Assembly: GCA_030068145.1 (NCBI GenBank)
Contig: JAPJBO010001121.1
Location: 1 to 64,000, forward strand
Direction of reading: 5' to 3'
Length of the DNA: 64,000 bases
DNA from: Diplonema papillatum
Lineage: Eukaryota > Euglenozoa > Diplonemea > Diplonemida > Diplonemidae
The translations under genes were made by a program, and so were the position numbers. The notes beneath the pieces are model-generated. The model was not told the DNA's origin. It did no database searches and was given only the letters and a program-made list of their open reading frames with translations. The first letter of the stretch is position 1, and each line of letters begins with the position of its first letter. Of this stretch, positions 1-64,000 are shown in pieces.

Positions 1-719
1 TCTCCAGCTTATCATCTCATCACTCGAAACAGTCGTATCATCTTATCATTGCTTGAATTTTTGGAGTCTGATACTCGAAACAGTCTAGATAGGGTCACCC
101 ACGTGTGTTTACGCCCGAAGGCTACATAAGAACCGACTTGAAAAATCGTCCACAAAGAGCTTGCCGCCGTTTGCGTTAAAGAGAGTGTCATCGAAAAGTA
201 CCCTGGTCTGAACTCTGCGAGCTATGTATCATGTTTCCCGGTTTCTCTTTCAGCACCCGTATGCTCGCAACATTCATGCCCGGTACTTCCAGTCTTTTAG
301 CGTGTTGCACCCCTTGCTCCCACTACGGCCGTCCAGATGCCGCCGGGTTGCAGGAATCTGATGAAGAGAGTTAACAACGCAATGGTTGCCAAAGTGTTGC
401 GCCGCAAGTCGGCAGTCGCAAATCGGCAGAAAGGGGGTCCAAGTAAACGAGACCTATGCAAAGTTGAAATGGGATGAGATTAGACGCTACCCCAGAATCA
501 CCTTGACTCCCCCAAACGTATCCCACACATTGAAGCTTAAAACTTGCAACTTGAAACTTGAAATTGGAAACTTGAGTTCGAATCCAAATCGCACAGTTGT
601 TACCTGCAGCGAAGATGAACGTGTGCAAATAGGTGTGGCCACTCCAGTAGCTGGCACAGCACGGCAAAGGGTTTTCTGGGTTCGAATTCCGTGTGTGATT
701 TTTCTCAGATTGGCTAACA
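1..719. other. Intergenic sequence, possible tRNA-derived repeat remnant
   Basis: No credible coding region. Two short matches to a Pol III B box occur (GAGTTCGAATCC near 574 and GGTTCGAATTCC near 679). The second is preceded by TGGCCACTCCAGTAGCTGG near 636, which resembles an A box. A degraded tRNA-derived SINE is possible, but no cloverleaf can be folded convincingly by eye. Confidence 0.3.
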
Positions 720-945
720 ATTGACCAATTTTTTTGACCAAAAGTTTTGACCGATTTTTCTTGAACAAATTTTTTGGCCAAAAATTTTTGACCAAAAACC
801 GACCTTCTAATCCACAAATAACGCCAAAAATTTTTGACCCAAAATCTTGACCAAAATATTTTGACCGATTTTTTTTGACCAAATTTTTTGGCCAATTTTT
901 TGACCAAAAAATTTTGACCAAAATTTTCGACCAAGTTTTCACCAG
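720..945. repeat. AT-rich degenerate repeat (TTTTTGACCAAAA)
   Basis: The motif TTTTTTGACCAAAA/TTTTTTGGCC recurs about ten times with small variations. Open frames on the minus strand here (Lys/Phe/Trp/Gly-rich) are low-complexity translations of the repeat and not genes. Confidence 0.7.
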
Positions 946-1019
946 GTGGCTATAAGCTAAAAAAAAAGTTTCAGGACCTCCTGGCTATAAGCTAAATAAA
1001 AAGTTTTTTGTGGCTATAA
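946..1019 (+). repeat. GGCTATAAGCTAAATAAAAAG tandem repeat, left part
   Basis: Short units of GGCTATAAGCTAAATAAAAAG occur here, again at 2500-2580, and near 3280-3330. The array is interrupted by the 1020-2499 element, so it gives the pre-insertion sequence of that element's target. Confidence 0.7.
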
Positions 1020-2499
1020 GGGTAGGCGGGGGTTTTTTTTTTGGCCCATGTCCGCGCGCGCGTAAATTTTTGGAACCCCCCGGAAAAAAAAAACCTTTGC
1101 AAAAAAAAAACTTTTGGGATCTGTGCATTGGAACCGGTCGTGAGAGCGACTGCAGGCGTAGTCACGAGCGTGTCCGGCTCGGGAAAAGTCGAAAACCTGT
1201 TCATCACACGGCGATGCAAATCGCGTAGACGTTGTTTACCTCAGTGTGTATTGACTTTGAAGCCGACTATGCCCGGTGCTGGGTTGGTGCGCTGGGCAAG
1301 CAATATCGTGATACTTTGACGTTGGTGCCAATCTAAACAGCAAGATTTGCGTAGCTTTAGCCAGCTCCTGCTGGACGCAGTCGAAGCACGCGGGATACAA
1401 GCACAGCCTCAGCCTCGAAACCGTGCGCGGTTTTACCGGCAAGGCATGTCGGGGGGTTTTTTTGCCGCTGTGGTGCGATTATCACACAGAACCAGTCCGC
1501 GGGCAGTGCACGCGTCTATGCCTTCCGACGCCTGGAGCAGCTACTAGTAGGGACGTATCTGAGACTCGACTGAGGAGGCATTAAAAGGACGCAGGGCAAG
1601 CGATGCGTTCGCGGTGCTTGCGACATAGTGCTTTGCACTTGACCGGCGGCAATGCTTGTGCCGAGGTATATTTGCGAAGAAAACGGCACTCGGACCGTGA
1701 CATCGCAATGGGGCATGTCAGAAGAGAGATACAAGATTGACGGACACCCGCACAATCGACAGTCCTCTGGTTCACTGCTTTATCGTTCGCGGCGTACCCG
1801 GCGAACCGCGATCTCGAGTTTAAACCCGAGTGTTTTTTCTCCTGTGGCATCGTCTATCCTCTGCAGCCTTCGACTATGGAACTGTTGAACTCTAGACTGC
1901 CACCGCAACCCCTCGGACACATCAAGCTCACCACATTCATCTTTGAGCTCATCGTCCAGGAATTCCCAACAACAACAAAAGTGCCAAACAGCGGACCGGC
2001 CAGTAGTATAGCCGGTACATACGGTGTGAAGCGGTAGGTAGAGCCGGTACATACGGTGTGAAGCGGTAGGTAGAGCCGGTACATACGGTGTGAAGCGGTA
2101 GGTAGAGCCGGTACATACGGTGTGAAGCGGTGGTAGAGCCGTTCATACGGTGTGAAGCGGGTGTAGCCGGTACATACGGTGTGAAGCGGTAGTAGAGCCG
2201 GTTCATACGGTGTGAAGCGGTAGGTAGAGCCGGTTCATACGGGTGTGAAGCGGTAGGTAGACCGGTACATACGGTGTGAAGCGGTAGGTAGAGGCGGTTC
2301 ATACGGTGTGAAGCGGTGTGTAGCCGGTACATACGGTATGAAGCGGTGTGTAGCCGGTACATACGGTGTGACATCCAGTAGCAGAAAGTCTTGTGGCAAA
2401 AGTTTTTTTTTTTCTGAAAAGTTTTTTTTTTTTGCGCGCGCGCGCGTAAATTTCTGTGGGCCGACGGACATGGGCCAAAAAAAAAAAAACCGCCTACCC
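1020..2499. mobile_element. Non-autonomous DNA transposon, PIF/Harbinger-like
   Basis: The ends are inverted copies of each other. The left end reads GGGTAGGCGG, a T-run, then GGCCCATGTCCG (1020-1054). The right end (2465-2499) is the reverse complement, with only the T-run length differing. The element sits inside the GGCTATAAGCTAAATAAAAAG repeat, and TAA flanks both sides (1017-1019 and 2500-2502), while uninterrupted repeat units have a single TAA. A 3-bp TAA target duplication with a GGG-starting terminal repeat is typical of PIF/Harbinger elements. No transposase is recognisable inside, so it would be a non-autonomous (MITE-like) copy. It carries a GCGCGCGCGTAAATTT motif inside each end in direct orientation, and a 32-bp minisatellite. 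Confidence 0.72.
1995..2371 (+). repeat. 32-bp minisatellite inside the DNA transposon
   Basis: About 12 units of roughly 32 bp (core GCCGGTACATACGGTGTGAA) occur with small length variants. Array lengths differ from a multiple of three, so the long minus-strand frame (HTASYRMYRL-type repeats) is an artefact. Confidence 0.9.
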
Positions 2500-2595
2500 T
2501 AAGCTAAATAAAAAGTTTCTTGTGGCTATAAGCTAAATAAAAAGATTTGAAAGTGCTATAAGCTAATTAATAGCTATTTATTCACCGAGAGAAAA

Positions 2596-2684
2596 GTCGT
2601 TTTCTTGCACGAGGTTTTCCAGATTGCCACGAGAGCCCGCAGGGCTCGAGTGGCAATCTGGAAAACCGAGTGCAAGAAAACGAC
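2596..2684. repeat. Long perfect-type hairpin (about 43-bp arms)
   Basis: The sequence from GTCGTTTTCTTGCAC to GAGAGCCC is followed after a GCA spacer by its reverse complement, with only a few mismatches. It would fold into a strong stem-loop in DNA or RNA. Confidence 0.85.
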
Positions 2685-2703
2685 GTCTCGAGGTAAGAAG
2701 ATT

Positions 2704-3263
2704 GCTTTACTGCCGCATCACCTGACTTTTCTGCGTCCGAGAGAGCTACGCACAGGGTGTGGGAGACGCCGAAGGCCAAGAAAGATGGCGTGCCACACAC
2801 CAGCTACTGGCCAAGTTCCTGTCGTGTACAACAGCACAGTCGGCTCACACAGTGTACGCTGCACGTCAGCATCCCAAGTTTCCATGGCACTGGCGGTCTC
2901 CGACTCCTGCTCCGCATCCTGCAACGAATGAGCTGGTCCTGCCATTCGAATCATTCTTCCGTTCGCTCAGTAGTGTCAGATCATGCGCGTCAACCTTGTC
3001 CCTTGCTGTTCTTTGGCACTGTGACTTCCACAGGAATGCACCTGAATTGCCCACGAAGACACCGGATTGCCCACGAATGCACCTGTATTGCCCACAAAAG
3101 CACCTGGAAACCAAAACGGCTATGCGTGCAAGAAAAGTAGTTATGCGTGCAAGAAAAGTAGTTATGCGTGCAAGAAAAGTAGTTATGCGTGCAAGAAAAG
3201 TAGCTATGCGTGTAAGAAAAGTAGCTCTCAAGGATGCAGAAAAGTCAGGTGACAGGCAGTAAA
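2704..3263. repeat. Inverted repeat pair flanking a 21-bp array
   Basis: CACCTGACTTTTCTGC near 2719 recurs in inverted orientation near 3235-3250 with similar flanks (about 45-bp arms). Between the arms, near 3119-3225, lie five direct copies of a 21-bp unit (ATGCGTGCAAGAAAAGTAGT plus one base). With the adjacent hairpin at 2596-2684 this looks like a foldback element inserted in the GGCTATAAGC repeat. No gene is seen. Confidence 0.6.
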
Positions 3264-3498
3264 AAGTTTTACTTTAGGTGGCTATAAGCTAAATAAAAAG
3301 TTAGCAGGTGGCTATTAGATAAAAAGCCCTTCATTGTTTCTACTCAGGGCCACGGGTCTCGGCAAAAACTTGCCCGCGCGGTCTCTTCTATGGTCAACAA
3401 AACAGGAACACTTCCCCAATGCTGACTGAACCGGGCGGTTGGAGAGCCCAAGAGAACTGGCTTTCAGCTTAGGGACGGGGCTTCGGGGGCCTGGGAGT
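3264..3498. other. Intergenic, no gene seen
   Basis: Contains more copies of GGCTATAAGCTAAATAAAAAG near 3280-3320, then unique-looking sequence without a credible reading frame. Confidence 0.5.
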
Positions 3499-3910
3499 GG
3501 AAAACCTTTTAAGCGGACTGGCCTTTAGTGGCTTGGAAGCGGACCCGTTAAGGAATTGCCTTGGGGAGGTGATTTCGCCTTGTTTTCGCATTCTGCAGCC
3601 ATTATTTCAGCCTAAACGAGCGCCCGACCACTTTTCCCGCATTTCCGGAGCATTTTACGGCCACCTGAGTGGTTTCGAGTTTGGGTTTCTGGCGACGCCC
3701 AGTTTGGGGTTCTGATGTTTTTTCTTAAGGAATTGCCTGGGAATTGCCTTGGGGAGGTGGTTTTGCCTTGTTTTCGCATTCTGCAGCCATTATTTCAGCC
3801 CAAACGAGCGTCCGACCACTTTTCCCGCATTTCCGGTGCATTTTATGGCCACCTGAGTGGTAGGTTTCGAGTTTTGGGTTTCTGGCGACGCCCAGTTTGG
3901 GTTTCTGATG
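3499..3910 (+). repeat. Tandem pair of a dispersed ~185-bp repeat
   Basis: Two adjacent copies (about 3540-3715 and 3726-3910) share AAGGAATTGCCTTGGGGAGG, TGTTTTCGCATTCTGCAGCC and CATTTTACGGCCACCTGAG with few differences. A third copy lies inverted near 14650-14763. A (GT)n tract follows at 3908-3930. Confidence 0.8.
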
Positions 3911-6248
3911 TGTGTGTGTGTGTGTGTGTTTTCCCTTGAGGAATTGCCTTGTTGGGAAAAGGCCCGCAGGGGCTTCGAATTGGACTGAACCGGCCCACCC
4001 TCCTGCTGGAAGACTGCTGATAGACTGTGATCGATTCTGCTTTTCTGAGGTTAGAATACAGAATATCTGTAGCGATGGCCTGCATTCGTCACCAGGTGAC
4101 TACCTCTCGAGGTCTTCGATCGTACCGTGTCGTGCTGGCGTGTTCTTGCCTGTGATCGCCTATGATCGTTTGGGTTAGAATGCAAAGAATCTAGCGATAC
4201 TGTGCATCGCCGGCGTGACGCGTGATGTGTCATGCTTTCGCCTCTTCAGCTCGTCTTGATCGTCACGCCCAGGCGCGCGATTGGTGCTTCGCTTCTCGTT
4301 CCTACGATAGGCTGTGATAGACAACAGCAGGCAGTTCGATTTATAGGGGTGGACGGCTTAGTGGAATGTCCTTCAGGGCACACCGAGTCGGTTCTTCTTT
4401 GGAAGTCGAAGTCGGAAGTGGGTGGTGTCAAAGATCTGGTCTCAATCGTGGAAAGTGTGTACTTGGCAGCGGCTCACATCGCAGTGTTTGTATAAGGTCC
4501 GCTTTAGGGACCAGAACACAGCAGATAGGAGCCGATGCTGGGAGCACACCCATTTTCGAGCCGTTGCGGCTCGGGTTGCTGGTGCGTGGACTGAAAGACG
4601 AAACACAAAAGTAACTACAACGTGACACTTGGGGCATGTCCTTTCAAACGCATTTACTATTTTATTTTTACATAAGCGCCAACTTGGAAGAACCGAAGGG
4701 TTCCCATATTCTGCCACTACAATATGCGTTGAACGGTGAGTGACAGTTGTATGCACCTGGTTCACGGCTGAATGTGTGTACACATGCATCGTTGCACAAA
4801 CATAAGTACGAGAATAAGGCAGTAACGGCAAGGCTGTAGTCGAAGGTCACAGTGCAGACCTGAGCCGCCGTTCACCCGAACCGACCGACCGACGAAAGAA
4901 GGTCGAGAGGTATCCGGAATAACGTGTACGCATAAGTGTAGACTTGCACACAGACTACCATGCCTAGAATCTAGGACGGCGTGAGGTCATGCAGGTCTAC
5001 CCCTACACGACAAGCCGCTCGTGCACACGACAGGGAAAAAGGTCCTGAGTGAAAGAAAAAAAAAAAAGAAACACGCGGTGGTGTAAGCGAAGAACAAAAC
5101 ACGTGATTTGTCGGAAGAAGTGAGAAGCTCGTCGCCACGAACCGTGGCATTTTCACTTGTGTCCTGCAACTCGCCCAACGTAGAAATGATCAGCCACCGC
5201 GAAACAACACGAAGCGAAGTGAAGTTTTTGGAAGGGCATCTGTTTCGTAAGAACTACTCGAGAAGTCGGCCACTTGCAAACTGTAGCACAGGCCAGTGGG
5301 ATTCGTGTCGGGCGTCAGTGTTCATCGCGCAATACATCGAGTTTAGAATTTTGAATTGTTTATCCCCCTCAAGTCAACTCCGTCGAAACAAGCGCCAGGT
5401 GGCCTTCCGAGTATTGTGCCCAGGGCAGTAAGTGGGCTGCAAACGCGTTTGCACACGTCTGTTTTGAGTTGCAAACTGCAAACGTTTGCAGCGGAAACGA
5501 TGCAAAAGCGTTTGCAAACGGCGGACTAGGATGTCCTGTGCGCTAGCTGGGTACCGTCTGTTGTACTGAAGGGAAGGAGGGCGTTTGTGGAACAACGGCT
5601 GCACCACGGGCCATCAGGTCCGTCCCTTTCCCAAGGGATAGAGTTGCCTGGCGGGTGCCGTATTTCACGGTACAACACGGTCTTTCAAAGGCGGCGTCTG
5701 AGGGACGAAGCTCATTCCTAGTAGTACTGTTTTGTACTGAAGGGAACGTTTGTGGACCAACGGCTGCACACGAGAAGATTCTGAGCCAATTCACCCCCTA
5801 CCCAATCGAATGTTGTCGAGCCTTGTAGCTTGGGTTAGAATGCAAGGAATCTGTGGCGATGATCTGCATTGAGCCTTGTAGAACGTATTCGTTTGGGGTT
5901 AGGTTGCGAAGAACTGTCTGCATCACCGGCGTCGCGGAACGTAATCGAGTTTTCGTAGAGTGTAATCGCCGCGTAGTCGACTTAAGTCGCTTCATGGGAT
6001 GTAGGTGAATTGGCTCAAGATCCTTTTCCTTTTCATGCGAAACAAGATTTTTTCTTGTTTGATCTGATCACTCCTTTCGTATGAGTGCAAGACCTACGTC
6101 CGAAGACGTTCCCGTTGTGTTCTATTCTAATCCTCAAGCACTGGCGAACAGCTGGCGGAACCTTGCACGCGGGGGACCTCGTTTGCCTCGGTTCCCGGTG
6201 CAGCTTCCGCTTCCGCGGGGTCACGTGCCACACCTTGGGCTTGTTTCG
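3911..6248. repeat. Mosaic of dispersed repeat family B, no gene
   Basis: GGGTTAGAATGCAA(A/G)GAATCT motifs near 4050, 4172 and 5830 belong to a family whose inverted copy lies near 58275-58345. The stretch GTACTGAAGGGAA...AACGGCTGCAC occurs twice (5572-5605 and 5735-5772) and again inverted near 58380-58430. Open frames here are short, overlap on both strands and show no recognisable domain. Confidence 0.55.
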
Positions 6249-6600
6249 ATGTGTTCTCGGGAAAGGTCAGCGCGGTAGTGATGGCCACGAGAACACATAC
6301 ACAGGTGGGTGGGGAGAGGCCCTGGGACCGGTAAGGCGTGACTACCCCCGTCCCCGTCCCCTCCCAGGGAGCCACCCCGAATCCAGCCTGGCGCACCTGA
6401 CGGTGGAGGCCGACACCCTTTGACTTGTTGTTGATGCATTCTCGGGAAAGGTCAGCGCGGTAGCGATGACCACGAGAATCGCACATACAGGTAGCTGGGG
6501 AGAGGGCCTGGGACTGCTAAGACGTGACTACCCCGTCGCTGTCCCTCCCAGGGAGCTGCCCCGATTGTAGCCTGGCCCACCTGATACCACACCAATTGGC
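6249..6600 (+). repeat. Tandem duplication, ~180-bp units
   Basis: The units begin TTCTCGGGAAAGGTCAGCGC at about 6254 and 6440 and end in CTCCCAGGGAGC...GCCTGGC. A partial third member lies near 51837-51910, and CAGCGCGGTAGCGGTG occurs near 48357. Confidence 0.8.
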
Positions 6601-7180
6601 TTGCAGCTTCACTGGGTTGATTACAACGGGAGGAGGAACAGTCTCGTAGTTCAAGCATCTAGGAAGGGTGGCGTGATAAGTAACGTTCCCAGGGAGAAGA
6701 AGGTCAGGACAAGATCGGGCAAACTTTTTTTTATGTTGCACGTGCATTGTGTGCCGAAAGATCTTCATGTGCCAGACCAGCACTGCAATGTGGAAGGCGT
6801 TTGCAATCTGCCAAATCTCGTAATGCTAATCCAACACAACAAGCGTTCCCCCCGGGGAGCCTTCCCAGCAGCCGAACAATTCCAAGAGAGACTGAAGGCT
6901 GCTCTTACTTGCTCCTTTTGTTTCTCTGTATCTGCGGTAAACACCGTTGCTTCTTCCACTATTTAGTTCGTTCACGTGCTGCTTCCTTACATGTGTTGTT
7001 CTTCTGATCCCCTCACTTGCAAGAACGCCATAAACCGGGTAAAAACAGGGCAGCTGTAAACTGTGGACAGAAGAGCAGTCGTTGCGGAGAAGACGTATCT
7101 CCAGCAACCATCCTCTATGAAAGAATGCAGAGAGTTGAGGGTCGAGAAACAGTCTAAATTACTTCCGGACGAGCTACCAC
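6601..7180. other. Intergenic upstream of the Penelope-like element
   Basis: No gene recognised. A short palindrome CTACCACTAAGTGGTAG lies at about 7171-7187, close to the presumed 5' end of the retroelement. Confidence 0.4.
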
Positions 7181-7241
7181 TAAGTGGTAGTTAGTACAAG
7201 AAAGTTCGCGGGTGTCAAGTTCGCGGGTGAGAGGCTGAAGA

Positions 7242-7964
7242 ATGGTCGAAAGGGGTCGCCGTTTGCTTTATTTGAAAGATCTGACACAAAATTTTTGTTC
7301 ACCGCACCACCCTACCACCTCCAACACTCTGTCTTACACGAATCAAACTTTCACCCCCCACGACGATAGCTATATACCGCAGCCGCACCGCGTCGTAACC
7401 TTCGGCCAGTCATATGTCCAACCACCATGCTCTCTTAGTACCGTCGATGTGAGCCGCAACGACACCGGATACACGCCTCAACCCCTTAGATATCCCTATT
7501 CTACGACCTCCAACAGAACGCCTCAACGCACGACCCACACTGACAGTTTCGGCAGCCCGCATTCCAACACCACTGCTGCCCACTCCTCCTACGTCTGTCA
7601 TAGTACGAACCAAACACTCCAGAAGCAAGCTTTTAGCAACGAAACCACCGCGATACCTTTCGCGCGCTCTCACGTTCTCGAAGACTTCAGCAACGCACTT
7701 CCCTTGGCTGCGTCCACACCGACCGCGATAAACGGAATAGACAGACACACTCACACGTCCATTCTTCCACCGAGCCTCACTACTCTCGCAAGTATACGGA
7801 CAAATACTTTCACACCTTCAAACCTCCCGCAGGCGTCAGCTCTTCACGCACTTCCAGCAAACGGAACTTCGAACAATCTCGAACTACCGTTACCTACAAC
7901 ACAACCACAGCCACCTATACACTTCGCACCTCTTCGCAGTAATCCAAGCAAACCTCACTTTTAA
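7242..7964 (+). CDS. Pro/Thr/Ser-rich leader ORF of the retroelement
   Basis: A 240-residue open frame rich in Thr, Ser, Pro, Asn and His with no recognisable domain, probably disordered. It lies one frame away from the nuclease frame, which is open from 7741, so the two overlap by about 220 bases. Either this is a separate first ORF, or a frameshift near 7741-7964 split one long polyprotein. Base use (C/A-rich third positions) matches the downstream retroelement frames, which argues for real coding ancestry. The start is uncertain because ATG 7242 lies inside the segment that also occurs inverted at 15100-15180, the candidate terminal repeat. Confidence 0.4.
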   Translation: MVERGRRLLYLKDLTQNFCSPHHPTTSNTLSYTNQTFTPHDDSYIPQPHRVVTFGQSYVQPPCSLSTVDVSRNDTGYTPQPLRYPYSTTSNRTPQRTTHTDSFGSPHSNTTAAHSSYVCHSTNQTLQKQAFSNETTAIPFARSHVLEDFSNALPLAASTPTAINGIDRHTHTSILPPSLTTLASIRTNTFTPSNLPQASALHALPANGTSNNLELPLPTTQPQPPIHFAPLRSNPSKPHF

Positions 7965-9204
7965 ACCCCTGCGATCTGCACAGAACCTGCAGCACTCACA
8001 ATCCACCGACGCCACACAAGAAAATCACCGTCCGCCTATACACCTCACCGACGAGCATCTGAAGTATAAACTGAAACAAAATGCTATCGACACGCAAGAA
8101 GCCAACCGCCCGGAATTCAAGAAGAATCCGTTTCTTACTTGCTTTCGTACCAAAGCAAAGTATAACTACGGAAAGCAATTCTGGGCAACCTACGAGGCAA
8201 AGCGGCGTGACGCGCAAACTGTTTTCCACATAAAGCAGCACAAACAACTGCACGTAGGATGGAAACAGCAACAGGCCGATAAGCCGGCATACACCGAGCA
8301 AGGGGTGATATACGCCCTCATCGACGAGCGTGGCAACGTCAAATACGTTGGACAGACGAAAGGTACAGCGCTAGACCGGCTAAAGTCTCACTGGTACCAA
8401 CGGCGTAGCAACACACCCATCGCCAAAGCCCTCCTCAAATGTGACTTCCCACTCTACGCAGTTCCTTTGGCGAAGGTACCGATCGACGATCACGCCACCA
8501 GTGATGAATTCCGCCGACAAGCGCTACCCAGAGAGAATTGGTGGATCTCTCACTTCAATCCTACGTTCAATGTCCAACGACACGCCAAGACAACAGCAAC
8601 TTTGACGCGCCCGCGGAACAGTAGAAAACGTACGAACCAACCGCACTCACGTAGTAAGAAGACTCCGAAGACGACCACCTGGGCATGGATAGAGAACGGG
8701 AAGTTGCAAATCAACCTTACCAACGAAGCACGAGCCTTCTCTATACGAAGCCAACTTCACCACCTCCTCAACCTCAACGACGAAGACCTTCAACAGTACA
8801 ATTTTGACCTAATGGGACTTCAACGGATACGTCGCCTTTTAAACTGGCTCGTAGCACACGCACCCCGCACCGGGCTTCCACAAAATGTCCTAAAACTCGA
8901 AGAGCGTCTCAAAAACCGACTCGGAGAGATGACCTTACATAAGGTAGTCAAAGATGGTGGGGCCCCGGCAAGATTCATCGTCACACACGGCAGTGAACAC
9001 ATCGCCCAACTACATCTACACGACATCCTCCAGCTGCCAGCAGTCAAGCGTGCCTGCCCGAAAGATGAGATCCTACAGCGTACCAAGATTACCTACCGGC
9101 TTAATCCCCCGCTCTACCTACGACTACAAAACGTCACGCAGATCAGCAAGGAACTCCCTGACTTGCACCCCAACAAACCAGAGCAATGCCCGTGTCAAAA
9201 ATAA
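7741..9204 (+). CDS. GIY-YIG endonuclease region of the Penelope-like element
   Basis: The frame is open from 7741, has no ATG before the nuclease core, and ends at TAA 9202-9204. The core near 8302-8362 reads GVIYALIDERGNVKYVGQT, matching the GIY and YIG beta strands, followed by KGTALDRLKSHW. Near 8543 WISHFNPTFNV supplies the Asn/Glu-containing C-terminal part of the fold. In Penelope-like elements this nuclease makes the nick that primes target-primed reverse transcription. The upstream 110 residues (LKYKLKQNAIDTQE..., basic) are unassigned. After the TAA the same frame stays open straight into the RT, so the stop is probably a point mutation in a single ORF, or less likely a readthrough site. 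Confidence 0.8.
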   Translation, partial: TDTLTRPFFHRASLLSQVYGQILSHLQTSRRRQLFTHFQQTELRTISNYRYLQHNHSHLYTSHLFAVIQANLTFKPLRSAQNLQHSQSTDATQENHRPPIHLTDEHLKYKLKQNAIDTQEANRPEFKKNPFLTCFRTKAKYNYGKQFWATYEAKRRDAQTVFHIKQHKQLHVGWKQQQADKPAYTEQGVIYALIDERGNVKYVGQTKGTALDRLKSHWYQRRSNTPIAKALLKCDFPLYAVPLAKVPIDDHATSDEFRRQALPRENWWISHFNPTFNVQRHAKTTATLTRPRNSRKRTNQPHSRSKKTPKTTTWAWIENGKLQINLTNEARAFSIRSQLHHLLNLNDEDLQQYNFDLMGLQRIRRLLNWLVAHAPRTGLPQNVLKLEERLKNRLGEMTLHKVVKDGGAPARFIVTHGSEHIAQLHLHDILQLPAVKRACPKDEILQRTKITYRLNPPLYLRLQNVTQISKELPDLHPNKPEQCPCQK

Positions 9205-10142
9205 AATACAGGAAAAAGCATCCATGGGCACGCCATCGGCTTCCTCACGGATATCACGAGGGAAAAAGGACTGACGGAAATCGCGAAAAGAGGCAGGAAA
9301 TATCGATGCTACCAAAGTCACCATGCACTCGAGAAAAGCCTTCACGAAGCGATCGAAGAATATGTCCACAACAACTACCCTGAAGACAGCGACACACAAG
9401 CCTTCGAAAACGAGTTAAAAGACGAAGTCTCACGCAGAATGGCAGTACTACCACCTTCAGACGACGAGAAACTCGACGCGAAAGCTACAGCAGAGCTCAC
9501 AGCCATCAAGGAACAGCTGGTGATCCTCCCCATCGACAAAACAACTCACGACTTCGGATACTGCTGCAAAACGCAATACGTCCATGCACTACGGCAGCAG
9601 CTCGAAGCAAGCGAAACGTACGAACAGCAAGACCTTACGAAGAGCCAAGTCGAGAGCGAACACCGCCGATTGATGGCAGACATAGACCTCCCGTTTCACA
9701 AAGAGCTACCCCATCTATACGGGACGATAAAGCTACACAAAGCAGAACCGTCTTTACGATGGATAGCCGGCGTAGCCGCCGATAAAAAAGTCAAGCAAAC
9801 CAGAAGAGAGTCCCCTAAAGCGACCCTTACGAATGCCCATCTCGAGCTCTGGGGAATCCTCAAGGGTGTCATGCGAGCCCTAAAAAAGAAAGACGGCATC
9901 AACTTTCGCCGGACGGGAATAAAGCGGGTTTGGTTCACAGAAGGACCAGATGATGTTACGTTGCACATAAAGCAGAACCTCACCCGCCTACGTTACAAAA
10001 TACCCACCACACACGACTTCGTAGACATGTACACGAAAATCTCGCAAGAGAAAATCAGAGAAGAAGTCTGCGCAGCGATCGAGGAAGCATTTGAGTTCGA
10101 AGAAGCAGAAGGGAATCCTAATCTCACACGAGGAGCTAAACA
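9205..10142 (+). pseudogene. Reverse transcriptase, N-terminal part (fingers and motif A)
   Basis: The frame continues from the nuclease with one stop between them; the first ATG is at 9439. LVILPIDKT near 9520 and PHLYGTIKLHK near 9707 are the fingers motifs of Penelope-type RTs, with WIAG in place of the usual R-P-I stretch. DFVDMYTKI near 10017 is motif A with the first catalytic Asp. Around 10110-10143 the homologous frame shifts by one base. This frame then runs on only to a meaningless stop at 10227, while the continuation is in the next frame. The copy is therefore unlikely to make an active RT. Confidence 0.75.
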
Positions 10143-10445
10143 AAAAGGCAAAAGACGTTCGCCTTCACCCGCCAAACAAGTGACAAGACAAGAGGTTACA
10201 CGAAAGAGCAGATCAAAGAACTGCTAACTATGATCATCAACAACAGTTTCATAGCTCAGGGTGACAACGTCTACAGGCAGGTTGACGGCATTCCCATGGG
10301 AGGTAACGCGAGCTCTGACATCGCGAATCTGTTCTGTTACCGGATTGAAAAAGCCTACATTGACAGGCTCGTAGAAGAAGGCAAGATCGAAGAGGCGAAA
10401 GCACACGCGCATACGCTCCGCTTCATCGATGACTTCCTCAACTGA
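10143..10445 (+). pseudogene. Reverse transcriptase, palm motifs B and C
   Basis: In the shifted frame the sequence reads KEQIKELLTMIINNSF, then IPMGGNASSDIANLF (motif B) near 10285 and LRFIDDFLN (motif C, two catalytic Asp) ending at TGA 10443-10445. Beyond the TGA the same frame is open into DDVVFLGVRI near 10509, the usual RT strand after motif C, so the stop interrupts a once continuous RT. Confidence 0.78.
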
Positions 10446-12473
10446 GGAACGACACCTCCACCTCAACACCTTTACCATATGCGCTACAAGAACACCACAA
10501 CCGCACACGACGACGTCGTTTTTCTCGGAGTACGCATACGAGTAGAACGACCCGACCCACCCCATGCACCCCACATACGCCTTTCCATCCAGCCAAAAAA
10601 CTACGGAACACGCTACACCCACGAACTCTCCACAGCCCCCAAGTCGCAAGCCAGTGGAATTTTCAAAGGCGCTCTCATCAGAGCGATACGAAAGACCAAC
10701 CACTGGCAAGACTTGCGCGTGGAGATTCAAAGGAGCGTGTACTCCATGATCGAGAGAGGACACAACCCGCGTGTCCTGTATGCACCTTGGAATGCTTGGC
10801 TGACTGAAGAGTTCGCGAACCTGCCACGGCTTCTGAATCAACTCAAGCCGTTCCTCGGGTTCTCGATTGCCAGACGCAAAGCCGGAAAACAGCGTATCGA
10901 GTACGCAGGAAAACACAAACCGGCGAACTTCATCCCGTTAGACCTAGCCAGCGAACCGTCTTCCCGCAACTCGCAGCCCTTGCAACCGCCTAGACCGCTT
11001 TCAGTCGCCGAACGAGTTACAAGTATCGTCGCACCAATCACCGTCGCCGCAGCAATCGCCGCCTTCGCCGCCAAAAGAATAACTACCAGAACAAGGAACC
11101 CCAAGACCACGATGCGGCAAACCCTGTCAGCTGTAAATACATGCTATTTACAAGCGGTACTTAACGTGATCTCGGCCACCAACCTCGCCGAACAGATATC
11201 GAAATATGTCACATGTGCAGCACACGGAACAGGGGAATGCACTTTGGCTGCGTACGACTGGACACAGCGGATAAGAACACCGGACACCGTCGTTAGACTG
11301 CACCAGAACCTAAAACATCCCTTCGAAGCGGGCCAACAACACGACTTTGAGGAAGCAATGAGGGTGGTAATCGCGTCAATCGTAGACGAAAACGCAGCAC
11401 ACACGTGCTGTCAACCAGGCGAGTCTGACAACTTCGACGCCATACGACACTGGTACTCGACGACAACACGTTGTGCCAAATGTAAGCACAACAACACGAA
11501 CGGTCACTGGAACGACGTGGCTGTCATCGCCCCTGTTGCAAGCACGGTACAAGGATGCCTGGACTTCCACTGTGCCCCACACAAACCGGACACGTACAGA
11601 TGCGAGTGCGGAACCTCCAATAAGACGACCATGCAACACGGCATCAGCAGGATACAAGGAAGCCTCGTTCTACGCATAACACGTAACCAGCACACAAGGG
11701 AGAATCGCCAAGCGGTTGCAGCTGACCAAACGCTGCAGGTGCCTAACCAGGCACAACCGCTGAGGCTCAGAGCAGTTGTTGCCCACGCAGGACGAGACAA
11801 CGCGGGACACTACACTGTACACGTGTTAAACGATACCCCATACAATGACGCAAGATGGACACACTTCGACAACGCCAACGTCACGCATTCAGCCAATCGC
11901 GGCTACACCGACCAGAGTACGAATGTACTCTTCTATACGTTTGACCCAACAGAACCTGTACACGAACCGGTTCCCTGCCACCTCGACGACGACGCAATGA
12001 CAAACTCAACACCGCACACCGCACTTCAGACCCCAACGCGCACGGGGAACGAAACCGCACAACGCAGCTCTCAATCCACCACCGACGTCCCATCATCCGA
12101 CAAGAGCAGCGGCACTGCCACGCCAACCCAACAAATTCTCGAAGAAATGCGTGGCCTAGAGCCTACTCCGGGCCACACGCCCGACACGGAGGCACTCCAA
12201 TGTCCGAACTGCCACACACGAACGACGAAAACTGGCACTGCAATAAAAGGCATCCACGGCCTGAGCATCCACCTGCGTTTTTGCAAGAAGAAACTACGAC
12301 GCACACCACCACGCCACAGCACCACGCCTGCAAGCTCAGCAGGCAAAAGGGAGATTTGCCCGTACTGTCACAGCGACGGACAGACACCGAACAAACCACA
12401 ATTCACAAGCCTACGACACCACAAACCGTGGTGCAAAACTAAACACCGCAAACCAGGAGCTACGACCAGATAA
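10446..12473 (+). CDS. RT thumb fused to a USP-like deubiquitinase and two zinc fingers
   Basis: An uninterrupted 664-residue frame from ATG 10479 (open from 10446). Residues 1-140 are the RT thumb (KGALIRAIRKTNHW...). Residues 212-487 match peptidase family C19 (USP). The Cys box is NTCYLQAVLN with the catalytic Cys at residue 222 (codon 11142). Then come GQQHDFEEAM, a CAKC...CEC zinc ribbon, and the His box AGHYTVHVL with His 444 (codon 11808) followed by WTHFDNANV and VLFYTFDP. All catalytic positions look intact; the third is Asp or Asn in FDNAN. The C-terminal fingers are CPNCH...HLRFC (from residue 575) and CPYCH...HHKPWC (from residue 627), a nucleic-acid-binding style seen in retroelements. 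The likely role is removing ubiquitin from the element's own protein or from chromatin; that is inference. Confidence 0.82.
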   Translation, partial: GTTPPPQHLYHMRYKNTTTAHDDVVFLGVRIRVERPDPPHAPHIRLSIQPKNYGTRYTHELSTAPKSQASGIFKGALIRAIRKTNHWQDLRVEIQRSVYSMIERGHNPRVLYAPWNAWLTEEFANLPRLLNQLKPFLGFSIARRKAGKQRIEYAGKHKPANFIPLDLASEPSSRNSQPLQPPRPLSVAERVTSIVAPITVAAAIAAFAAKRITTRTRNPKTTMRQTLSAVNTCYLQAVLNVISATNLAEQISKYVTCAAHGTGECTLAAYDWTQRIRTPDTVVRLHQNLKHPFEAGQQHDFEEAMRVVIASIVDENAAHTCCQPGESDNFDAIRHWYSTTTRCAKCKHNNTNGHWNDVAVIAPVASTVQGCLDFHCAPHKPDTYRCECGTSNKTTMQHGISRIQGSLVLRITRNQHTRENRQAVAADQTLQVPNQAQPLRLRAVVAHAGRDNAGHYTVHVLNDTPYNDARWTHFDNANVTHSANRGYTDQSTNVLFYTFDPTEPVHEPVPCHLDDDAMTNSTPHTALQTPTRTGNETAQRSSQSTTDVPSSDKSSGTATPTQQILEEMRGLEPTPGHTPDTEALQCPNCHTRTTKTGTAIKGIHGLSIHLRFCKKKLRRTPPRHSTTPASSAGKREICPYCHSDGQTPNKPQFTSLRHHKPWCKTKHRKPGATTR

Positions 12474-13103
12474 CCAGCCACGATGCCAGAGTGCATTCAG
12501 AGTACCTTAACTGCGGAGGACAACAAGCAGTCGCCACTTACTCAAGAAAGAATTTTTTTTTTAGCAGCAAACAGTTCACACATAAACTACAGCTAGGTCT
12601 ACAACCAGTTGCTGAGTTTTCACCACTACTACTACACCTGCTGTTGCCAAACCTTCTCTTTCTACTACCCGACCCTCCCCACCGCACGTCCTCCCCAACC
12701 TAAAAGAAAGTAAGAACGCATATTACAGACCGATACGAGCTGCATGGCAACCCCTGCTCAACATGCATGCGCGTGGGGGGCCCAAGGCTAAATTCAAAGC
12801 GAATTTCTTCTTGGTGTCGGTCGCAACACTTACAAACATGGCTAGCCGTAGTTAAAGTGTATAAGCATACCTACTACCCTCATACCACCCGCCTCACAGC
12901 CTCAATGGTCAACCGGAGACCCTAAAACACCGAACCTCTAAACCACAATAAACGCTACAAAACTTTGAAAATGCGTCCTTTATCGGGCAGAAATCGTGCT
13001 CCGAGCTCTCAACGGAAACCCTGAGGTTTGCCATGGAGCCCCACCTTTTCCATTGGTGGTGGTTAACCTGCTAACATGTAAGCAAACGAACGGTACTCCG
13101 TAC
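12474..13103 (+). other. 3' flank of the retroelement, no gene
   Basis: Poor in stops on one strand but without a recognisable product. GGTCAACCGGAGACCCTAAA near 12909 is a member of a dispersed motif found about ten times in the window. GGGCAGAAATCGTGCTCCG near 12985 recurs inverted near 15075, which suggests repeated material around the element's 3' end. Confidence 0.45.
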
Positions 13104-13248
13104 GGTAAGGTAAGCACGTGGGTGCACAGCATGCGCGCACTCCCTGCTCCAGGTAAGGTAAGCACGTGGGTGCGCAGCCCGCGCGCACTCCCTGCTCCAG
13201 GCAAGGTAAGCGTGTGCGTGCGCAGCATGCGCGCACTCTCGCTCCAGG
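13104..13248 (+). repeat. 48-bp tandem repeat, 3 copies
   Basis: GGTAAGGTAAGCACGTGGGT starts at 13104 and 13152, and a diverged copy at 13200. Each unit ends in GCGCGCACTCCCTGCTCCA. Confidence 0.85.
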
Positions 13249-13256
13249 CCAGGTGA

Positions 13257-13302
13257 AGCCCGTAGGGCTTCCACCCGCGGGCGGGTGGAAGCCCTACGGG
13301 CT
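13257..13302. repeat. Perfect 22-bp-arm palindrome
   Basis: AGCCCGTAGGGCTTCCACCC followed by GC, a two-base centre, and the exact reverse complement. It is a strong GC-rich hairpin in either strand, positioned directly after the 48-bp array. Confidence 0.9.
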
Positions 13303-14246
13303 AATGCTGCGCGCGCTGGGCGCGCGCACAGCGCAAGCGTGCACTCAGTGCGCGCTTTCGGCGGCTCTCTCGCTCCGCTCCTTCACCTCCTCGCACACCG
13401 GGCTATCCACAGGTACAGCGGGTGCTGCAGGGTGCTGTAGGGTATAGGCATACAGCCCATCTACCGGTGTATGCTGGTGGTACCGTGGATCCCTGCTGGT
13501 GGCATCCCTGCTGACCCCTGTATACCTTGGTCCTACCCCCCGATATCACCTGCCCCGGATCTGACCCCTCTGTATGCGCGCGCGCGTAGGCCGCAGACAC
13601 AAGCGTTTCTTGGTCCGCGGTCCTGGGATCTGGGGTCTGGGAGCTGGATCCCGGGTATGGGGCCATATTGGGCCCTGTATTGGGACCTATACACACCACG
13701 TAGCAGTGCACTACATACCACCACCACTACACGGTTGATCCCGTATAGAGGGGATACAGTATGCTGTAGTGCATACCACAGTGTACGTAGGTGGTGCATA
13801 CCTGCTCCACAGGTGGTCCCAATACCGGTACCATGAGTAGTCAGCGAGTGACTAGCCACCTGAGTACCTCAGGACCATAATGGGGTCACCTATACACAAA
13901 GTATGCACTCGCTGTGGAGTGCGTATGTATACACCACCTACACCGTATGATGGATGTATACAGTACCTACGTGGTATGTGGTGGTGTACAGCGGGTGCAT
14001 TCCCTGTGCATATACCCCGTATACCCCCATATCCTGCTACCCAGCTCCTGACCCATGCCACCCCCGATCTGACCCCCCCCGATATCGACCCCAGCAGGTT
14101 GGTATATATATACTACGCGCGCGCGCGTAGGCCGCAGAAACATGCACAAATTGACGTCGCGATGTGCCAAACGACGAGTCTTGCTGACCGTGTCCCGGAG
14201 TTGTGGACGATCCGAATAGGTCCAGACGTCTCAACCATAAACCCCA
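13303..14246. repeat. Composite repeat DNA, no gene
   Basis: GCGCGCGCGTAGGCCGCAGA occurs at about 13579 and 14117. Between them is sequence full of short palindromes (GTAGTGCATACCAC, TGGTGGTGTA types), similar in texture to 38640-38830 and 62840-62960. GCACAAATTGACGTCGCGAT at about 14147 recurs at about 14949. No credible coding frame. Confidence 0.55.
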
Positions 14247-14465
14247 GTGAAGGAGCAATGATTAAGATTTGAACGCATCTCCAACTCTTACCACTCATCG
14301 GTTTCAGGGACTTTTAACCCTCTTTTCAAAGTTCTTTGCATCTTTCCATCACTGTACTTGTTCGCTATCGGCCTCCGGGAGATATTTAGCCTTAGCAGAG
14401 GGATACCTGCCGATTAGCTCAGCATTCCCAAACTGAGCGACTCGTGCTCGGTTGCAACCGCAAAG
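14247..14465 (-). pseudogene. 28S rRNA fragment (D1 end region)
   Basis: Read on the minus strand it contains TTTGGGAATGC, then AAGGCTAAATAT, GATAGCGAACAAGTACAG, GGAAAGATGCAAAGAACTTT and GAAAAGAGGGTTAAAAG, the conserved 28S stretch just before domain D2. Only about 200 bases are present and the flanks are repeats, so this is a relic and not a working rDNA unit. A second fragment of the same 28S stretch is at 49654-49820. Confidence 0.8.
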
Positions 14466-14925
14466 GGAACCCAAAAACAATCGGAAACCCCAGGAAAGTT
14501 TGATCCACATTGGTGTGGGTTCATAAAATGCCTGCAAAATGTGTCGCCAAACCGCCGGGACCCTGAAAGGACCCTGAAAGACCCCTGTTTTTTGAAAGAA
14601 AGGGGGGCCCCCAGCAGCTCAAAACCAGGATCCTACCACTTGGGTGGTCCTAAAATGCTCGGGAAATTCAAAATAACTGGTCGGATGCTCGTTTAGGCTG
14701 AAATAATGGCTGCAGAACGCGAAAACAAGACAGGATCACCTCCCGCAAGGCAATTCCTTAAGGCATTCGCTGTTTGCACCGAAAGTGCCGTCGTCCTCCG
14801 TTTCCCCTGGCATCGATCGGGTCAGCAAAAACAGACGAACGCAGGAACACCGTTCGCAAAGGGAAGGCAGTAGGCGCGATGATGAGATGATGTGCCGGGG
14901 TCCGTACGGGGTAAACCTGCTAACA
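14466..14925. repeat. Inverted copy of the 3.5-kb dispersed repeat and flank
   Basis: Positions about 14650-14763 are the reverse complement of the repeat at 3540-3680 (shared CCTAAACGAGC, CAGCCATTATTTCAGCC, AAGGAATTGCCTT in plus sense there). The rest shows no gene. GCATTTGCTGTTTGCACCGA-like sequence near 14763 recurs near 15306. Confidence 0.6.
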
Positions 14926-15212
14926 TGTCGGCAAAACGCAAACACCTGCACAAATTGACGTCGCGATGTGCCAAGTCAACCATTCGTTTGTTGTGTTCAC
15001 CACTTAAGGACGAAGGGGGAGGGAGGGTTAATTTTGGGAAAAGGAGGGGCTCAGGTATGTACGTTGAGAGCCCGGAGCACGATTTCTGCCCGGAAGGACG
15101 GATTTCAAAGATCTGTGTCAGATCTTCCAATAAAGCAAACGGCGACCACTTTCGACCATTATTTTGGCCTCTCACCTAACAAAGAGTCTTTACTGACCGT
15201 GTTCCGCAGTTG
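14926..15212 (-). repeat. Repeat interrupted by an inverted fragment of the retroelement 5' region
   Basis: GCACAAATTGACGTCGCGAT (14949) and CTGACCGTGTTCCGCAGTTG (15190) flank an extra ~200 bp that is absent from the related copy at 14147-14206. The insert at about 15100-15180, read on the minus strand, matches 7225-7305 (GTGAGAGGC...AATGGTCGAAAG...GGTCGCCGTTTGCTTTAT). It is a second copy of the Penelope-like element's presumed terminal repeat. Confidence 0.6.
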
Positions 15213-15638
15213 TGTCACAGCTTCAGCCGGTGGTCGGACTCAAGGACTTGACGCATGGCGTGTTGATGCTATTCGTTGGTGAAATCCAAAACCTCGCGGT
15301 TACAAGGCATTTGCTGTTTGCACCGAAAGTGCCGTCGTCCTCCGTTTCCCCTCAGCAAAACCAGGCGAACGACGGAACACGGCGGATACCAGACCTCCCG
15401 GCATCAAGAGCCTAAGGCTGGAAAATCACAGGAAGCATGTCCGCAAAGGGAAGGCAGCAGCAACCAGTTAACCGCCCTTTGCGGCACATGAGAGGCCTCA
15501 CAGGACCTTAAACCAAGTGTGCCGACGGCTTAAACCGACTCAGACCGTTCCACTGAATAGCCTTGCCCAACTAGACGTTCCTTTACAACCAGGTTAACGC
15601 ATCAGAAATCGACATTCAATTTACTCCCGGGGGGCGAC
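15213..15638. other. Upstream region of the astacin gene
   Basis: No gene. It contains a second copy of TTGCTGTTTGCACCGAAAGT (about 15309, first near 14771). The last 70 bases before ATG 15639 hold no clear TATA box or initiator. Confidence 0.4.
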
Positions 15639-18600
15639 ATGCTGCGTTTTTGTCTCGCGCTGGTGATTTTTAGCGCCGCCGGAGGCCGCGAGGTGACGGC
15701 AGGTGCGGACACGGCGAATGCCATCGAGGAGCCGAAGGTGTTCGCTCGGCATGCCAACCCACTGGTAGGCAGCGCCCCGAGATCGGTGCTCTGGGGCAAC
15801 TACAAGGTGATCCACTACGTCATCAGCACGAATGTGTCGAGCCCAGACTCTGTATACCCGTACCTTCCCGAGAACGACGCACGTGTCCTCACGGCCGTTG
15901 CGGACTGGGAGGCGAAGACCTGCTTCAAACTCACGAGGTGCCCCACTGAAGCCGATTGCCCGCAGCCGTACATGCTTTTCACAGGAAATGCTGGCTGCTC
16001 CTCCAATATTGGGAATCCACAGCATGGAGTCAGCATGATCAGCCTCGACCTCGGCTGCCCTGGTATGTAAATTGACTCACCAAAAATTCAGTTTGACAGG
16101 GAAGGAAGATACCCATTAGTTACTGCCGTTGTCAAAATCATGCCTCATCCGCTCCGGTAGCTAGCTTTTCGAACTGCGCCGACGTCGTTGTTTCCGGTGC
16201 GTGCGGTCTCTCGTTAATTCACCCTCGCACGCCCGCCTTCCCTCGCTGGCATGCCTCCCTTCGGTTTCGTGCGCGGCAACGCACTCCTCCGCCGTTCTGC
16301 TGCAGGCAATGGCAGTGTCCTCCAGGGTGTCGTGTTGGGTGAAGTCGGTGCTGGTACTTGCTGCCTTCTGCCCGCCGCCTGTGGTGGTGAGTGTGTGGCC
16401 TTCAAAACCGCGGGGTCGAGGTGGATACATTGGACCGAGATAAGAACCAACGCTGGCAATGGCAGCGGTGTGTGGATGAAACAGGTCAATCGAGTGATAG
16501 CACACGACTTCAAGTCGGTGCTGGTACTTGCCGCCTTCTGCCCGCCGCCTGTTGTGGTGAGTGTGTGGCCTTCAAAACTGTTCAAAACTGCGGGGTCGAG
16601 GTGGATACATTGGACCGAGATAAGAACCAACGCTGGCAATGACAGCGGTGTGTGGATGAAACAGGGCAATCAAGTGATAGCACACGACTTCAAGTCGGTG
16701 GTTATCAAGCCAGTTGAATTCCTCTTCTTCGTAACAGTTCCGAGCTGACACTTCATTGCGGGCACAACATGCAAGAAGGCCTGGAAGAAATCAGGAGCCG
16801 CGGGTAGCACCCGAGAGCGCCACACACAGCACCTTCAATCTGAGCCCGACCTAAACCCGCACTGACAATCCCGCGTGTGTCCTCAGGGCCAATCCTTTTT
16901 TTATTAAGGTTACCGTGTTTGTAGCTGCCGAGCCTTTTTTTTTAGGGGCACAGCGATCGCCGCGATCGCCACCGGTTTCGTCTCACTCTGCCGCAGTCCA
17001 TCCTGTTCTCCCGACCTGTCGGGACGTGCGACCTACAATACACCCTCACAGTGGCCGCAGCGATCCACGAGATCGGGCACAGCATGGGGCTGTACCACGA
17101 GGAACAAAGGCGCGACAGAGACAACTACATACGCATAGACTACGACGAGCTCCCGGCGCATGTCAAAGCCGCATACGAGATTCACGGGGTCGACCGCAAC
17201 ATCGGAGTGTACGACCACGCCAGCATCATGCACACTAGCAAAGATGTCAATACTCGTCGTGGCTTGCCGTCCATCGTGACGACGGAGGTCATCGGAAAGC
17301 ACGACAAAGGCTTATCCGAAGGTGACGTTGCTACCATTGATTACCTATACAACGGGTGTTCCAACACGTATGCTGCGCCCAGGTGCATTACGAATGCGTC
17401 GGCCGTTCTCTTAATTCCTCATTCGAAGGCTTTTGTGGTCGAGTTCAATGCGGACTGGAACATCGATTCATCGATGACGATCAGCTACGGGGACACCAAC
17501 GCCTCGGGTGCTTCCTTCCACACCGCGCCGGGGACGAATGTTGGCTACAGCGGGATGACGTACATCACGTTGAACCCGTCATCCACCGACGCAGGCAGCA
17601 CGTTCGTGTTGGCGGCCACGTTCACTTCGACAGGTGCCGGTGCTGAGTCGAGCACGTGCCAAGTTGAGGTAACAGTCGCAACAGGGACCCGCGTATGCTT
17701 CGGAATCTCGTCAGAGGACGAGTCTGTCTGCGGTGGTGGTGGTGGTGCGTGCGCAGTCGACTCGGGGACACCCTGCTGGTGCACCGGAAAACACACCGGG
17801 AAACAATGTGAACAGCCTCCGACTTGCACGCCTTCAGATGACAACACTTCGCCTCCTTGCTATGAGTACCTGATGCATGGCAGCTTGACTCGTCCCACGT
17901 GGAAAGATCTGACGGGCGGAGGTCTGATGTTGACAGTCAGCATCGCAGGTGGGGATAACTGGGTTGATTCGGAGGCAACGAAACAAGCTTTCATCGACGG
18001 TCTGACAGCTGACGAGGCCTCTCCTTCGTCTACTGGATGGAATGCTTTGAAGTCGACGATGCTGAGCACGTCTTTGGTGAGCATTTCGGGATCGAAGTTG
18101 ACCCTCGGTCCGTTGGCGGCGGCAACGTCGTTCTTGACATCAACTTCGACGGTTGTCTCGTTGACTCTGGATGCCAGCATAGTGGTCAGTGGCACCCTGG
18201 GTGTTGGCAGCACTGATTTGTTCTTTGTCATTCCGGCGACTTGGACGTGCCCTGCGTACCCAGAGCTGACGTTTGATAGCGATTCAGCTGCATTCCCCTT
18301 CTCTGTTGTTGACACGTCCTTCAGCGTGAAGGGTGGAGGGTCGGCGTACTTCGCCGCTGCTACTGAGAAAGAAAAGAGCAGCGTTTTCTCGCCGAGGCGC
18401 GCCAAGTACACGAGCATCTCTTACTACATTGCCAGGAGCGATTCTGTCAACGCCGACAATCTTCCCGTCGTCGACATTCGCGACCACTTCTTTAGATCAT
18501 GCTGGAAGATGAACGTCGAACCAACAAGGCTGGTTTTTGCTTCGGATGGCGAAACCTTTTTCTACATGCCTTTCGAGGCAAAGCGCTTTTACTTCGTGGA

Positions 18601-21600
18601 GCACCTGATCGACTACTTTACTGGTATGATGACAGTTCGTGTGGAGGGCCGTGTCGTACTTGAGAACTTCGCGAGCAGAAAGGATTCCCCTTGTATCAGT
18701 GACGGCGTCGGTCGCATCGTCTTTGGAAAGCAAGGTTGGCTCGACGAATTCGAGATGGTGCTGCCCTGTACACGGTATGCAATGACAGGCACGCTGACAT
18801 CTCCGGTTCACAGAACTCTGGCTGATGGGGGTCTGGTGCTAACCGTCAGCATCAAAGAGGACCTGGACGTGTGGGTTGACACAGAGGCAACCAAGCAAGC
18901 TTTTATTGACGGCCTGGTTGCAGACAGTTCCTCTACGGCGCTGACTGGGTGGAACGCGCTGAAGTCGACGATGATGGACACGTCGTTGGTTACCATTTCG
19001 GGATCGAAAATGACGCTTGGTCCTTTGAATCCAGCGGTTTCGTTTTTCCAGGAAACTTTCACGGTTGTCTCCTTGACCCTGAAGGCTAGCATGGTGGCCA
19101 AGGGGACACTGGGTGAAGCTGACCGTGATATGTCCTTCTTCGTTCCCTCGTCTTTGCCGTGCCCTGTGTACCCAAAGCTGTCGTTCGATAGTTACTCGGG
19201 TGCCTTTCCCGACTCTATAGTTGACACGTCCTTCCGTGCGGAAGGCGAAGGGTCCGCGTACTTCGCTGCTGCGCGTTCAGCGGAGAGCGTTTTTACGCCT
19301 GTTCGCGATATGTACACATCCATCTCTTACTACATAGCTATGAACAACACCGGTTCTCTTCCCAGCATTGACTTTGCTGACAGCAGCTTCGTATCTTGCT
19401 GGAAGATGAACATCCAACCAACGAGGCTCGACTTCACTTCAGATACCATTTCATCCGTCGACATGCTTTTCAAGGAGAATCGGTTTTACTTCGTGGAGCA
19501 CCTGATCCACTACTCGACTGGTATGATGACAGTACGTGTGGACGGACAGGTCAAGCTAGAGCACTTCACGAGTAGAAGCGAATCCCGCTGCATCAGTGAC
19601 GGCATCGGTCGCGTTGTCTTCTGGAATCAAGGTTGGCTAGACGAATTCAAGATGCACGGACCCTGTTCATTGTACGAAATGACAGGCACACTGACGTCTC
19701 CCGTTCACAGGAGTCTAGCTGATGGGGGTCTGACCTTAACTCTCAGCATCAAAGAGGACCTGGACAAGTGGATTGACACAGGGGCAACCAAGCAAGCTCT
19801 CATTGACGGCTTGGTTGCAGACAGTTCCTCTACGGCGCTGACTGGGTGGAACGCGCTGAAGTCGACGATGATGGACACGTCGTTGGTTACCATTTCGGGA
19901 TCGAAAATGACGCTCGGTCCTTTGTATCCGGCACCTTCATATTTCGAAAGGTCTTCCACGGTTGTCTCCTTGACTCTGAAGGCTAGCATGGTGGCCAGGG
20001 GGACACTTGGTGATTCTGACGGTGATATGTCCTTCTTCGTTCCCTCATCTTCGCCGTGCCCTGCGGACCCACAGCTGTCGTTCGATAGCGACTCGAGTGC
20101 CTTTCCCGACTCTTTAGTTGACACGTCTTTCAGCGCAGAGGGCGAAGGGTCGGCGTACTTTGCTGCTGTGCGTTCAGCGTATAGCGTTTTTTCGCCTGTT
20201 CGCGATATGTACACATCCATCTCTTACTACATAGCTATGAACAACACCGGTTCTCTTCCCAGCATTGACTTTGTTGAAAGCAGCCTCGTATCATGCTGGA
20301 AGATGAACATCCAATCAACGAGGCTGGACTTCGCTTCGGATACCGTTTCCTCCGTTGACATGCTTTTCGAGGAGAATCGGTTTTACTTTGTGGAGCACCT
20401 GATCGACTACTCGACTGGTCTGATGACAGTTCGTGTGGACGGACAGGTCGTGCTTGAGAACTTCGCGAGCAGGAGCGAATCCCGCTGCATCAGTGACGGC
20501 ATCGGTCGCGTTGTCTTCTGGAATCAAGGTTGGCTAGACGAAATCAAGATGCAGAGACCCTGTTCCTTGTACGACATGACAGGCACGCTCACGTCTCCCG
20601 TTGACAGGAATCTAGCTGAAGGGGGTCTGATGCTAACTATCAGCATCAAAGAGAACCTGGACGTGTGGATCAACACAGAAGCAACCAAGCAAGCTTTTAT
20701 TGACGGCCTAGTTGCAGACAGTTCCTCTACGGCGCTGACTGGGTGGAATGCGCTGAAGTCGACGATGATGGACACGTCGTTGGTTACCATTTCGGGATCG
20801 AAAATGACGCTCGGTCCTCTGAACCCTGCATCTTCATATTTCGAGAGATCTTCCACGGTTGTCTCCTTGACTCTGAGGGCTAGCATGGTGGCCAAGGGAA
20901 CAGTGGGTGATGCTGACGGTGAAATGTCTTTCCTCGTTCCCGCGTCTTCGCCGTGCCCTGAGAACGTAGAGCTGTCGTTTGATAGTTCTTCCGATGCATT
21001 CCCCAACTCTGTAGTTGACAAGTCTTTCAGAGCTGAAGGCGCGGGGTCGGCGTACTTTGCTGCTGTGCAGTCACCATATAGCATCTTCTCTCCGGTGAGC
21101 GATAATTATACGTCCATGTCTTACTACATTGCTCGGAGCGACAGCGGCTCTCTGCCCAACATCGATGTTCTCGACACCAGCATGCAATCATGCTGCAAGA
21201 TGAACTTCCAGCCAACGAGGATCGACTTCACTTTGGATACCGTTTCTTCCGTTGACGTGCTTTTCGAGGAAAATCGGTTTTACTTCATGGAGCACCTGAT
21301 CGACTACTCGACTGGGTTGATGACAGTTCGTGTGGACGGACAGGTCGTGCTTGAGAACTTCGCGAGCAAAAGCGAATCCCGCTGCATCAGTGACGGCATC
21401 GGTCACGTTGCAATCTGGAATGAAGGTTGGCTCGACGAATTCAAGATGCAGAGACCCTGTTCCTTGTACGAAATGACGGGCACGCTAACATCTCCCGTTC
21501 ACAGGAATCTAGCTGATGGGGGTCTGATGTTATCTATCAGCATCAAAAAGGACCTGGACCTGTGGATCGACACAGAGGCTACCAAGCAAGCTTTTCTTGA

Positions 21601-24600
21601 CAGCCTGGTTGCAGACAGTTCATCTACGGCGCTGACTGGGTGGAACGCGCTGAAGTCGACGATGATGGACACGTCGTTGGTTACCATTTCTGGATCGAAA
21701 ATGACGCTCGGTCCTCTGAACCCGGCATCTTCATATTTCGAGAGATCTTCCACGGTTGTCTCCTTGACTCTGAGGGCGAGCATGGTGGCCAACGGGATAG
21801 TGGGTGATGCTGACAGTGAAATGTCTTTCCTCGTTCCCGCGTCGCCGTGCCCTGCGAACGTAGAGCTGTCGTTTGATAGTTCTTCCGATGCATTTCCCAA
21901 CTCTGTAGTTGACAAGTCTTTCAGAGCGGTGGGTGCAGGGTCGGCTTACTTTGCTGCTGTGCAGTCACCATATAGCATCTTCTCTCCGGTGAGCGATAGG
22001 TACACGTCCATCTCTTACTACATTGCTTGGAGCGACAGCGGCTCTCTTCCCAACATGGATTTTCTGGATGCCAGTATGCAATCGTGCTGCAAGATGAACT
22101 TCCAGCCAACGAGGCTCGACTTCACTTTGGATACCGTTTCTTCCGTTGACGTGCTTTTCGAGGAGAATCGGTTTTACTTTATGGAGCACCTGATCGACTA
22201 CTCGACTGGGTTGATGACAGTTCGTGTGGACGGACAGGCCGTGCTTGAGAACTTCGCGGTCAGAAGTGGAACCCGCTGCATCAGTGACGGCATCGGTCGC
22301 GTTGCAATCTGGAATGAAGGTTGGCTCGACGAATTCAAGATGCAGCCGCCCTGTTCATTTTACGAGATGACAGGCACGCTAACATCTCCCGTTCACAGGA
22401 ATCTAACTGACGGGGGTCTGATGCTAACCGTCATCGTGAGAGCAGACATGTGGATTGACACAGAGGCAACCAAGCAAGCTTTTATTGACGGCCTGGTTGC
22501 AGGCAGTTCATCTACGGCGCTGACTGGGTGGAACGCGCTGAAGTCGGCGATGATGGACACGTCGTTGGTTACCATTTCTGGATCGAAAATGACGCTCGGT
22601 CCTCTGAACCCGACATCTTCATATTTCGAGAGATCTTCCACGGTTGTCTCCTTGACTCTGAGGGCGAGCATGGTGGCCAACGGGATAGTGGGTGATGCTG
22701 ACAGTGAAATGTCTTTCCTCGTTCCCGCGTCGCCGTGCCCTGCGAACGTAGAGCTGTCGTTTGATAGTTCTTCCGATGCATTCCCCAACTCTGTAGTTGA
22801 CAAGTCTTTCAGAGCGGTGGGTGCAGGGTCGGCTTACTTTGCTGCTGTGCAGTCACCATATAGTATCTTCTCTCCGGTGAGCGATAGGTACACGTCCATC
22901 TCTTACTACATTGCTTGGAGCGACAGCGGCTCTCTTCCCAACATGGATTTTCTGGATGCCAGTATGCAATCGTGCTGCAAGATGAACTTCCAGCCAACGA
23001 GGATCGACTTCACTTTGGAAACCGTTTCTTCCGTTGACGTGCTTTTCGAGGAGAATCGGTTTTACTTTATGGAGCACCTGATCGACTACTCGACTGGGTT
23101 GATGACAGTTCGTGTGGACGGACAGGCCGTGCTTGAGAACTTCGCGGTCAGAAGTGGAACCCGCTGCATCAGTGACGGCATCGGTCACGTTGCAATCTGG
23201 AATGAAGGTTGGCTTGACGAATTCAAGATGCAGCCGCCCTGTTCATTTTACGAGATGACAGGCACGCTAACATCTCCCGTTCACAGAAATCTAACTGACG
23301 GGGGTTTGATGCTAACCGTCACCGTCAGAGCGGACGTGTGGGTTGACACAGAGGCAACCAAGCAAGCTTTTATTGACGGCCTGGTTGCAAACAGTTCCTC
23401 TACGGCGCTGACTGGGTGGAACGCGCTGAAGTCGACGATGATGGACACGTCGTTGGTTACCATTTCGGGATCGAAAATGACGCTCGGTCCTTTGAACCCG
23501 GCATCTTCATATCTTGAGAGATCTTCCACGGTTGTCTCCTTGACTCTGAGGGCGAGCATGGTGGCCAACGGGATAGTGGGTGATGCTGACAGTGAAATGT
23601 CTTTCCTCGTTCCCGCGTCGCCGTGCCCTGCGAACGTAGAGCTGTCGTTTGATAGTTCTTCCGATGCATTCCCCAACTCTGTAGTTGACAAGTCTTTCAG
23701 AGCGGTGGGTGCAGGGTCGGCTTACTTTGCTGCTGTGCAGTCACCATATAGTATCTTCTCTCCGGTGAGCGATAGGTACACGTCCATCTCTTACTACATT
23801 GCTTGGAGCGACAGCGGCTCTCTTCCCAACATGGATTTTCTGGATGCCAGTATGCAATCGTGCTGCAAGATGAACTTCCAGCCAACGAGGCTCGACTTCA
23901 CTTTGGATACCGTTTCTTCCGTTGACGTGCTTTTCGAGGAGAATCGGTTTTACTTCATGGAGCACCTGATCGACTACTCGACTGGGTTGATGACAGTTCG
24001 TGTGGACGGACAGGCCGTGCTTGAGAACTTCGCGGTCAGAAGTGGAACCCGCTGCATCAGTGACGGCATCGGTCGCGTTGCAATCTGGAATGAAGGTTGG
24101 CTCGACGAATTCAAGATGCAGCCGCCCTGTTCATTTTACGAGATGACAGGCACGCTAACATCTCCCGTTCACAGAAATCTAGCTGATGGGGGTCTGATGC
24201 TAACCGTCATCGTCAGAGAGGACGTGTGGGTTGATACAGAGGCAACCAAGCAAGCTTTTATTGACGGCCTGGTTGCAGACAGTTCCTCTACGGCGCTGAC
24301 TGGGTGGAACGCGCTGAAGTCGACGATGATGGACACGTCGTTGGTTACCATTTCGGGATCGAAAATGACGCTCGGTCCTCTGAACCCTGCATCTTTATAT
24401 TTCGAGAGATCTTCCACGGTTGTCTCCTTGACGCTTCAGCCCAGCATGGTAAAGGGAGCACGGGGCGAGAGTAGCGGTGAAAAGTCTTTTGTTGTTCCCG
24501 CGTCTTTCACCGTACCGTGCCCTGCGAACGAAAAGCTGACGTTTGATAGCGATTCGAGTGCATTCCCTAACTCTGTAGTTGACACGTCTTTCAGCGTTCA

Positions 24601-25903
24601 GGGCGGAGGGTCGGCGTACTTCGAAGGTGCTCGACCTGTAAGTCTTTACTCACCGATAAACGATGGACACACGTCCATCTCTTACTACATTGCTCGGGGC
24701 AACACTAATTCTCTTCCCAGTATAGAGTTTATAGGGTTGAACTTCGCATCATGCTGGAAGTTGAGCGTCCAAACAACGGGGCTGGACTTCACTTCGGATA
24801 CCGTTTCTTCCGTTGACACGCTTTTCGAGGAGAATCGCTTTTACTTTGTGGAGCACCTGATCGACTACTCGACTGGTCTGATGACAGTTCGTGTGGACGG
24901 ACAGGTCGTGCTTGAAAACTTCGCGAGCAGAAGCGGATCCAGTTGCATCAGTGACGGCATCAGTCTCGTCTTATTCCGGAATCAAGGTTGGCTCGACGAG
25001 TTCACGATGCAGCCGCCCTGTCCACGGTACGAAATGACAGGCACGCTCACATCTGTAGTTCAGCGTGAGCTGTTCGACGGTGGTCTGATGTTAACCGTCA
25101 GCATCAAAGAGGACCTGGACGTGTGGGTTGACACAGAGGCAACCAAGCAAGCTTTTATTGACGGCCTGGTTGCAGACAGTTCCTCTACGGCGCTGACTGG
25201 GTGGAACGCGCTGAAGTCGACGATGATGGACACGTCGTTGGTTACCATTTCGGGATCGAAAATGACGCTTGGTCCTTTGCGCCCGACGCCGTTCGTGGAG
25301 GAAACTCCCACGGCTGTCTTCTTGACGCTGGGGGCTAGCATGGTGGCCAAGGGCCAACTGGGCGAGGTTGGCCGTATGTCCTTCGTCATCCCACGACCTT
25401 TGTTTTGCCCCGAAAGTGAAGAGTCGACCTTTGACGAAGTTTCCACTGCATTCCCCGGATCCGTAGTTGTCACAAATTCCAGCGCAGTGGGTGCTGGTTC
25501 GGCTTTCTTCAGTGGAGGAGACAGCGTTTTTTCCGCGTCAGCCTCGAGACAGTACGTCAACATCTCATTCTACATAGCCCGGGGGGATGGCAATGGTTAT
25601 CCTAGTTTCGAGTTTTTAGATGAGAACGAGTCTCCGTGCTGGAAAGTGTCGCTGAGGCCCACAATCTTGTACCTCTTGTCGAGCAAGCGTAAGAGCACCC
25701 CACTGACCGTAGAGAGTAGGAAGTTCTACTTTGTGGAATTTCTCAGCGACTACGTTAGTGGAAGGATGACAATTCGCGTAGACAGGCAGGCGATGCTGGA
25801 ACAAGAAGCACCTATAGGTGGGTCCCAGTGCCTCAGTGTTGGCTTCAAGTACTTCGTCTTCTCCGGTGAAGGATGGCTTGACGAGTTCCAGCTGCAGTGT
25901 TGA
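15639..25903 (+). CDS. Secreted astacin-like metalloprotease with nine ~296-residue repeats (two exons)
   Basis: Exon 1 is 15639-16062 and exon 2 is 17052-25903, giving about 3,091 residues. Residues 1-20 are a signal peptide (MLRFCLALVIFSAAGG). Residues ~40-240 are an astacin (M12A) domain: HEIGHSMGLYHE at 147-158 with three zinc His and the catalytic Glu, then RRDRDNYI, and the Met-turn SIMHT near residue 201. Astacins normally have Tyr after that His; here it is Thr, so the fifth zinc contact is missing. A Cys-rich EGF-like stretch follows (CWCTGKHTGKQC). Nine repeats start at 17861, 18776, 19673, 20570, 21467, 22361, 23249, 24137 and 25028. Each has a beta-rich half (TGTLTSPVHR...GWNALKSTMM...SGSKMTLGPL) and a LamG/ConA-like half (FYFVEHLIDYSTG...VRVDGQ...GWLDEF). 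The likely role is an extracellular or surface protease with adhesive repeats. Confidence 0.85.
16063..17051 (+). other. Phase-1 GT-AG intron of the astacin gene with internal duplication
   Basis: The donor G|GTATGT at 16062/16063 and the acceptor CCCTCACAG ending at 17051 join GTG across the zinc-site helix. They restore the reading frame exactly where astacins continue (GCP-V-AAAIHEIGH). Inside, a 170-180-bp segment starting AAGTCGGTGCTGGTACTTGC is present at 16342 and 16512, with a partial third start at 16692. Confidence 0.85.
20570..25027 (+). repeat. Most homogeneous block of the 888-897-bp coding repeat
   Basis: Units 4 to 8 of the astacin gene differ by only a few bases over long stretches; for example 22080-22360, 22970-23250 and 23860-24136 are nearly identical. 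Unit lengths are 897, 894, 888, 888 and 891 bp, all multiples of three. Units 1, 2 and 9 are clearly more diverged, as expected for unequal crossing-over or gene conversion acting on the middle of the array. Confidence 0.85.
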
Positions 25904-27132
25904 AAGCCGAAGCCGGTGCTATAGCGAACAGGTTCGCTTTTTTACCCCCGTCACTCCGTACAACAATCGATCGGCGACGAGAACGAGAGGAGAAAGGCGC
26001 CTCCAACCAAGCCCAAACAGGCGTCCTCAATGCCTTATCGTAAACCCTTCCTTTGTGCCTGTTGGTCAAGATCCGGGGGAATGCTACGATCAACGGAAAA
26101 AGGCGTGTTCCGTTCAACATCATGCGGTAGACGTAGACATGTGATCCCGACGCCGGCATACACGGCGGACCACCTCACCGGAAGGGGAGAGAATGTGGGA
26201 GTGAAAAAGTGCGGCAATGATTTTCCGCAAAATCAACACGTATTTAGCACCAAAATGCGGGATTGCCGCTCCTGCGTATTGCGGGTGTGAAAATCCCGCC
26301 TTGCGGACGTGATTGCATGGTGCCCGAAACGCGGGTGTAAAATACCGAATGCAAAAAATAGGGGAAACCCCGGACACAAACACTCCCCGATCCGGTGGGA
26401 GAGTCCGTCGTAGAACGAGGTTGTCGGCAAATTGCAGACGAAAAGGAGAGTCGCAGGGAGCGGACAGTTGTGAGATTCAAACTCCGCCTTTCTTTTTAGT
26501 ACTAATAATCTTGCGGGTTGCCCTTCAATGTATTGTGCAGGCTAAAAAGACGTAGGCAGCGTGTTTTGGTGGTTGATCAGAACTCCTTCCCTGAATATAC
26601 ACAGGGTAGATACAAGTGGGAAAACGATCAACCAGCACGCACAAACAAAAGAATCCTACAAATGGCTGAGCTGCTCTCCCACCCCGGCGTTTCGGTTCGT
26701 TTAATGTCACGTTCGAAACTCAACGGAATTCGACGCCTGTGATCATCATCTGCTAGATTCCTTTGGGCGAACCAAGAGACACACGACCCGCCTCCATACT
26801 CGAATGCTAAGAGCTACACCTCCGAAATTTTAAGTGTAGCTCTACACCACCAACCACCGAACAAGCTACTAAATTGACGGAGCCTCTAAATTGGGTAAAA
26901 GTGTCTTGTGCCAGTTCTCGAATTGTGCCCGAGTCGCACCGAAAAGAGGTTGTGTTGCAACCAAAATGCGTCAAACAGCACACCCGAAGAAGCGGGTGTG
27001 ACACCCGCTTTTTAACTCCAGCTTTAGCTCCAGCTCTGAGGAGAATGCACCTTAAGGCGGGACCGACCACTCCGTTTCGTGAGAAGCGAACAAAACAAAC
27101 TGTCACTCTAAAGAGTACCCTCCTTTTTTATA
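25904..27132. other. Intergenic with dispersed repeat pieces
   Basis: No gene recognised. GATACAAGTGGGAAAACGAT (26608) and the TTTTTAGTACTAA...GGGTTGCCC sequence before it recur near 34730-34850. Positions 26973-27045 (AGCGGGTGTGACACCCGCTT then AACTCCAGCTTTAGCTCCAG) are half of a hairpin element whose fuller copy is at 59163-59296. Confidence 0.5.
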
Positions 27133-27170
27133 CCTGTGTGGTACCCCCCGAAAACCTAACACCGGAACTC

Positions 27171-28012
27171 CGCAATACGGGGTAGGCTCCATTTCTCGCC
27201 TCCAGATGCAGCTGGTGGCTAACTGAGGGTCTAAACGGTCCTGACAGGGCTTATACAACTTGCCTGCGGAAAGAATCCAGAGCGCTTATGAAATGTAGCC
27301 CTTGCCGTTTCACAAACCCCGCACGAATTAAATAGGACCTACGCAATACGGGGTAGGGCTACATTTTGATGCTCCACATGCAGCTGGTGGCTAACGGAGG
27401 GTCTAAACGGTCCTGACAGGGCTTATATAACTTGCCTGCGGAAAGAATCCAGAGCGCTTATGAAATGTAGCCCTTGCCGTTTCACAAACCGCACGAATTA
27501 AATAGGACCTACGCAATACGGGGTAGGGCTACATTTTGATGCTCCACATGCAGCTGGTGGCTAACTGAGGGTCTAAACGGTCCTGACAGGGCTTATATAA
27601 CTTGCCTGCGGAAAGAATCCAGAGCGCTTATGAAATGTAGCCCTTGCCGTTTCACAAACCGCACGAATTAAATAGGACCTACGCAATACGGGGTAGGGCT
27701 ACATTTTGATGCTCCACATGCAGCTGGTGGCTAACTGAGGGTCTAAACGGTCCTGACAGGGCTTATACAACTTGCCTGCGGAAAGAATCCAGAGCGCTTA
27801 TGAAATGTAGCCCTTGCCGTTTCACAAACCGCACGAATTAAATAGGACCTACGCAATACGGGGTAGGGCTACATTTTGATGCTCCACATGCAGCTGGTGG
27901 CTAACTGAGGGTCTAAACGGTCCTGACAGGGCTTATACAACTTGCCTGCGGAAAGAATCCAGAGCGCTTATGAAATGTAGCCCTTGCCGTTTCACAAACC
28001 CCGCACGAACTA
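27171..28012 (+). repeat. 170-bp tandem repeat, five copies
   Basis: GCAATACGGGGTAGG marks unit starts at 27171, 27343, 27513, 27683 and 27853; the first unit is 172 bp and diverged, the others 170 bp and almost identical. No frame is open through the array. The end of the array leads directly into the ORF beginning at 28051. Confidence 0.95.
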
Positions 28013-28050
28013 CGCATTGAACTACGCGTTGGGCCAAGAGCGAGGAAGAG

Positions 28051-29094
28051 ATGGCGGTGACGTTCATAGAACTCGCGGTTGACTTTGAAGTCGAATCCGG
28101 AATGGACCTGCCGCGACGCGGACAGAAGACGGTTGGGCCGGAAGACGCAGAGGACGGAGAGGAGGACGCAGACCAGAAAGGGGAAGCGCATGGAGGAGCT
28201 GCGCTCGCGGGAAACATGAGGACGCTGTTGGGGATGCTCAAGACGCTCCAAGGAACCCACGATGGGGAGCTTTTGCCGGCAAGAAAGAAATCAATAAGTT
28301 GGCTTCGGCGGCTCGGCGCGTCAGGACGGTGGACGGAGGGTCTGGAGAGGCGCTGTATCCTGGGCAGAGATACCCTGCAAGCGCTGCGAGGGCTCGAGGT
28401 GTCGGCAGGAGAGTACACGAAGGCAGAACACGGAAAGGTACAAGCAGAGCGCAGGGAAGACGGGGAGAGACTAGGAAAATTCGATTTCAAAAAGTGGTAC
28501 CCATCGGACGAGGAAAGGGGGCGACGGGCCCAGAAGTGGTTCACCTTAGCGGAACAGGAGAATCAGGCGGGACGAGGAGGGAGGAGCTCGAAGAGGAACA
28601 CCGCCCAGGGCAAGGAAGTGTCACGAGGTGCGCCGGAGGCAGAGGGCGCGAACCAGGATACGAAGGCGGAACAGCGCGCACGAGGACGACCGGCTCTGAA
28701 GAGGCCCGCGCCGCAAGCGGCGCGGGCAGCACGGAGTGCCAAGCAACGTAAGAAGGAAGACGAGGAGATCCAGACAGCACAGCAGGACGCCCGAGCTGAG
28801 GCGGCCGACGGACCACAGAGGCGAAAGGCAGAACAGGAAAGGCAGGCGCGGTCGGTACGAGAAGCGGCAGTCGCGGATAAGGCAACGAGTACAGAGCAGC
28901 CGTCGCGCAGAAAAGCAGTAAAGCGACCCGCGTCGCAGGTGGCACAAACCGTAGAAGCCCGTGCGGCAGGGAGTGGAGACGAGGTGATGCAAGACGAAGG
29001 GGAAGCGCGAAGCCCCCAGCCCGGACGGGCCAACAAGACGCAAGACCAGGCGACCAAGAGAAGGAGGGGGACGCGACCCAGAGACCCGGGCTAA
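28051..29094 (+). CDS. Basic Ala/Arg/Glu-rich protein of unknown function
   Basis: A 347-residue frame. The N-terminal 130 residues have mixed composition (MAVTFIELAVDFEVESGMDL...). The rest is very rich in Arg, Lys, Ala, Glu and Gln with charged clusters, and RGRPALKRPAPQ near residue 213 and KRPAS near 291 resemble AT-hook-like basic patches. No domain is recognised. A nucleic-acid-binding or nuclear role would fit the composition but is speculative. The ATG lies 38 bases after the 170-bp array. Equally long frames on the opposite strand are stop-poor because of the base composition; I favour this strand because its product is a coherent charged protein. Confidence 0.4.
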   Translation: MAVTFIELAVDFEVESGMDLPRRGQKTVGPEDAEDGEEDADQKGEAHGGAALAGNMRTLLGMLKTLQGTHDGELLPARKKSISWLRRLGASGRWTEGLERRCILGRDTLQALRGLEVSAGEYTKAEHGKVQAERREDGERLGKFDFKKWYPSDEERGRRAQKWFTLAEQENQAGRGGRSSKRNTAQGKEVSRGAPEAEGANQDTKAEQRARGRPALKRPAPQAARAARSAKQRKKEDEEIQTAQQDARAEAADGPQRRKAEQERQARSVREAAVADKATSTEQPSRRKAVKRPASQVAQTVEARAAGSGDEVMQDEGEARSPQPGRANKTQDQATKRRRGTRPRDPG

Positions 29095-29546
29095 GTAGCT
29101 TGGAACTAGTGTGATGGACCTTTCTTCGGAGGGGCTCACGCACTCAAAGATCGACTTATAGTTTAGATAAGTTTAGGCTTACACACGAACTACGCAGTAC
29201 GGGTTTTCGGGGGTACCACTGGCACAGCTACATGGCTGAGCATCTCTGCGAATCAGCAGTACATCAAAGCAAACCAAAACTGCGAGCACCGCTCGAACTG
29301 AACGCCCTCACAGACACTCTGGTGAATGAAGACTGTCGGGAACAGTGTTCGCACCGAGTGCTCCGCTGTGAGGAAAAAGCCCGACGGATCTCCTTATTAA
29401 AACTATCTCAAAGATACCTCAAAGGAGCCTTCAATGGTCACCCGGAGACTATAACCCCCCGGACCCCTAACCTAGCTTAGCCCTAACCCAAGGTCCCCTG
29501 AGTGCAAGGGCTTACATATGAAGAGCAAACTTGGGCCGTCTCCCAA
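29095..29546. other. Intergenic with a dispersed GGTCACCCGGAGAC motif
   Basis: No convincing gene. ATGGTCACCCGGAGACTATA at about 29433 is a member of the dispersed motif listed in the findings. Confidence 0.45.
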
Positions 29547-29670
29547 GTTTACTGTTTACCTACCCCCCCCGTGTTTAAGATCGCGTTTTTCCGTGTTTAC
29601 GATCGCCCCCCAAAAAAACCGATCTTCTACACGGGAGGGGAGGGCGCGATCTTAAACACGGGGGGGGGTG
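29547..29670. mobile_element. Palindromic G/C-tract element, copy 1
   Basis: TTTACCTACC, a C-run and GTGTTTAAGATCGCG are followed within 100 bases by CGCGATCTTAAACACG and a G-run. Internal GTGTTTACGATCGCCC and CCGATCTTCTACACGG are further inverted copies. It has the same design as the larger copy at 60698-61037. Confidence 0.65.
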
Positions 29671-29672
29671 TG

Positions 29673-30889
29673 GGGGTGTTTTATTTCTGGAAGGGTTCGG
29701 TTTTGGGGTCGGTTTCGGGTTCGGTTTCCAAATCTAATTCTGGAAGGTTCGGTTTTGGGGTCGGTTTTGGGTTCGGTTTTCAGATTTAATTTCGGAAGGT
29801 TCGGTTTTGGGGTTGGTTTTGGGGTCGGTTTTGGGTTCGGTTTCCAAATCTAATTCTGGAAGGTTCGGTTTTGGGGTCGGTTTCGGGTTCGGTTTTCAGA
29901 TTTAATTCTGGAAGGTTCGGTTTTGGGGTCGGTTTTGGGTTCGGTTTTCAGATTTAATTCTGGAAGGTTCTGTTTCGGGGTCGGTTTTCGGTTCGGTTTT
30001 CGGTTCGGTTTTGGGTCCAAAATTTGGGTTCAAAATTTGGACCGAGAATTTGGGTCCAAAATTTTGGACAAAAATTATTGGTCCCACCTATCAGCCTGAG
30101 TTCAGCTCCACAAGGTTCGTTTCGTTAAGGCAACTCATGATCACTTCGGTGTGAGGGAGTAGTCCTGTTAGAAACTACGTGTGGGCGCCTGCTCCGTTGC
30201 GTGGTCTTCTCTCCGTACAGCGTTCCACGTCTGGAAGGTCCTTGCGTTCAGTTCGCGCTTCCTGTGGGCACAAAGACAGTTGATGACTTCAGGAAGGAAT
30301 CAGCCATTCTTGCGTGATGTAATGTGGAGCTGCAGATTCCGTCTGTTGCCACCTTGCCTTGGGTTGTTAGCCCACCGTCCTCCCCGGTTCTGGGTTCGGT
30401 TCCGAGTTCGGTCTATCGGGTTCGGTTCCGAGTCCGGTTTCCTATCGGCTGGGTTCGGTCTATCAGGCACTGGTTCGGTTTCGTGGGTCGGCTTCCCGGT
30501 TCAGTTTCGGTTCAGTTTCGCGTTCGGTTTTGGGTTCGGTTTCCAAAACTAATTCTGGATGGTTCGGTTTCGGGTTCGGTTTTGGGTTCGGTTTCCAAGT
30601 TCGGTTTCCAAAACTCATTCTGGAAGGTTCGGTTTCGGGTTCGGTTCGGTTTTGGGTTCGGTTTCCAAAACTAATTCTGGATGGTTCGGTTTCGGGTTCG
30701 GTTTTGGGTTCGGTTTCCAAATCTAATTCTGGAAGGTTCGGTTTCGGGTTCGGTTTTGGGTTCGGTTTTGGGGTCGGTTTCCGAATCTAATTCTGGAAGG
30801 TTCGGTTTTGGGTTCGGTTTTGGGGTCGGTTTCAAAACCGAACCCGAAACCGACCCCAAAACCGAACCCTTCCAGAAATAAAACACCCC
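29673..30889. repeat. GGTTCGGTTTTGGG minisatellite bounded by a 55-bp inverted repeat
   Basis: The arms 29673-29727 and 30835-30889 are exact reverse complements (start GGGGTGTTTTATTTCTGG). Inside are two blocks of degenerate GGTTCGGTTTYGGG units interleaved with AATCTAATTCTGGAAGG, separated by about 330 bp of unrelated sequence (30090-30390). Gly/Phe/Val-rich frames here are repeat translations. The G-rich strand has many runs of 3-4 G and could form quadruplexes. Confidence 0.85.
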
Positions 30890-31264
30890 GACCCGGGGGG
30901 GGGGGGGGTATACCCGAAACAAACTTGAGCGGGTCATACTTCTACGCCTTAAAAAAGGGAAAACGACAAAGTGGATTCTATATATAACTGGATTACGACA
31001 ACGTGGCTTATACCGTAGTTGGAACATTGTTGAACTGGGCTAAAGCTGGAACGGATAAACGACAGACGGGTAAAACCTAGGACACCCGGGGGGGTGTCCC
31101 AGGTATTCGCCTGCGTGACTGCACCAGTGATGGTCCTGCAGCCTCCTGTGACAGAGGCATCGAGGGGTCGAGCTGAGTATTGAGCACCCAAGGCGCGGGC
31201 AAGCACCAGGGTCGCGATTTTCTGCAAAGAACGCAAAGTCGCAAACCCTGAAAAAGAATGCCGA
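30890..31264. other. Intergenic, no gene
   Basis: A G-run at 30895-30909 abuts the inverted repeat. GACACCCGGGGGGGTGTCCC at 31081-31100 is a palindrome related to the GGGACACCCAG units that follow. Confidence 0.45.
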
Positions 31265-31412
31265 ACCGGGTGAAAACTGGGACACCCAGCCCCATTTTAA
31301 ACCTGGGACACCCAGCCCCATTTTAAACCTGGGACACCCAGCCCCATTTTAAACCTGGGACACCCAGCCCCATTTTAAACCTGGGACACCCAGCCCCATT
31401 TTTGGGGATGTC
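31265..31412 (+). repeat. 26-bp tandem repeat
   Basis: About five units of CTGGGACACCCAGCCCCATT plus TTAAAC. The first and last units are diverged. Confidence 0.9.
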
Positions 31413-32090
31413 CCAAGTTTTACTCGGTTCAACATTAATCCAATTACGGTCATCCACTCTGTCGCCAATCCACTTTGTCGCCCCGTTTGGGGGCATTTGT
31501 GGGAGGGTCACAAGGGAGGCCTTTGGGTACTTCAGGGGACTTCCGAGGGTCATTGGGAGACCATGGGGGGGCTATATATGCGTACCGAATCCTTGTCTTA
31601 TGTCGCCAACACGGAAACCAGCACTGGCCATCTCGTTCACTTTGCGAGTTTCTTCCGCATAGGAACATAACCTTGACATCACTCGATCAGCGGAATTGGA
31701 ATGCTGGAAAGGAAGTGCGGACAAGTGCTGGAAGCACTCGTCAGGCAAGTTTGCAAGCTGAGCTCGCTGTGAAGGCTGGGGCGGCGTCACCTCTTCGACC
31801 AAGGCTTGGCAGAGGACTAATGGCGGCGGCCGTAGGTGCATCTGAGGGACAGGCGCGAGAAACGCCCGGGAAGCCCAAACCACGTGCCGTCTGCGTTCAA
31901 TGCCAGCACCCACTCTCCAGGCTCACGCGATACTGTACCGACTGTCGGGATCTTCCCGACGGCAAACGCGAGTCTCTCCGGCTCGGAGCCAGTGAAGCCT
32001 ACGAGCGACGAACTGCTCTGTCTCCCACATCTATGTTCTTCATTTGATTTAGCTGGTGGTCCGTTGAGCTAGCTCTCTAACAATCTCTTG
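31413..32090 (+). other. Weak ORF with a CxxC-CxxC motif
   Basis: A 190-residue plus-strand frame (31475-32047) is mostly of uncertain quality, but its end contains CVQCQHPLSRLTRYCTDC near 31888-31941, a plausible zinc ribbon. The minus strand is also open over part of it. I cannot tell whether this is an exon or chance. Confidence 0.2.
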
Positions 32091-32100
32091 TTCAATGGTG

Positions 32101-32372
32101 CTGGACTAAGAATCGAAGGCACTCTTCTTACTACAGCTCCCTTCACGAAGGAAAACATATCTCCTGTGGTCTCCCAAGTACCCATTTCGTGGACTAAGAA
32201 TCGAAGGCACTCTTCTTATTACGGCTCCCTTCACGAAGGAAAACATATCCCCTGTGGTCTCCCAAGTACCCATTTCGTGCTGGACTAAGAATCGAAGGCA
32301 CTCTTCTTACTACGGCTCCCTTCACGAAAATATACCCTGTGGTCTCCCAAGTACCCATTTCATGAGGAAATC
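32101..32372 (+). repeat. 89-bp tandem repeat, three copies
   Basis: CTGGACTAAGAATCGAAGGC recurs at about 32101, 32190 and 32281. The third copy has a short deletion. Each ends in GTCTCCCAAGTACCCATTTC. Confidence 0.9.
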
Positions 32373-33714
32373 TTTTGAAACGGTTCCCAACACAAGTTGT
32401 GCAAAGCCGCGACGAAGTTGGACGAGAGGCGCAAAAATGAGATTGTACTCAGGGTTGAAACCCGAGTTGACCCCAGGTACAGCTGGGCATGTATTCAGAA
32501 TGCCCAGGGCGCAGCTGCGGAAGTCGCAGCCGAAGTCGCTTTGGTTTCATAGCCGTCACTGTCGCTGTCGCTGCCAGCGGAAGAAACGGCTTTCGGGGCG
32601 ACCGCCCTGCCTTGCTTCTTCGGGACGACCTTCTTGGCCACGGGGGACAGGTTGCGCGTGCGCGTCGCCGACCCCCCAGTTCGGAAAAAGGTGTCGTGCC
32701 CAATATAGGAAAGGGGGTCCGGGCCCGTGCGAACCAATGTCCCCGGCACCGCGCTTGGTCTGTGCAAGCATCTCTTTTTCGGAAGCATGCCTGATCTACG
32801 ACCCGAGGACCTCCGAGCCTCGTCGACGCAGGCCCCGACAGGTGTGGACGACCTGTTCGCCCATATTCGTCCAGAATTGTGTTGTCTGGTCCCAAGTTGA
32901 CACCTGGCTGGGCGGGCAACATTCCAACTGCCCAAGTTTCACCCACTGCACTCCCAACTTTCCCGCCAAATCTCTCCGACCCATATGAGTCCCTGAACGG
33001 AGGGAAGAAAAACGGGGGGGGAAAAAAGTCTGATGATAAATTTGCAGCCCGCAACACAGCAGTCATACTGTCTGTTTTGCGCGCGAGTCGCTATCAGGAG
33101 CCCAGCGGAAAAGCAACAGAATGGACCACTTGGCTAATGCACGAGATCAAGTCTAGCTCGAAGATACGATAGCACAAAACATTTCTTTTGGAACCCCACC
33201 GATCACCAGAAGCACGCACTAAGCTGAACTTCACAAATACACAAAAGGTCGAAAGACACCAATCTGTACGCCCATAGTCTGACACTTGCTGTCGTCGGGG
33301 AATAGTTGAGTTGCAGCTCTTGACAAAGATAGATGGAAAAAAGAAGGTGTTTTTATTCTTCGCTTTTTCTCATGAACGGGGGGGTCGGTCCTGCTTTTGG
33401 CTTTGTAGGTTCTCCCGACTCCCAATTCGTGGTCAGCACAAACTCAAGAGGTCTAGTCAACTATTCCCTGCAGTATTGGCATACTTTGCAAGAAAAAAAA
33501 GAAAAGTGAGATGAAAGCAACCCAGCAAACCAGCAACGTTTCAAAAATGCCTCTTTCACCCCCCTAACAGCAGTTACTTGTACGAAAGAGATAGTTGGTG
33601 CCGGGCCGACAGAACCACTCTGTGTGTCAATTGCCAGCCCTCTATCCCGCTGAACCCGCTGAATGAACATCTCCGTTGGCGGTGTAGAGAAAGAGACGAC
33701 GAAGAAGAAAGAAG
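32373..33714. other. Intergenic, possible minus-strand gene fragment
   Basis: Around 32495-32790 the minus strand can encode a Lys- and Ser/Asp-rich segment (VAKKVVPKKQGRAVAPK, then SSAGSDSDSDGYE) that reads like the tail of a nuclear protein. Other frames are equally open, so confidence is low. The rest has no gene. Confidence 0.25.
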
Positions 33715-33926
33715 AGAAAAAGGCCGCTCCTGGTCCAGGAACGTGACGGTCAACCACAGCTTGCAAGGCTTGAGTCGGAGGCAGCACAGTGCTACAACCC
33801 CGTCCGCTTTGCCCTGTGGCTGACCGTCTCGACGAGCTTGTGGTCAGCGCGAGCGCCAAGCCCCAAGGTGTGCCACGCCTTGATGCTTTAGTTTGGGAAA
33901 TCGGTAGCCACTTGACCCGTAGGCCC
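33715..33926 (-). repeat. Dispersed repeat family A, inverted copy
   Basis: The reverse complement shares ACGTTCCTGGACCAGGAGCG, GCAAGCTGTGGTTGACCGTC, CAAGCTCGTCGAGACGGTCA and ACTAAAGCATCAAGG with copies near 48800-48990 and 62690-63050. Confidence 0.75.
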
Positions 33927-34140
33927 GTGGCGCGCCACGCTGCTGGCGGGTGTCGCTGAAAACGGCGCCCTGAGCCACCTCGGGCTGAGCGGCAACAAGC
34001 TGGCCGGGTCCCGGAAGGAAGGAAAAGAGCCCCACGTGGTCCGGGCACTCGAGATGCTGTGCACAGTCTTCGAGCTGCGAGGCTCCGCAACGCTCGAGGC
34101 GGTCGCGTTGCGCCACAACGAGTTGGACGCTGACTGTGGC
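33927..34140 (+). pseudogene. Leucine-rich-repeat gene fragment
   Basis: The frame reads ATLLAGVAENGALSHLGLSG, then NKLAG, and later TLEAVALRHNELDADCGR. This gives two to three LRRs of the ribonuclease-inhibitor type (LxxLxLxxNxL). There is no start, no further repeats and no stop that suggests a gene end. It lies inside a copy of repeat family A, as if captured by it. Confidence 0.55.
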
Positions 34141-35514
<1,374 letters not shown>

Positions 35515-35584
35515 TCCCCGGTAGCTCCCGGTACCTCCGCGGTCTTTGAAGAGTCCCCAAACGTAACAGGACGGTGGGCCTAAA

Positions 35585-37393
35585 ATGAACCCGCCAGACA
35601 AGCGCAAGCATGGGAAGAAGAAGGCCAAAACAAGCGCGCGTGAGCGGATCCTCTCGCACGAAGCAGAGGTCGACACGAGAGTCGCTCTGGCCATGAAGAG
35701 AGTCTCCGACGACGGCCTGATGCTGACCTGCCCGCGCGGCCACGCGTGGCGCAGCCTCCTCGACCGCGGCGCTTTGGAGCAGGCGTTTCAGGAAAGCAGC
35801 CCGGCGGGCGGTTCTCCCGCCTCCGGTGCTCCTCGAAGCGGGGTGGCCTTCGTCCTCGAGTGCTCGCAATGCACAGACGGTGCGTTCTTCTGCGGCTGGT
35901 GCATGCGGCGGTGCAGGGGAGGAAGCCGAGCCTCCGTCGTCGCTCCCGACGCGCACTGCGTGTTCGGCGCGTGCAAGGGTGGAGGCAATGTGGACGGGCA
36001 CCCTGCTCCGGTGCAAAAACGAAGCGACGAAGCAGGAGAAGCCAGCACGGAACCCGGCCAACTACAAGAGCAGCGCATGAGTGAAGCCATCGTGACTGAT
36101 GTGGGTACGAGATCTCATCCAGAAGAAGAAGAGGCCAGCACGGAACCCGGCCAACTGCAAGGGAAGCGCGTGAATGGAGCAATCATGGCTGACGTGGGTA
36201 CGACATCTTATCCGGAAGAAGAAGAAGCCAGCACGGAACCCGGCCAACCCGGCGAGGGCACGACACCCCACCCCGAAGGATCCGGCAAAAGAGAAGGCGC
36301 CGACCCGCCAACCGCCGAGTGTGCTCGGAAGGGCTCCCAGGCGAGCAGACAAACCAGCGCCGCCGACCAAGGACCTCCCCTGCCTTCCGTGGGCGGCGCA
36401 GCCAGCGGCCGCTTCGAGGCGTGGCTGCTGCACGTCGTCGAAGAAGTGGCGGCGGGGCAGGTCAGGCGGGTGCTCTCCACCGAGAACCCGTACATCGCGG
36501 AGCTCGCTTGCGAGCAGCTGGCCCCGGCGCTGGAGGGCGTTCCGGTCGACCTGCTGGCCCTGCACGAAGAGGCGCTCTTCGGCGGCGGGTCGGCGGCCGA
36601 CGAACCCGACGCGTGGGAGGGGTTCCGCCGCGAAGAAGTCGCAGCAGCCGCTGCCGCCTCGCCCCTGCCGACCCCCGACCGGGGCGTCGACGCGTTCCGG
36701 GCGGCGCTCGCCGGCCTCGGGCCGGACGCAGACCAACCCGCGGTGCACCTCCGCAGACCCGGCGCTGGAGGCGTCGGCCCGGCGCCCAGCACTCCGGAGA
36801 GGGATCCTTCCGCTGTCGTGTCACCTGTGACACATGGTGACCATGTGTCGCCTGCGACGCATGGTGGCCATGTGTCACCTGCGACACATGGTGGCCATGT
36901 GTCACCTGCGACGCATGGTGGCCATGTGGCACCTGCGACACATGGTGACCACGTGTCACCTGCGACGCATGGTGGCCATGTGTCACCTGCGACACATGGT
37001 GACCACGTGTCACCGGTGACACATGGTGACCATGTCTCACGTGTGGCACACGATGACCAGCAGCAGCGGCAGCAGGATCTGCGGGGATCTGCGGAAGTCG
37101 TGTTGAACGGCGCGGCGAACGGCGTTTTGGGGGCCGGACTCGACGCGTCCGATCCGGACGGCGGAGGCTCGTTCGTCGCCGCCGATTGCTACGTGGCTTG
37201 GGCAAAGGACGACGAGGTCCCGTTTTCGCCGTCGGAGGACGTCGGGTACACCGGCGACGGCCGCGAGGTTGACGCGAGGATCCTTTCGCTCCTGCAGCTG
37301 TCGTCGCCGGTCACAGAAACGGAGGAGAGAGCGGACACGCTGGACACACCGGGCTTGGGTCTCCCGGTCTTCCCGCACTTCATGCAAAGCTGA
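35585..37393 (+). CDS. Cys/His-rich zinc-binding protein with minisatellite-encoded repeats
   Basis: 602 residues with a Lys-rich N-terminus (residues 5-20). Residues 47-130 form a metal-binding cluster: CPRGH (C49, H53), CSQC (C93, C96), FFCGWC (C103, C106), C110, then HCVFGAC (H124, C125, C130). The spacing resembles an IBR/RING-type double zinc site, as in RBR ubiquitin ligases or related protist proteins; I cannot name the family. Residues ~150-225 hold three degenerate copies of an EASTEPGQLQ unit. Residues ~320-400 have an acidic/helical look. Residues ~413-490 are about nine copies of a nine-residue unit (ATHGGHVSP/VTHGDHVSP). The C-terminus is acidic. It is a single exon starting 72 bases after the (CA)n tract, which could affect its promoter. 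Confidence 0.55.
   Translation: MNPPDKRKHGKKKAKTSARERILSHEAEVDTRVALAMKRVSDDGLMLTCPRGHAWRSLLDRGALEQAFQESSPAGGSPASGAPRSGVAFVLECSQCTDGAFFCGWCMRRCRGGSRASVVAPDAHCVFGACKGGGNVDGHPAPVQKRSDEAGEASTEPGQLQEQRMSEAIVTDVGTRSHPEEEEASTEPGQLQGKRVNGAIMADVGTTSYPEEEEASTEPGQPGEGTTPHPEGSGKREGADPPTAECARKGSQASRQTSAADQGPPLPSVGGAASGRFEAWLLHVVEEVAAGQVRRVLSTENPYIAELACEQLAPALEGVPVDLLALHEEALFGGGSAADEPDAWEGFRREEVAAAAAASPLPTPDRGVDAFRAALAGLGPDADQPAVHLRRPGAGGVGPAPSTPERDPSAVVSPVTHGDHVSPATHGGHVSPATHGGHVSPATHGGHVAPATHGDHVSPATHGGHVSPATHGDHVSPVTHGDHVSRVAHDDQQQRQQDLRGSAEVVLNGAANGVLGAGLDASDPDGGGSFVAADCYVAWAKDDEVPFSPSEDVGYTGDGREVDARILSLLQLSSPVTETEERADTLDTPGLGLPVFPHFMQS
36823..37050 (+). repeat. Coding 27-bp minisatellite
   Basis: Units of ACACATGGTGACCATGTGTC with GCCTGCG-type spacers, about nine copies, keep the 27-bp (nine-codon) period and therefore the frame. 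Each unit contains the near-palindrome CATGGTGACCATG. Confidence 0.9.
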
Positions 37394-37609
37394 GGGACGC
37401 GCCCCAGCACCGAACGGAACATTTCCGGAACAACGGCTGCACACGAAGAAGAACGAAACCAAACCAACAACTACTGTGACCGGACCACTCTCCGGGTGTA
37501 CACGCGAGGAGCCAACAAACCTGTTAGGCTGGTGTGGCCGGATTCAAGTTTTGCCGGCTTTGTGCCTGGTTCTTGCCAGGTTTGTGCCTGGCTTGCGCTT
37601 AGTTCTTGC
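37394..37609. other. Short intergenic region downstream of the zinc-protein gene
   Basis: AACAACGGCTGCACACGAAG near 37430 is a piece of repeat family B. No gene. Confidence 0.5.
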
Positions 37610-38110
37610 CGGGTTTGTGCCTGGTTCTTACCAGGTTTGCCTGGTTTGTGCCTGGTTCTTACTGGTTCTTACCAGGTTTGCCTGGTTTGTGCCTGGTTCT
37701 TACTGGTTCTTACCAGGTTTGCCTGGTTTGTGCCTGGTTCTTACTGGTTCTTACCAGGTTTGCCTGGTTTGTGCCTGGTTCTTACTGGTTCTTACCAGGT
37801 TTGCCTGGTTTGTGCCTGGTTCTTACTGGTTCTTACCAGGTTTGCCTGGTTTGTGCCTGGTTCTTACTGGTTCTTACCAGGTTTGCCTGGTTTGTGCCTG
37901 GTTCTTACTGGTTCTTACCAGGTTTGCCTGGTTTGTGCCTGGTTCTTACTGGTTCTTACCAGGTTTGCCTGGTTTGTGCCTGGTTCTTACTGGTTCTTAC
38001 CAGGTTTGCCTGGTTTGTGCCTGGTTCTTACTGGTTCTTACCAGGTTTGCCTGGTTTGTGCCTGGTTCTTACTGGTTCTTACCAGGTTTGCCTGGTTCCT
38101 GGTTCTTGCC
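37610..38110 (+). repeat. 41-bp minisatellite, about 11 copies
   Basis: The unit is GCCTGGTTTGTGCCTGGTTC followed by TTACTGGTTCTTACCAGGTTT, almost perfectly repeated. Because 41 is not a multiple of three and the unit lacks stops in the plus sense, all three plus frames are open and give long Leu/Val/Phe/Trp-rich artefact proteins. Confidence 0.95.
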
Positions 38111-38873
38111 GGTTCTGTGCCGAATTCTAACCGGATTCTATGAAAGGGTGCGGATCACACCATTAACCGTCATTAGCCGTATCGGTTTTCACCCCCATTG
38201 ATCAGTTGAGGCTGATCGTCCATTGTTTTGTTGATAACGTGCACGACCCTAACTCCGGAAATATCCATGTCATAGATACAATTCTCCTTCTGGCTGCCCC
38301 GGACTCGGAATCACGACACTCTGGCCGTGTGATTGGTTACGAACGATCTTCTTGCTTCGCACGCACTTCACGCTCGACAGGTTCACACCTGGAAACAACA
38401 GAAACGCACACTAGCCAACAATAGAACAGAAAATATACGCTAGAAAAGCTAGCCCGTGTGTCCGCTGTCAAGACGATCGCGCCTTACTTGTTCCCGTTCC
38501 ATTAGCAGAGGACGACCTGTGGTGAAACAAAACCGTACAACCGAGCCAAAACCCCCCGTAATCAACTGGTCCGACGCTTCAGATATAGAGTGGGCTTTCC
38601 TGCTCGAAACGACCCCCCGACGGGTGATTCTGGATGTGCTCTCACCGCCCAGGGAGCACAGCAGCTTGGTACTGCTGTGTAGAGCACTAGCAGCTGTGGT
38701 GGTAGATACCTACGCACCGCTCTGCTGAGCATCAACAGCATATCCATCCGCTGCTGTGTAGTGCTACTGCATGCTGTGCAGTGCATACGTACTAGCAGAG
38801 GAGGATGCTACGTAGCTATACACCGTAGTAGGTGGTTCATCAAGGAGCTGCTTGCTGCGTTGCAGGCGGTTAG
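38111..38873. other. Intergenic, no gene
   Basis: Positions 38640-38830 are rich in short palindromes around GCTGTGTAGTGC and TACGTAGC, like 13690-13990 and 62840-62960. No coding frame is recognised. Confidence 0.45.
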
Positions 38874-39047
38874 CTGACGAGACCCGGTCGGAAGTTCCGC
38901 CTCATGGTGGACGACCAGGCAGTGATCTTCGCTCTGCGAAAGGGCCACAGCAACAATTACCTGGCCAACGAGATCCTCTGCTTGCTTTTCGATCATGTGG
39001 CGCTGCATCACCGCCATGCAAAAGGAGCACGAGCAAAGTCCAGCTAA
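38874..39047 (+). pseudogene. Retroelement RNase H-like fragment
   Basis: A 57-codon open stretch reads FRLMVDDQAVIFALRKGHSN then NYLANEILCLLFDH, ending at TAA 39045. D-x-Q-A-V-x-x-A-L-R-K-G-x-S-N-N is the pattern of the RNase H core in several retroelement polyproteins (DIRS or other families). Nothing else of a retroelement is recognised around it. Confidence 0.4.
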
Positions 39048-39198
39048 TCCACGAGCGTCCGTTCAGTTGTCTCTCCGCCTTGGGATATGCTGCCCGGCGC
39101 CGTGTCCTTGCTTCAGGTCTACCCGCTCTTTGCGAGCACCCATTACGCAACACACAGGTCACCCATCACCAAAGCACGACTCACACGCAAGTGCCGGT

Positions 39199-40329
39199 AT
39201 GAAAGGAAATGCAACCGAAAATAACATGTTCGCGCACCCGAGCTCGTCACAACCGAACTCGTCGTCTCCGAGGCTGGAGAATCCCCTGGAGTGGCTTTTT
39301 GCAGAGGCTGAGTGGTTCGCGAAGTGCAGCCTCAAGAAAGATCCGAACTTCCAATTTTACCCGAACCCGTGTGTCCAGAAGCCCGGATGTCCTGCAATAG
39401 AAAAGTTCCTCAAAGCCGGAGGGGCGGGAAAGGAGACGATGGGCTACTTCGCCTATCACGGTACCAAAAGTGATTACGCCATCAGCGCAATCTGTTGCGA
39501 AGGCTGGGATCCTAGTCTCCGGAACGTTCAAAAGCACGGCCCTGGTGAGTACTTTTCGTCCAACCCCTGGACGGCACGTGCGTATGCAAAACCAAAGGAC
39601 ATGTTACTGCTCGCGTTCATTCTGGAGGGAAAGTGGCTGGACAAGACGAAGCACCTGGTTGTGAGCAACCCGCTGGACGGACACTGTGCCTTTGTTGTCC
39701 CGGTGGGTGTGGTTTGTTGGAATAAAAAGGAGCCGCTTTGGAAATGCTGCCGCACGGAACCGGCCTCCTACGTCTGGGAGTGGGAGGGCAAAAAAGAGTG
39801 GAACCAGTTCCCCTACAGTACGTGGGCGGGCATCGAGGCCGCGTTTGTCGGCGGGTTCAAGGAGTGCACAATGGTCCTGGTGTCTCGCACGGGCCGGCGC
39901 CAGTTGTACAATATCAATTTCGTGAATTGGCGTCAAAAAAACACGACAACCGGTTTCGAACGCCCGGTGCGGAGAGTGCCATCCAATTCCACCCTGTTCT
40001 ACGTCGTCGACAATCAATGTGTGCCGTACCCCTTTTCTATGCAGGTTGTCGTGCAGGAGTTGTGGGACAACTACTGCCGCGGGTCCGGCCCTGCGGTTTG
40101 TTTCGTCCCGTTCCCGTCAGGCTCCGAAATGTACCGCTTTGACTTCGAGAAAAGGACGCAGCAAAACTGCAGCACAAACGGAGAACGGCCCATTTACAAC
40201 ACGAAGTATCCTGCGCAGACTCTCTCTCTCCTGGACGGACACCGTGCCTTCGCGGGTGCGGCTTTTTCGATTGAAGACTTTCCGCGTAGGAAATTCTGCC
40301 AGCGGGTCCGCAATTGGCTAGAGTGTTAA
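39199..40329 (+). CDS. PARP-like ADP-ribosyltransferase with C-terminal WWE domains
   Basis: 376 residues from ATG 39199. The frame is open further upstream, but that part overlaps the RNase H relic and lacks domain content. Residues 78-172 are a PARP catalytic fold: YFAYHGTK (H87 of the H-Y-E triad), GPGEYFSSNPWTARAYA (Y118 and Y129), MLLLAFILEGKWLD, then CAFVVPVGVV, where poly-ADP-ribosylating PARPs have the catalytic Glu. No Glu is seen, so mono-ADP-ribosylation or loss of activity is likely. Residues 191-260 form a WWE domain (VWEWEGKKEWNQF...LYNINF...RQKNTTTGFERPVRR). Residues 266-332 look like a second, diverged WWE (MYRFDFEKRTQQNCSTNGERPI). WWE domains bind ADP-ribose chains or ubiquitin-pathway partners. 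A WWE after the catalytic domain is the reverse of the common order. Confidence 0.72.
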   Translation: MKGNATENNMFAHPSSSQPNSSSPRLENPLEWLFAEAEWFAKCSLKKDPNFQFYPNPCVQKPGCPAIEKFLKAGGAGKETMGYFAYHGTKSDYAISAICCEGWDPSLRNVQKHGPGEYFSSNPWTARAYAKPKDMLLLAFILEGKWLDKTKHLVVSNPLDGHCAFVVPVGVVCWNKKEPLWKCCRTEPASYVWEWEGKKEWNQFPYSTWAGIEAAFVGGFKECTMVLVSRTGRRQLYNINFVNWRQKNTTTGFERPVRRVPSNSTLFYVVDNQCVPYPFSMQVVVQELWDNYCRGSGPAVCFVPFPSGSEMYRFDFEKRTQQNCSTNGERPIYNTKYPAQTLSLLDGHRAFAGAAFSIEDFPRRKFCQRVRNWLEC

Positions 40330-40692
40330 ATGACTAGCTTGAACGACACATGTACGCGGCCGAACTTCGCTTCGTGCCCGAACTGTTTTTTAGTACCAGC
40401 ACAGCCTGAGCGCTTAGCAACGCCCGAACTAAGCATCACTCGAACTTAGCTTCACCAGCATTGCCCGAACTTTACTGTTCCCCGAACTTTAACTGCTGCC
40501 TCCAGTCTCGCCACGCGCCGGCCTTAGCCGAGCGCACGTACTTCTGCTTATTCGAGACTGGAGGTCCTATGAACATGCAATGTGAATAGCCTCTATTCGA
40601 GCCAACCCCACTTTTCTCTACACTAAAAAAGTGTATTGTTTTGAACTGGATAATAGCGCGGAGCTGGCTTTTTCTCCCCCTGGGAAAATGTA
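40330..40692. other. Downstream region of the PARP gene
   Basis: GCCCGAACTTAG-type units near 40385-40490 begin a diffuse satellite. CGAGACTGGAGGTCCTATGA (about 40553) is repeated exactly near 41061, flanking the two tRNA-like units. No gene. Confidence 0.5.
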
Positions 40693-40760
40693 TATGGGTG
40701 GCAGAGTGAGCGGGTGTCGGCCTTCAGGCCGGTGTGTCCGGGTTCAAACCCCGCCCATGA
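40693..40760 (+). repeat. tRNA-derived SINE-like unit 1
   Basis: An A box-like TGGCAGAGTGAGCGG at 40699 and a B box-like GGTTCAAACCC at 40741 are spaced as in a tRNA gene. TATGGGT can pair with GCCCATG as an acceptor stem, and TTTT follows at 40764. The middle hairpin CGGCC-TTCA-GGCCG has a four-base loop and no normal anticodon loop, so it is not a working tRNA. Confidence 0.5.
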
Positions 40761-40969
40761 CACTTTTCCGGTCGAAGATTATTTCGAGTTTCGGGGCCTG
40801 ATGTGCCCGAAATTTGCGTTTTTTGCGGAGTTTCTCAGCCCCCCGGAGAAATACCGGAGGGGGGGGCGGCGGGAAAAGGCTGCCCCAGGGCGGCCCCCCC
40901 CCGTGCTGGGCCCCGGGTACGAGGCCAAACTTTACACCCGAACTTAGCTTCGCCCGGACTTTTATGGTC

Positions 40970-41031
40970 CACTTCAACAGTGCGACGGTCTCCGGACCCA
41001 CAGGTCCGCGGTTCGATCCCCGCGCGAAGTG
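40970..41031 (+). repeat. tRNA-derived SINE-like unit 2
   Basis: CACTTC pairs with GAAGTG at the ends. GGTTCGATCCCC is a B box and a T-run follows at once (41032). The middle hairpin is GGACC-CACA-GGTCC, again with a four-base loop. The downstream TTTTTCGGTTTGAAG... resembles the sequence after unit 1 (TTTTCCGGTCGAAG...), so the two are members of one family. Confidence 0.5.
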
Positions 41032-41095
41032 TTTTTTTCGGTTTGAAGTTTTTGAGAATTTTTCGAGACTGGAGGTCCTATGAACATGCAATGTT

Positions 41096-41512
41096 CACCA
41101 GAACTTTGCTTCACCCGAACTTCGCCCGAACTTTGCTTCGCCCGAACTTTGCTTCACCAGAACTTTGCTTCACCCGAACTTAGCTCCACCCGAACTTAGC
41201 TTCGCCCGAACTTTGTTTCGCCCGATCTTAGCTTCACCAGAACTTTGCTTTCACCCTAACTTAGCTTCACCAGAACTTTGCTTCACCCGAACTTTGCTTC
41301 CCCCAGAACTTAGCTTCGCCCGGACTTTGTTTCGCCCGAACTTAGCTTGACCCGAACTTTGCTTCGCCCGAACTTTGCTTCACCAGAACGTAGCTTCGCC
41401 CGAACTTTGCTTCGCCCGAACTTTGCTTCCCCCAGAACTTTGTTTCGCCCGAACTTTGCTTCACCAGAACTTTGCTTCATCCGAACTTAGCTTCGCCCAG
41501 AACTTTTCTCTG
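41096..41512 (+). repeat. Degenerate 16-bp satellite (CTTTGCTTCGCCCGAA)
   Basis: About 25 variable units alternating CGCCCGAACTTTG and CACCAGAACTTTG/ACTTAG. Weaker relatives occur at 34940-34995, 40385-40500 and 40930-40960. Confidence 0.85.
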
Positions 41513-42715
41513 GGTTTACACAGCACGAAGTGCCGGCTCCAAAAACTGTGAATCCCCCCCGGTCAGGAAAAGAAATGCAAAGTTCCCTCCCACCCGTCCC
41601 TTGGAAAGGGGGAAAGAATTCAATTGACCTGCCCCTCGCAATCTCGCAAGGACAGGAGCAAGGTGGTCCTGTGTTTCTCCACGGGACCCCGACGCTCGCT
41701 ACGTCGTCATAAAAACCCAAACGAAGAATAGTGTCTTCTTCCTCCTCTCGAAACGTCTTCCTCCAACGTCTCCTTGTACTAGGCCGGCGCAAGCCAAAGG
41801 GATGGGTAATCAGATCGGTGAGAAAAAAACAGGCAGTCTTATTCTCCCAACAATATAGGTGAACACCCAAACACACACCTTCTCCCTTTCCGGTTTTTTG
41901 CGCCACTGACCCGGTCAGGAAAAGGAATGCAAAGTTCCCTCCCACCCCTTTTTCCTCCCCTTCCGAACCGGCGTCGGGAGCAGCGAAACAGCACCGCGCG
42001 CGAATTTCTCTTTTCTCTTTTCACCACTTCTTATTTCCATTTCCCCTCCGTTCAGTCCCGGGAGTAGGAGAGGGCGGGCAAAGTAAAAAGCTCGCTGAAC
42101 ACATAGGAAAAGAAATGCAAAGTTCCCTCCCACCCCTTTTTCCTCCCCTTCCGAACCGGCGTCGGGAGCAGCGAAACAGCACCGCGCGCGAATTTCTCTT
42201 TTCTCTTTTCACCACTTCTTATTTCCATTTCCCCTCCGTTCAGTCCCGGGAGTAGGAGAGGGCGGGCAAAGTAAAAAGCTCACTGAACACATAGGAAAAG
42301 AAATGCAAAGTTCCCTCCCACCCCTTTTTCCTCCCCTTCCGAACCGGCGTCGGGAGCAGCGAAACAGCACCGCGCGCGAATTTCTCTTTTCTCTTTTCAC
42401 CACTTCTTATTTCCATTTCCCCTCCGTTCAGTCCCGGGAGTAGGAGAGGGCGGGCAAAGTAAAAAGCTCACTGAACACATAGGAAAAGAAATGCAAAGTT
42501 TCCTCCCACCCGTCCCTTGGAAAGGGGAGTTCGCACAGTTCATATTCGAAAACCCTTGCTCCTCCGGAGTGGTTGGATTTCCTTCCGCGTGATTGACACA
42601 CGGAAGAGGGTACCCCGCAGAAGTGTTTCCTCCTGTGAGTCAACGGGCCCTCTTTTTCTGCAGCGGGAAGAGTTCAATTGACCGGCCCCTTGCAATCTCG
42701 CTAGGACAGGAGTCA
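41513..42715. repeat. 188-bp tandem repeat and flanks
   Basis: AGGAAAAGAAATGCAAAG starts units at 41918 (diverged), 42105, 42293 and a partial one at 42481. Each contains a GAACCGGCGTCGGGAGCAGC block and ends CTGAACACAT. The outer flanks (41566-41615 and 42481-42530) share CCGTCCCTTGGAAAGGGG, and TTCAATTGACCxGCCCC with GCAATCTCGC occurs on both sides. No gene. Confidence 0.9.
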
Positions 42716-44420
42716 ATTGACCGGCCAATCGCCCTACTACCCCTCCTTCCTACTTCCCCTCCTTCCTACTACCCCTCCTTCCTACTTCCCCTCCTTCCTA
42801 CTACCCCTCCTTCCTACTACCCCTCCTTCCTACTACCCCTCCATCCTACTTCCCCTCCTTCCTACTACCCCTCCTTCCTCGTACCCCTCCCAAAGATCCT
42901 GGAATCTCAAGCGAACCATAACTTCAAAACCAAGCAGGCAGAAGAAAAGGGCTGCGGAAGGGGGCGGAGGGATAGCAGAAAGGAGGGGTAGTAGGAAGGA
43001 GGGGCAGTAGGAAGGAGGAGTAGTAGGAAGGAGGGGTAGTAGGAAGGAGGGGAAGTAGGAAGGAGGGGTAGTAGGAAGGAGGGGTAGTAGGAAGGAGGGG
43101 TACTAGGAAGGTCTCCAGACGACCTTCGTTATCAACGAGTCCGGTGTTACTAAGTCTCCGACCTGCGAGGCGGCGTGGAGTCCTTTACGAGCTAGTGGAC
43201 ACAAGGGCGGGATAGCGAACTGACAGTGAAGTCCGTGACTTCGTTCTCACTGTTGCTGCTTTCTGCCACGCATGTGTGCAACTTCAAAGTAAGCATTTGC
43301 CTGTGGGATTTTTCGCAGGAAAGAGAGGCGCGCCAGCGTTTGCAATGCAGATACACAGGATCACCTTGCTCCTGTCCTAGCGAGATTGGGCTAGTAGGAA
43401 GGAGGGGAAGTAGGAAGGAGGGGTAGTAGGAAGGAGGGGCAGTAGGAAGGAGGAGTAGTAGGAAGGAGGGGTAGTAGGAAGGAGGAGTAGTAGGAAGGAG
43501 GGGTAGTAGGAAGGAGGAGTAGTAGGAAGGAGGAGTAGTAGGAAGGAGGGGCAGTAGGAAGGAGGAGTAGTAGGAAGGAGGGGTAGTAGGAAGGAGGGGA
43601 AGTAGGAAGGAGGGGTAGTAGGAAGGAGGGGAAGTAGGAAGGAGGAGTAGTAGGAAGGAGGGGTAGTAGGAAGGAGGGGTACTAGGAAGGTCTCCAGACG
43701 ACCTTCGTTATCAACGAGTCCGGTGTTACTAAGTCTCCGACCTGCGAGGCGGCGTGGAGTCCTTTACGAGCTAGTGGACACAAGGGCGGGATAGCGAACT
43801 GACAGTGAAGTCCGTGACTTCGTTCTCACTGTTGCTGCTTTCTGCCACGCATGTGTGCAACTTCAAAGTAAGCATTTGCCTGTGGGATTTTTCGCAGGAA
43901 AGAGAGGCGCGCTAGCGTTTGCAATGCAGATACACAGGATCACCTTGCTCCTGTCCTAGCGAGATTGGGCTAGTAGGAAGGAGGGGAAGTAGGAAGGAGG
44001 GGTAGTAGGAAGGAGGGGCAGTAGGAAGGAGGAGTAGTAGGAAGGAGGGGTAGTAGGAAGGAGGAGTAGTAGGAAGGAGGGGTAGTAGGAAGGAGGAGTA
44101 GTAGGAAGGAGGAGTAGTAGGAAGGAGGGGCAGTAGGAAGGAGGAGTAGTAGGAAGGAGGGGTAGTAGGAAGGAGGAGTAGTAGGAAGGAGGAGTAGTAG
44201 GAAGGAGGAGTAGTAGGAAGGAGGGGTAGTAGGAAGGAGGAGTAGTAGGAAGGAGGAGTAGTAGGAAGGAGGGGCAGTAGGAAGGAGGAGTAGTAGGAAG
44301 GAGGAGTAGTAGGAAGGAGGGGTAGTAGGAAGGAGGAGTAGTAGGAAGGAGGGGTAGTAGGAAGGAGGAGTAGTAGGAAGGAGGAGTAGTAGGAAGGAGG
44401 GGTAGTAGGAAGGAGGGGTC
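42716..44420. repeat. 16-bp satellite (GTAGTAGGAAGGAGGG) with higher-order structure
   Basis: Units are on the minus strand at 42728-42900 (CTTCCTACTACCCCTC) and on the plus strand from about 42985, so the satellite changes orientation. A 290-bp non-satellite block starting TCTCCAGACGACCTTCGTTA occurs at about 43109 and again at about 43688, almost identical, so satellite plus block is itself duplicated with a 579-bp spacing. All frames are stop-free on one strand, creating Pro/Ser/Leu/Tyr artefact proteins. Confidence 0.95.
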
Positions 44421-44439
44421 GCCGCCGACCCTCCGAACT

Positions 44440-44606
44440 ATGCCGCCGCCCATGCAGCGCTGGGCTCGGTGGCTCGCCGCCGCGGGGCGGGATGATGTAG
44501 CAGCCGCGGCAAAAGGGGCAGGCGGGGCCAGGGGTTGCCACCGGCAATCCGTTCAGAAGCCAGCTGCACCGGCGGAACGACGACATCGAAGGGTTCTCGG
44601 CACCTG
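44440..44606 (+). pseudogene. Truncated 5' copy of the coiled-coil gene, copy 1
   Basis: It starts ATGCCGCCGCCCATGCAG like the intact gene at 45574 and is preceded by the same GGGGTCGCCGCCGACCCTCC. An in-frame TAG follows GATGATG where the gene has TAC. Similarity ends near CATCGAAGGGTTC. Confidence 0.8.
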
Positions 44607-44903
44607 AAAGAATAGCTGAGAAGCCAGCACGCAAAGACACTGAAGACTGTAAAGTATCCGGATTCTCCGGCAAGCTTTCATTTTCACAAAAGCGTAACAA
44701 GTGTACGCTGAAGAAACAACCCACACCCACATGGCCCTTACTTGCTCTAAGCGAACTCATATAACAAAGGTCACCCGCAGCCCCTAAAGTCCTGGAATCT
44801 CAAGCGAACGTTTACTCCAACCAAGGCAGCAGAGGAAAAGGGGCCGCGGAAAGGGTGAGGAGGGGTAGGAAGGAAGGAGGGGTCGCCGCCGACCCTCCGA
44901 ACT

Positions 44904-45413
44904 ATGCCGCCGCCCATGCAGTTTAGCGCCGGGCTCGGTGGCTCGCCGCCGCGGGGCGGGATGATGTACCAGCCGGGCCAGGCGGGGTCGCCGGCGATCC
45001 GTTCCGAAGCCAGCTGCACCGGCTGAACGACGACATCGAAGGGTTCGCGAAGAAGCTGTCGAACGGAGCTGGCCCACCTCGGGTACAGGAACCCGCAGCA
45101 GCTCCAGTCGCAGGTCGGTGGCTTGTACAAGGCAATCGAGCAGGTCAATGGGCACCTCCAACGCGATGACGTCGAAAAGCGCCTGCTCGACGACATGGAC
45201 CGGATGAAGATCCAGATGTCCATCAAGCAGTCCAAACCGCACCAGAAGCGCTTCGCCGCCGGCGACCCGTTGGCCGCCCAGCAACAGCAGCAGCAGCAGC
45301 AGCACCTGCTCGACCAACCGCAGCGGATCCTCGAGCACCAGGCCCAGCAGCAGCCGGGCGGCGGCATAGACGAGCAGCCATCGCGCAGGTCCGCGAGGAG
45401 AAGGCCGGCATGA
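44904..45413 (+). pseudogene. Truncated 5' copy of the coiled-coil gene, copy 2
   Basis: It is a longer copy covering about the first 150 codons, with small deletions that shift the frame (for example around 45000 and 45060) and an internal deletion near 45360 that joins the Gln-rich part to the REEKA segment. Part of it stays open (45123-45413: MYKAIEQVNGHLQRDDVEKR). Confidence 0.85.
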
Positions 45414-45573
45414 AGGGAACCCATACAACACAGGTCACCCGGAGACCCAAAAGTTCTGGAAGTCTCAACGCGAACCTTAGCTTCAAAAACCAAGCAGGCA
45501 GAAGAAAAGGGGGTGAGGGAGGGGACCGGGGAGGGGTAGTAGGAAGGAGGGGTCGCCGCCGACCCTCCGAACT

Positions 45574-47763
45574 ATGCCGCCGCCCATGCAGTTTAGCACC
45601 GGGCTCGGTGGCTCGCCGCCGCGGGGCGGGATGATGTACCAGCCGCGGCCAACGGGGCAGGCGGGGCCAGGGGTCGCCGGCGATCCGTTCCGAAGCCAGC
45701 TGCACCGGCTGAACGACGACATCGAAGGGTTCGCGAAGAAGCTGTCGAACGGCACGCCGGTGCCGAGCGAGCTGGCCCACCTCGGGTACAGGAACCCGCA
45801 GCAGCTCCAGTCGCAGGTCGGCGGCTTGTACAAGGCAATCGAGCAGGTCAATGGGCACCTCCAACGCGACGACATCGAAAAGCGGCAGCTGCTCGACGAC
45901 ATGGACCGGATGAAGATCCAGATGTCCATCAAGCAGTCCGAAGCGCACCAGAAGCGCTTCGCCGCCGGCGACCCGTTGGCCGCCCAGCAACAGCAGCAGC
46001 AGCAGCTGCAGCACCTGCTCGACCAGCAGCAGCGGATCCTCGAGCACCAGGCCCAGCAGCAGCCGGGCGGCGTCGGCGGCGCGACCCAGCGCGCTTCGGC
46101 GTCGCCGGCCCCGGCGGAGCCGCAGGGCTTGCACAACCGCGCCCAGCTCCAGCACCTGTCGCAGCAGCTCAACCCCATGCTGGCCACCCTTTCCGGCGCC
46201 CCGGGGGGGGGAGCTCCGGCCTCTGGGGCGGGCCACCAGGATGCCGCGGCGCTCGGCCGGCACGAAGCCGAGATCCGCGACAAAAACGAGCAGATCGCGT
46301 CTCTCCGCGAGGAGAAGGCCGTCATGAAGGAGTGGCTCGACCGCGGAGTGAACGAGTGCCGCCGCGTCGCCGAGGAGGTGCAGCGGCTGCGTCTCGAGCT
46401 TGACCAGAACGACGGCGAGAAGGACCGCATGGGGGCGGAAAAAAAGAAGCTCGAAAAAATGCTCGAGCAGGTCATGGGCGAGGTGAGGCACGCGACCGAG
46501 AAGCTGAAGGAGGAGAAGTCCGAGCGGGAAGCCGCCATCCTGGGGTCTTCCCTCAAGGAGCAGGCGATGTCAGCCCAGGCGGAGCAGATGCAGCGTGCCC
46601 ACGACGAGAACAACCGGCTTTCGTCCGAGGTCGCGCGCCTCATGGAGCGCGTGAAGGACGCAGAGGACGGCGAGATGCACCTCCGAGCCTTCGTCGCCGG
46701 GCTCTCCCGCGTCTCCTCCGGGTTCATCTCCCTCCACGCCGCCGTCGAAAACGACCGACTCGGAGACCTCGCGGGTGTGGGGTACAACGCGGAAGCCACG
46801 CACAGCACGGCTGGGGAAGGCCCCGTGGATTCCGTCGTGGCAAACGGGAAGAAGTCGCTCACGGAACTGCAGGACGTTTTGCTCGCGCTGCGGAGCGTCG
46901 TTCGGGCGAGGATCGAGGACACGCAGGTACGCGCGGTCGAGATGGCGCAGAAGGAGAGCGACTTGGCGCAGAGGGCCGTCGAAGGGGCGCGGAAGGCCGA
47001 GCAGGACCTCCGCGAGCGGCACTCGGTCGAAAAGCGCATCCTCGAGGGCAAGCTCGAAGAACTCGAGGCCGAGCTATCAGCCCTCTCCGACTCCAACCTG
47101 CGCTCCCAACAGCAGCTCACCGCTGCCGAAACAGAGCGCGCCGCCCTCCGCAGCAAAGTGGACACCCTCAACACATCCGAGGACTACACACTGCCCACAC
47201 GTCCGGCGGCGAACGCCAACTTGCTCTCGCCTACAAAAGAGACGAATCCGGACGTGCTGTCGGCCCGCGTGTTTTCCTACGAATCCCGCTGCCTCAAGCT
47301 CGAGCAGCAGAACGGGAAGTTGAAGGAGAAGAACAAGAAGATGAAGGTCGACTGGTCGAAGGTGACGGAGCTGCGGCAGTACTGCCAGAAGCTCGAAATC
47401 GAGAAGAAGTCGATGCTCGACTACATCGAGAAGATGGAGTCGGAGAACGACGTGCTCAAGCGGCGGTCGTTCAACGTGCCGCTGTACACAGGGGACCCGA
47501 CGGCGCCTGGGCGGGTGCTGTCCCCTAGCAAGCGGCACGAGACCGACCAGGCCAGCGTCGCGTGGAAGGAGTGGCAGCGGTCGCACGCCGGGTCGTCGGC
47601 GAACCCGCCCCCGTGGAACGCGTCGTCCGTGATGGGCAAGCCGTCGCCGTCCGTCCGCTTCTCGTCACCCCACGCGCGGCACCCGACCTTCCCGGGGCCG
47701 TCGCTTCCGCTCCCGTCGGTGCCGCGGCCGAGCGGGCAGGGCCCGTGGATGCCCTCCCCGTAG
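45574..47763 (+). CDS. Coiled-coil protein of unknown function, 729 residues
   Basis: The Pro/Gly/Met-rich N-terminus (MPPPMQFSTGLGGSPPRGG) is followed by predicted helix from residue ~40. There is a Gln-rich stretch at ~139-175 (AAQQQQQQQLQ) and an Ala/Pro/Gly linker at 175-225. Long heptad-type coiled coil runs at ~230-350 (REEKAVMKEWL...KKKLEKMLEQVMGEV), ~430-530 and ~570-630 (LKLEQQNGKLKEKNKKMK). The disordered Pro/Ser tail ends PSGQGPWMPSP. The composition suits a cytoskeletal, basal-body or scaffolding protein, but I recognise no family signature. It is a single exon. The start is supported because two upstream partial copies share the same ATG and preceding bases. Confidence 0.65.
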   Translation: MPPPMQFSTGLGGSPPRGGMMYQPRPTGQAGPGVAGDPFRSQLHRLNDDIEGFAKKLSNGTPVPSELAHLGYRNPQQLQSQVGGLYKAIEQVNGHLQRDDIEKRQLLDDMDRMKIQMSIKQSEAHQKRFAAGDPLAAQQQQQQQLQHLLDQQQRILEHQAQQQPGGVGGATQRASASPAPAEPQGLHNRAQLQHLSQQLNPMLATLSGAPGGGAPASGAGHQDAAALGRHEAEIRDKNEQIASLREEKAVMKEWLDRGVNECRRVAEEVQRLRLELDQNDGEKDRMGAEKKKLEKMLEQVMGEVRHATEKLKEEKSEREAAILGSSLKEQAMSAQAEQMQRAHDENNRLSSEVARLMERVKDAEDGEMHLRAFVAGLSRVSSGFISLHAAVENDRLGDLAGVGYNAEATHSTAGEGPVDSVVANGKKSLTELQDVLLALRSVVRARIEDTQVRAVEMAQKESDLAQRAVEGARKAEQDLRERHSVEKRILEGKLEELEAELSALSDSNLRSQQQLTAAETERAALRSKVDTLNTSEDYTLPTRPAANANLLSPTKETNPDVLSARVFSYESRCLKLEQQNGKLKEKNKKMKVDWSKVTELRQYCQKLEIEKKSMLDYIEKMESENDVLKRRSFNVPLYTGDPTAPGRVLSPSKRHETDQASVAWKEWQRSHAGSSANPPPWNASSVMGKPSPSVRFSSPHARHPTFPGPSLPLPSVPRPSGQGPWMPSP

Positions 47764-47785
47764 CCTTTTGCAACCACAATTGTGC

Positions 47786-48310
47786 AGCAGGCAGTCGAGT
47801 CGTCAGTCGTGTCCGTCTGCTCGTATGTCCTAAACAGCGACGCCACCGCTTGGAACAGAAACTGACTTGTTGAGAGTCCTGGGGTGACCAAGAAATTTGC
47901 TGCTCCTTCCCGCAGCCCGTTTCAAACGAGGCTGTCGAACACTATTCTCTCCATTTGGACTAGAAGGGCCGTCAAACACGAATTCTCGCTGTGTGTGCAG
48001 CAGGCAGTCGAGAGTTGTGCTGTGTCGATCTGCTCGTATGTTCTAACAGCGACGCCATCGCTTAGATGCAGAACTGACTTGTAGAGAGTACTCGGGTGAC
48101 CACAAAACTCCTTCCTTGCCCGTAGTCTTTTGAAGCAAGACACCATTCTCTCCGCCGTGTCCGTCTGCTCATATGTCCTAAACAGCGACGCCACCGCTTA
48201 GAACAGAAACTGACTTGTTGAGCAGCCGAGAACTGTGCTGTGCCTACCTGCTCGTTGTTCTAAATAGTGACGCCATCGCAACTGGCTGGTGGGGAGTCCT
48301 GGGTGACCAA
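47786..48310 (+). repeat. Imperfect tandem repeat after the coiled-coil gene
   Basis: CAGGCAGTCGAG, then GTCCGTCTGCTCGTATGTCC (or close variants), AACAGCGACGCCA and CTGACTTGTTGAG recur at about 47788, 48000, 48157 and 48225. Some copies lack the middle part. Confidence 0.75.
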
Positions 48311-48739
48311 AAACTCTTGGAGATGGGTCCCCTGGACGCGATACCTGATTTGGGTCAGCGCGGTAGCGGTGTGGGTGTGAGGAGAGGTCTGAGATGTGTG
48401 ATCTCGTTCACAGAAAGGATGAGGAAGGAGCGACTGCCATTGTTTGATCCTGTCGGTTCGGGCTAGTCAAGAGTGCCGCCGGATTGTTACAGTCATGCAA
48501 GACCCATCTTCACCCCCAGTTACCCTGGGGACGGCGGTGGTCCTGTCTCCAGTAGCCATGCGCCTTGCTCGTATTCCCCTATTCCTTTAGTAAACAAAAA
48601 GAGTTGCTGGGTTGCCCCTGCGGTCTTGATCACGTTTCGTGCTTGAACACCACAGGTCCACCACCTCGGTACGAGTTCGTCCAGAAATTCTCTCACTTCG
48701 TTCGCGAAGTTCTCGAAACCCTCTTTTTCTACTTTTTTG
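48311..48739. other. Intergenic, no gene
   Basis: Short frames on both strands without recognisable content. Confidence 0.4.
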
Positions 48740-49230
48740 TGGTACCAGGGAAAGTCTGCTACACGGGGGCCAAGCTTCACGTGTTCGGCGGTGCTGCAGA
48801 GCCACGAGCCTACGAGTCAAGTGGCTACCGATTTCCCAAACTAAAGCATCAAGGCGTGGCGGGGCTTGGCGCTGAACACAAGCTCGTCGAAACGGTCAGC
48901 CACAGGGCGGGGTTGTAACACTGTGCTGCCTCCGACTCAAGCTTTGCAAGCTGTGGTTGACCGTCACGTTCCTAAACCAGGAGCGGCCTTTTTCTTTTGT
49001 ATAAGCACCTGCTTTGTAGGAAATGCTTGAGGAGACTGCCAGTTGCGATAGATCAAAGGAGGTAAATGTGCTGTAGCCCACACGAAACACAGGTAACCCT
49101 GGGTTTAGTGGCGGGCGTAAGCGTTCAACAAAAAAGACCCACTTTGTAGTTGTATTGTTTTCTCCCCCTCTAGCCTCCTTCGAAATGAGCACAAGGCAGT
49201 CCCTCGAGTATTTTTTCTTCTTCCTTCTTC
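48740..49230 (+). repeat. Dispersed repeat family A, longest copy
   Basis: It runs from GGTACCAGGGAAAGTCTGCT through GCTTTGCAAGCTGTGGTTGA, CCTGCTTTGTAGGAAATGCT and GGTTTAGTGGCGGGCGTAAG to AGCACAAGGCAGTCCCTCGA. Related copies are at 33715-33926 and ~34150 (minus), 34866-34935, 55040-55170, 62655-63050 and 63310-63640. Confidence 0.85.
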
Positions 49231-49653
49231 TTTCTGTGTACCGCCTTCACCTGCCCCCGCTGTTTCTCACTAGCTCCAGAACGGTTGTTGTCAAGCTGCT
49301 TCGCCTCCAGTTCTCTTTCCCCCGCACCCCTCCTGTGAAACTGATCTTTTTTCGGAGCTGACTCCCGGAACCCGGGACCTCCCGCTTCTACCCCTTTTTT
49401 GTTGTTTCTCCCCTCCTCGCCCCCCACGTTTCTATGCATGTTTTATAACGTAGACGAAAAGCGAGACGGGCTCAGCAAAACAGAACTATGCGCCGCCTTC
49501 CGATCCCCGCCCAAGAGAGCACGTCTCGAGCATCCTTTTTAGGCCACGTGCAAAGTGTGAGAAGGACCCGCTAATCATGACCAATTGCCCCTGAAACCAC
49601 GTGCGGGGGAGTTGATGATTCAGGGTAGTGCGGTCAACGAAATACTCGGTGCT
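49231..49653. other. Intergenic, no gene
   Basis: AGGGTAGTGCGGTCAACGAA (about 49622) recurs near 63202, with CCTGAAACCACGT before both copies. Otherwise nothing recognisable. Confidence 0.45.
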
Positions 49654-49820
49654 ACTAATCGGCAGGTATCCCTCTGCTGAGGCTGAATATTTCCCAGAGG
49701 CCGGTAGCGAACAAGTACAGTGATGGAAAGATGCAACGAACTCTGAAAAAGAGGCTTAAGAGTCCCTGAAACCGATGGGTGGTAAGAGTTGGAGATGCGT
49801 TCAAATCGTAATCATTGCTG
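49654..49820 (+). pseudogene. 28S rRNA fragment (D1 end region), plus strand
   Basis: It contains GGTAGCGAACAAGTACAGTG, GGAAAGATGCAACGAACTCT and GGTGGTAAGAGTTGGAGATG, aligning base by base with the minus-strand fragment at 14247-14465 but with more substitutions. Both end at nearly the same point (CAAATCxTAATCATTGCT). Confidence 0.75.
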
Positions 49821-50913
49821 GGGCCGCCCGGTGCAAAGTATGACGGAGAGAGATGGAGGGGAGAATGAACAGCCCCGCGCCGCAGGCGATCATCAGCGCC
49901 GAGGCGTTCGCATGAATACCAAACGGGATATTGCGCGACCATGGTTTCGTGTTTCCGACGATCCCGTGTGGTCGTACAGATGGGTACCCTTCGACCTTTT
50001 GCTTGTTTGTGAAGGTTCAGCTTAGCGCCTGCTTGTTTCTCAAGCTGTAAGTACCCTGATTAAAACCAGAGCTGTCGAGGTCTCTTCCGGTTCACCGCGT
50101 TTTTTGCATCGACTTTCGGAGGGGCAAAGGCAGTCAGTGTACCTGTATGTGGTCCTATGCCGACAGCAACGTAGTAGCTGTAAGGACATGGAATACATGC
50201 ACAGCGGTGTCCATACATAGGGTCTCAGCATCCAGCACAGGAGCTGTCACGCCAGGAAGCACATCTGGCACGAGTACACGGAGGATGACGACTACAAATG
50301 GTTCCAGTACGAAGAGGAAGTGAGGATACCGCAAACTCCCCGGTGAGACGTCGTCCCCGCACTCTAACTCGTGCCTCTCTCTCTTTGCAACCGACGCGGG
50401 GTCGGAACATGACCAAACTCATGGATGCTGGTCCGTCCCCTCCTCAGACTGTGGTGTACCGGCAAATACATCACCAGGCCTGCGTATTTCCGGCAAAGCC
50501 AGTGCTTATTTAAAAATTGATACCAGACTTATTGTACATCAACCTCGGTTAATTGTAACACAGAAGTACATTACGTGTTTACACGCTCCCTACGTGTCCG
50601 GTCTGCCGAAAACTGTCGTGTTCACCACCGGCCGTGTTCTGTGTTTTGCCGTTTCTTGCTGCTGTAATCTTATGTGCCTCCCTCCGTCGTATATTCTTTC
50701 TATGTTTCCCCGATCACAATTGTGCTCGCATTCTGTCGAAAACTATAGTTTGTGTCGTTGCCTGTTTTTCTCTCCTTCCCGCTCGTTGGTGCCCTCCCAA
50801 GACGCTGCACACGCGCATACAAAAGCGAATGTCGAGGGGTATAACAAGAACTGACAAACCGCAGGTTTGTCAGGCTCCACTGTGCCCCTTCTGGAATCCC
50901 TCCTTCCGAGGGC
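49821..50913. other. Intergenic, no gene
   Basis: No domain, no long coherent frame and no repeat relationship noticed within the window. Confidence 0.4.
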
Positions 50914-51095
50914 AGATTGAGCCGGTCCATCCCCTCTTGATAGACCGTGATAGACCGAAGAATACAGCACCGGGCAATCCGATGCAGTTCTAGGGACTAG
51001 GGATGGACCTGATAGACTGTGGTGGACCGTGATTCACTGTGATAAACAGCGGTAGGCACTTCGATGCAGTTTCAAGAGATAGGGACGGACCGGCT
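50914..51095 (+). repeat. Dispersed repeat family C, copy 1
   Basis: GAGCCGGTCCATCCCCTCTT, GCACCGGGCAATCCGATGCA and GCACTTCGATGCAGTTTCAA are shared in the same order with 59698-59880. Confidence 0.85.
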
Positions 51096-51166
51096 CACAG
51101 ATACAGGTGGGTGGGAAGGGCCTGCGGCGGGTGCGTGACTTGTTGTGGTGCGCTTCCTCTCTCTCA

Positions 51167-51438
51167 CCATCATCGTCGACTTCAGCGCGTTCCACCCAGT
51201 CAGCGCCATAGAGGAACTGTCTGCAACCAGGCCGTCAATAAAAGTTTGCTTGGTTGCCTCTGTGTTGATCCACACGTCCAGGTTCTCTTTGATGCTGATA
51301 GTTAACATGAGACCCCGTCAGCTAGATTCCTGTCAACGGGAGATGTCAGCGTGCCTGTCATGTCGTACAAGGAACAGGGTCTCTGCATCTTATTCGTCGA
51401 GCCAACCTTCATTCCAGATTGCAACGTGACCGATGCCG
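51167..51438 (-). pseudogene. Antisense fragment of the astacin-gene repeat
   Basis: Read on the minus strand it matches the unit boundary near 20520-20770 (GYDMTGTLTSPVDRNL-type text and IKENLDVWINTEATKQ), with CAATCTGGAATGAAGG as in units 5-8. A 3-base loss (GACGAATTCAAG to GACGAATAAG) makes an in-frame TAA, and one G is lost at GGGGGTC. It is a dead copy about 25 kb from the gene in opposite orientation. Confidence 0.9.
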
Positions 51439-52009
51439 TCGCCAACGGAAAACGTCGCGTTGGCAGAAACGGTGAAGATGATAATTTTCACAGGGTTGGT
51501 GAAAAGGAAAGCGAGAATGTGGACTGCTTATTAGATTCACGGGTAAACGAGCTGGCGCACCACAAGGTTTGCCCTGATCTCGCACCTACTTTCCGATACC
51601 AATTAGTTGCTCTATTCAAACTCTACTTACCTCTAGCTAATTTTGAGCGGCTTGCCGACAAATAGGAAACGGCGAGCCCAGCTAGATAGACTGCACCAGT
51701 GGTTCCGGTACAGACTCCGACAACGCTTTCAATGCCGTGACAAGGCCGCGAACCCTGGCATTGAGTCCTTTTGAGTACACCAACCACATGGATTAGCATG
51801 CGCGCCAGTTTCTCGGAAGGGAAATCGCCTCAATCTCGGGAAAGGTCAGCGCGGTAGCGACGTCCACGAAAACACATGCACATGGGGAGAGGCAGTGGGA
51901 CTGCTACGGCGTGGCTGCACATCGGTTGACTTGGTTTGCAGCTCTCTGTTTCCACAGTTTAATACCAACAAGGAGAACCCCTCGTTCACCCCTACAAGAA
52001 GACGGAAGA
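51439..52009. other. Intergenic with a repeat piece
   Basis: Positions 51837-51910 (CTCGGGAAAGGTCAGCGCGG) match the tandem unit at 6249-6600. No gene recognised. Confidence 0.45.
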
Positions 52010-52309
52010 ATGATGCTTCGGCGCGCACCGTGTGCTGCGAGGGTTCTTCGCAGCCAAAAGGGGGAGCCTCGTGTCAGCTTCGTGGCCAAGCGGAGTATGC
52101 AAGAGGACTACAATTTGAATCAGGTGCGCAAGCTCGGGTATTACGAGAACATGACGTGGCGACAGCGTTTCATGGGACGCCTGTTCTGGATCAGCCTGCT
52201 GGCTTTAATCTCGATGCTGGTGATGTGCCAAGTCCGAAACAGGGAGCTAGAACTCGTCGCAAACACCATGCCGCCACCCCAGTTTCGCGAATCGCCGAAG
52301 AGAGCCTGA
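52010..52309 (+). CDS. Small single-pass membrane protein, unknown function
   Basis: 99 residues: a basic N-terminal half (MMLRRAPCAARVLRSQKGEP), a polar stretch (QVRKLGYYENMTWRQRFMG), then one hydrophobic segment LFWISLLALISMLVMC near residues 65-80 and a short polar tail. No family recognised. The core is duplicated at 52493-52610 with an in-frame TAG after GYY. Start choice is uncertain, because the frame is open about 33 codons further upstream. Confidence 0.4.
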   Translation: MMLRRAPCAARVLRSQKGEPRVSFVAKRSMQEDYNLNQVRKLGYYENMTWRQRFMGRLFWISLLALISMLVMCQVRNRELELVANTMPPPQFRESPKRA

Positions 52310-52492
52310 TTGAGTGGGGAACGCCTTGCGCTGACAGATAGTCGGTTCACAGTCTGGTTGCGCACACTGAGCTGCTGGCACATGTAGGGGACGTGCCCAA
52401 GGTTCTTTCGGCCGGCAGAGGCGCGAGGAAGGAATTCCTGGCAGTCAGAAGAGGGCATCACGCGTGGCCTCGTGAGGGCCGCAATCTCGTAC

Positions 52493-52610
52493 CAGGTGCG
52501 CAAGCTCGGGTATTACTAGAACATGACGTGGCGACAGCGTGTCATGGGACACCTGTTCTGGATCAGCCTGCTGATGATGGCTTGTGTCTGCATAAGCTTC
52601 TGGGCAAAGG
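52493..52610 (+). pseudogene. Broken duplicate of the small membrane-protein ORF
   Basis: AGGTGCGCAAGCTCGGGTAT and ATGACGTGGCGACAGCGT repeat the core of 52120-52230. GAGAACATG has become TAGAACATG, and the following hydrophobic segment diverges. Confidence 0.65.
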
Positions 52611-52765
52611 ATTCCATCTGCCGCATATCCTCCACCGAGGCCGGGCAGGCTGAGGAGATCAGCCTGAAGGATAAAAGAACGAGGAGATGTCCACAGAATA
52701 ATGGCTGATCGGGTTCGCCGCGGCTGCACGTCTCAGGCACCTACGGGCCACCTTGCAACCTGAGC

Positions 52766-52866
52766 TCTGGATCCAACTACGAGCTTTTTAACAGCAGCAG
52801 CATTAATATACGCTATTGGTGCTGGAATTACCGCGGGTGCTGGCACCAGACTTGTCCACCAATTGT
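52766..52866 (-). pseudogene. 18S rRNA fragment around the 530 loop
   Basis: On the minus strand it reads GTGCCAGCACCCGCGGTAAT, TCCAGC, AATAGCGTATATTAATGC and AAAAAGCTCGTAGTTGG, the SSU helix 18/530-loop region. Outside about 100 bases similarity to SSU rRNA stops, so it is a relic. GCACCC instead of GCAGCC is the variant known from Euglenozoa. Confidence 0.85.
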
Positions 52867-53628
52867 GTTCATTGACAGGTTTAGATATCATCCATTGCTT
52901 CTAACGTACTAAGTACGTGTCGAGCTGAGTTGTTGCCACAGGAAACGAGGCCCTTTTCCGCCGCGCATAAAGACCGCCGGAACCCAAGGACCCAATGCTC
53001 CTGGACCAAGAGCACCGCGGCCCCCGCTCCGTGTAAGCTAGATCTGCCGATCGCTAGGGGAATTGTTGCAGGCTTCTTCTGGCATCTTCACACCCGTTCT
53101 GAGCCGGGGGAAAAGAATGAGGAAGGTGAGACCGACATTCTTTGATCCTGCTGGGTAACGCCGGAGTGCCTCTACTTGCAACCCCGCCACATCCCAAACT
53201 CTTCTGGTGTTGGTCAGTGACACTTCAGCACTGCTGTCCTTGCCTTGGGGTGCGACTGTCGCTCGTGTTGGACACAAAGATAAAGGCCGGTGACGCGCCT
53301 GCGCAGCACTTCCGACTCGACTCTTGTCGTGTCTGGCCCTTGCAGTTAACTGAGACTCCGTGAAAAGGCGTCCATTCTCTTCTAGCATCGCCTCGTCGTC
53401 ATCAGTCGACTCTCCATTGGCTGAGGCCAACCAGTCAGCCAACCAATTGCTTCCGCCGCTCCTTTCTTTTCATAGCACAGCTGTGCTGAAGGGAGCATCG
53501 CCAAAGGGCTGCACCTAAGAACGTTGCCCAAGCCAGGGCATTATGCATAACTAAGTAGGACCAGAAATGGTACGGTCAGGGTTGCTCGACGACGGTAAGC
53601 TTCGTGTTTCTGAAGGGTAAACTGCGCT
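52867..53628. other. Intergenic, no gene
   Basis: No domain or repeat recognised. Confidence 0.4.
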
Positions 53629-54645
53629 GCATAAGGTCAGTCACTCGGAGAACCCCAGGCCGCACTGCGCTGCATTGGGTCATTCACTCAGAGAATGCCC
53701 TAGGGAGTTTCTGCTCTTCGTATTGTCTGACGAGAACTGCCTAGAAGAAAGGGAGAAGTAAGAACACGTCTTTGTAACTGATAGCACTAGCGCAAGGGAA
53801 TGTTGAGTGACTGCCTTAACCCGGGGAAACGAGCTTGGGCGAGGTCACCGGGGGGTTAGGGAGGGTGGGAAAACCTGAATTTTTCTTTGAACCAACCACA
53901 CCCTGAAGGCTGTGTGAAGTTCTCTAATCGACTTTTCGTGGTGCATCAACTCCCTCAGTGACTGCACTGCGCTGCACAAGGTCATTCACTCAGAGAATGC
54001 CCCAGGCCGCACTGCGCTGCATAAGGTCATTCACTCAGAGAATGCCCTAGGCCGCACTGCGCTGCACAAGGTCATTCACTCAGAGAATGCCCCAGGCCGC
54101 ACTGCGCTGCATAAGGTCATTCACTCAGAGAATGCCCTAGGCCGCACTGCGCTGCACAAGGTCATTCACTCAGAGAATGCCCCAGGCCGCACTGCGCTGC
54201 ATAAGGTCATTCACTCAGAGAATGCCCCAGGCCGCACTGCGCTTTCACTCAGAGAATGCCCCAGGCCGCACTGCGCTGCATAAGGTCACTCACTCAGAGA
54301 ATGCCCCAGGCCGCACTGCGCTGCATAAGGTCATTCACTCAGAGAATGCCCCAGGCCGCACCGCTGCATAAGGTCATTCACTCAGAGAATGCCCTAGGCC
54401 GCACTGCGCTGCACGAGGTCATTCACTCAGAGAATGCCCCAGGCCGCACTGCGCTGCATAAGGTCATTCACTCAGAGAATGCCCCAGGCCGCACTGCGCT
54501 GCATAAGGTCATTCACTCAGAGAATGCCCCAGGCCGCACTGCGCTGCATAAGGTCATTCACTCAGAGAATGCCCCAGGCCGCACTGCGCTGCATAAGGTC
54601 ATTCACTCAGAGAATGCCCCAGGCCGCACTGCGCTGACGCATTGA
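53629..54645 (+). repeat. 45-bp tandem repeat, about 17 copies in two blocks
   Basis: The unit is GCATAAGGTCATTCACTCAG plus AGAATGCCCCAGGCCGCACTGCGCT (split here for length). Two diverged copies lie at 53629-53705; the main array is 53962-54637 with one shortened unit near 54240. The 15-codon period keeps a frame open (GRTALHKVIHSENAP), which superficially resembles ankyrin cores. Confidence 0.95.
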
Positions 54646-55354
54646 ACACCCTGTCTTGAAGAGAACGGAAAGTCTTCTTGAACTTGCGTCGTGGAGGATC
54701 GATGATTGCAGTCGTTCTCCCTGAAATGAGGAACGCATGTTGTATTGATTCCATCCCTGCAGTTGTAAACCGTCCATCGTTGCTATCGATGGCTGTGGAA
54801 GTTGGAAACCCTTACGTGGCAGCCCAGGACCACCCCTCCTGTCATCTGGAAAAAGCGAAGAATAAATGCGAGCACCTCATTTTTTTTTTTGGTGTAAAAA
54901 GGAACTTGTTTCTTTGAAGACTAATACTAATCCGAACGACAGGTTTGCCGCTCCAATATGTCCAGAGAAACAAAGTAGCTTGCTTGGACTGGTGGACGAG
55001 AGTGACAGACACAAGCATAGGAGTGAGGATTTTATTATATAAGCACCTGCTTTGTAGGAAATGCTTGAGGAGGCTGCCAGCTGCAAAAGACCCGCTCTGT
55101 AGTTGTATTGTTTCTCCCCCTCTAGCAGACTAGCCTCCGTCGAAGTAAGCACAAGGCAGCCCCTCGAGTATTTCTCGGAGAAAAGTCGCGAGGCCGTATT
55201 CTTTCCCTCGGTGTTCTTCTTCTGCAAATGCCATTGAAAGTTCATTGCCGTACAGTGCGGCTCAACTATTGCCAGGCCGGGCGCAAGAGACTATCACTGT
55301 AAATCCCTCAACTCCAGACTTCGTCGGGCTCAGAGAAAAAGTAGGCAATACAAG
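54646..55354. other. Intergenic upstream of the DPY-30 exon
   Basis: Positions 55040-55170 belong to repeat family A (CCTGCTTTGTAGGAAATGCT, AGCACAAGGCAGCCCCTCGA). No gene. Confidence 0.5.
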
Positions 55355-55523
55355 ATGTCCGGGCTCGAAATGCCACCGAGCGGGTCGCCGGCGACGGAGC
55401 ACGCACAACAGCTGGCGGCCCTGCCGCTTAGGTCGTATTTGGATGAGACCGTCGTGCCCGTGCTGCTGCAGGGGTTGGCCGCCCTTACGAGGGAGAGGCC
55501 TGAGAACCCCATCGACTTCTTGG
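55355..55523 (+). CDS. DPY-30 homologue, first exon (partial)
   Basis: 56 codons from ATG 55355. Residues 25-56 are the DPY-30 dimerisation motif: [19 protein letters not shown], then [15 protein letters not shown]-30 forms a two-helix dimer that docks Ash2L in COMPASS-type histone H3K4 methyltransferases; the same motif is used in flagellar radial-spoke and adenylate-kinase proteins. The exon ends at G|GTATGT (intron starting 55524, phase 1), exactly where the last short helix (A-Y-L-L-K-N in homologues) should follow. The frame without splicing gives an unrelated tail. I could not find the last exon among the repeats downstream. Confidence 0.8.
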
Positions 55524-55589
55524 GTATGTGTCGGTTTCATTCGCGAATGGGAACGCGGTGTGTCGTACCTTGGTCTCGCACGCGTTTCT

Positions 55590-56300
55590 TGCGGCCCCTA
55601 CACCGTGACGAGCACACCTGTCGAAAGGGTTGGTTGCCCGCCCATCAAACAGGGATTTCCATCCATCAAGGTTGCTAAAGCCTCAATCGAATCCCTTTTG
55701 AGTGAAGAACTCTGTTCCCCCGGCTCCCAGCCCACAGGTTACTTTCGGGGGGCGGTTTTGTGCGAGCACTCGTGACGTGCCCATTGGTACTCCCACCGAG
55801 TCTCAGGTTGGAGTTCACGATAACGGAAGTGATCTGTTCCGTTGCCGGCCTCGGTGAAAACACCGCAAAAAATTTGTGCGTCGACGCATTAGCCGAACCG
55901 AAAAATACGAAAATAAGATACCGAACGTCGGTTCGCAAGAACTCCGGAAATTACGAGACTCGTGGGAAAATGAGAATGTGTCGCCGCGTTTCTTGCGACC
56001 CCTATAGACGAGCACTCCTGTCGAAAGGGTTGGTTGCCCGCCGATCAAACAGGGATTTCCATGCATCAAGGTTGCTAAAGCCTCAATCCAATCCTTTTTG
56101 AGCTCTAAAGACGTACTCCCACTGAGTCTCAGGTTGGGGTTCACGATAACGGAATTGATCTTTCCGTTGCCGGCCTCGGTGACAACACCGTAGAATCGTG
56201 CGTCGAGGCAGTAGCCAAACCGAAAAATACGAGCGTCAGACACCGAACGTGAACTCGGCGTCGGTCGCAAGAACTCCGGAGATGACGAGACCCATAGGAA
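55590..56300 (+). repeat. Direct duplication (two ~330-400-bp units) in the DPY-30 intron region
   Basis: CTGTCGAAAGGGTTGGTTGC, CAAGGTTGCTAAAGCCTCAA, GAGTCTCAGGTTGG and GCCGAACCGAAAAATACGA(or close) recur in the same order from about 55600 and 56005. Confidence 0.85.
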
Positions 56301-58136
56301 ATGGGAGCGCGCTCTAAGAATCAGTCGAATAGTCGGCAATAGGCAACAAAGGCACACAAAAGCACACGTACCTGCCCCAAACGCAGATACCGTAAATGGG
56401 TGTGTTAGTGCAGGGCTTTATTAGTGAGCGGTCAAATTAGTGAAGCTTTCAGCTCAGAATTAGACATTCACGGCTCACTGGCCTTCTGAGTGCACTTGGC
56501 ATACTGGGGCGCAAGCCCTGGAATCCTTCACAACCACTTGGGTGTTGTAAAGAAACAAGACGGCAAGAAACTGGCGCCGGAGTGACTGGGAACGCCACCC
56601 CCACCCGCACGAAGGCGCTGAGGACCCCGTTTTCGTGTTAACAATGCTTTGTTGGTACTAAGTATTAGTAGTTGGCAGCGTACTACATGAAACTTACTAA
56701 AGCAGGTAAGTTCCGCTAGTGCGCACAAACAAAAGAAAGCGCCACACTAATTCTTATTACTGAACGGTCAATTAGTGAGGTTTTGGGCTGATTTTGGGGA
56801 TAGTGAACACTTAACCCTTCACGAATAAACCCGTTTACGGTACGTTACGCAGACTAGTACTAGCCTTCGCTTTCAGGGGGGGGTAGGTGAATTGGCTCAC
56901 TAGTATACGTTACCTTAAAGGAACATTTACGACAATGGTCACCCGGAGACTTTAAACCCCCGGATTTCTAGCGAACTTACTCTCATGAGATCCCGGATCG
57001 AAGAATTTCACCCTCGACGCAGGAGTACGTACGACCCCGGTAGTCCCTATTGATGTTGTGCAACGAGGCCATGAGACGAAACTCAAACTAGAACTGCTCA
57101 GATACCCGTTTCGATTATTCGTTCTCGGGTGAAGAGACCAGCAAAAAGAGTCGCGAGTGGCGATGCCTTGTTCTGCCAATTATGCTTTATCGTTCACAGC
57201 GAACGCCTCGCTTCGGAACTCCAGCGCCAACCCACACCCAACTCGCAGGCAACTACCTCTTGAAGCACAACCCGCGGAAAGCTGGCGGGTCCTTGGAATA
57301 GAGGACCTCGTCGCCGGAAGGCGGAATCTGCGAATCTCGTGCCGGTCGCTTGGCCCCCGCGCAGCCACCCCCCCGCCGCTTCGTGCGCACGCTGCAGAAA
57401 TCGGCCGGGGAGCCGGCAGCGACACCCGCCCCCCCCCGCCCCATTTTATGATTCTTTAGACTAGACTTCCTTCCTGAGGGGCTGATCCCTTCTTCCCTCG
57501 CCCGGGGGGTGTTGCCCCTAATGTTGAGGGGTGCAGCACGAGCAGCATTGATACTCCCAAAGCAACTTCCGTTGGTTCACTCATCTGCACAGATGTACTT
57601 TTTGACCGCACTTCATTTCTGCAACATTTGACCGACGCCAATGAGAAGCGGTTTCTGAGGCTCAGCCCAGGCACTTTCGGGTGCCTCCAGGCTATAAGAT
57701 CTGCTTTGCCTGTTCTGGTTGCTTGCTGCTAAAAATGGTTCTGCACAATGGCTTCAGGGGCGGAACTAGCAAACTCGAGCAGGTTCTAATGGAGCCACGA
57801 ATCGGAAATGTATCCGTTGTAGATATCACCGCATGGCGTATGTAGCTAATGGTTGTACAACCAGCCTCCTGAGTTGCTCTAGGTCTAGAACGGTATTTTT
57901 GGCAGTTAAGCATTTTACGCAGTAGTTCAGGCGAGTAGAATTCCGGAAGGAAACGACCGCCACTGAAAAGCTGCTTGCGGCGAACCCAAGCTCCGGTGCC
58001 TCATCCATGGTTTACTGGATGAATAATGAAAGGATTCGCTTTTGCAGGTAACGGTTCTCGAACTCGAGCAATTTCGAGCTGTAGCGGTGTACCGCGAAGC
58101 GCTAGCGCGCCTGCGGTCGTCGCACGTCGCCCCCTG
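56301..58136. other. Repeat-containing intergenic DNA
   Basis: 56590-56745 (minus) shares a ~130-bp repeat with 61805-61935 (minus-strand MCALAELTCFSKFHVVRCQL against plus-strand VCALRAELACFRKFHGVRCQ). ATGGTCACCCGGAGACTTTA near 56936 is a member of the dispersed motif. No gene. Confidence 0.5.
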
Positions 58137-58870
58137 GCTCGTTCGGGGACTTCGGCCGTCGCCGATTACACCCCCCGGTTGTTGTCGGGGAACACGTGCA
58201 CTTGGAAAGCCTCGTGCTTAGACGATTCTGCTTGTGCAGACAGTTCTTTGCAACCTACCCCCAAACGAATACGTTCTACAAGGCTCAATGCAGATCATCG
58301 CCACAGATTCTTTGCATTCTAACCCAAGCTACAAGGCTCGACAACATTCGATTGGGTAGGGGGTGAATTTGGCTCAGAATCTTCTCGTGTGCAGCCGTTG
58401 TTCCACAAACGTTATCTTCAGGACAACAGTACTTCTACGTTAGGAAGGGGTACCTCGTTTCTAGTTCACCCAAGAGGCCTCCTGCGCTGTTGCGCTTTCC
58501 GAGTCTGTCTTACAGGGTTCGTAGATGAGTATGCGTGTGCTGCGATCAACTGGTGCCCCTTACGAAACGAACGAGCGACTTACCAACCGTCCGAAGAGGT
58601 AGTCGGGAGCCTTCTGCCGCGTGTCTCCAGGAAGCGGTGGTTGTCGACACCAGAGGATCGCCCCCACGTGCGGGATAATGAAGGAACTTCCTGTGGCATG
58701 CGTCGATGCAAGGGGTCCTGTCCAACCAATGGCACGGCTGTGCGCAGACCCCTTTTGTTAAGGGTGCCCTAGCTCGTTCGGGAACTTCGGCCATCGCTTG
58801 TACCCCCGTTTGTTTTTGGGGGACGTTAACGTGGAAAGCCTGGTTCTTAGACGATTCTGCTTGCCCATGC
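58137..58870 (+). repeat. Tandem duplication plus inverted family B copy
   Basis: CTCGTTCGGGGACTTCGGCC...TTAGACGATTCTGCTTG near 58137-58240 recurs near 58771-58870. Between them, about 58275-58430 is the reverse complement of family B from 5730-5880. No gene. Confidence 0.7.
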
Positions 58871-59162
58871 CAGGAGATATAGTTTCTAGTCCACCCAGGA
58901 GGCCTACCCGCTGTTGCTGCGGGTGTGAGATGGAACCGGCGCCGCGATTGTTCAGATTTTATGGCCACTCGAAACGAATGGCGCTGGCACGACCGAAGAG
59001 GCGAGAGCACGAAACTTCACGCGACGAGATGACCGCGCTAGCCGGCGATGCAGGCGTTATCGCCACCGATTGTCGCGCCCGGACGGTAGCTGTGTCTGCG
59101 AGCATCAGACGGGGGCGTTTCGGAAACCTGAGCGCGCCAATCGAACGGGATGCACGGCGGAG
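58871..59162. other. Intergenic, no gene
   Basis: Open frames on both strands, no recognisable domain. Confidence 0.35.
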
Positions 59163-59296
59163 CCCAGCCTCAGAAGCTGGAGTTGAAGCTGGGGTTAAAA
59201 AAGCGGATTTCACATCCGCTTGGTGGGTGTGCAGTTTATGGTCGCAGCACACCGACTCGGGCACACCCCACTTCAACTCCAGCTTCTGAGGCTGGA
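59163..59296. repeat. Hairpin element with ~25-bp arms
   Basis: CCAGCCTCAGAAGCTGGAGT TGAAG at the left is the reverse complement of the right end. The inner part has AGCGGATTTCACATCCGCTT. A half copy is at 26973-27045. Confidence 0.85.
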
Positions 59297-59697
59297 CCTC
59301 AGGTGTGCAACGGTTTGGCGCGTGCACGCGCCCCTTCTCCGTGGTTCGTGAAGAAGCAGCTCCACGAATGCTTTCGAGTTTTCGCAGTCCCGTCCGCTCC
59401 TCTCTGCAACACCCCCTTCCCCAGCCCCCGACCAGACGGATTCGCCTGTGCTCTAGTAGCACGGGTGGTCCTGGCTGTGACGAGCTCCGAACAGCCGCCT
59501 GACAAACCAGACTCACACCGCTGTCCTGTCTGCAGACACTCAGGTTCCGCTGATGATGGTCCGCCTTATGTGTCCGTGGCTTAAAGGACCGAAACACGGC
59601 GTAGACGGGACCAGTGCTGGACCAGAAGTACTCCACCAGTATTTTGAACCCCTGAGAAAACGGCCAGCTGAGAGTTGGTGACGGATCCGAAAGAAGA
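59297..59697. other. Intergenic, no gene
   Basis: Nothing recognised. Confidence 0.35.
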
Positions 59698-59880
59698 ATG
59701 AGCCGGTCCATCCCCTCTTGATAGACTGAGATAGACCGAAGAATACAGCACCGGGCAATCCGATGCAGCTCTAGGGACTAGGGATGGACCTGATGGACCG
59801 TGGTGGACCGTGATTCCGTAGGCCATCCCATAGTAGGCACTTCGATGCAGTTTCAAGAGATAGGGACGGACCGGCTCAAA
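59698..59880 (+). repeat. Dispersed repeat family C, copy 2
   Basis: Same orientation and order of blocks as 50914-51095. A short extra segment (CGTAGGCCATCCCATAGTAG) replaces part of the other copy. Confidence 0.85.
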
Positions 59881-60697
59881 GAACCTTTTGTCGCTGGGAA
59901 AGGTGTGATAACCCGAAGGCTCTAACTCAAACACTTCGCTTCGGATGTTTGAGGTGTGGAGTCGTGCCGAGGCCTTGTTGTGGGCAAGAAGCAGGCGTCG
60001 GACACGGCATGGCACGCTAGTCTCGCTGAGCGCTTCTATACCCATTCCAAGCACGTTCTTGCAATTTCCCCACCCCCGAAGTAGATTCTTCCCCGTTCAT
60101 TCTTTCCGTTTTCCTTCTTCTCGGCTCTGTTCCATGTCGTCTCTCTTTTGAGCTTTCTCTCACGGCATTGCTATCGTCAGCGTTTAACTCTGGTCTCATT
60201 CTGCACACAGAGGCTGCAGAATGTGTGCGGTCGCCATGTGGGCTCCGTGGTTAGGATTCCGTGTGAGGTTCGAGAAACCTGATCTAACACTACCCCCGTG
60301 AGTATATCCAGCATCCTCATCAGCCGTCCTGCGCCTGAGATGGTTTCGGCCACCGGCCAGCCGGATGAACACCACCCGCGCCACCGGGAAAAGGGTCACT
60401 TTTGCTGCGCTTTCGTCAGTGCCAAGTTTGCAGGAACCGCGAATTTAAATGAAAGCAGCAAGATTGGTACTCGAAAGGCAACGCTATTCGCTGGAGTAGT
60501 GTGTCAATCACGAAACGAAACGGACGCATAGGACTCGGCTGAAGAAACGGAGTGACACCAGTAGCCAGCTCATCTGGCATGACCTTGCTTCGATATATTC
60601 TCAAGTGGGGGTGTCAACATTCCGCAGACAGAATCGTCCGCGATTCAAAAAAGAGGGGAAATGAGTATGAAAGCAGGGCTAACGCAGCTTTTTTGTC
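59881..60697. other. Intergenic, no gene
   Basis: No domain or clear repeat. A tRNA-like scrap (GGTTCGAGAAACC near 60278) is too poor to call. Confidence 0.35.
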
Positions 60698-60995
60698 TTA
60701 CCTACCACCCCCCGTGTTTAAGATCGCGCCCTCCCCCCCCCGTGTATAAGATCGGTTTCTTTGAGAAATGAGGGCGATCTTATACACGGGGGGGGAGTGG
60801 GGTGGGGTCCCGCGCAGCTAGAAAGTTTTTTTTTTGGGCGTTTTTACTGTGGGGGGGGTTCAGGGCCCCGCGCAGCGGAAAAAAAAATTTGGGGTGTTTT
60901 TTGTCCCCCCCCGTGTTTAAGATCGTCCCCCCCCGTGTATAAGATCGGTTTTTTTGGGGGGCGATCTTAAACACGGAAAAACGCGATCTTAAACA

Positions 60996-61030
<35 letters not shown>

Positions 61031-61037
61031 AGGTAAG
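60698..61037. mobile_element. Palindromic G/C-tract element, copy 2 (MITE-like)
   Basis: The left end CTTACCTACC, C-run and GTGTTTAAGATCGCG is matched exactly in inverted form at the right end (CGCGATCTTAAACACG, a run of about 32 G, then TAGGTAAG). Two internal inverted pairs built on GTGTATAAGATCGG and GTGTTTAAGATCG make a nested hairpin. No target duplication is obvious. Confidence 0.75.
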
Positions 61038-61534
61038 AGCTAAATACCTACGGAAAATCAGTACGTAGGGTCAAGCAAAAATGAAACAGAGCATAGGGGG
61101 CTCACCTGCCAGTGTTGCATGTCTTGCCTCTGCCTCCTCTCTGGCCTCAACCCTCCAGTGTCGCGGTGGTAAGCAACAGCAGGATCTGCCGACCGGAATC
61201 CCCGGTACTGCGGTTGATTCCCCAGATGAATCTGCAGAACAGATAGTACGTGCTGAGAATGTACTGATTTCAGCACGTGAACATGTCCGATTTCAGCATG
61301 TGTACAAAAAGCAACTAAGAAAATTAACGTGCTGAAATCAGTACGTTCAGCATGCTGAACGTAAGGCCTGTATGAAAGACACAAACCACGTGCTCGAAAG
61401 ACAGGGAGAGGGTGCCGAATGAGACCCGTTGAGCCCCGCCACGCACAAGCAGGAACCAACAGCGCAAGCAAAGCAACACAACCCAGGCAGTTATCAACCA
61501 CACAAAGCACGAAAACACACAAAAAAGGGAGAAA
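61038..61534. other. Upstream region of the Cgr1-like exon
   Basis: It contains GATTTCAGCACGTGAACATG-type repeats and the perfect palindrome GTTCAGCATGCTGAAC near 61344. No gene. Confidence 0.45.
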
Positions 61535-61801
61535 ATGGTGAACAAGTCGAGCCGTCCTTGGAAGTCGGGGTCCAAGAAAGTGTCGACGCTGAACGCGACG
61601 CCGGCATCGAAGGTCTCCTTCAACGAGAGGAGGGAACGGCAGAAGAAGATGCAGGCGCTGAAGGCGGTTGCGGATGAGATGCGTTCCGAGGAGATCAGGA
61701 AGCGTGAGCAGGAGCGCAAGCGCCAAGAGGCCCAGAAGAAGGCGCGTGAGGAGAATCTCGTCAAGTCGGCGAAGGTGCAGGTCGTCACAAACGCGAAGAA
61801 G
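61535..61801 (+). CDS. Cgr1/CCDC86-type nucleolar protein, first exon (partial)
   Basis: 89 codons: SSRPWKSGSKKVS at the N-terminus, then a long basic coiled coil (FNERRERQKKMQALKAVADE, MRSEEIRKREQERKRQEAQK) and AKVQVVTNAKK. This order (K-P-W-K motif, charged helix, VQVI-x-N-xx-K-x-K) is that of the Cgr1/CCDC86 family, needed for 60S pre-rRNA processing in yeast. The exon ends at AAG|GTCTGC (61801/61802, phase 0), where family members continue with a short Lys-rich tail. The unspliced frame instead runs into a dispersed repeat (61805-61935). The final exon is not recognised downstream. The family call rests on motif order, not on high identity. Confidence 0.6.
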
Positions 61802-62654
61802 GTCTGCCGCTTTGTTTGTGCGCTACGAGCGGAACTCGCCTGCTTTCGTAAGTTCCATGGAGTACGCTGCCAACTACTAATTCTTAGTACCAACAATTCT
61901 TTATTAACACAAAAGGAGACCCTAAAAACCCCCAGAATTTCAAGCTAACTTTAACTCTAAAAAAAGGGGGCAGTCTTTGCCTACGACGTAACGATACGCC
62001 CGTCGCAGTAGTACGGGACAGCGGGACGACTGCATACTCCCAGAGAGATGAATAGGCCGAATAGTCGGCTACAAAGACACACACAAGCACACGTACTGCT
62101 ACTACCGCGGATACGGTACGACTAGTATACAAACCTTAAAGGAACCTTTACGACAGTAGTCACCTGGAGACTTTGAGCCGCCGATCAACACGAAACCACC
62201 CAGAAGAAAAGCCAGGCACCGGGATCTTCCTGACGAGCACGCAACCCGGTGAACTTAATCAAGAGTCGAAGATTAGCGTCGAAACTACCTGGCTTTTCAC
62301 GCCGCAGCAGAACGACCACACCCTACCCAAACCCAAGCACCCTCTAAACGCGTTAGGGGACTTCACAAGGTTTCACAACGGAGTGACACAACACCCGAAA
62401 CGAGTCGCACTCTTTTACTTTTCTCAACCCCCCGCCATACCCAAGCCTCTACGGTCAACCGGAGACTTTAAAATACCGACCTTCTAATCCACAAATAACG
62501 CTAGACAGTAGTCACCCGGAGACTTTGAAACCCCGGGCCTTTAAGCGAACTTACACCCTGAACTACAAATAAGACCTTGCCCTCGCTGACGCTACTTGTT
62601 TGTTCTTCCCTTACACCACCGTCTGTTGTTTTCTCACTCAGGACTTTGTGACCT
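61802..62654. repeat. Dispersed repeat pieces after the Cgr1-like exon
   Basis: 61805-61935 is the inverted relative of 56590-56745. GGTCACCCGGAGAC-type motifs occur at about 61915, 62158, 62457 and 62513, and ACCGACCTTCTAATCCACAA at 62475-62495 recurs at 797-817. No gene. Confidence 0.65.
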
Positions 62655-63640
62655 GTTGTGTGGACGGGTACCAGGAAAAGCCTGCTACACGGGAGCCAAG
62701 CTTTCCGTGTTCGGCGGTACTGCAGAGTCACGGGCCTACGGGTCAAGTGGCTACCGACTTCCCAGACTAAAGCATCAAGGCTTGGCGCACCTTGGGGCTT
62801 GGCGCTCGCGCTGAACACAAGCTCGTCAAGACGGTCAGCCAGTATCAGCTGTGGTAGCAGTATCCTCTACCGGCTGTAGGATGGTATGTGGTATCCACCA
62901 CACACAGTCCTCTTGTAGTATACACACAGCCACGTAGTATCCTCTACGGGTGTACCACACAGCGGAATAAGGTCACAGGGCAGAGCGGGCGACTCAAGCT
63001 TTGCAAGCTGTGGTTGACCGTCACGTTCCTGGACCAGGAGCGGCCTTTTTCTTACCACGATTACCACTTCTTTCTCTGCTTTAGCCACATGCTGCTTTGG
63101 TGACATGCAATGTGTGAGGAAACTGAACCGCCCATGTAGGACCTTCTGATCATGATCATTTGCAAATTTGCCACCTGAAACCACGTCCAGGATTTGAGCT
63201 CAGGGTAGTGCGGTCAACGAAAAACTCTAGTTTCCGTTTCTACTTTCCCGCTACTCTCGCGGTTTCGCCTCCTTCAGCTGAGAAACATCGCTTAGATTCG
63301 GCCGCTGAATTCAAGACGGTCAGCCACAGGGCAGAGCGGACGACTCAAGCTTTGCAAGCTGTGGTTGACCGTCACGTTCCTGGACCAGGAGCGGCCTTTT
63401 TCTTTTTCTTTTTTTGTATAAGCACCTGCTTTGTAGGAAATACTTGAGGAGGCTGCCAGCTGCAAAAGATCAAAGGAGGTAAATGTGCTGTAGCCCACAC
63501 GAAACACAGGTGAATCTGGGTTTAGTGGCGGGCGTAAGCGTTCAACAAAAAAGACCCATTTTGTAGTTGTATTGTTTCTCCCCCTCTAGCCTCCTTCGAA
63601 GTAAGCACAAGGCAGCCCCTCGAGTATTTCTTTTTCTTCT
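62655..63640 (+). repeat. Dispersed repeat family A, two further copies
   Basis: The first copy (62660-63055) has the CAGGAAAAGCCTGCTACACG, AAGCATCAAGGCTTGGCGCA and GGTTGACCGTCACGTTCCTG blocks, with a palindrome-rich insert at 62845-62960. The second (63310-63640) has TTTGCAAGCTGTGGTTGACC through AGCACAAGGCAGCCCCTCGA. Confidence 0.8.
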
Positions 63641-64000
63641 TTTCTCTTCTGGTGTAACGGGGGGCCTTCACGAGGCAACACTGTTGACCGCAACTTAGCG
63701 GTGCGATCCCCCAACCGCCAGCATATGTACTGGATGCGACGCGGAACAAGTGCTGACAGCACCGCCCGGCGAATAGAGGGCCACAAAAGTGACAAATCGA
63801 CCGGTCGGGGGGTGCTTAGCAGCCAATGGCTTGATGGCTGAGTGCACACCTAAGCAGGGCTGCATCCTCGTGTTGTAGCCGTTTTTTTTTTTTTTTTTTT
63901 TTTTGAAGTATAGAGCTCACTAGGACAACAAACGGAGGCTGGGCCTTAGCCTTTTGAGAGGGAAACATCGGGAACATGAATGTACCTGGCCATCCTTTAG
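63641..64000. other. Terminal intergenic sequence
   Basis: A T-run of about 28 at 63877-63904 could be the tail of a retroposed sequence on the minus strand. No gene. Confidence 0.4.

Follow-up and report, generated by a model that had tools for sequence, protein, structure and literature searches.

Can a retroelement carry a ubiquitin-specific protease (USP) as part of its reverse transcriptase (RT) chain, and what would the enzyme do there? The question is raised by positions 10446-12473 of a 64,000-nt stretch of Diplonema papillatum DNA (the window), which form the 3' part of a degraded Penelope-like element (PLE). An initial annotation, made by a model from the letters and an ORF list, had read this part as one open frame that runs from the RT thumb through a domain of peptidase family C19 to two zinc fingers. 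OTU proteases occur in some LINEs and Helitrons, Ulp occurs in NeSL, and viruses carry deubiquitinases as well; the Helitron Helinoto is said to be a case of a mobile element with an enzyme of the deubiquitinase/SUMO-protease type. Our literature search found no USP in a PLE, and no USP joined to a telomerase-related RT; the main paper on Naiad and Chlamys lies outside this search and might mention one. In the main text of the D. papillatum genome paper, the words “Penelope” and “ubiquitin” have 0 occurrences (PMC10161547).

Domain Architecture of the Element in the Window

The element in the window is built in the order GIY-YIG endonuclease, CxC motif, RT, thumb, USP, and two zinc fingers (Table 1). 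The frame from 10446 to 12470 is open over 675 aa and is closed by a stop at 12471-12473, as the initial annotation had it, and the USP within this frame is borne out by the profile that had been proposed as a check, since Pfam UCH (PF00443) matches residues 230-497 with E=3.5e-16 and 60 bits (cut-off 23.9). The catalytic residues that had been listed as Cys 222 and His 444 are identical with Cys233 and His455, the earlier count having begun at the first Met, residue 12. Both the CxxC...CxC ribbon and the two zinc fingers, which start at 12201 and 12357, are where they had been seen, and the RT upstream does carry stops (10225-10227 and 10443-10445), to which a further in-frame stop at 9202-9204 (TAA) and, within the RT, a change of frame at about 10.15 kb (~10150) are added. 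In the Pfam scans, the zinc finger region gives no match above cut-off.

When family B, a relative with an unbroken frame, is compared with the window by tblastn, matches begin only at 7942, and positions 7942-10155 are 75% identical to residues 741-1475 of that family. The GIY-YIG stretch has GVIYALIDERGNVKYVGQT from 8302 and RENWWISHF at 8530 as landmarks and reaches 21.9 bits with PF01541, just below the cut-off of 22.6. Motifs recognized in the RT are LYGTIKLHK, HDFVDMYT, GIPMGGNASSDIAN, and FIDDFL; we take HDFVDMYT to be RT motif A and GIPMGGNASSDIAN to be RT motif B, and the motifs are presumably of the PLE type. In two pieces, the RT shares 77% and 83% identity with its unbroken counterpart in family B. 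RVT_1 scores 18.3 bits in the window, below its cut-off of 29.6, the scores of the element RTs scanned being 12-18 bits, and phmmer finds 0 matches for the RT in the PDB up to E 1. The thumb of another family A copy (L042) is 87% identical to that of family B and 73% to that of family C. Based on its RT and its GIY-YIG endonuclease, with the RT type judged by motifs and their order, the element is classified as Penelope-like.

Table 1. Features of the Penelope-like element in the window. Triad residues are numbered from the first residue of the frame 10446-12470.
Feature	Position	Strand	Basis
Pro/Ser/Thr-rich N-terminal region, decayed frame	7239..7961	+	ORF list; by-eye comparison with families B and C
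GIY-YIG endonuclease stretch	7942..9204	+	Pfam PF01541, homology to family B
CxC motif (CPC) between endonuclease and RT	9187..9195	+	
Reverse transcriptase	9217..10445	+	Identity to family B RT; RVT_1 below cut-off
RT thumb	10446..10937	+	Homology to families B and C
Ubiquitin-specific protease domain (peptidase C19, UCH)	11133..11948	+	PF00443, PDB sequence matches
Catalytic Cys233	11142..11144	+	Sequence; invariant in four-family alignment
Zinc ribbon of USP fingers, CxxC...CxC	11472..11609	+	Sequence
Catalytic His455	11808..11810	+	Sequence; invariant in four-family alignment
Triad Asp475, third residue (family B has Asn)	11868..11870	+	Sequence, alignment
Short conserved motif EEMRGLE in otherwise variable linker	12141..12161	+	By eye, linkers of five families
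Two C-terminal zinc fingers, CPNC...HLRFC and CPYC...HHKPWC	12201..12434	+	Sequence
3' UTR and 3' terminus (AATAAACGCT)	12474..12956	+	Common 3' end of family A copies

Related Copies and Families in the Genome

The genome was searched in an assembly of 271.4 Mb and 2910 contigs; the diplonemid spliced leader is found in it 321 + 281 = 602 times and its reversed sequence 0 times, which supports a diplonemid, and thus euglenozoan, host. With the window USP as query, the best 139 of 648 candidates were scored, and 134 of these 139 places have no inner stops. They comprise family A, to which the window copy belongs, family B (40-41% identity), and family C with its neighbours (37-40%), as well as C84 (64%) and C588 (56%). 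The USP of family F as query gave another 136 places (the best of 669 candidates scored; 134 without inner stops), which fall into F itself, forms at 77% identity, family H (60%), and family G (58-59%). The two lists, compared by eye, have no place in common and sum to 139 + 136 = 275 places, some being pieces of one copy. The USP copies belong to no fewer than eight families of repeats (A, B, C, D, C84, F, G, and H), and minor USP forms exist besides these eight. In seven of them, i.e., in all except H, RT and/or GIY-YIG have been read or mapped together with the USP; for family H, a link to the element is suggested by frame length.

The same association is seen from the side of the RT. Among the best 87 of 608 candidates scored with an RT query, 67 have a USP place at most 3 kb downstream, and for 13 of the 87 the length of the frame is exactly 2210 aa. 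Five of the other 20 RT places were read, and all five continue into a USP, one being cut short before the His box; three of these five (C233, C618, and C1222) make up family D. In family B, the unbroken 2210-aa frame of C42 leads from the GIY-YIG (residue 858) through CAC (1151), motif B of the RT (1520), and the Cys box of the USP (1798) to the two zinc fingers (2112 and 2162). In family C, the domains follow in this order within the unbroken 2762-aa frame of C187, where GIY-YIG is at 1346, CAC at 1639, and motif B of the RT at 2010. Before the GIY-YIG stand about 850 residues in B and about 1340 in C, rich in Pro/Ser/Thr-type sequence. In the Pfam scan of family B (2147 of 2210 aa), UCH and GIY-YIG (27.0 bits) are both above their cut-offs, with GIY-YIG scores of 27.0-32.0 bits in this family against a cut-off of 22.6; in that of family C (2177 of 2762 aa), UCH is above and GIY-YIG, with 17.2 bits, below cut-off. 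Each frame has a single GIY-YIG match in the scanned parts of B and C. The longest family A frames seen (1027-1135 aa) are broken or 5'-truncated. RT identity between families falls to about 57% (A-C). We regard the architecture of N-terminal GIY-YIG, RT, USP, and zinc fingers as practically certain. Neither the N-terminal GIY-YIG nor the unbroken relatives had appeared in the initial annotation.

Two explanations that would have separated the USP from the element have been rejected. A translation artefact is rejected by the unbroken frames of up to 2762 aa, and an unrelated overlapping ORF by the position of the USP in the RT frame wherever families A, B, and C were read, and by the equal lengths, judged from coordinates, of USP and GIY-YIG frames in classes F and G.

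A Second, Deeper Branch of USP-Carrying Families

A genome search with the UCH profile (best 149 of 935 candidates scored) reveals 34 places at 87-206 bits among those scored, which in our reading are mostly host USP genes, and also large repeated classes with frames of up to 1562 and 1585 aa. The GIY-YIG profile (best 150 of 225 candidates) falls in frames of the same 1562/1585-aa classes. When 37 GIY-YIG rows (of the 150, those at or below 27.9 bits) were paired with 53 of the 149 UCH rows, a UCH match on the same strand, 2897-3045 bp downstream, was present for 32 of these 37 places, which belong to the two further classes, and in 28 of the 37 the frame length is the same for GIY-YIG and UCH. 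Frames of family H reach 1590 aa, and those of family G have 1585 aa or near. The RVT_1 profile (best 150 of 4330 in the genome) yields better-scoring RTs only, none of them in 1562- or 1585-aa frames. GIY-YIG is also found in frames of other classes (1448, 1513, 1544, 1457, and 609 aa), and the claim of a USP covers the named families, not all PLEs of this genome.

The USP of family F, represented by 861 bases of C981, contains GLPNLGNTCF, RQHDAHEAL, a CxxC...CxC ribbon, SGHF, and WTLFDDE and is about 24% identical to that of family A.

Mobility and 3' Ends

Copies of family A end in ...AATAAACGCT, after which 20 distinct junctions follow (fetched loci and the window, one mismatch allowed). 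Bases 3-5 of the junction are A in 19, 20, and 19 of the 20. Insertion adjoins (A/G)AAA tracts, for which a preference is thus seen. The terminal block is absent in 5 of 28 rows that have the ORF end, some rows being the same copy twice, and 5' limits differ between family A copies. Exact 3' ends and varied 5' limits match target-primed insertion at short A tracts.

One of the 20 junctions is the join in C18, where a piece of the 3' terminus, ~19 bp long, is located directly upstream of a 5'-truncated copy; the sequence further upstream of this piece does not match the element. Head-to-tail joins are known from PLEs, and this join is a weak sign of such an arrangement. No hammerhead was found among the 30 Rfam matches listed for three loci (L031, L032, and L042) or among the 5 for window positions 1-20000; 28 of those 30 matches are to sub-threshold microRNA models.

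Relation to Known Elements

Chlamys and Naiad reportedly are the PLEs with an N-terminal GIY-YIG, and by domain order the present element probably belongs with them, Chlamys being nearest. Families B and C show the order typical for Naiad/Chlamys, with GIY-YIG before the RT and CxC between them; for the CxC motif we assume the role assigned to it in the Naiad/Chlamys literature. To our knowledge, the endonuclease of Chlamys has no CCHH fingers, and none are seen by eye in the endonuclease of the present element, which is also like Chlamys/Naiad in giving no hammerhead match in the three loci and the window positions scanned. In contrast to Chlamys/Naiad, its RT is followed by a USP and two zinc fingers, and it has an N terminus of 850-1340 aa, and resides in a diplonemid host. 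The finding places PLEs in diplonemids. Chlamys has been reported from Ectocarpus, and the portion of that source available to us does not mention a USP-type domain.

As in the elements with OTU or Ulp proteases, a ubiquitin- or SUMO-related cysteine protease is joined to replication enzymes; those proteases have other folds (OTU, Ulp) and belong to other element classes. Rotifer terminons are likewise PLEs with added enzymes (exonuclease, esterase, Rep, and others), but these giant elements are described as EN-deficient and telomeric, and no USP is mentioned in the consulted part of their description (PMC6431247). In viral contigs, no relatives of the RT or the USP were found, none of the pattern matches (139 and 50) being confirmed.

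The USP Domain and Its Conservation

UCH scores are 60 bits for family A, 52.8 for B, 45.0 for C, 41.8 for D, and 86.9 for F, all to be compared with the cut-off of 23.9. Like eukaryotic USPs of family C19 (USP7, USP12/46, Ubp8), the domain has the triad, the zinc ribbon, and the profile match; unlike them, it is part of a retroelement, and its Cys box is trimmed in families A-D. Cys and His are invariant across the four aligned families, and the third triad residue is Asp or Asn. In families A-D, the Cys box has lost its GLxNLG segment together with the Asn at -5, and Ser or Thr stands at the oxyanion position of the GLxNxGNTC box, whereas family F keeps the box with its Asn (GLPNLGNTCF). We assume that the oxyanion Asn position is not defining for peptidase C19, and families A-D are classed as USPs by profile and triad despite the missing Asn. 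Because this canonical residue is missing, catalysis in families A-D may be weak or reduced. The window USP matches 37 PDB sequences up to E 0.01, with USP7 at the top (E 3.4e-4), 6tbm_Q second (E 8.5e-4), and yeast Ubp8 4fip at E 0.009; 6tbm_Q and 4fip are SAGA deubiquitinases. For the family F USP the best PDB match has E 8.4e-12. By these matches, the USPs of the element are far from any solved USP structure.

Omega was estimated by Nei-Gojobori counts on 12 of 16 USP rows (C9, C1431, C1250, and E831, in which a motif is missing, were dropped), and only pairs that differ by at least 8 changes are considered. Between families A, B, and C, dS is saturated, and weight is given only to five comparisons. 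Within family C, omega is 0.09 for the USPs of C and C620, which differ by 7 changes that alter the protein and 23 that are synonymous (Fisher p 2e-9, site counts being approximate and rounded), and C versus C52 gives 0.12. The values are 0.15 for C versus D (dS 1.2), 0.27 for D233 versus D1222 (16 and 15 changes), and 0.24 for A42 versus the window copy on 13 changes. The RT palm of C versus C620 has an omega of 0.04. Where changes can be counted, mainly in families C and D, the USP shows purifying selection, and according to these values it is constrained, albeit less tightly than the RT. It also diverges faster than the RT, with 42% versus 81% identity between A and B. A USP that is apparently kept by selection suggests that these elements need to fight or use the ubiquitin system of the cell.

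Probable Exchange of the USP Between Families

Identity between families A and B is 80% for the endonuclease, 81% for the RT palm, and 87% for the thumb, versus 42% for the USP and 43% for the zinc fingers, and the USP nearest to that of family A is from C84 (65%). In the thumb tree (144 columns), the group A+B is starred and A+C84 is rejected (AU p 0.020); in the USP tree (274 columns), A+B is rejected (AU p 0.0225, or 0.0035 with family F included, where the placement among A, B, and C84 is left open). The groups submitted to the AU test were named after the first trees had been seen, family B is on a long branch, and the conflict between thumb and USP trees seems good but not final evidence of exchange. 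In one locus (L044, on C744), a single 1457-aa frame runs from RT, USP, and zinc fingers of family C into USP and zinc fingers of family B, and on C97 the USPs of F and H occur twice with a common frame length of 1459. Since the thumb and USP trees conflict and an in-frame double-USP chimera exists, the USP cassette has probably been passed between families.

Cassette exchange together with the fast change of the USP would fit an arms race. A far-reaching version, in which a catalytic deubiquitinase is obligate for retrotransposition throughout a diplonemid PLE superfamily and its cassette is swapped as ubiquitin restriction by the host shifts, is conceivable, and we put it forward tentatively, as something less probable than its opposite.

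Possible Functions of the USP

Judging from the sequence, we lean, by a modest degree, towards a USP that acts in cis and deubiquitinates the element's own endonuclease-RT/RNA complex or the host factors bound to it. The element would have acquired the USP and two zinc fingers behind its RT, and its protein would be made as one chain. Removal of ubiquitin in cis from the complex, or from attached host factors, would spare the complex from the proteasome and from ubiquitin-dependent restriction until target-primed reverse transcription is done, and the zinc fingers would keep the deubiquitinase at the nucleic acid. Because the USP is part of the RT chain, the first target should be the protein/RNA complex of the element itself, and the fusion to the RT would favour action in cis. 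Catalytic activity, substrate, cis action, and the role of the zinc fingers are predictions in this scheme.

The USP might instead act at the target, to which zinc fingers and endonuclease would carry it and where it would deubiquitinate H2A/H2B or repair proteins and so let cleavage and reverse transcription finish. We consider this unlikely but the most serious alternative, given that zinc fingers adjoin the USP in the five families whose linker was read, that insertion beside (A/G)AAA tracts implies contact with the target, and that the two SAGA deubiquitinases are among the PDB matches of the window USP; against it, USP7 comes first in that ranking and all PDB matches are weak. It is an approachable question whether the task of the enzyme is protection of the RNP or editing of chromatin where the element inserts. 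Near-identical long frames are still present, as seen in the 13 RT places with frames of exactly 2210 aa, and gene replacement has been reported for D. papillatum (PMC10161547); therefore, ubiquitin restriction of retroelements should be directly testable in this organism.

It is rather improbable that the domain now serves for ubiquitin binding or as a structural module with little or no catalysis. The loss of the GLxNLG part of the Cys box with its Asn in families A-D would suit such a role, but Cys, His, and Asp/Asn are retained in the aligned families, and omega is 0.09-0.15 within and between C and D, both of which are without the Asn (0.27 for D233 versus D1222).

Still more doubtful is a function as the processing protease of the element, which would cut its polyprotein, for example at (M/L/I)RG between USP and zinc fingers. 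This sequence recalls the LRGG end of ubiquitin and is kept in five of five families read, in a linker that is otherwise variable; moreover, the frames are long (up to 2762 aa), and no other protease was recognized in their scanned parts. The site reads RGD, RGL, or RGH, however, and not RGG, known USPs require folded ubiquitin rather than a peptide, and a short helix or a motif for interaction could give the same picture.

The initial annotation had proposed to look for further copies with RT and USP and for purifying selection, and both exist, the latter where changes can be counted. A single capture of a USP gene from the host, or an artefact of the assembly, which the broken state of the window copy might suggest, has a negligible probability; one-off capture is rejected by the 275 USP places in several families, whose RTs diverge to about 57% identity (A-C) and which carry the USP at the same place.

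A USP chimera and related repeats in the D. papillatum genome

At locus L044 (contig C744), a single frame of 1457 aa carries two USPs, in that a family C element is joined in-frame to a USP of family B and its zinc fingers, a chimera that probably arose by template switching. Among the 136 best of 669 candidates from the genome search with the family F USP, there are two cases on contig C97 in which USPs of families F and H have a frame length of 1459 in common. Judged by eye from its 3' flank, L007, a copy of family A, seems to be a nested insertion, lying within that end of a C84-like copy which carries the zinc fingers.

The linker that separates the USP from the zinc fingers contains a short (M/L/I)RG motif in the window, retained at the equivalent position in four other families although the linker itself is variable. 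Additional repeated classes in the same genome possess GIY-YIG domains in long frames of 1448, 1513, 1544, 1457, and 609 aa (best 150 of 225 candidates scored) and are probably further PLE families.

Other features of the window

The dispersed repeat consists of three pieces with 87-99% identity to the flank of the family C copy L035. The motif in the 2985-aa frame resembles that of astacin-type metallopeptidases. The LSU rRNA fragment resembles the scattered 28S pieces reported for D. papillatum (PMC10161547).

Positions of additional features in the window
Feature	Position	Strand	Evidence
Dispersed repeat	1-915		
(M/L/I)RG motif	12141-12161		
LSU rRNA fragment	14241-14526	-	RF02543, 106 bits
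2985-aa open frame containing HEIGHSMGLYHEEQ	16946-25900	+	ORF list
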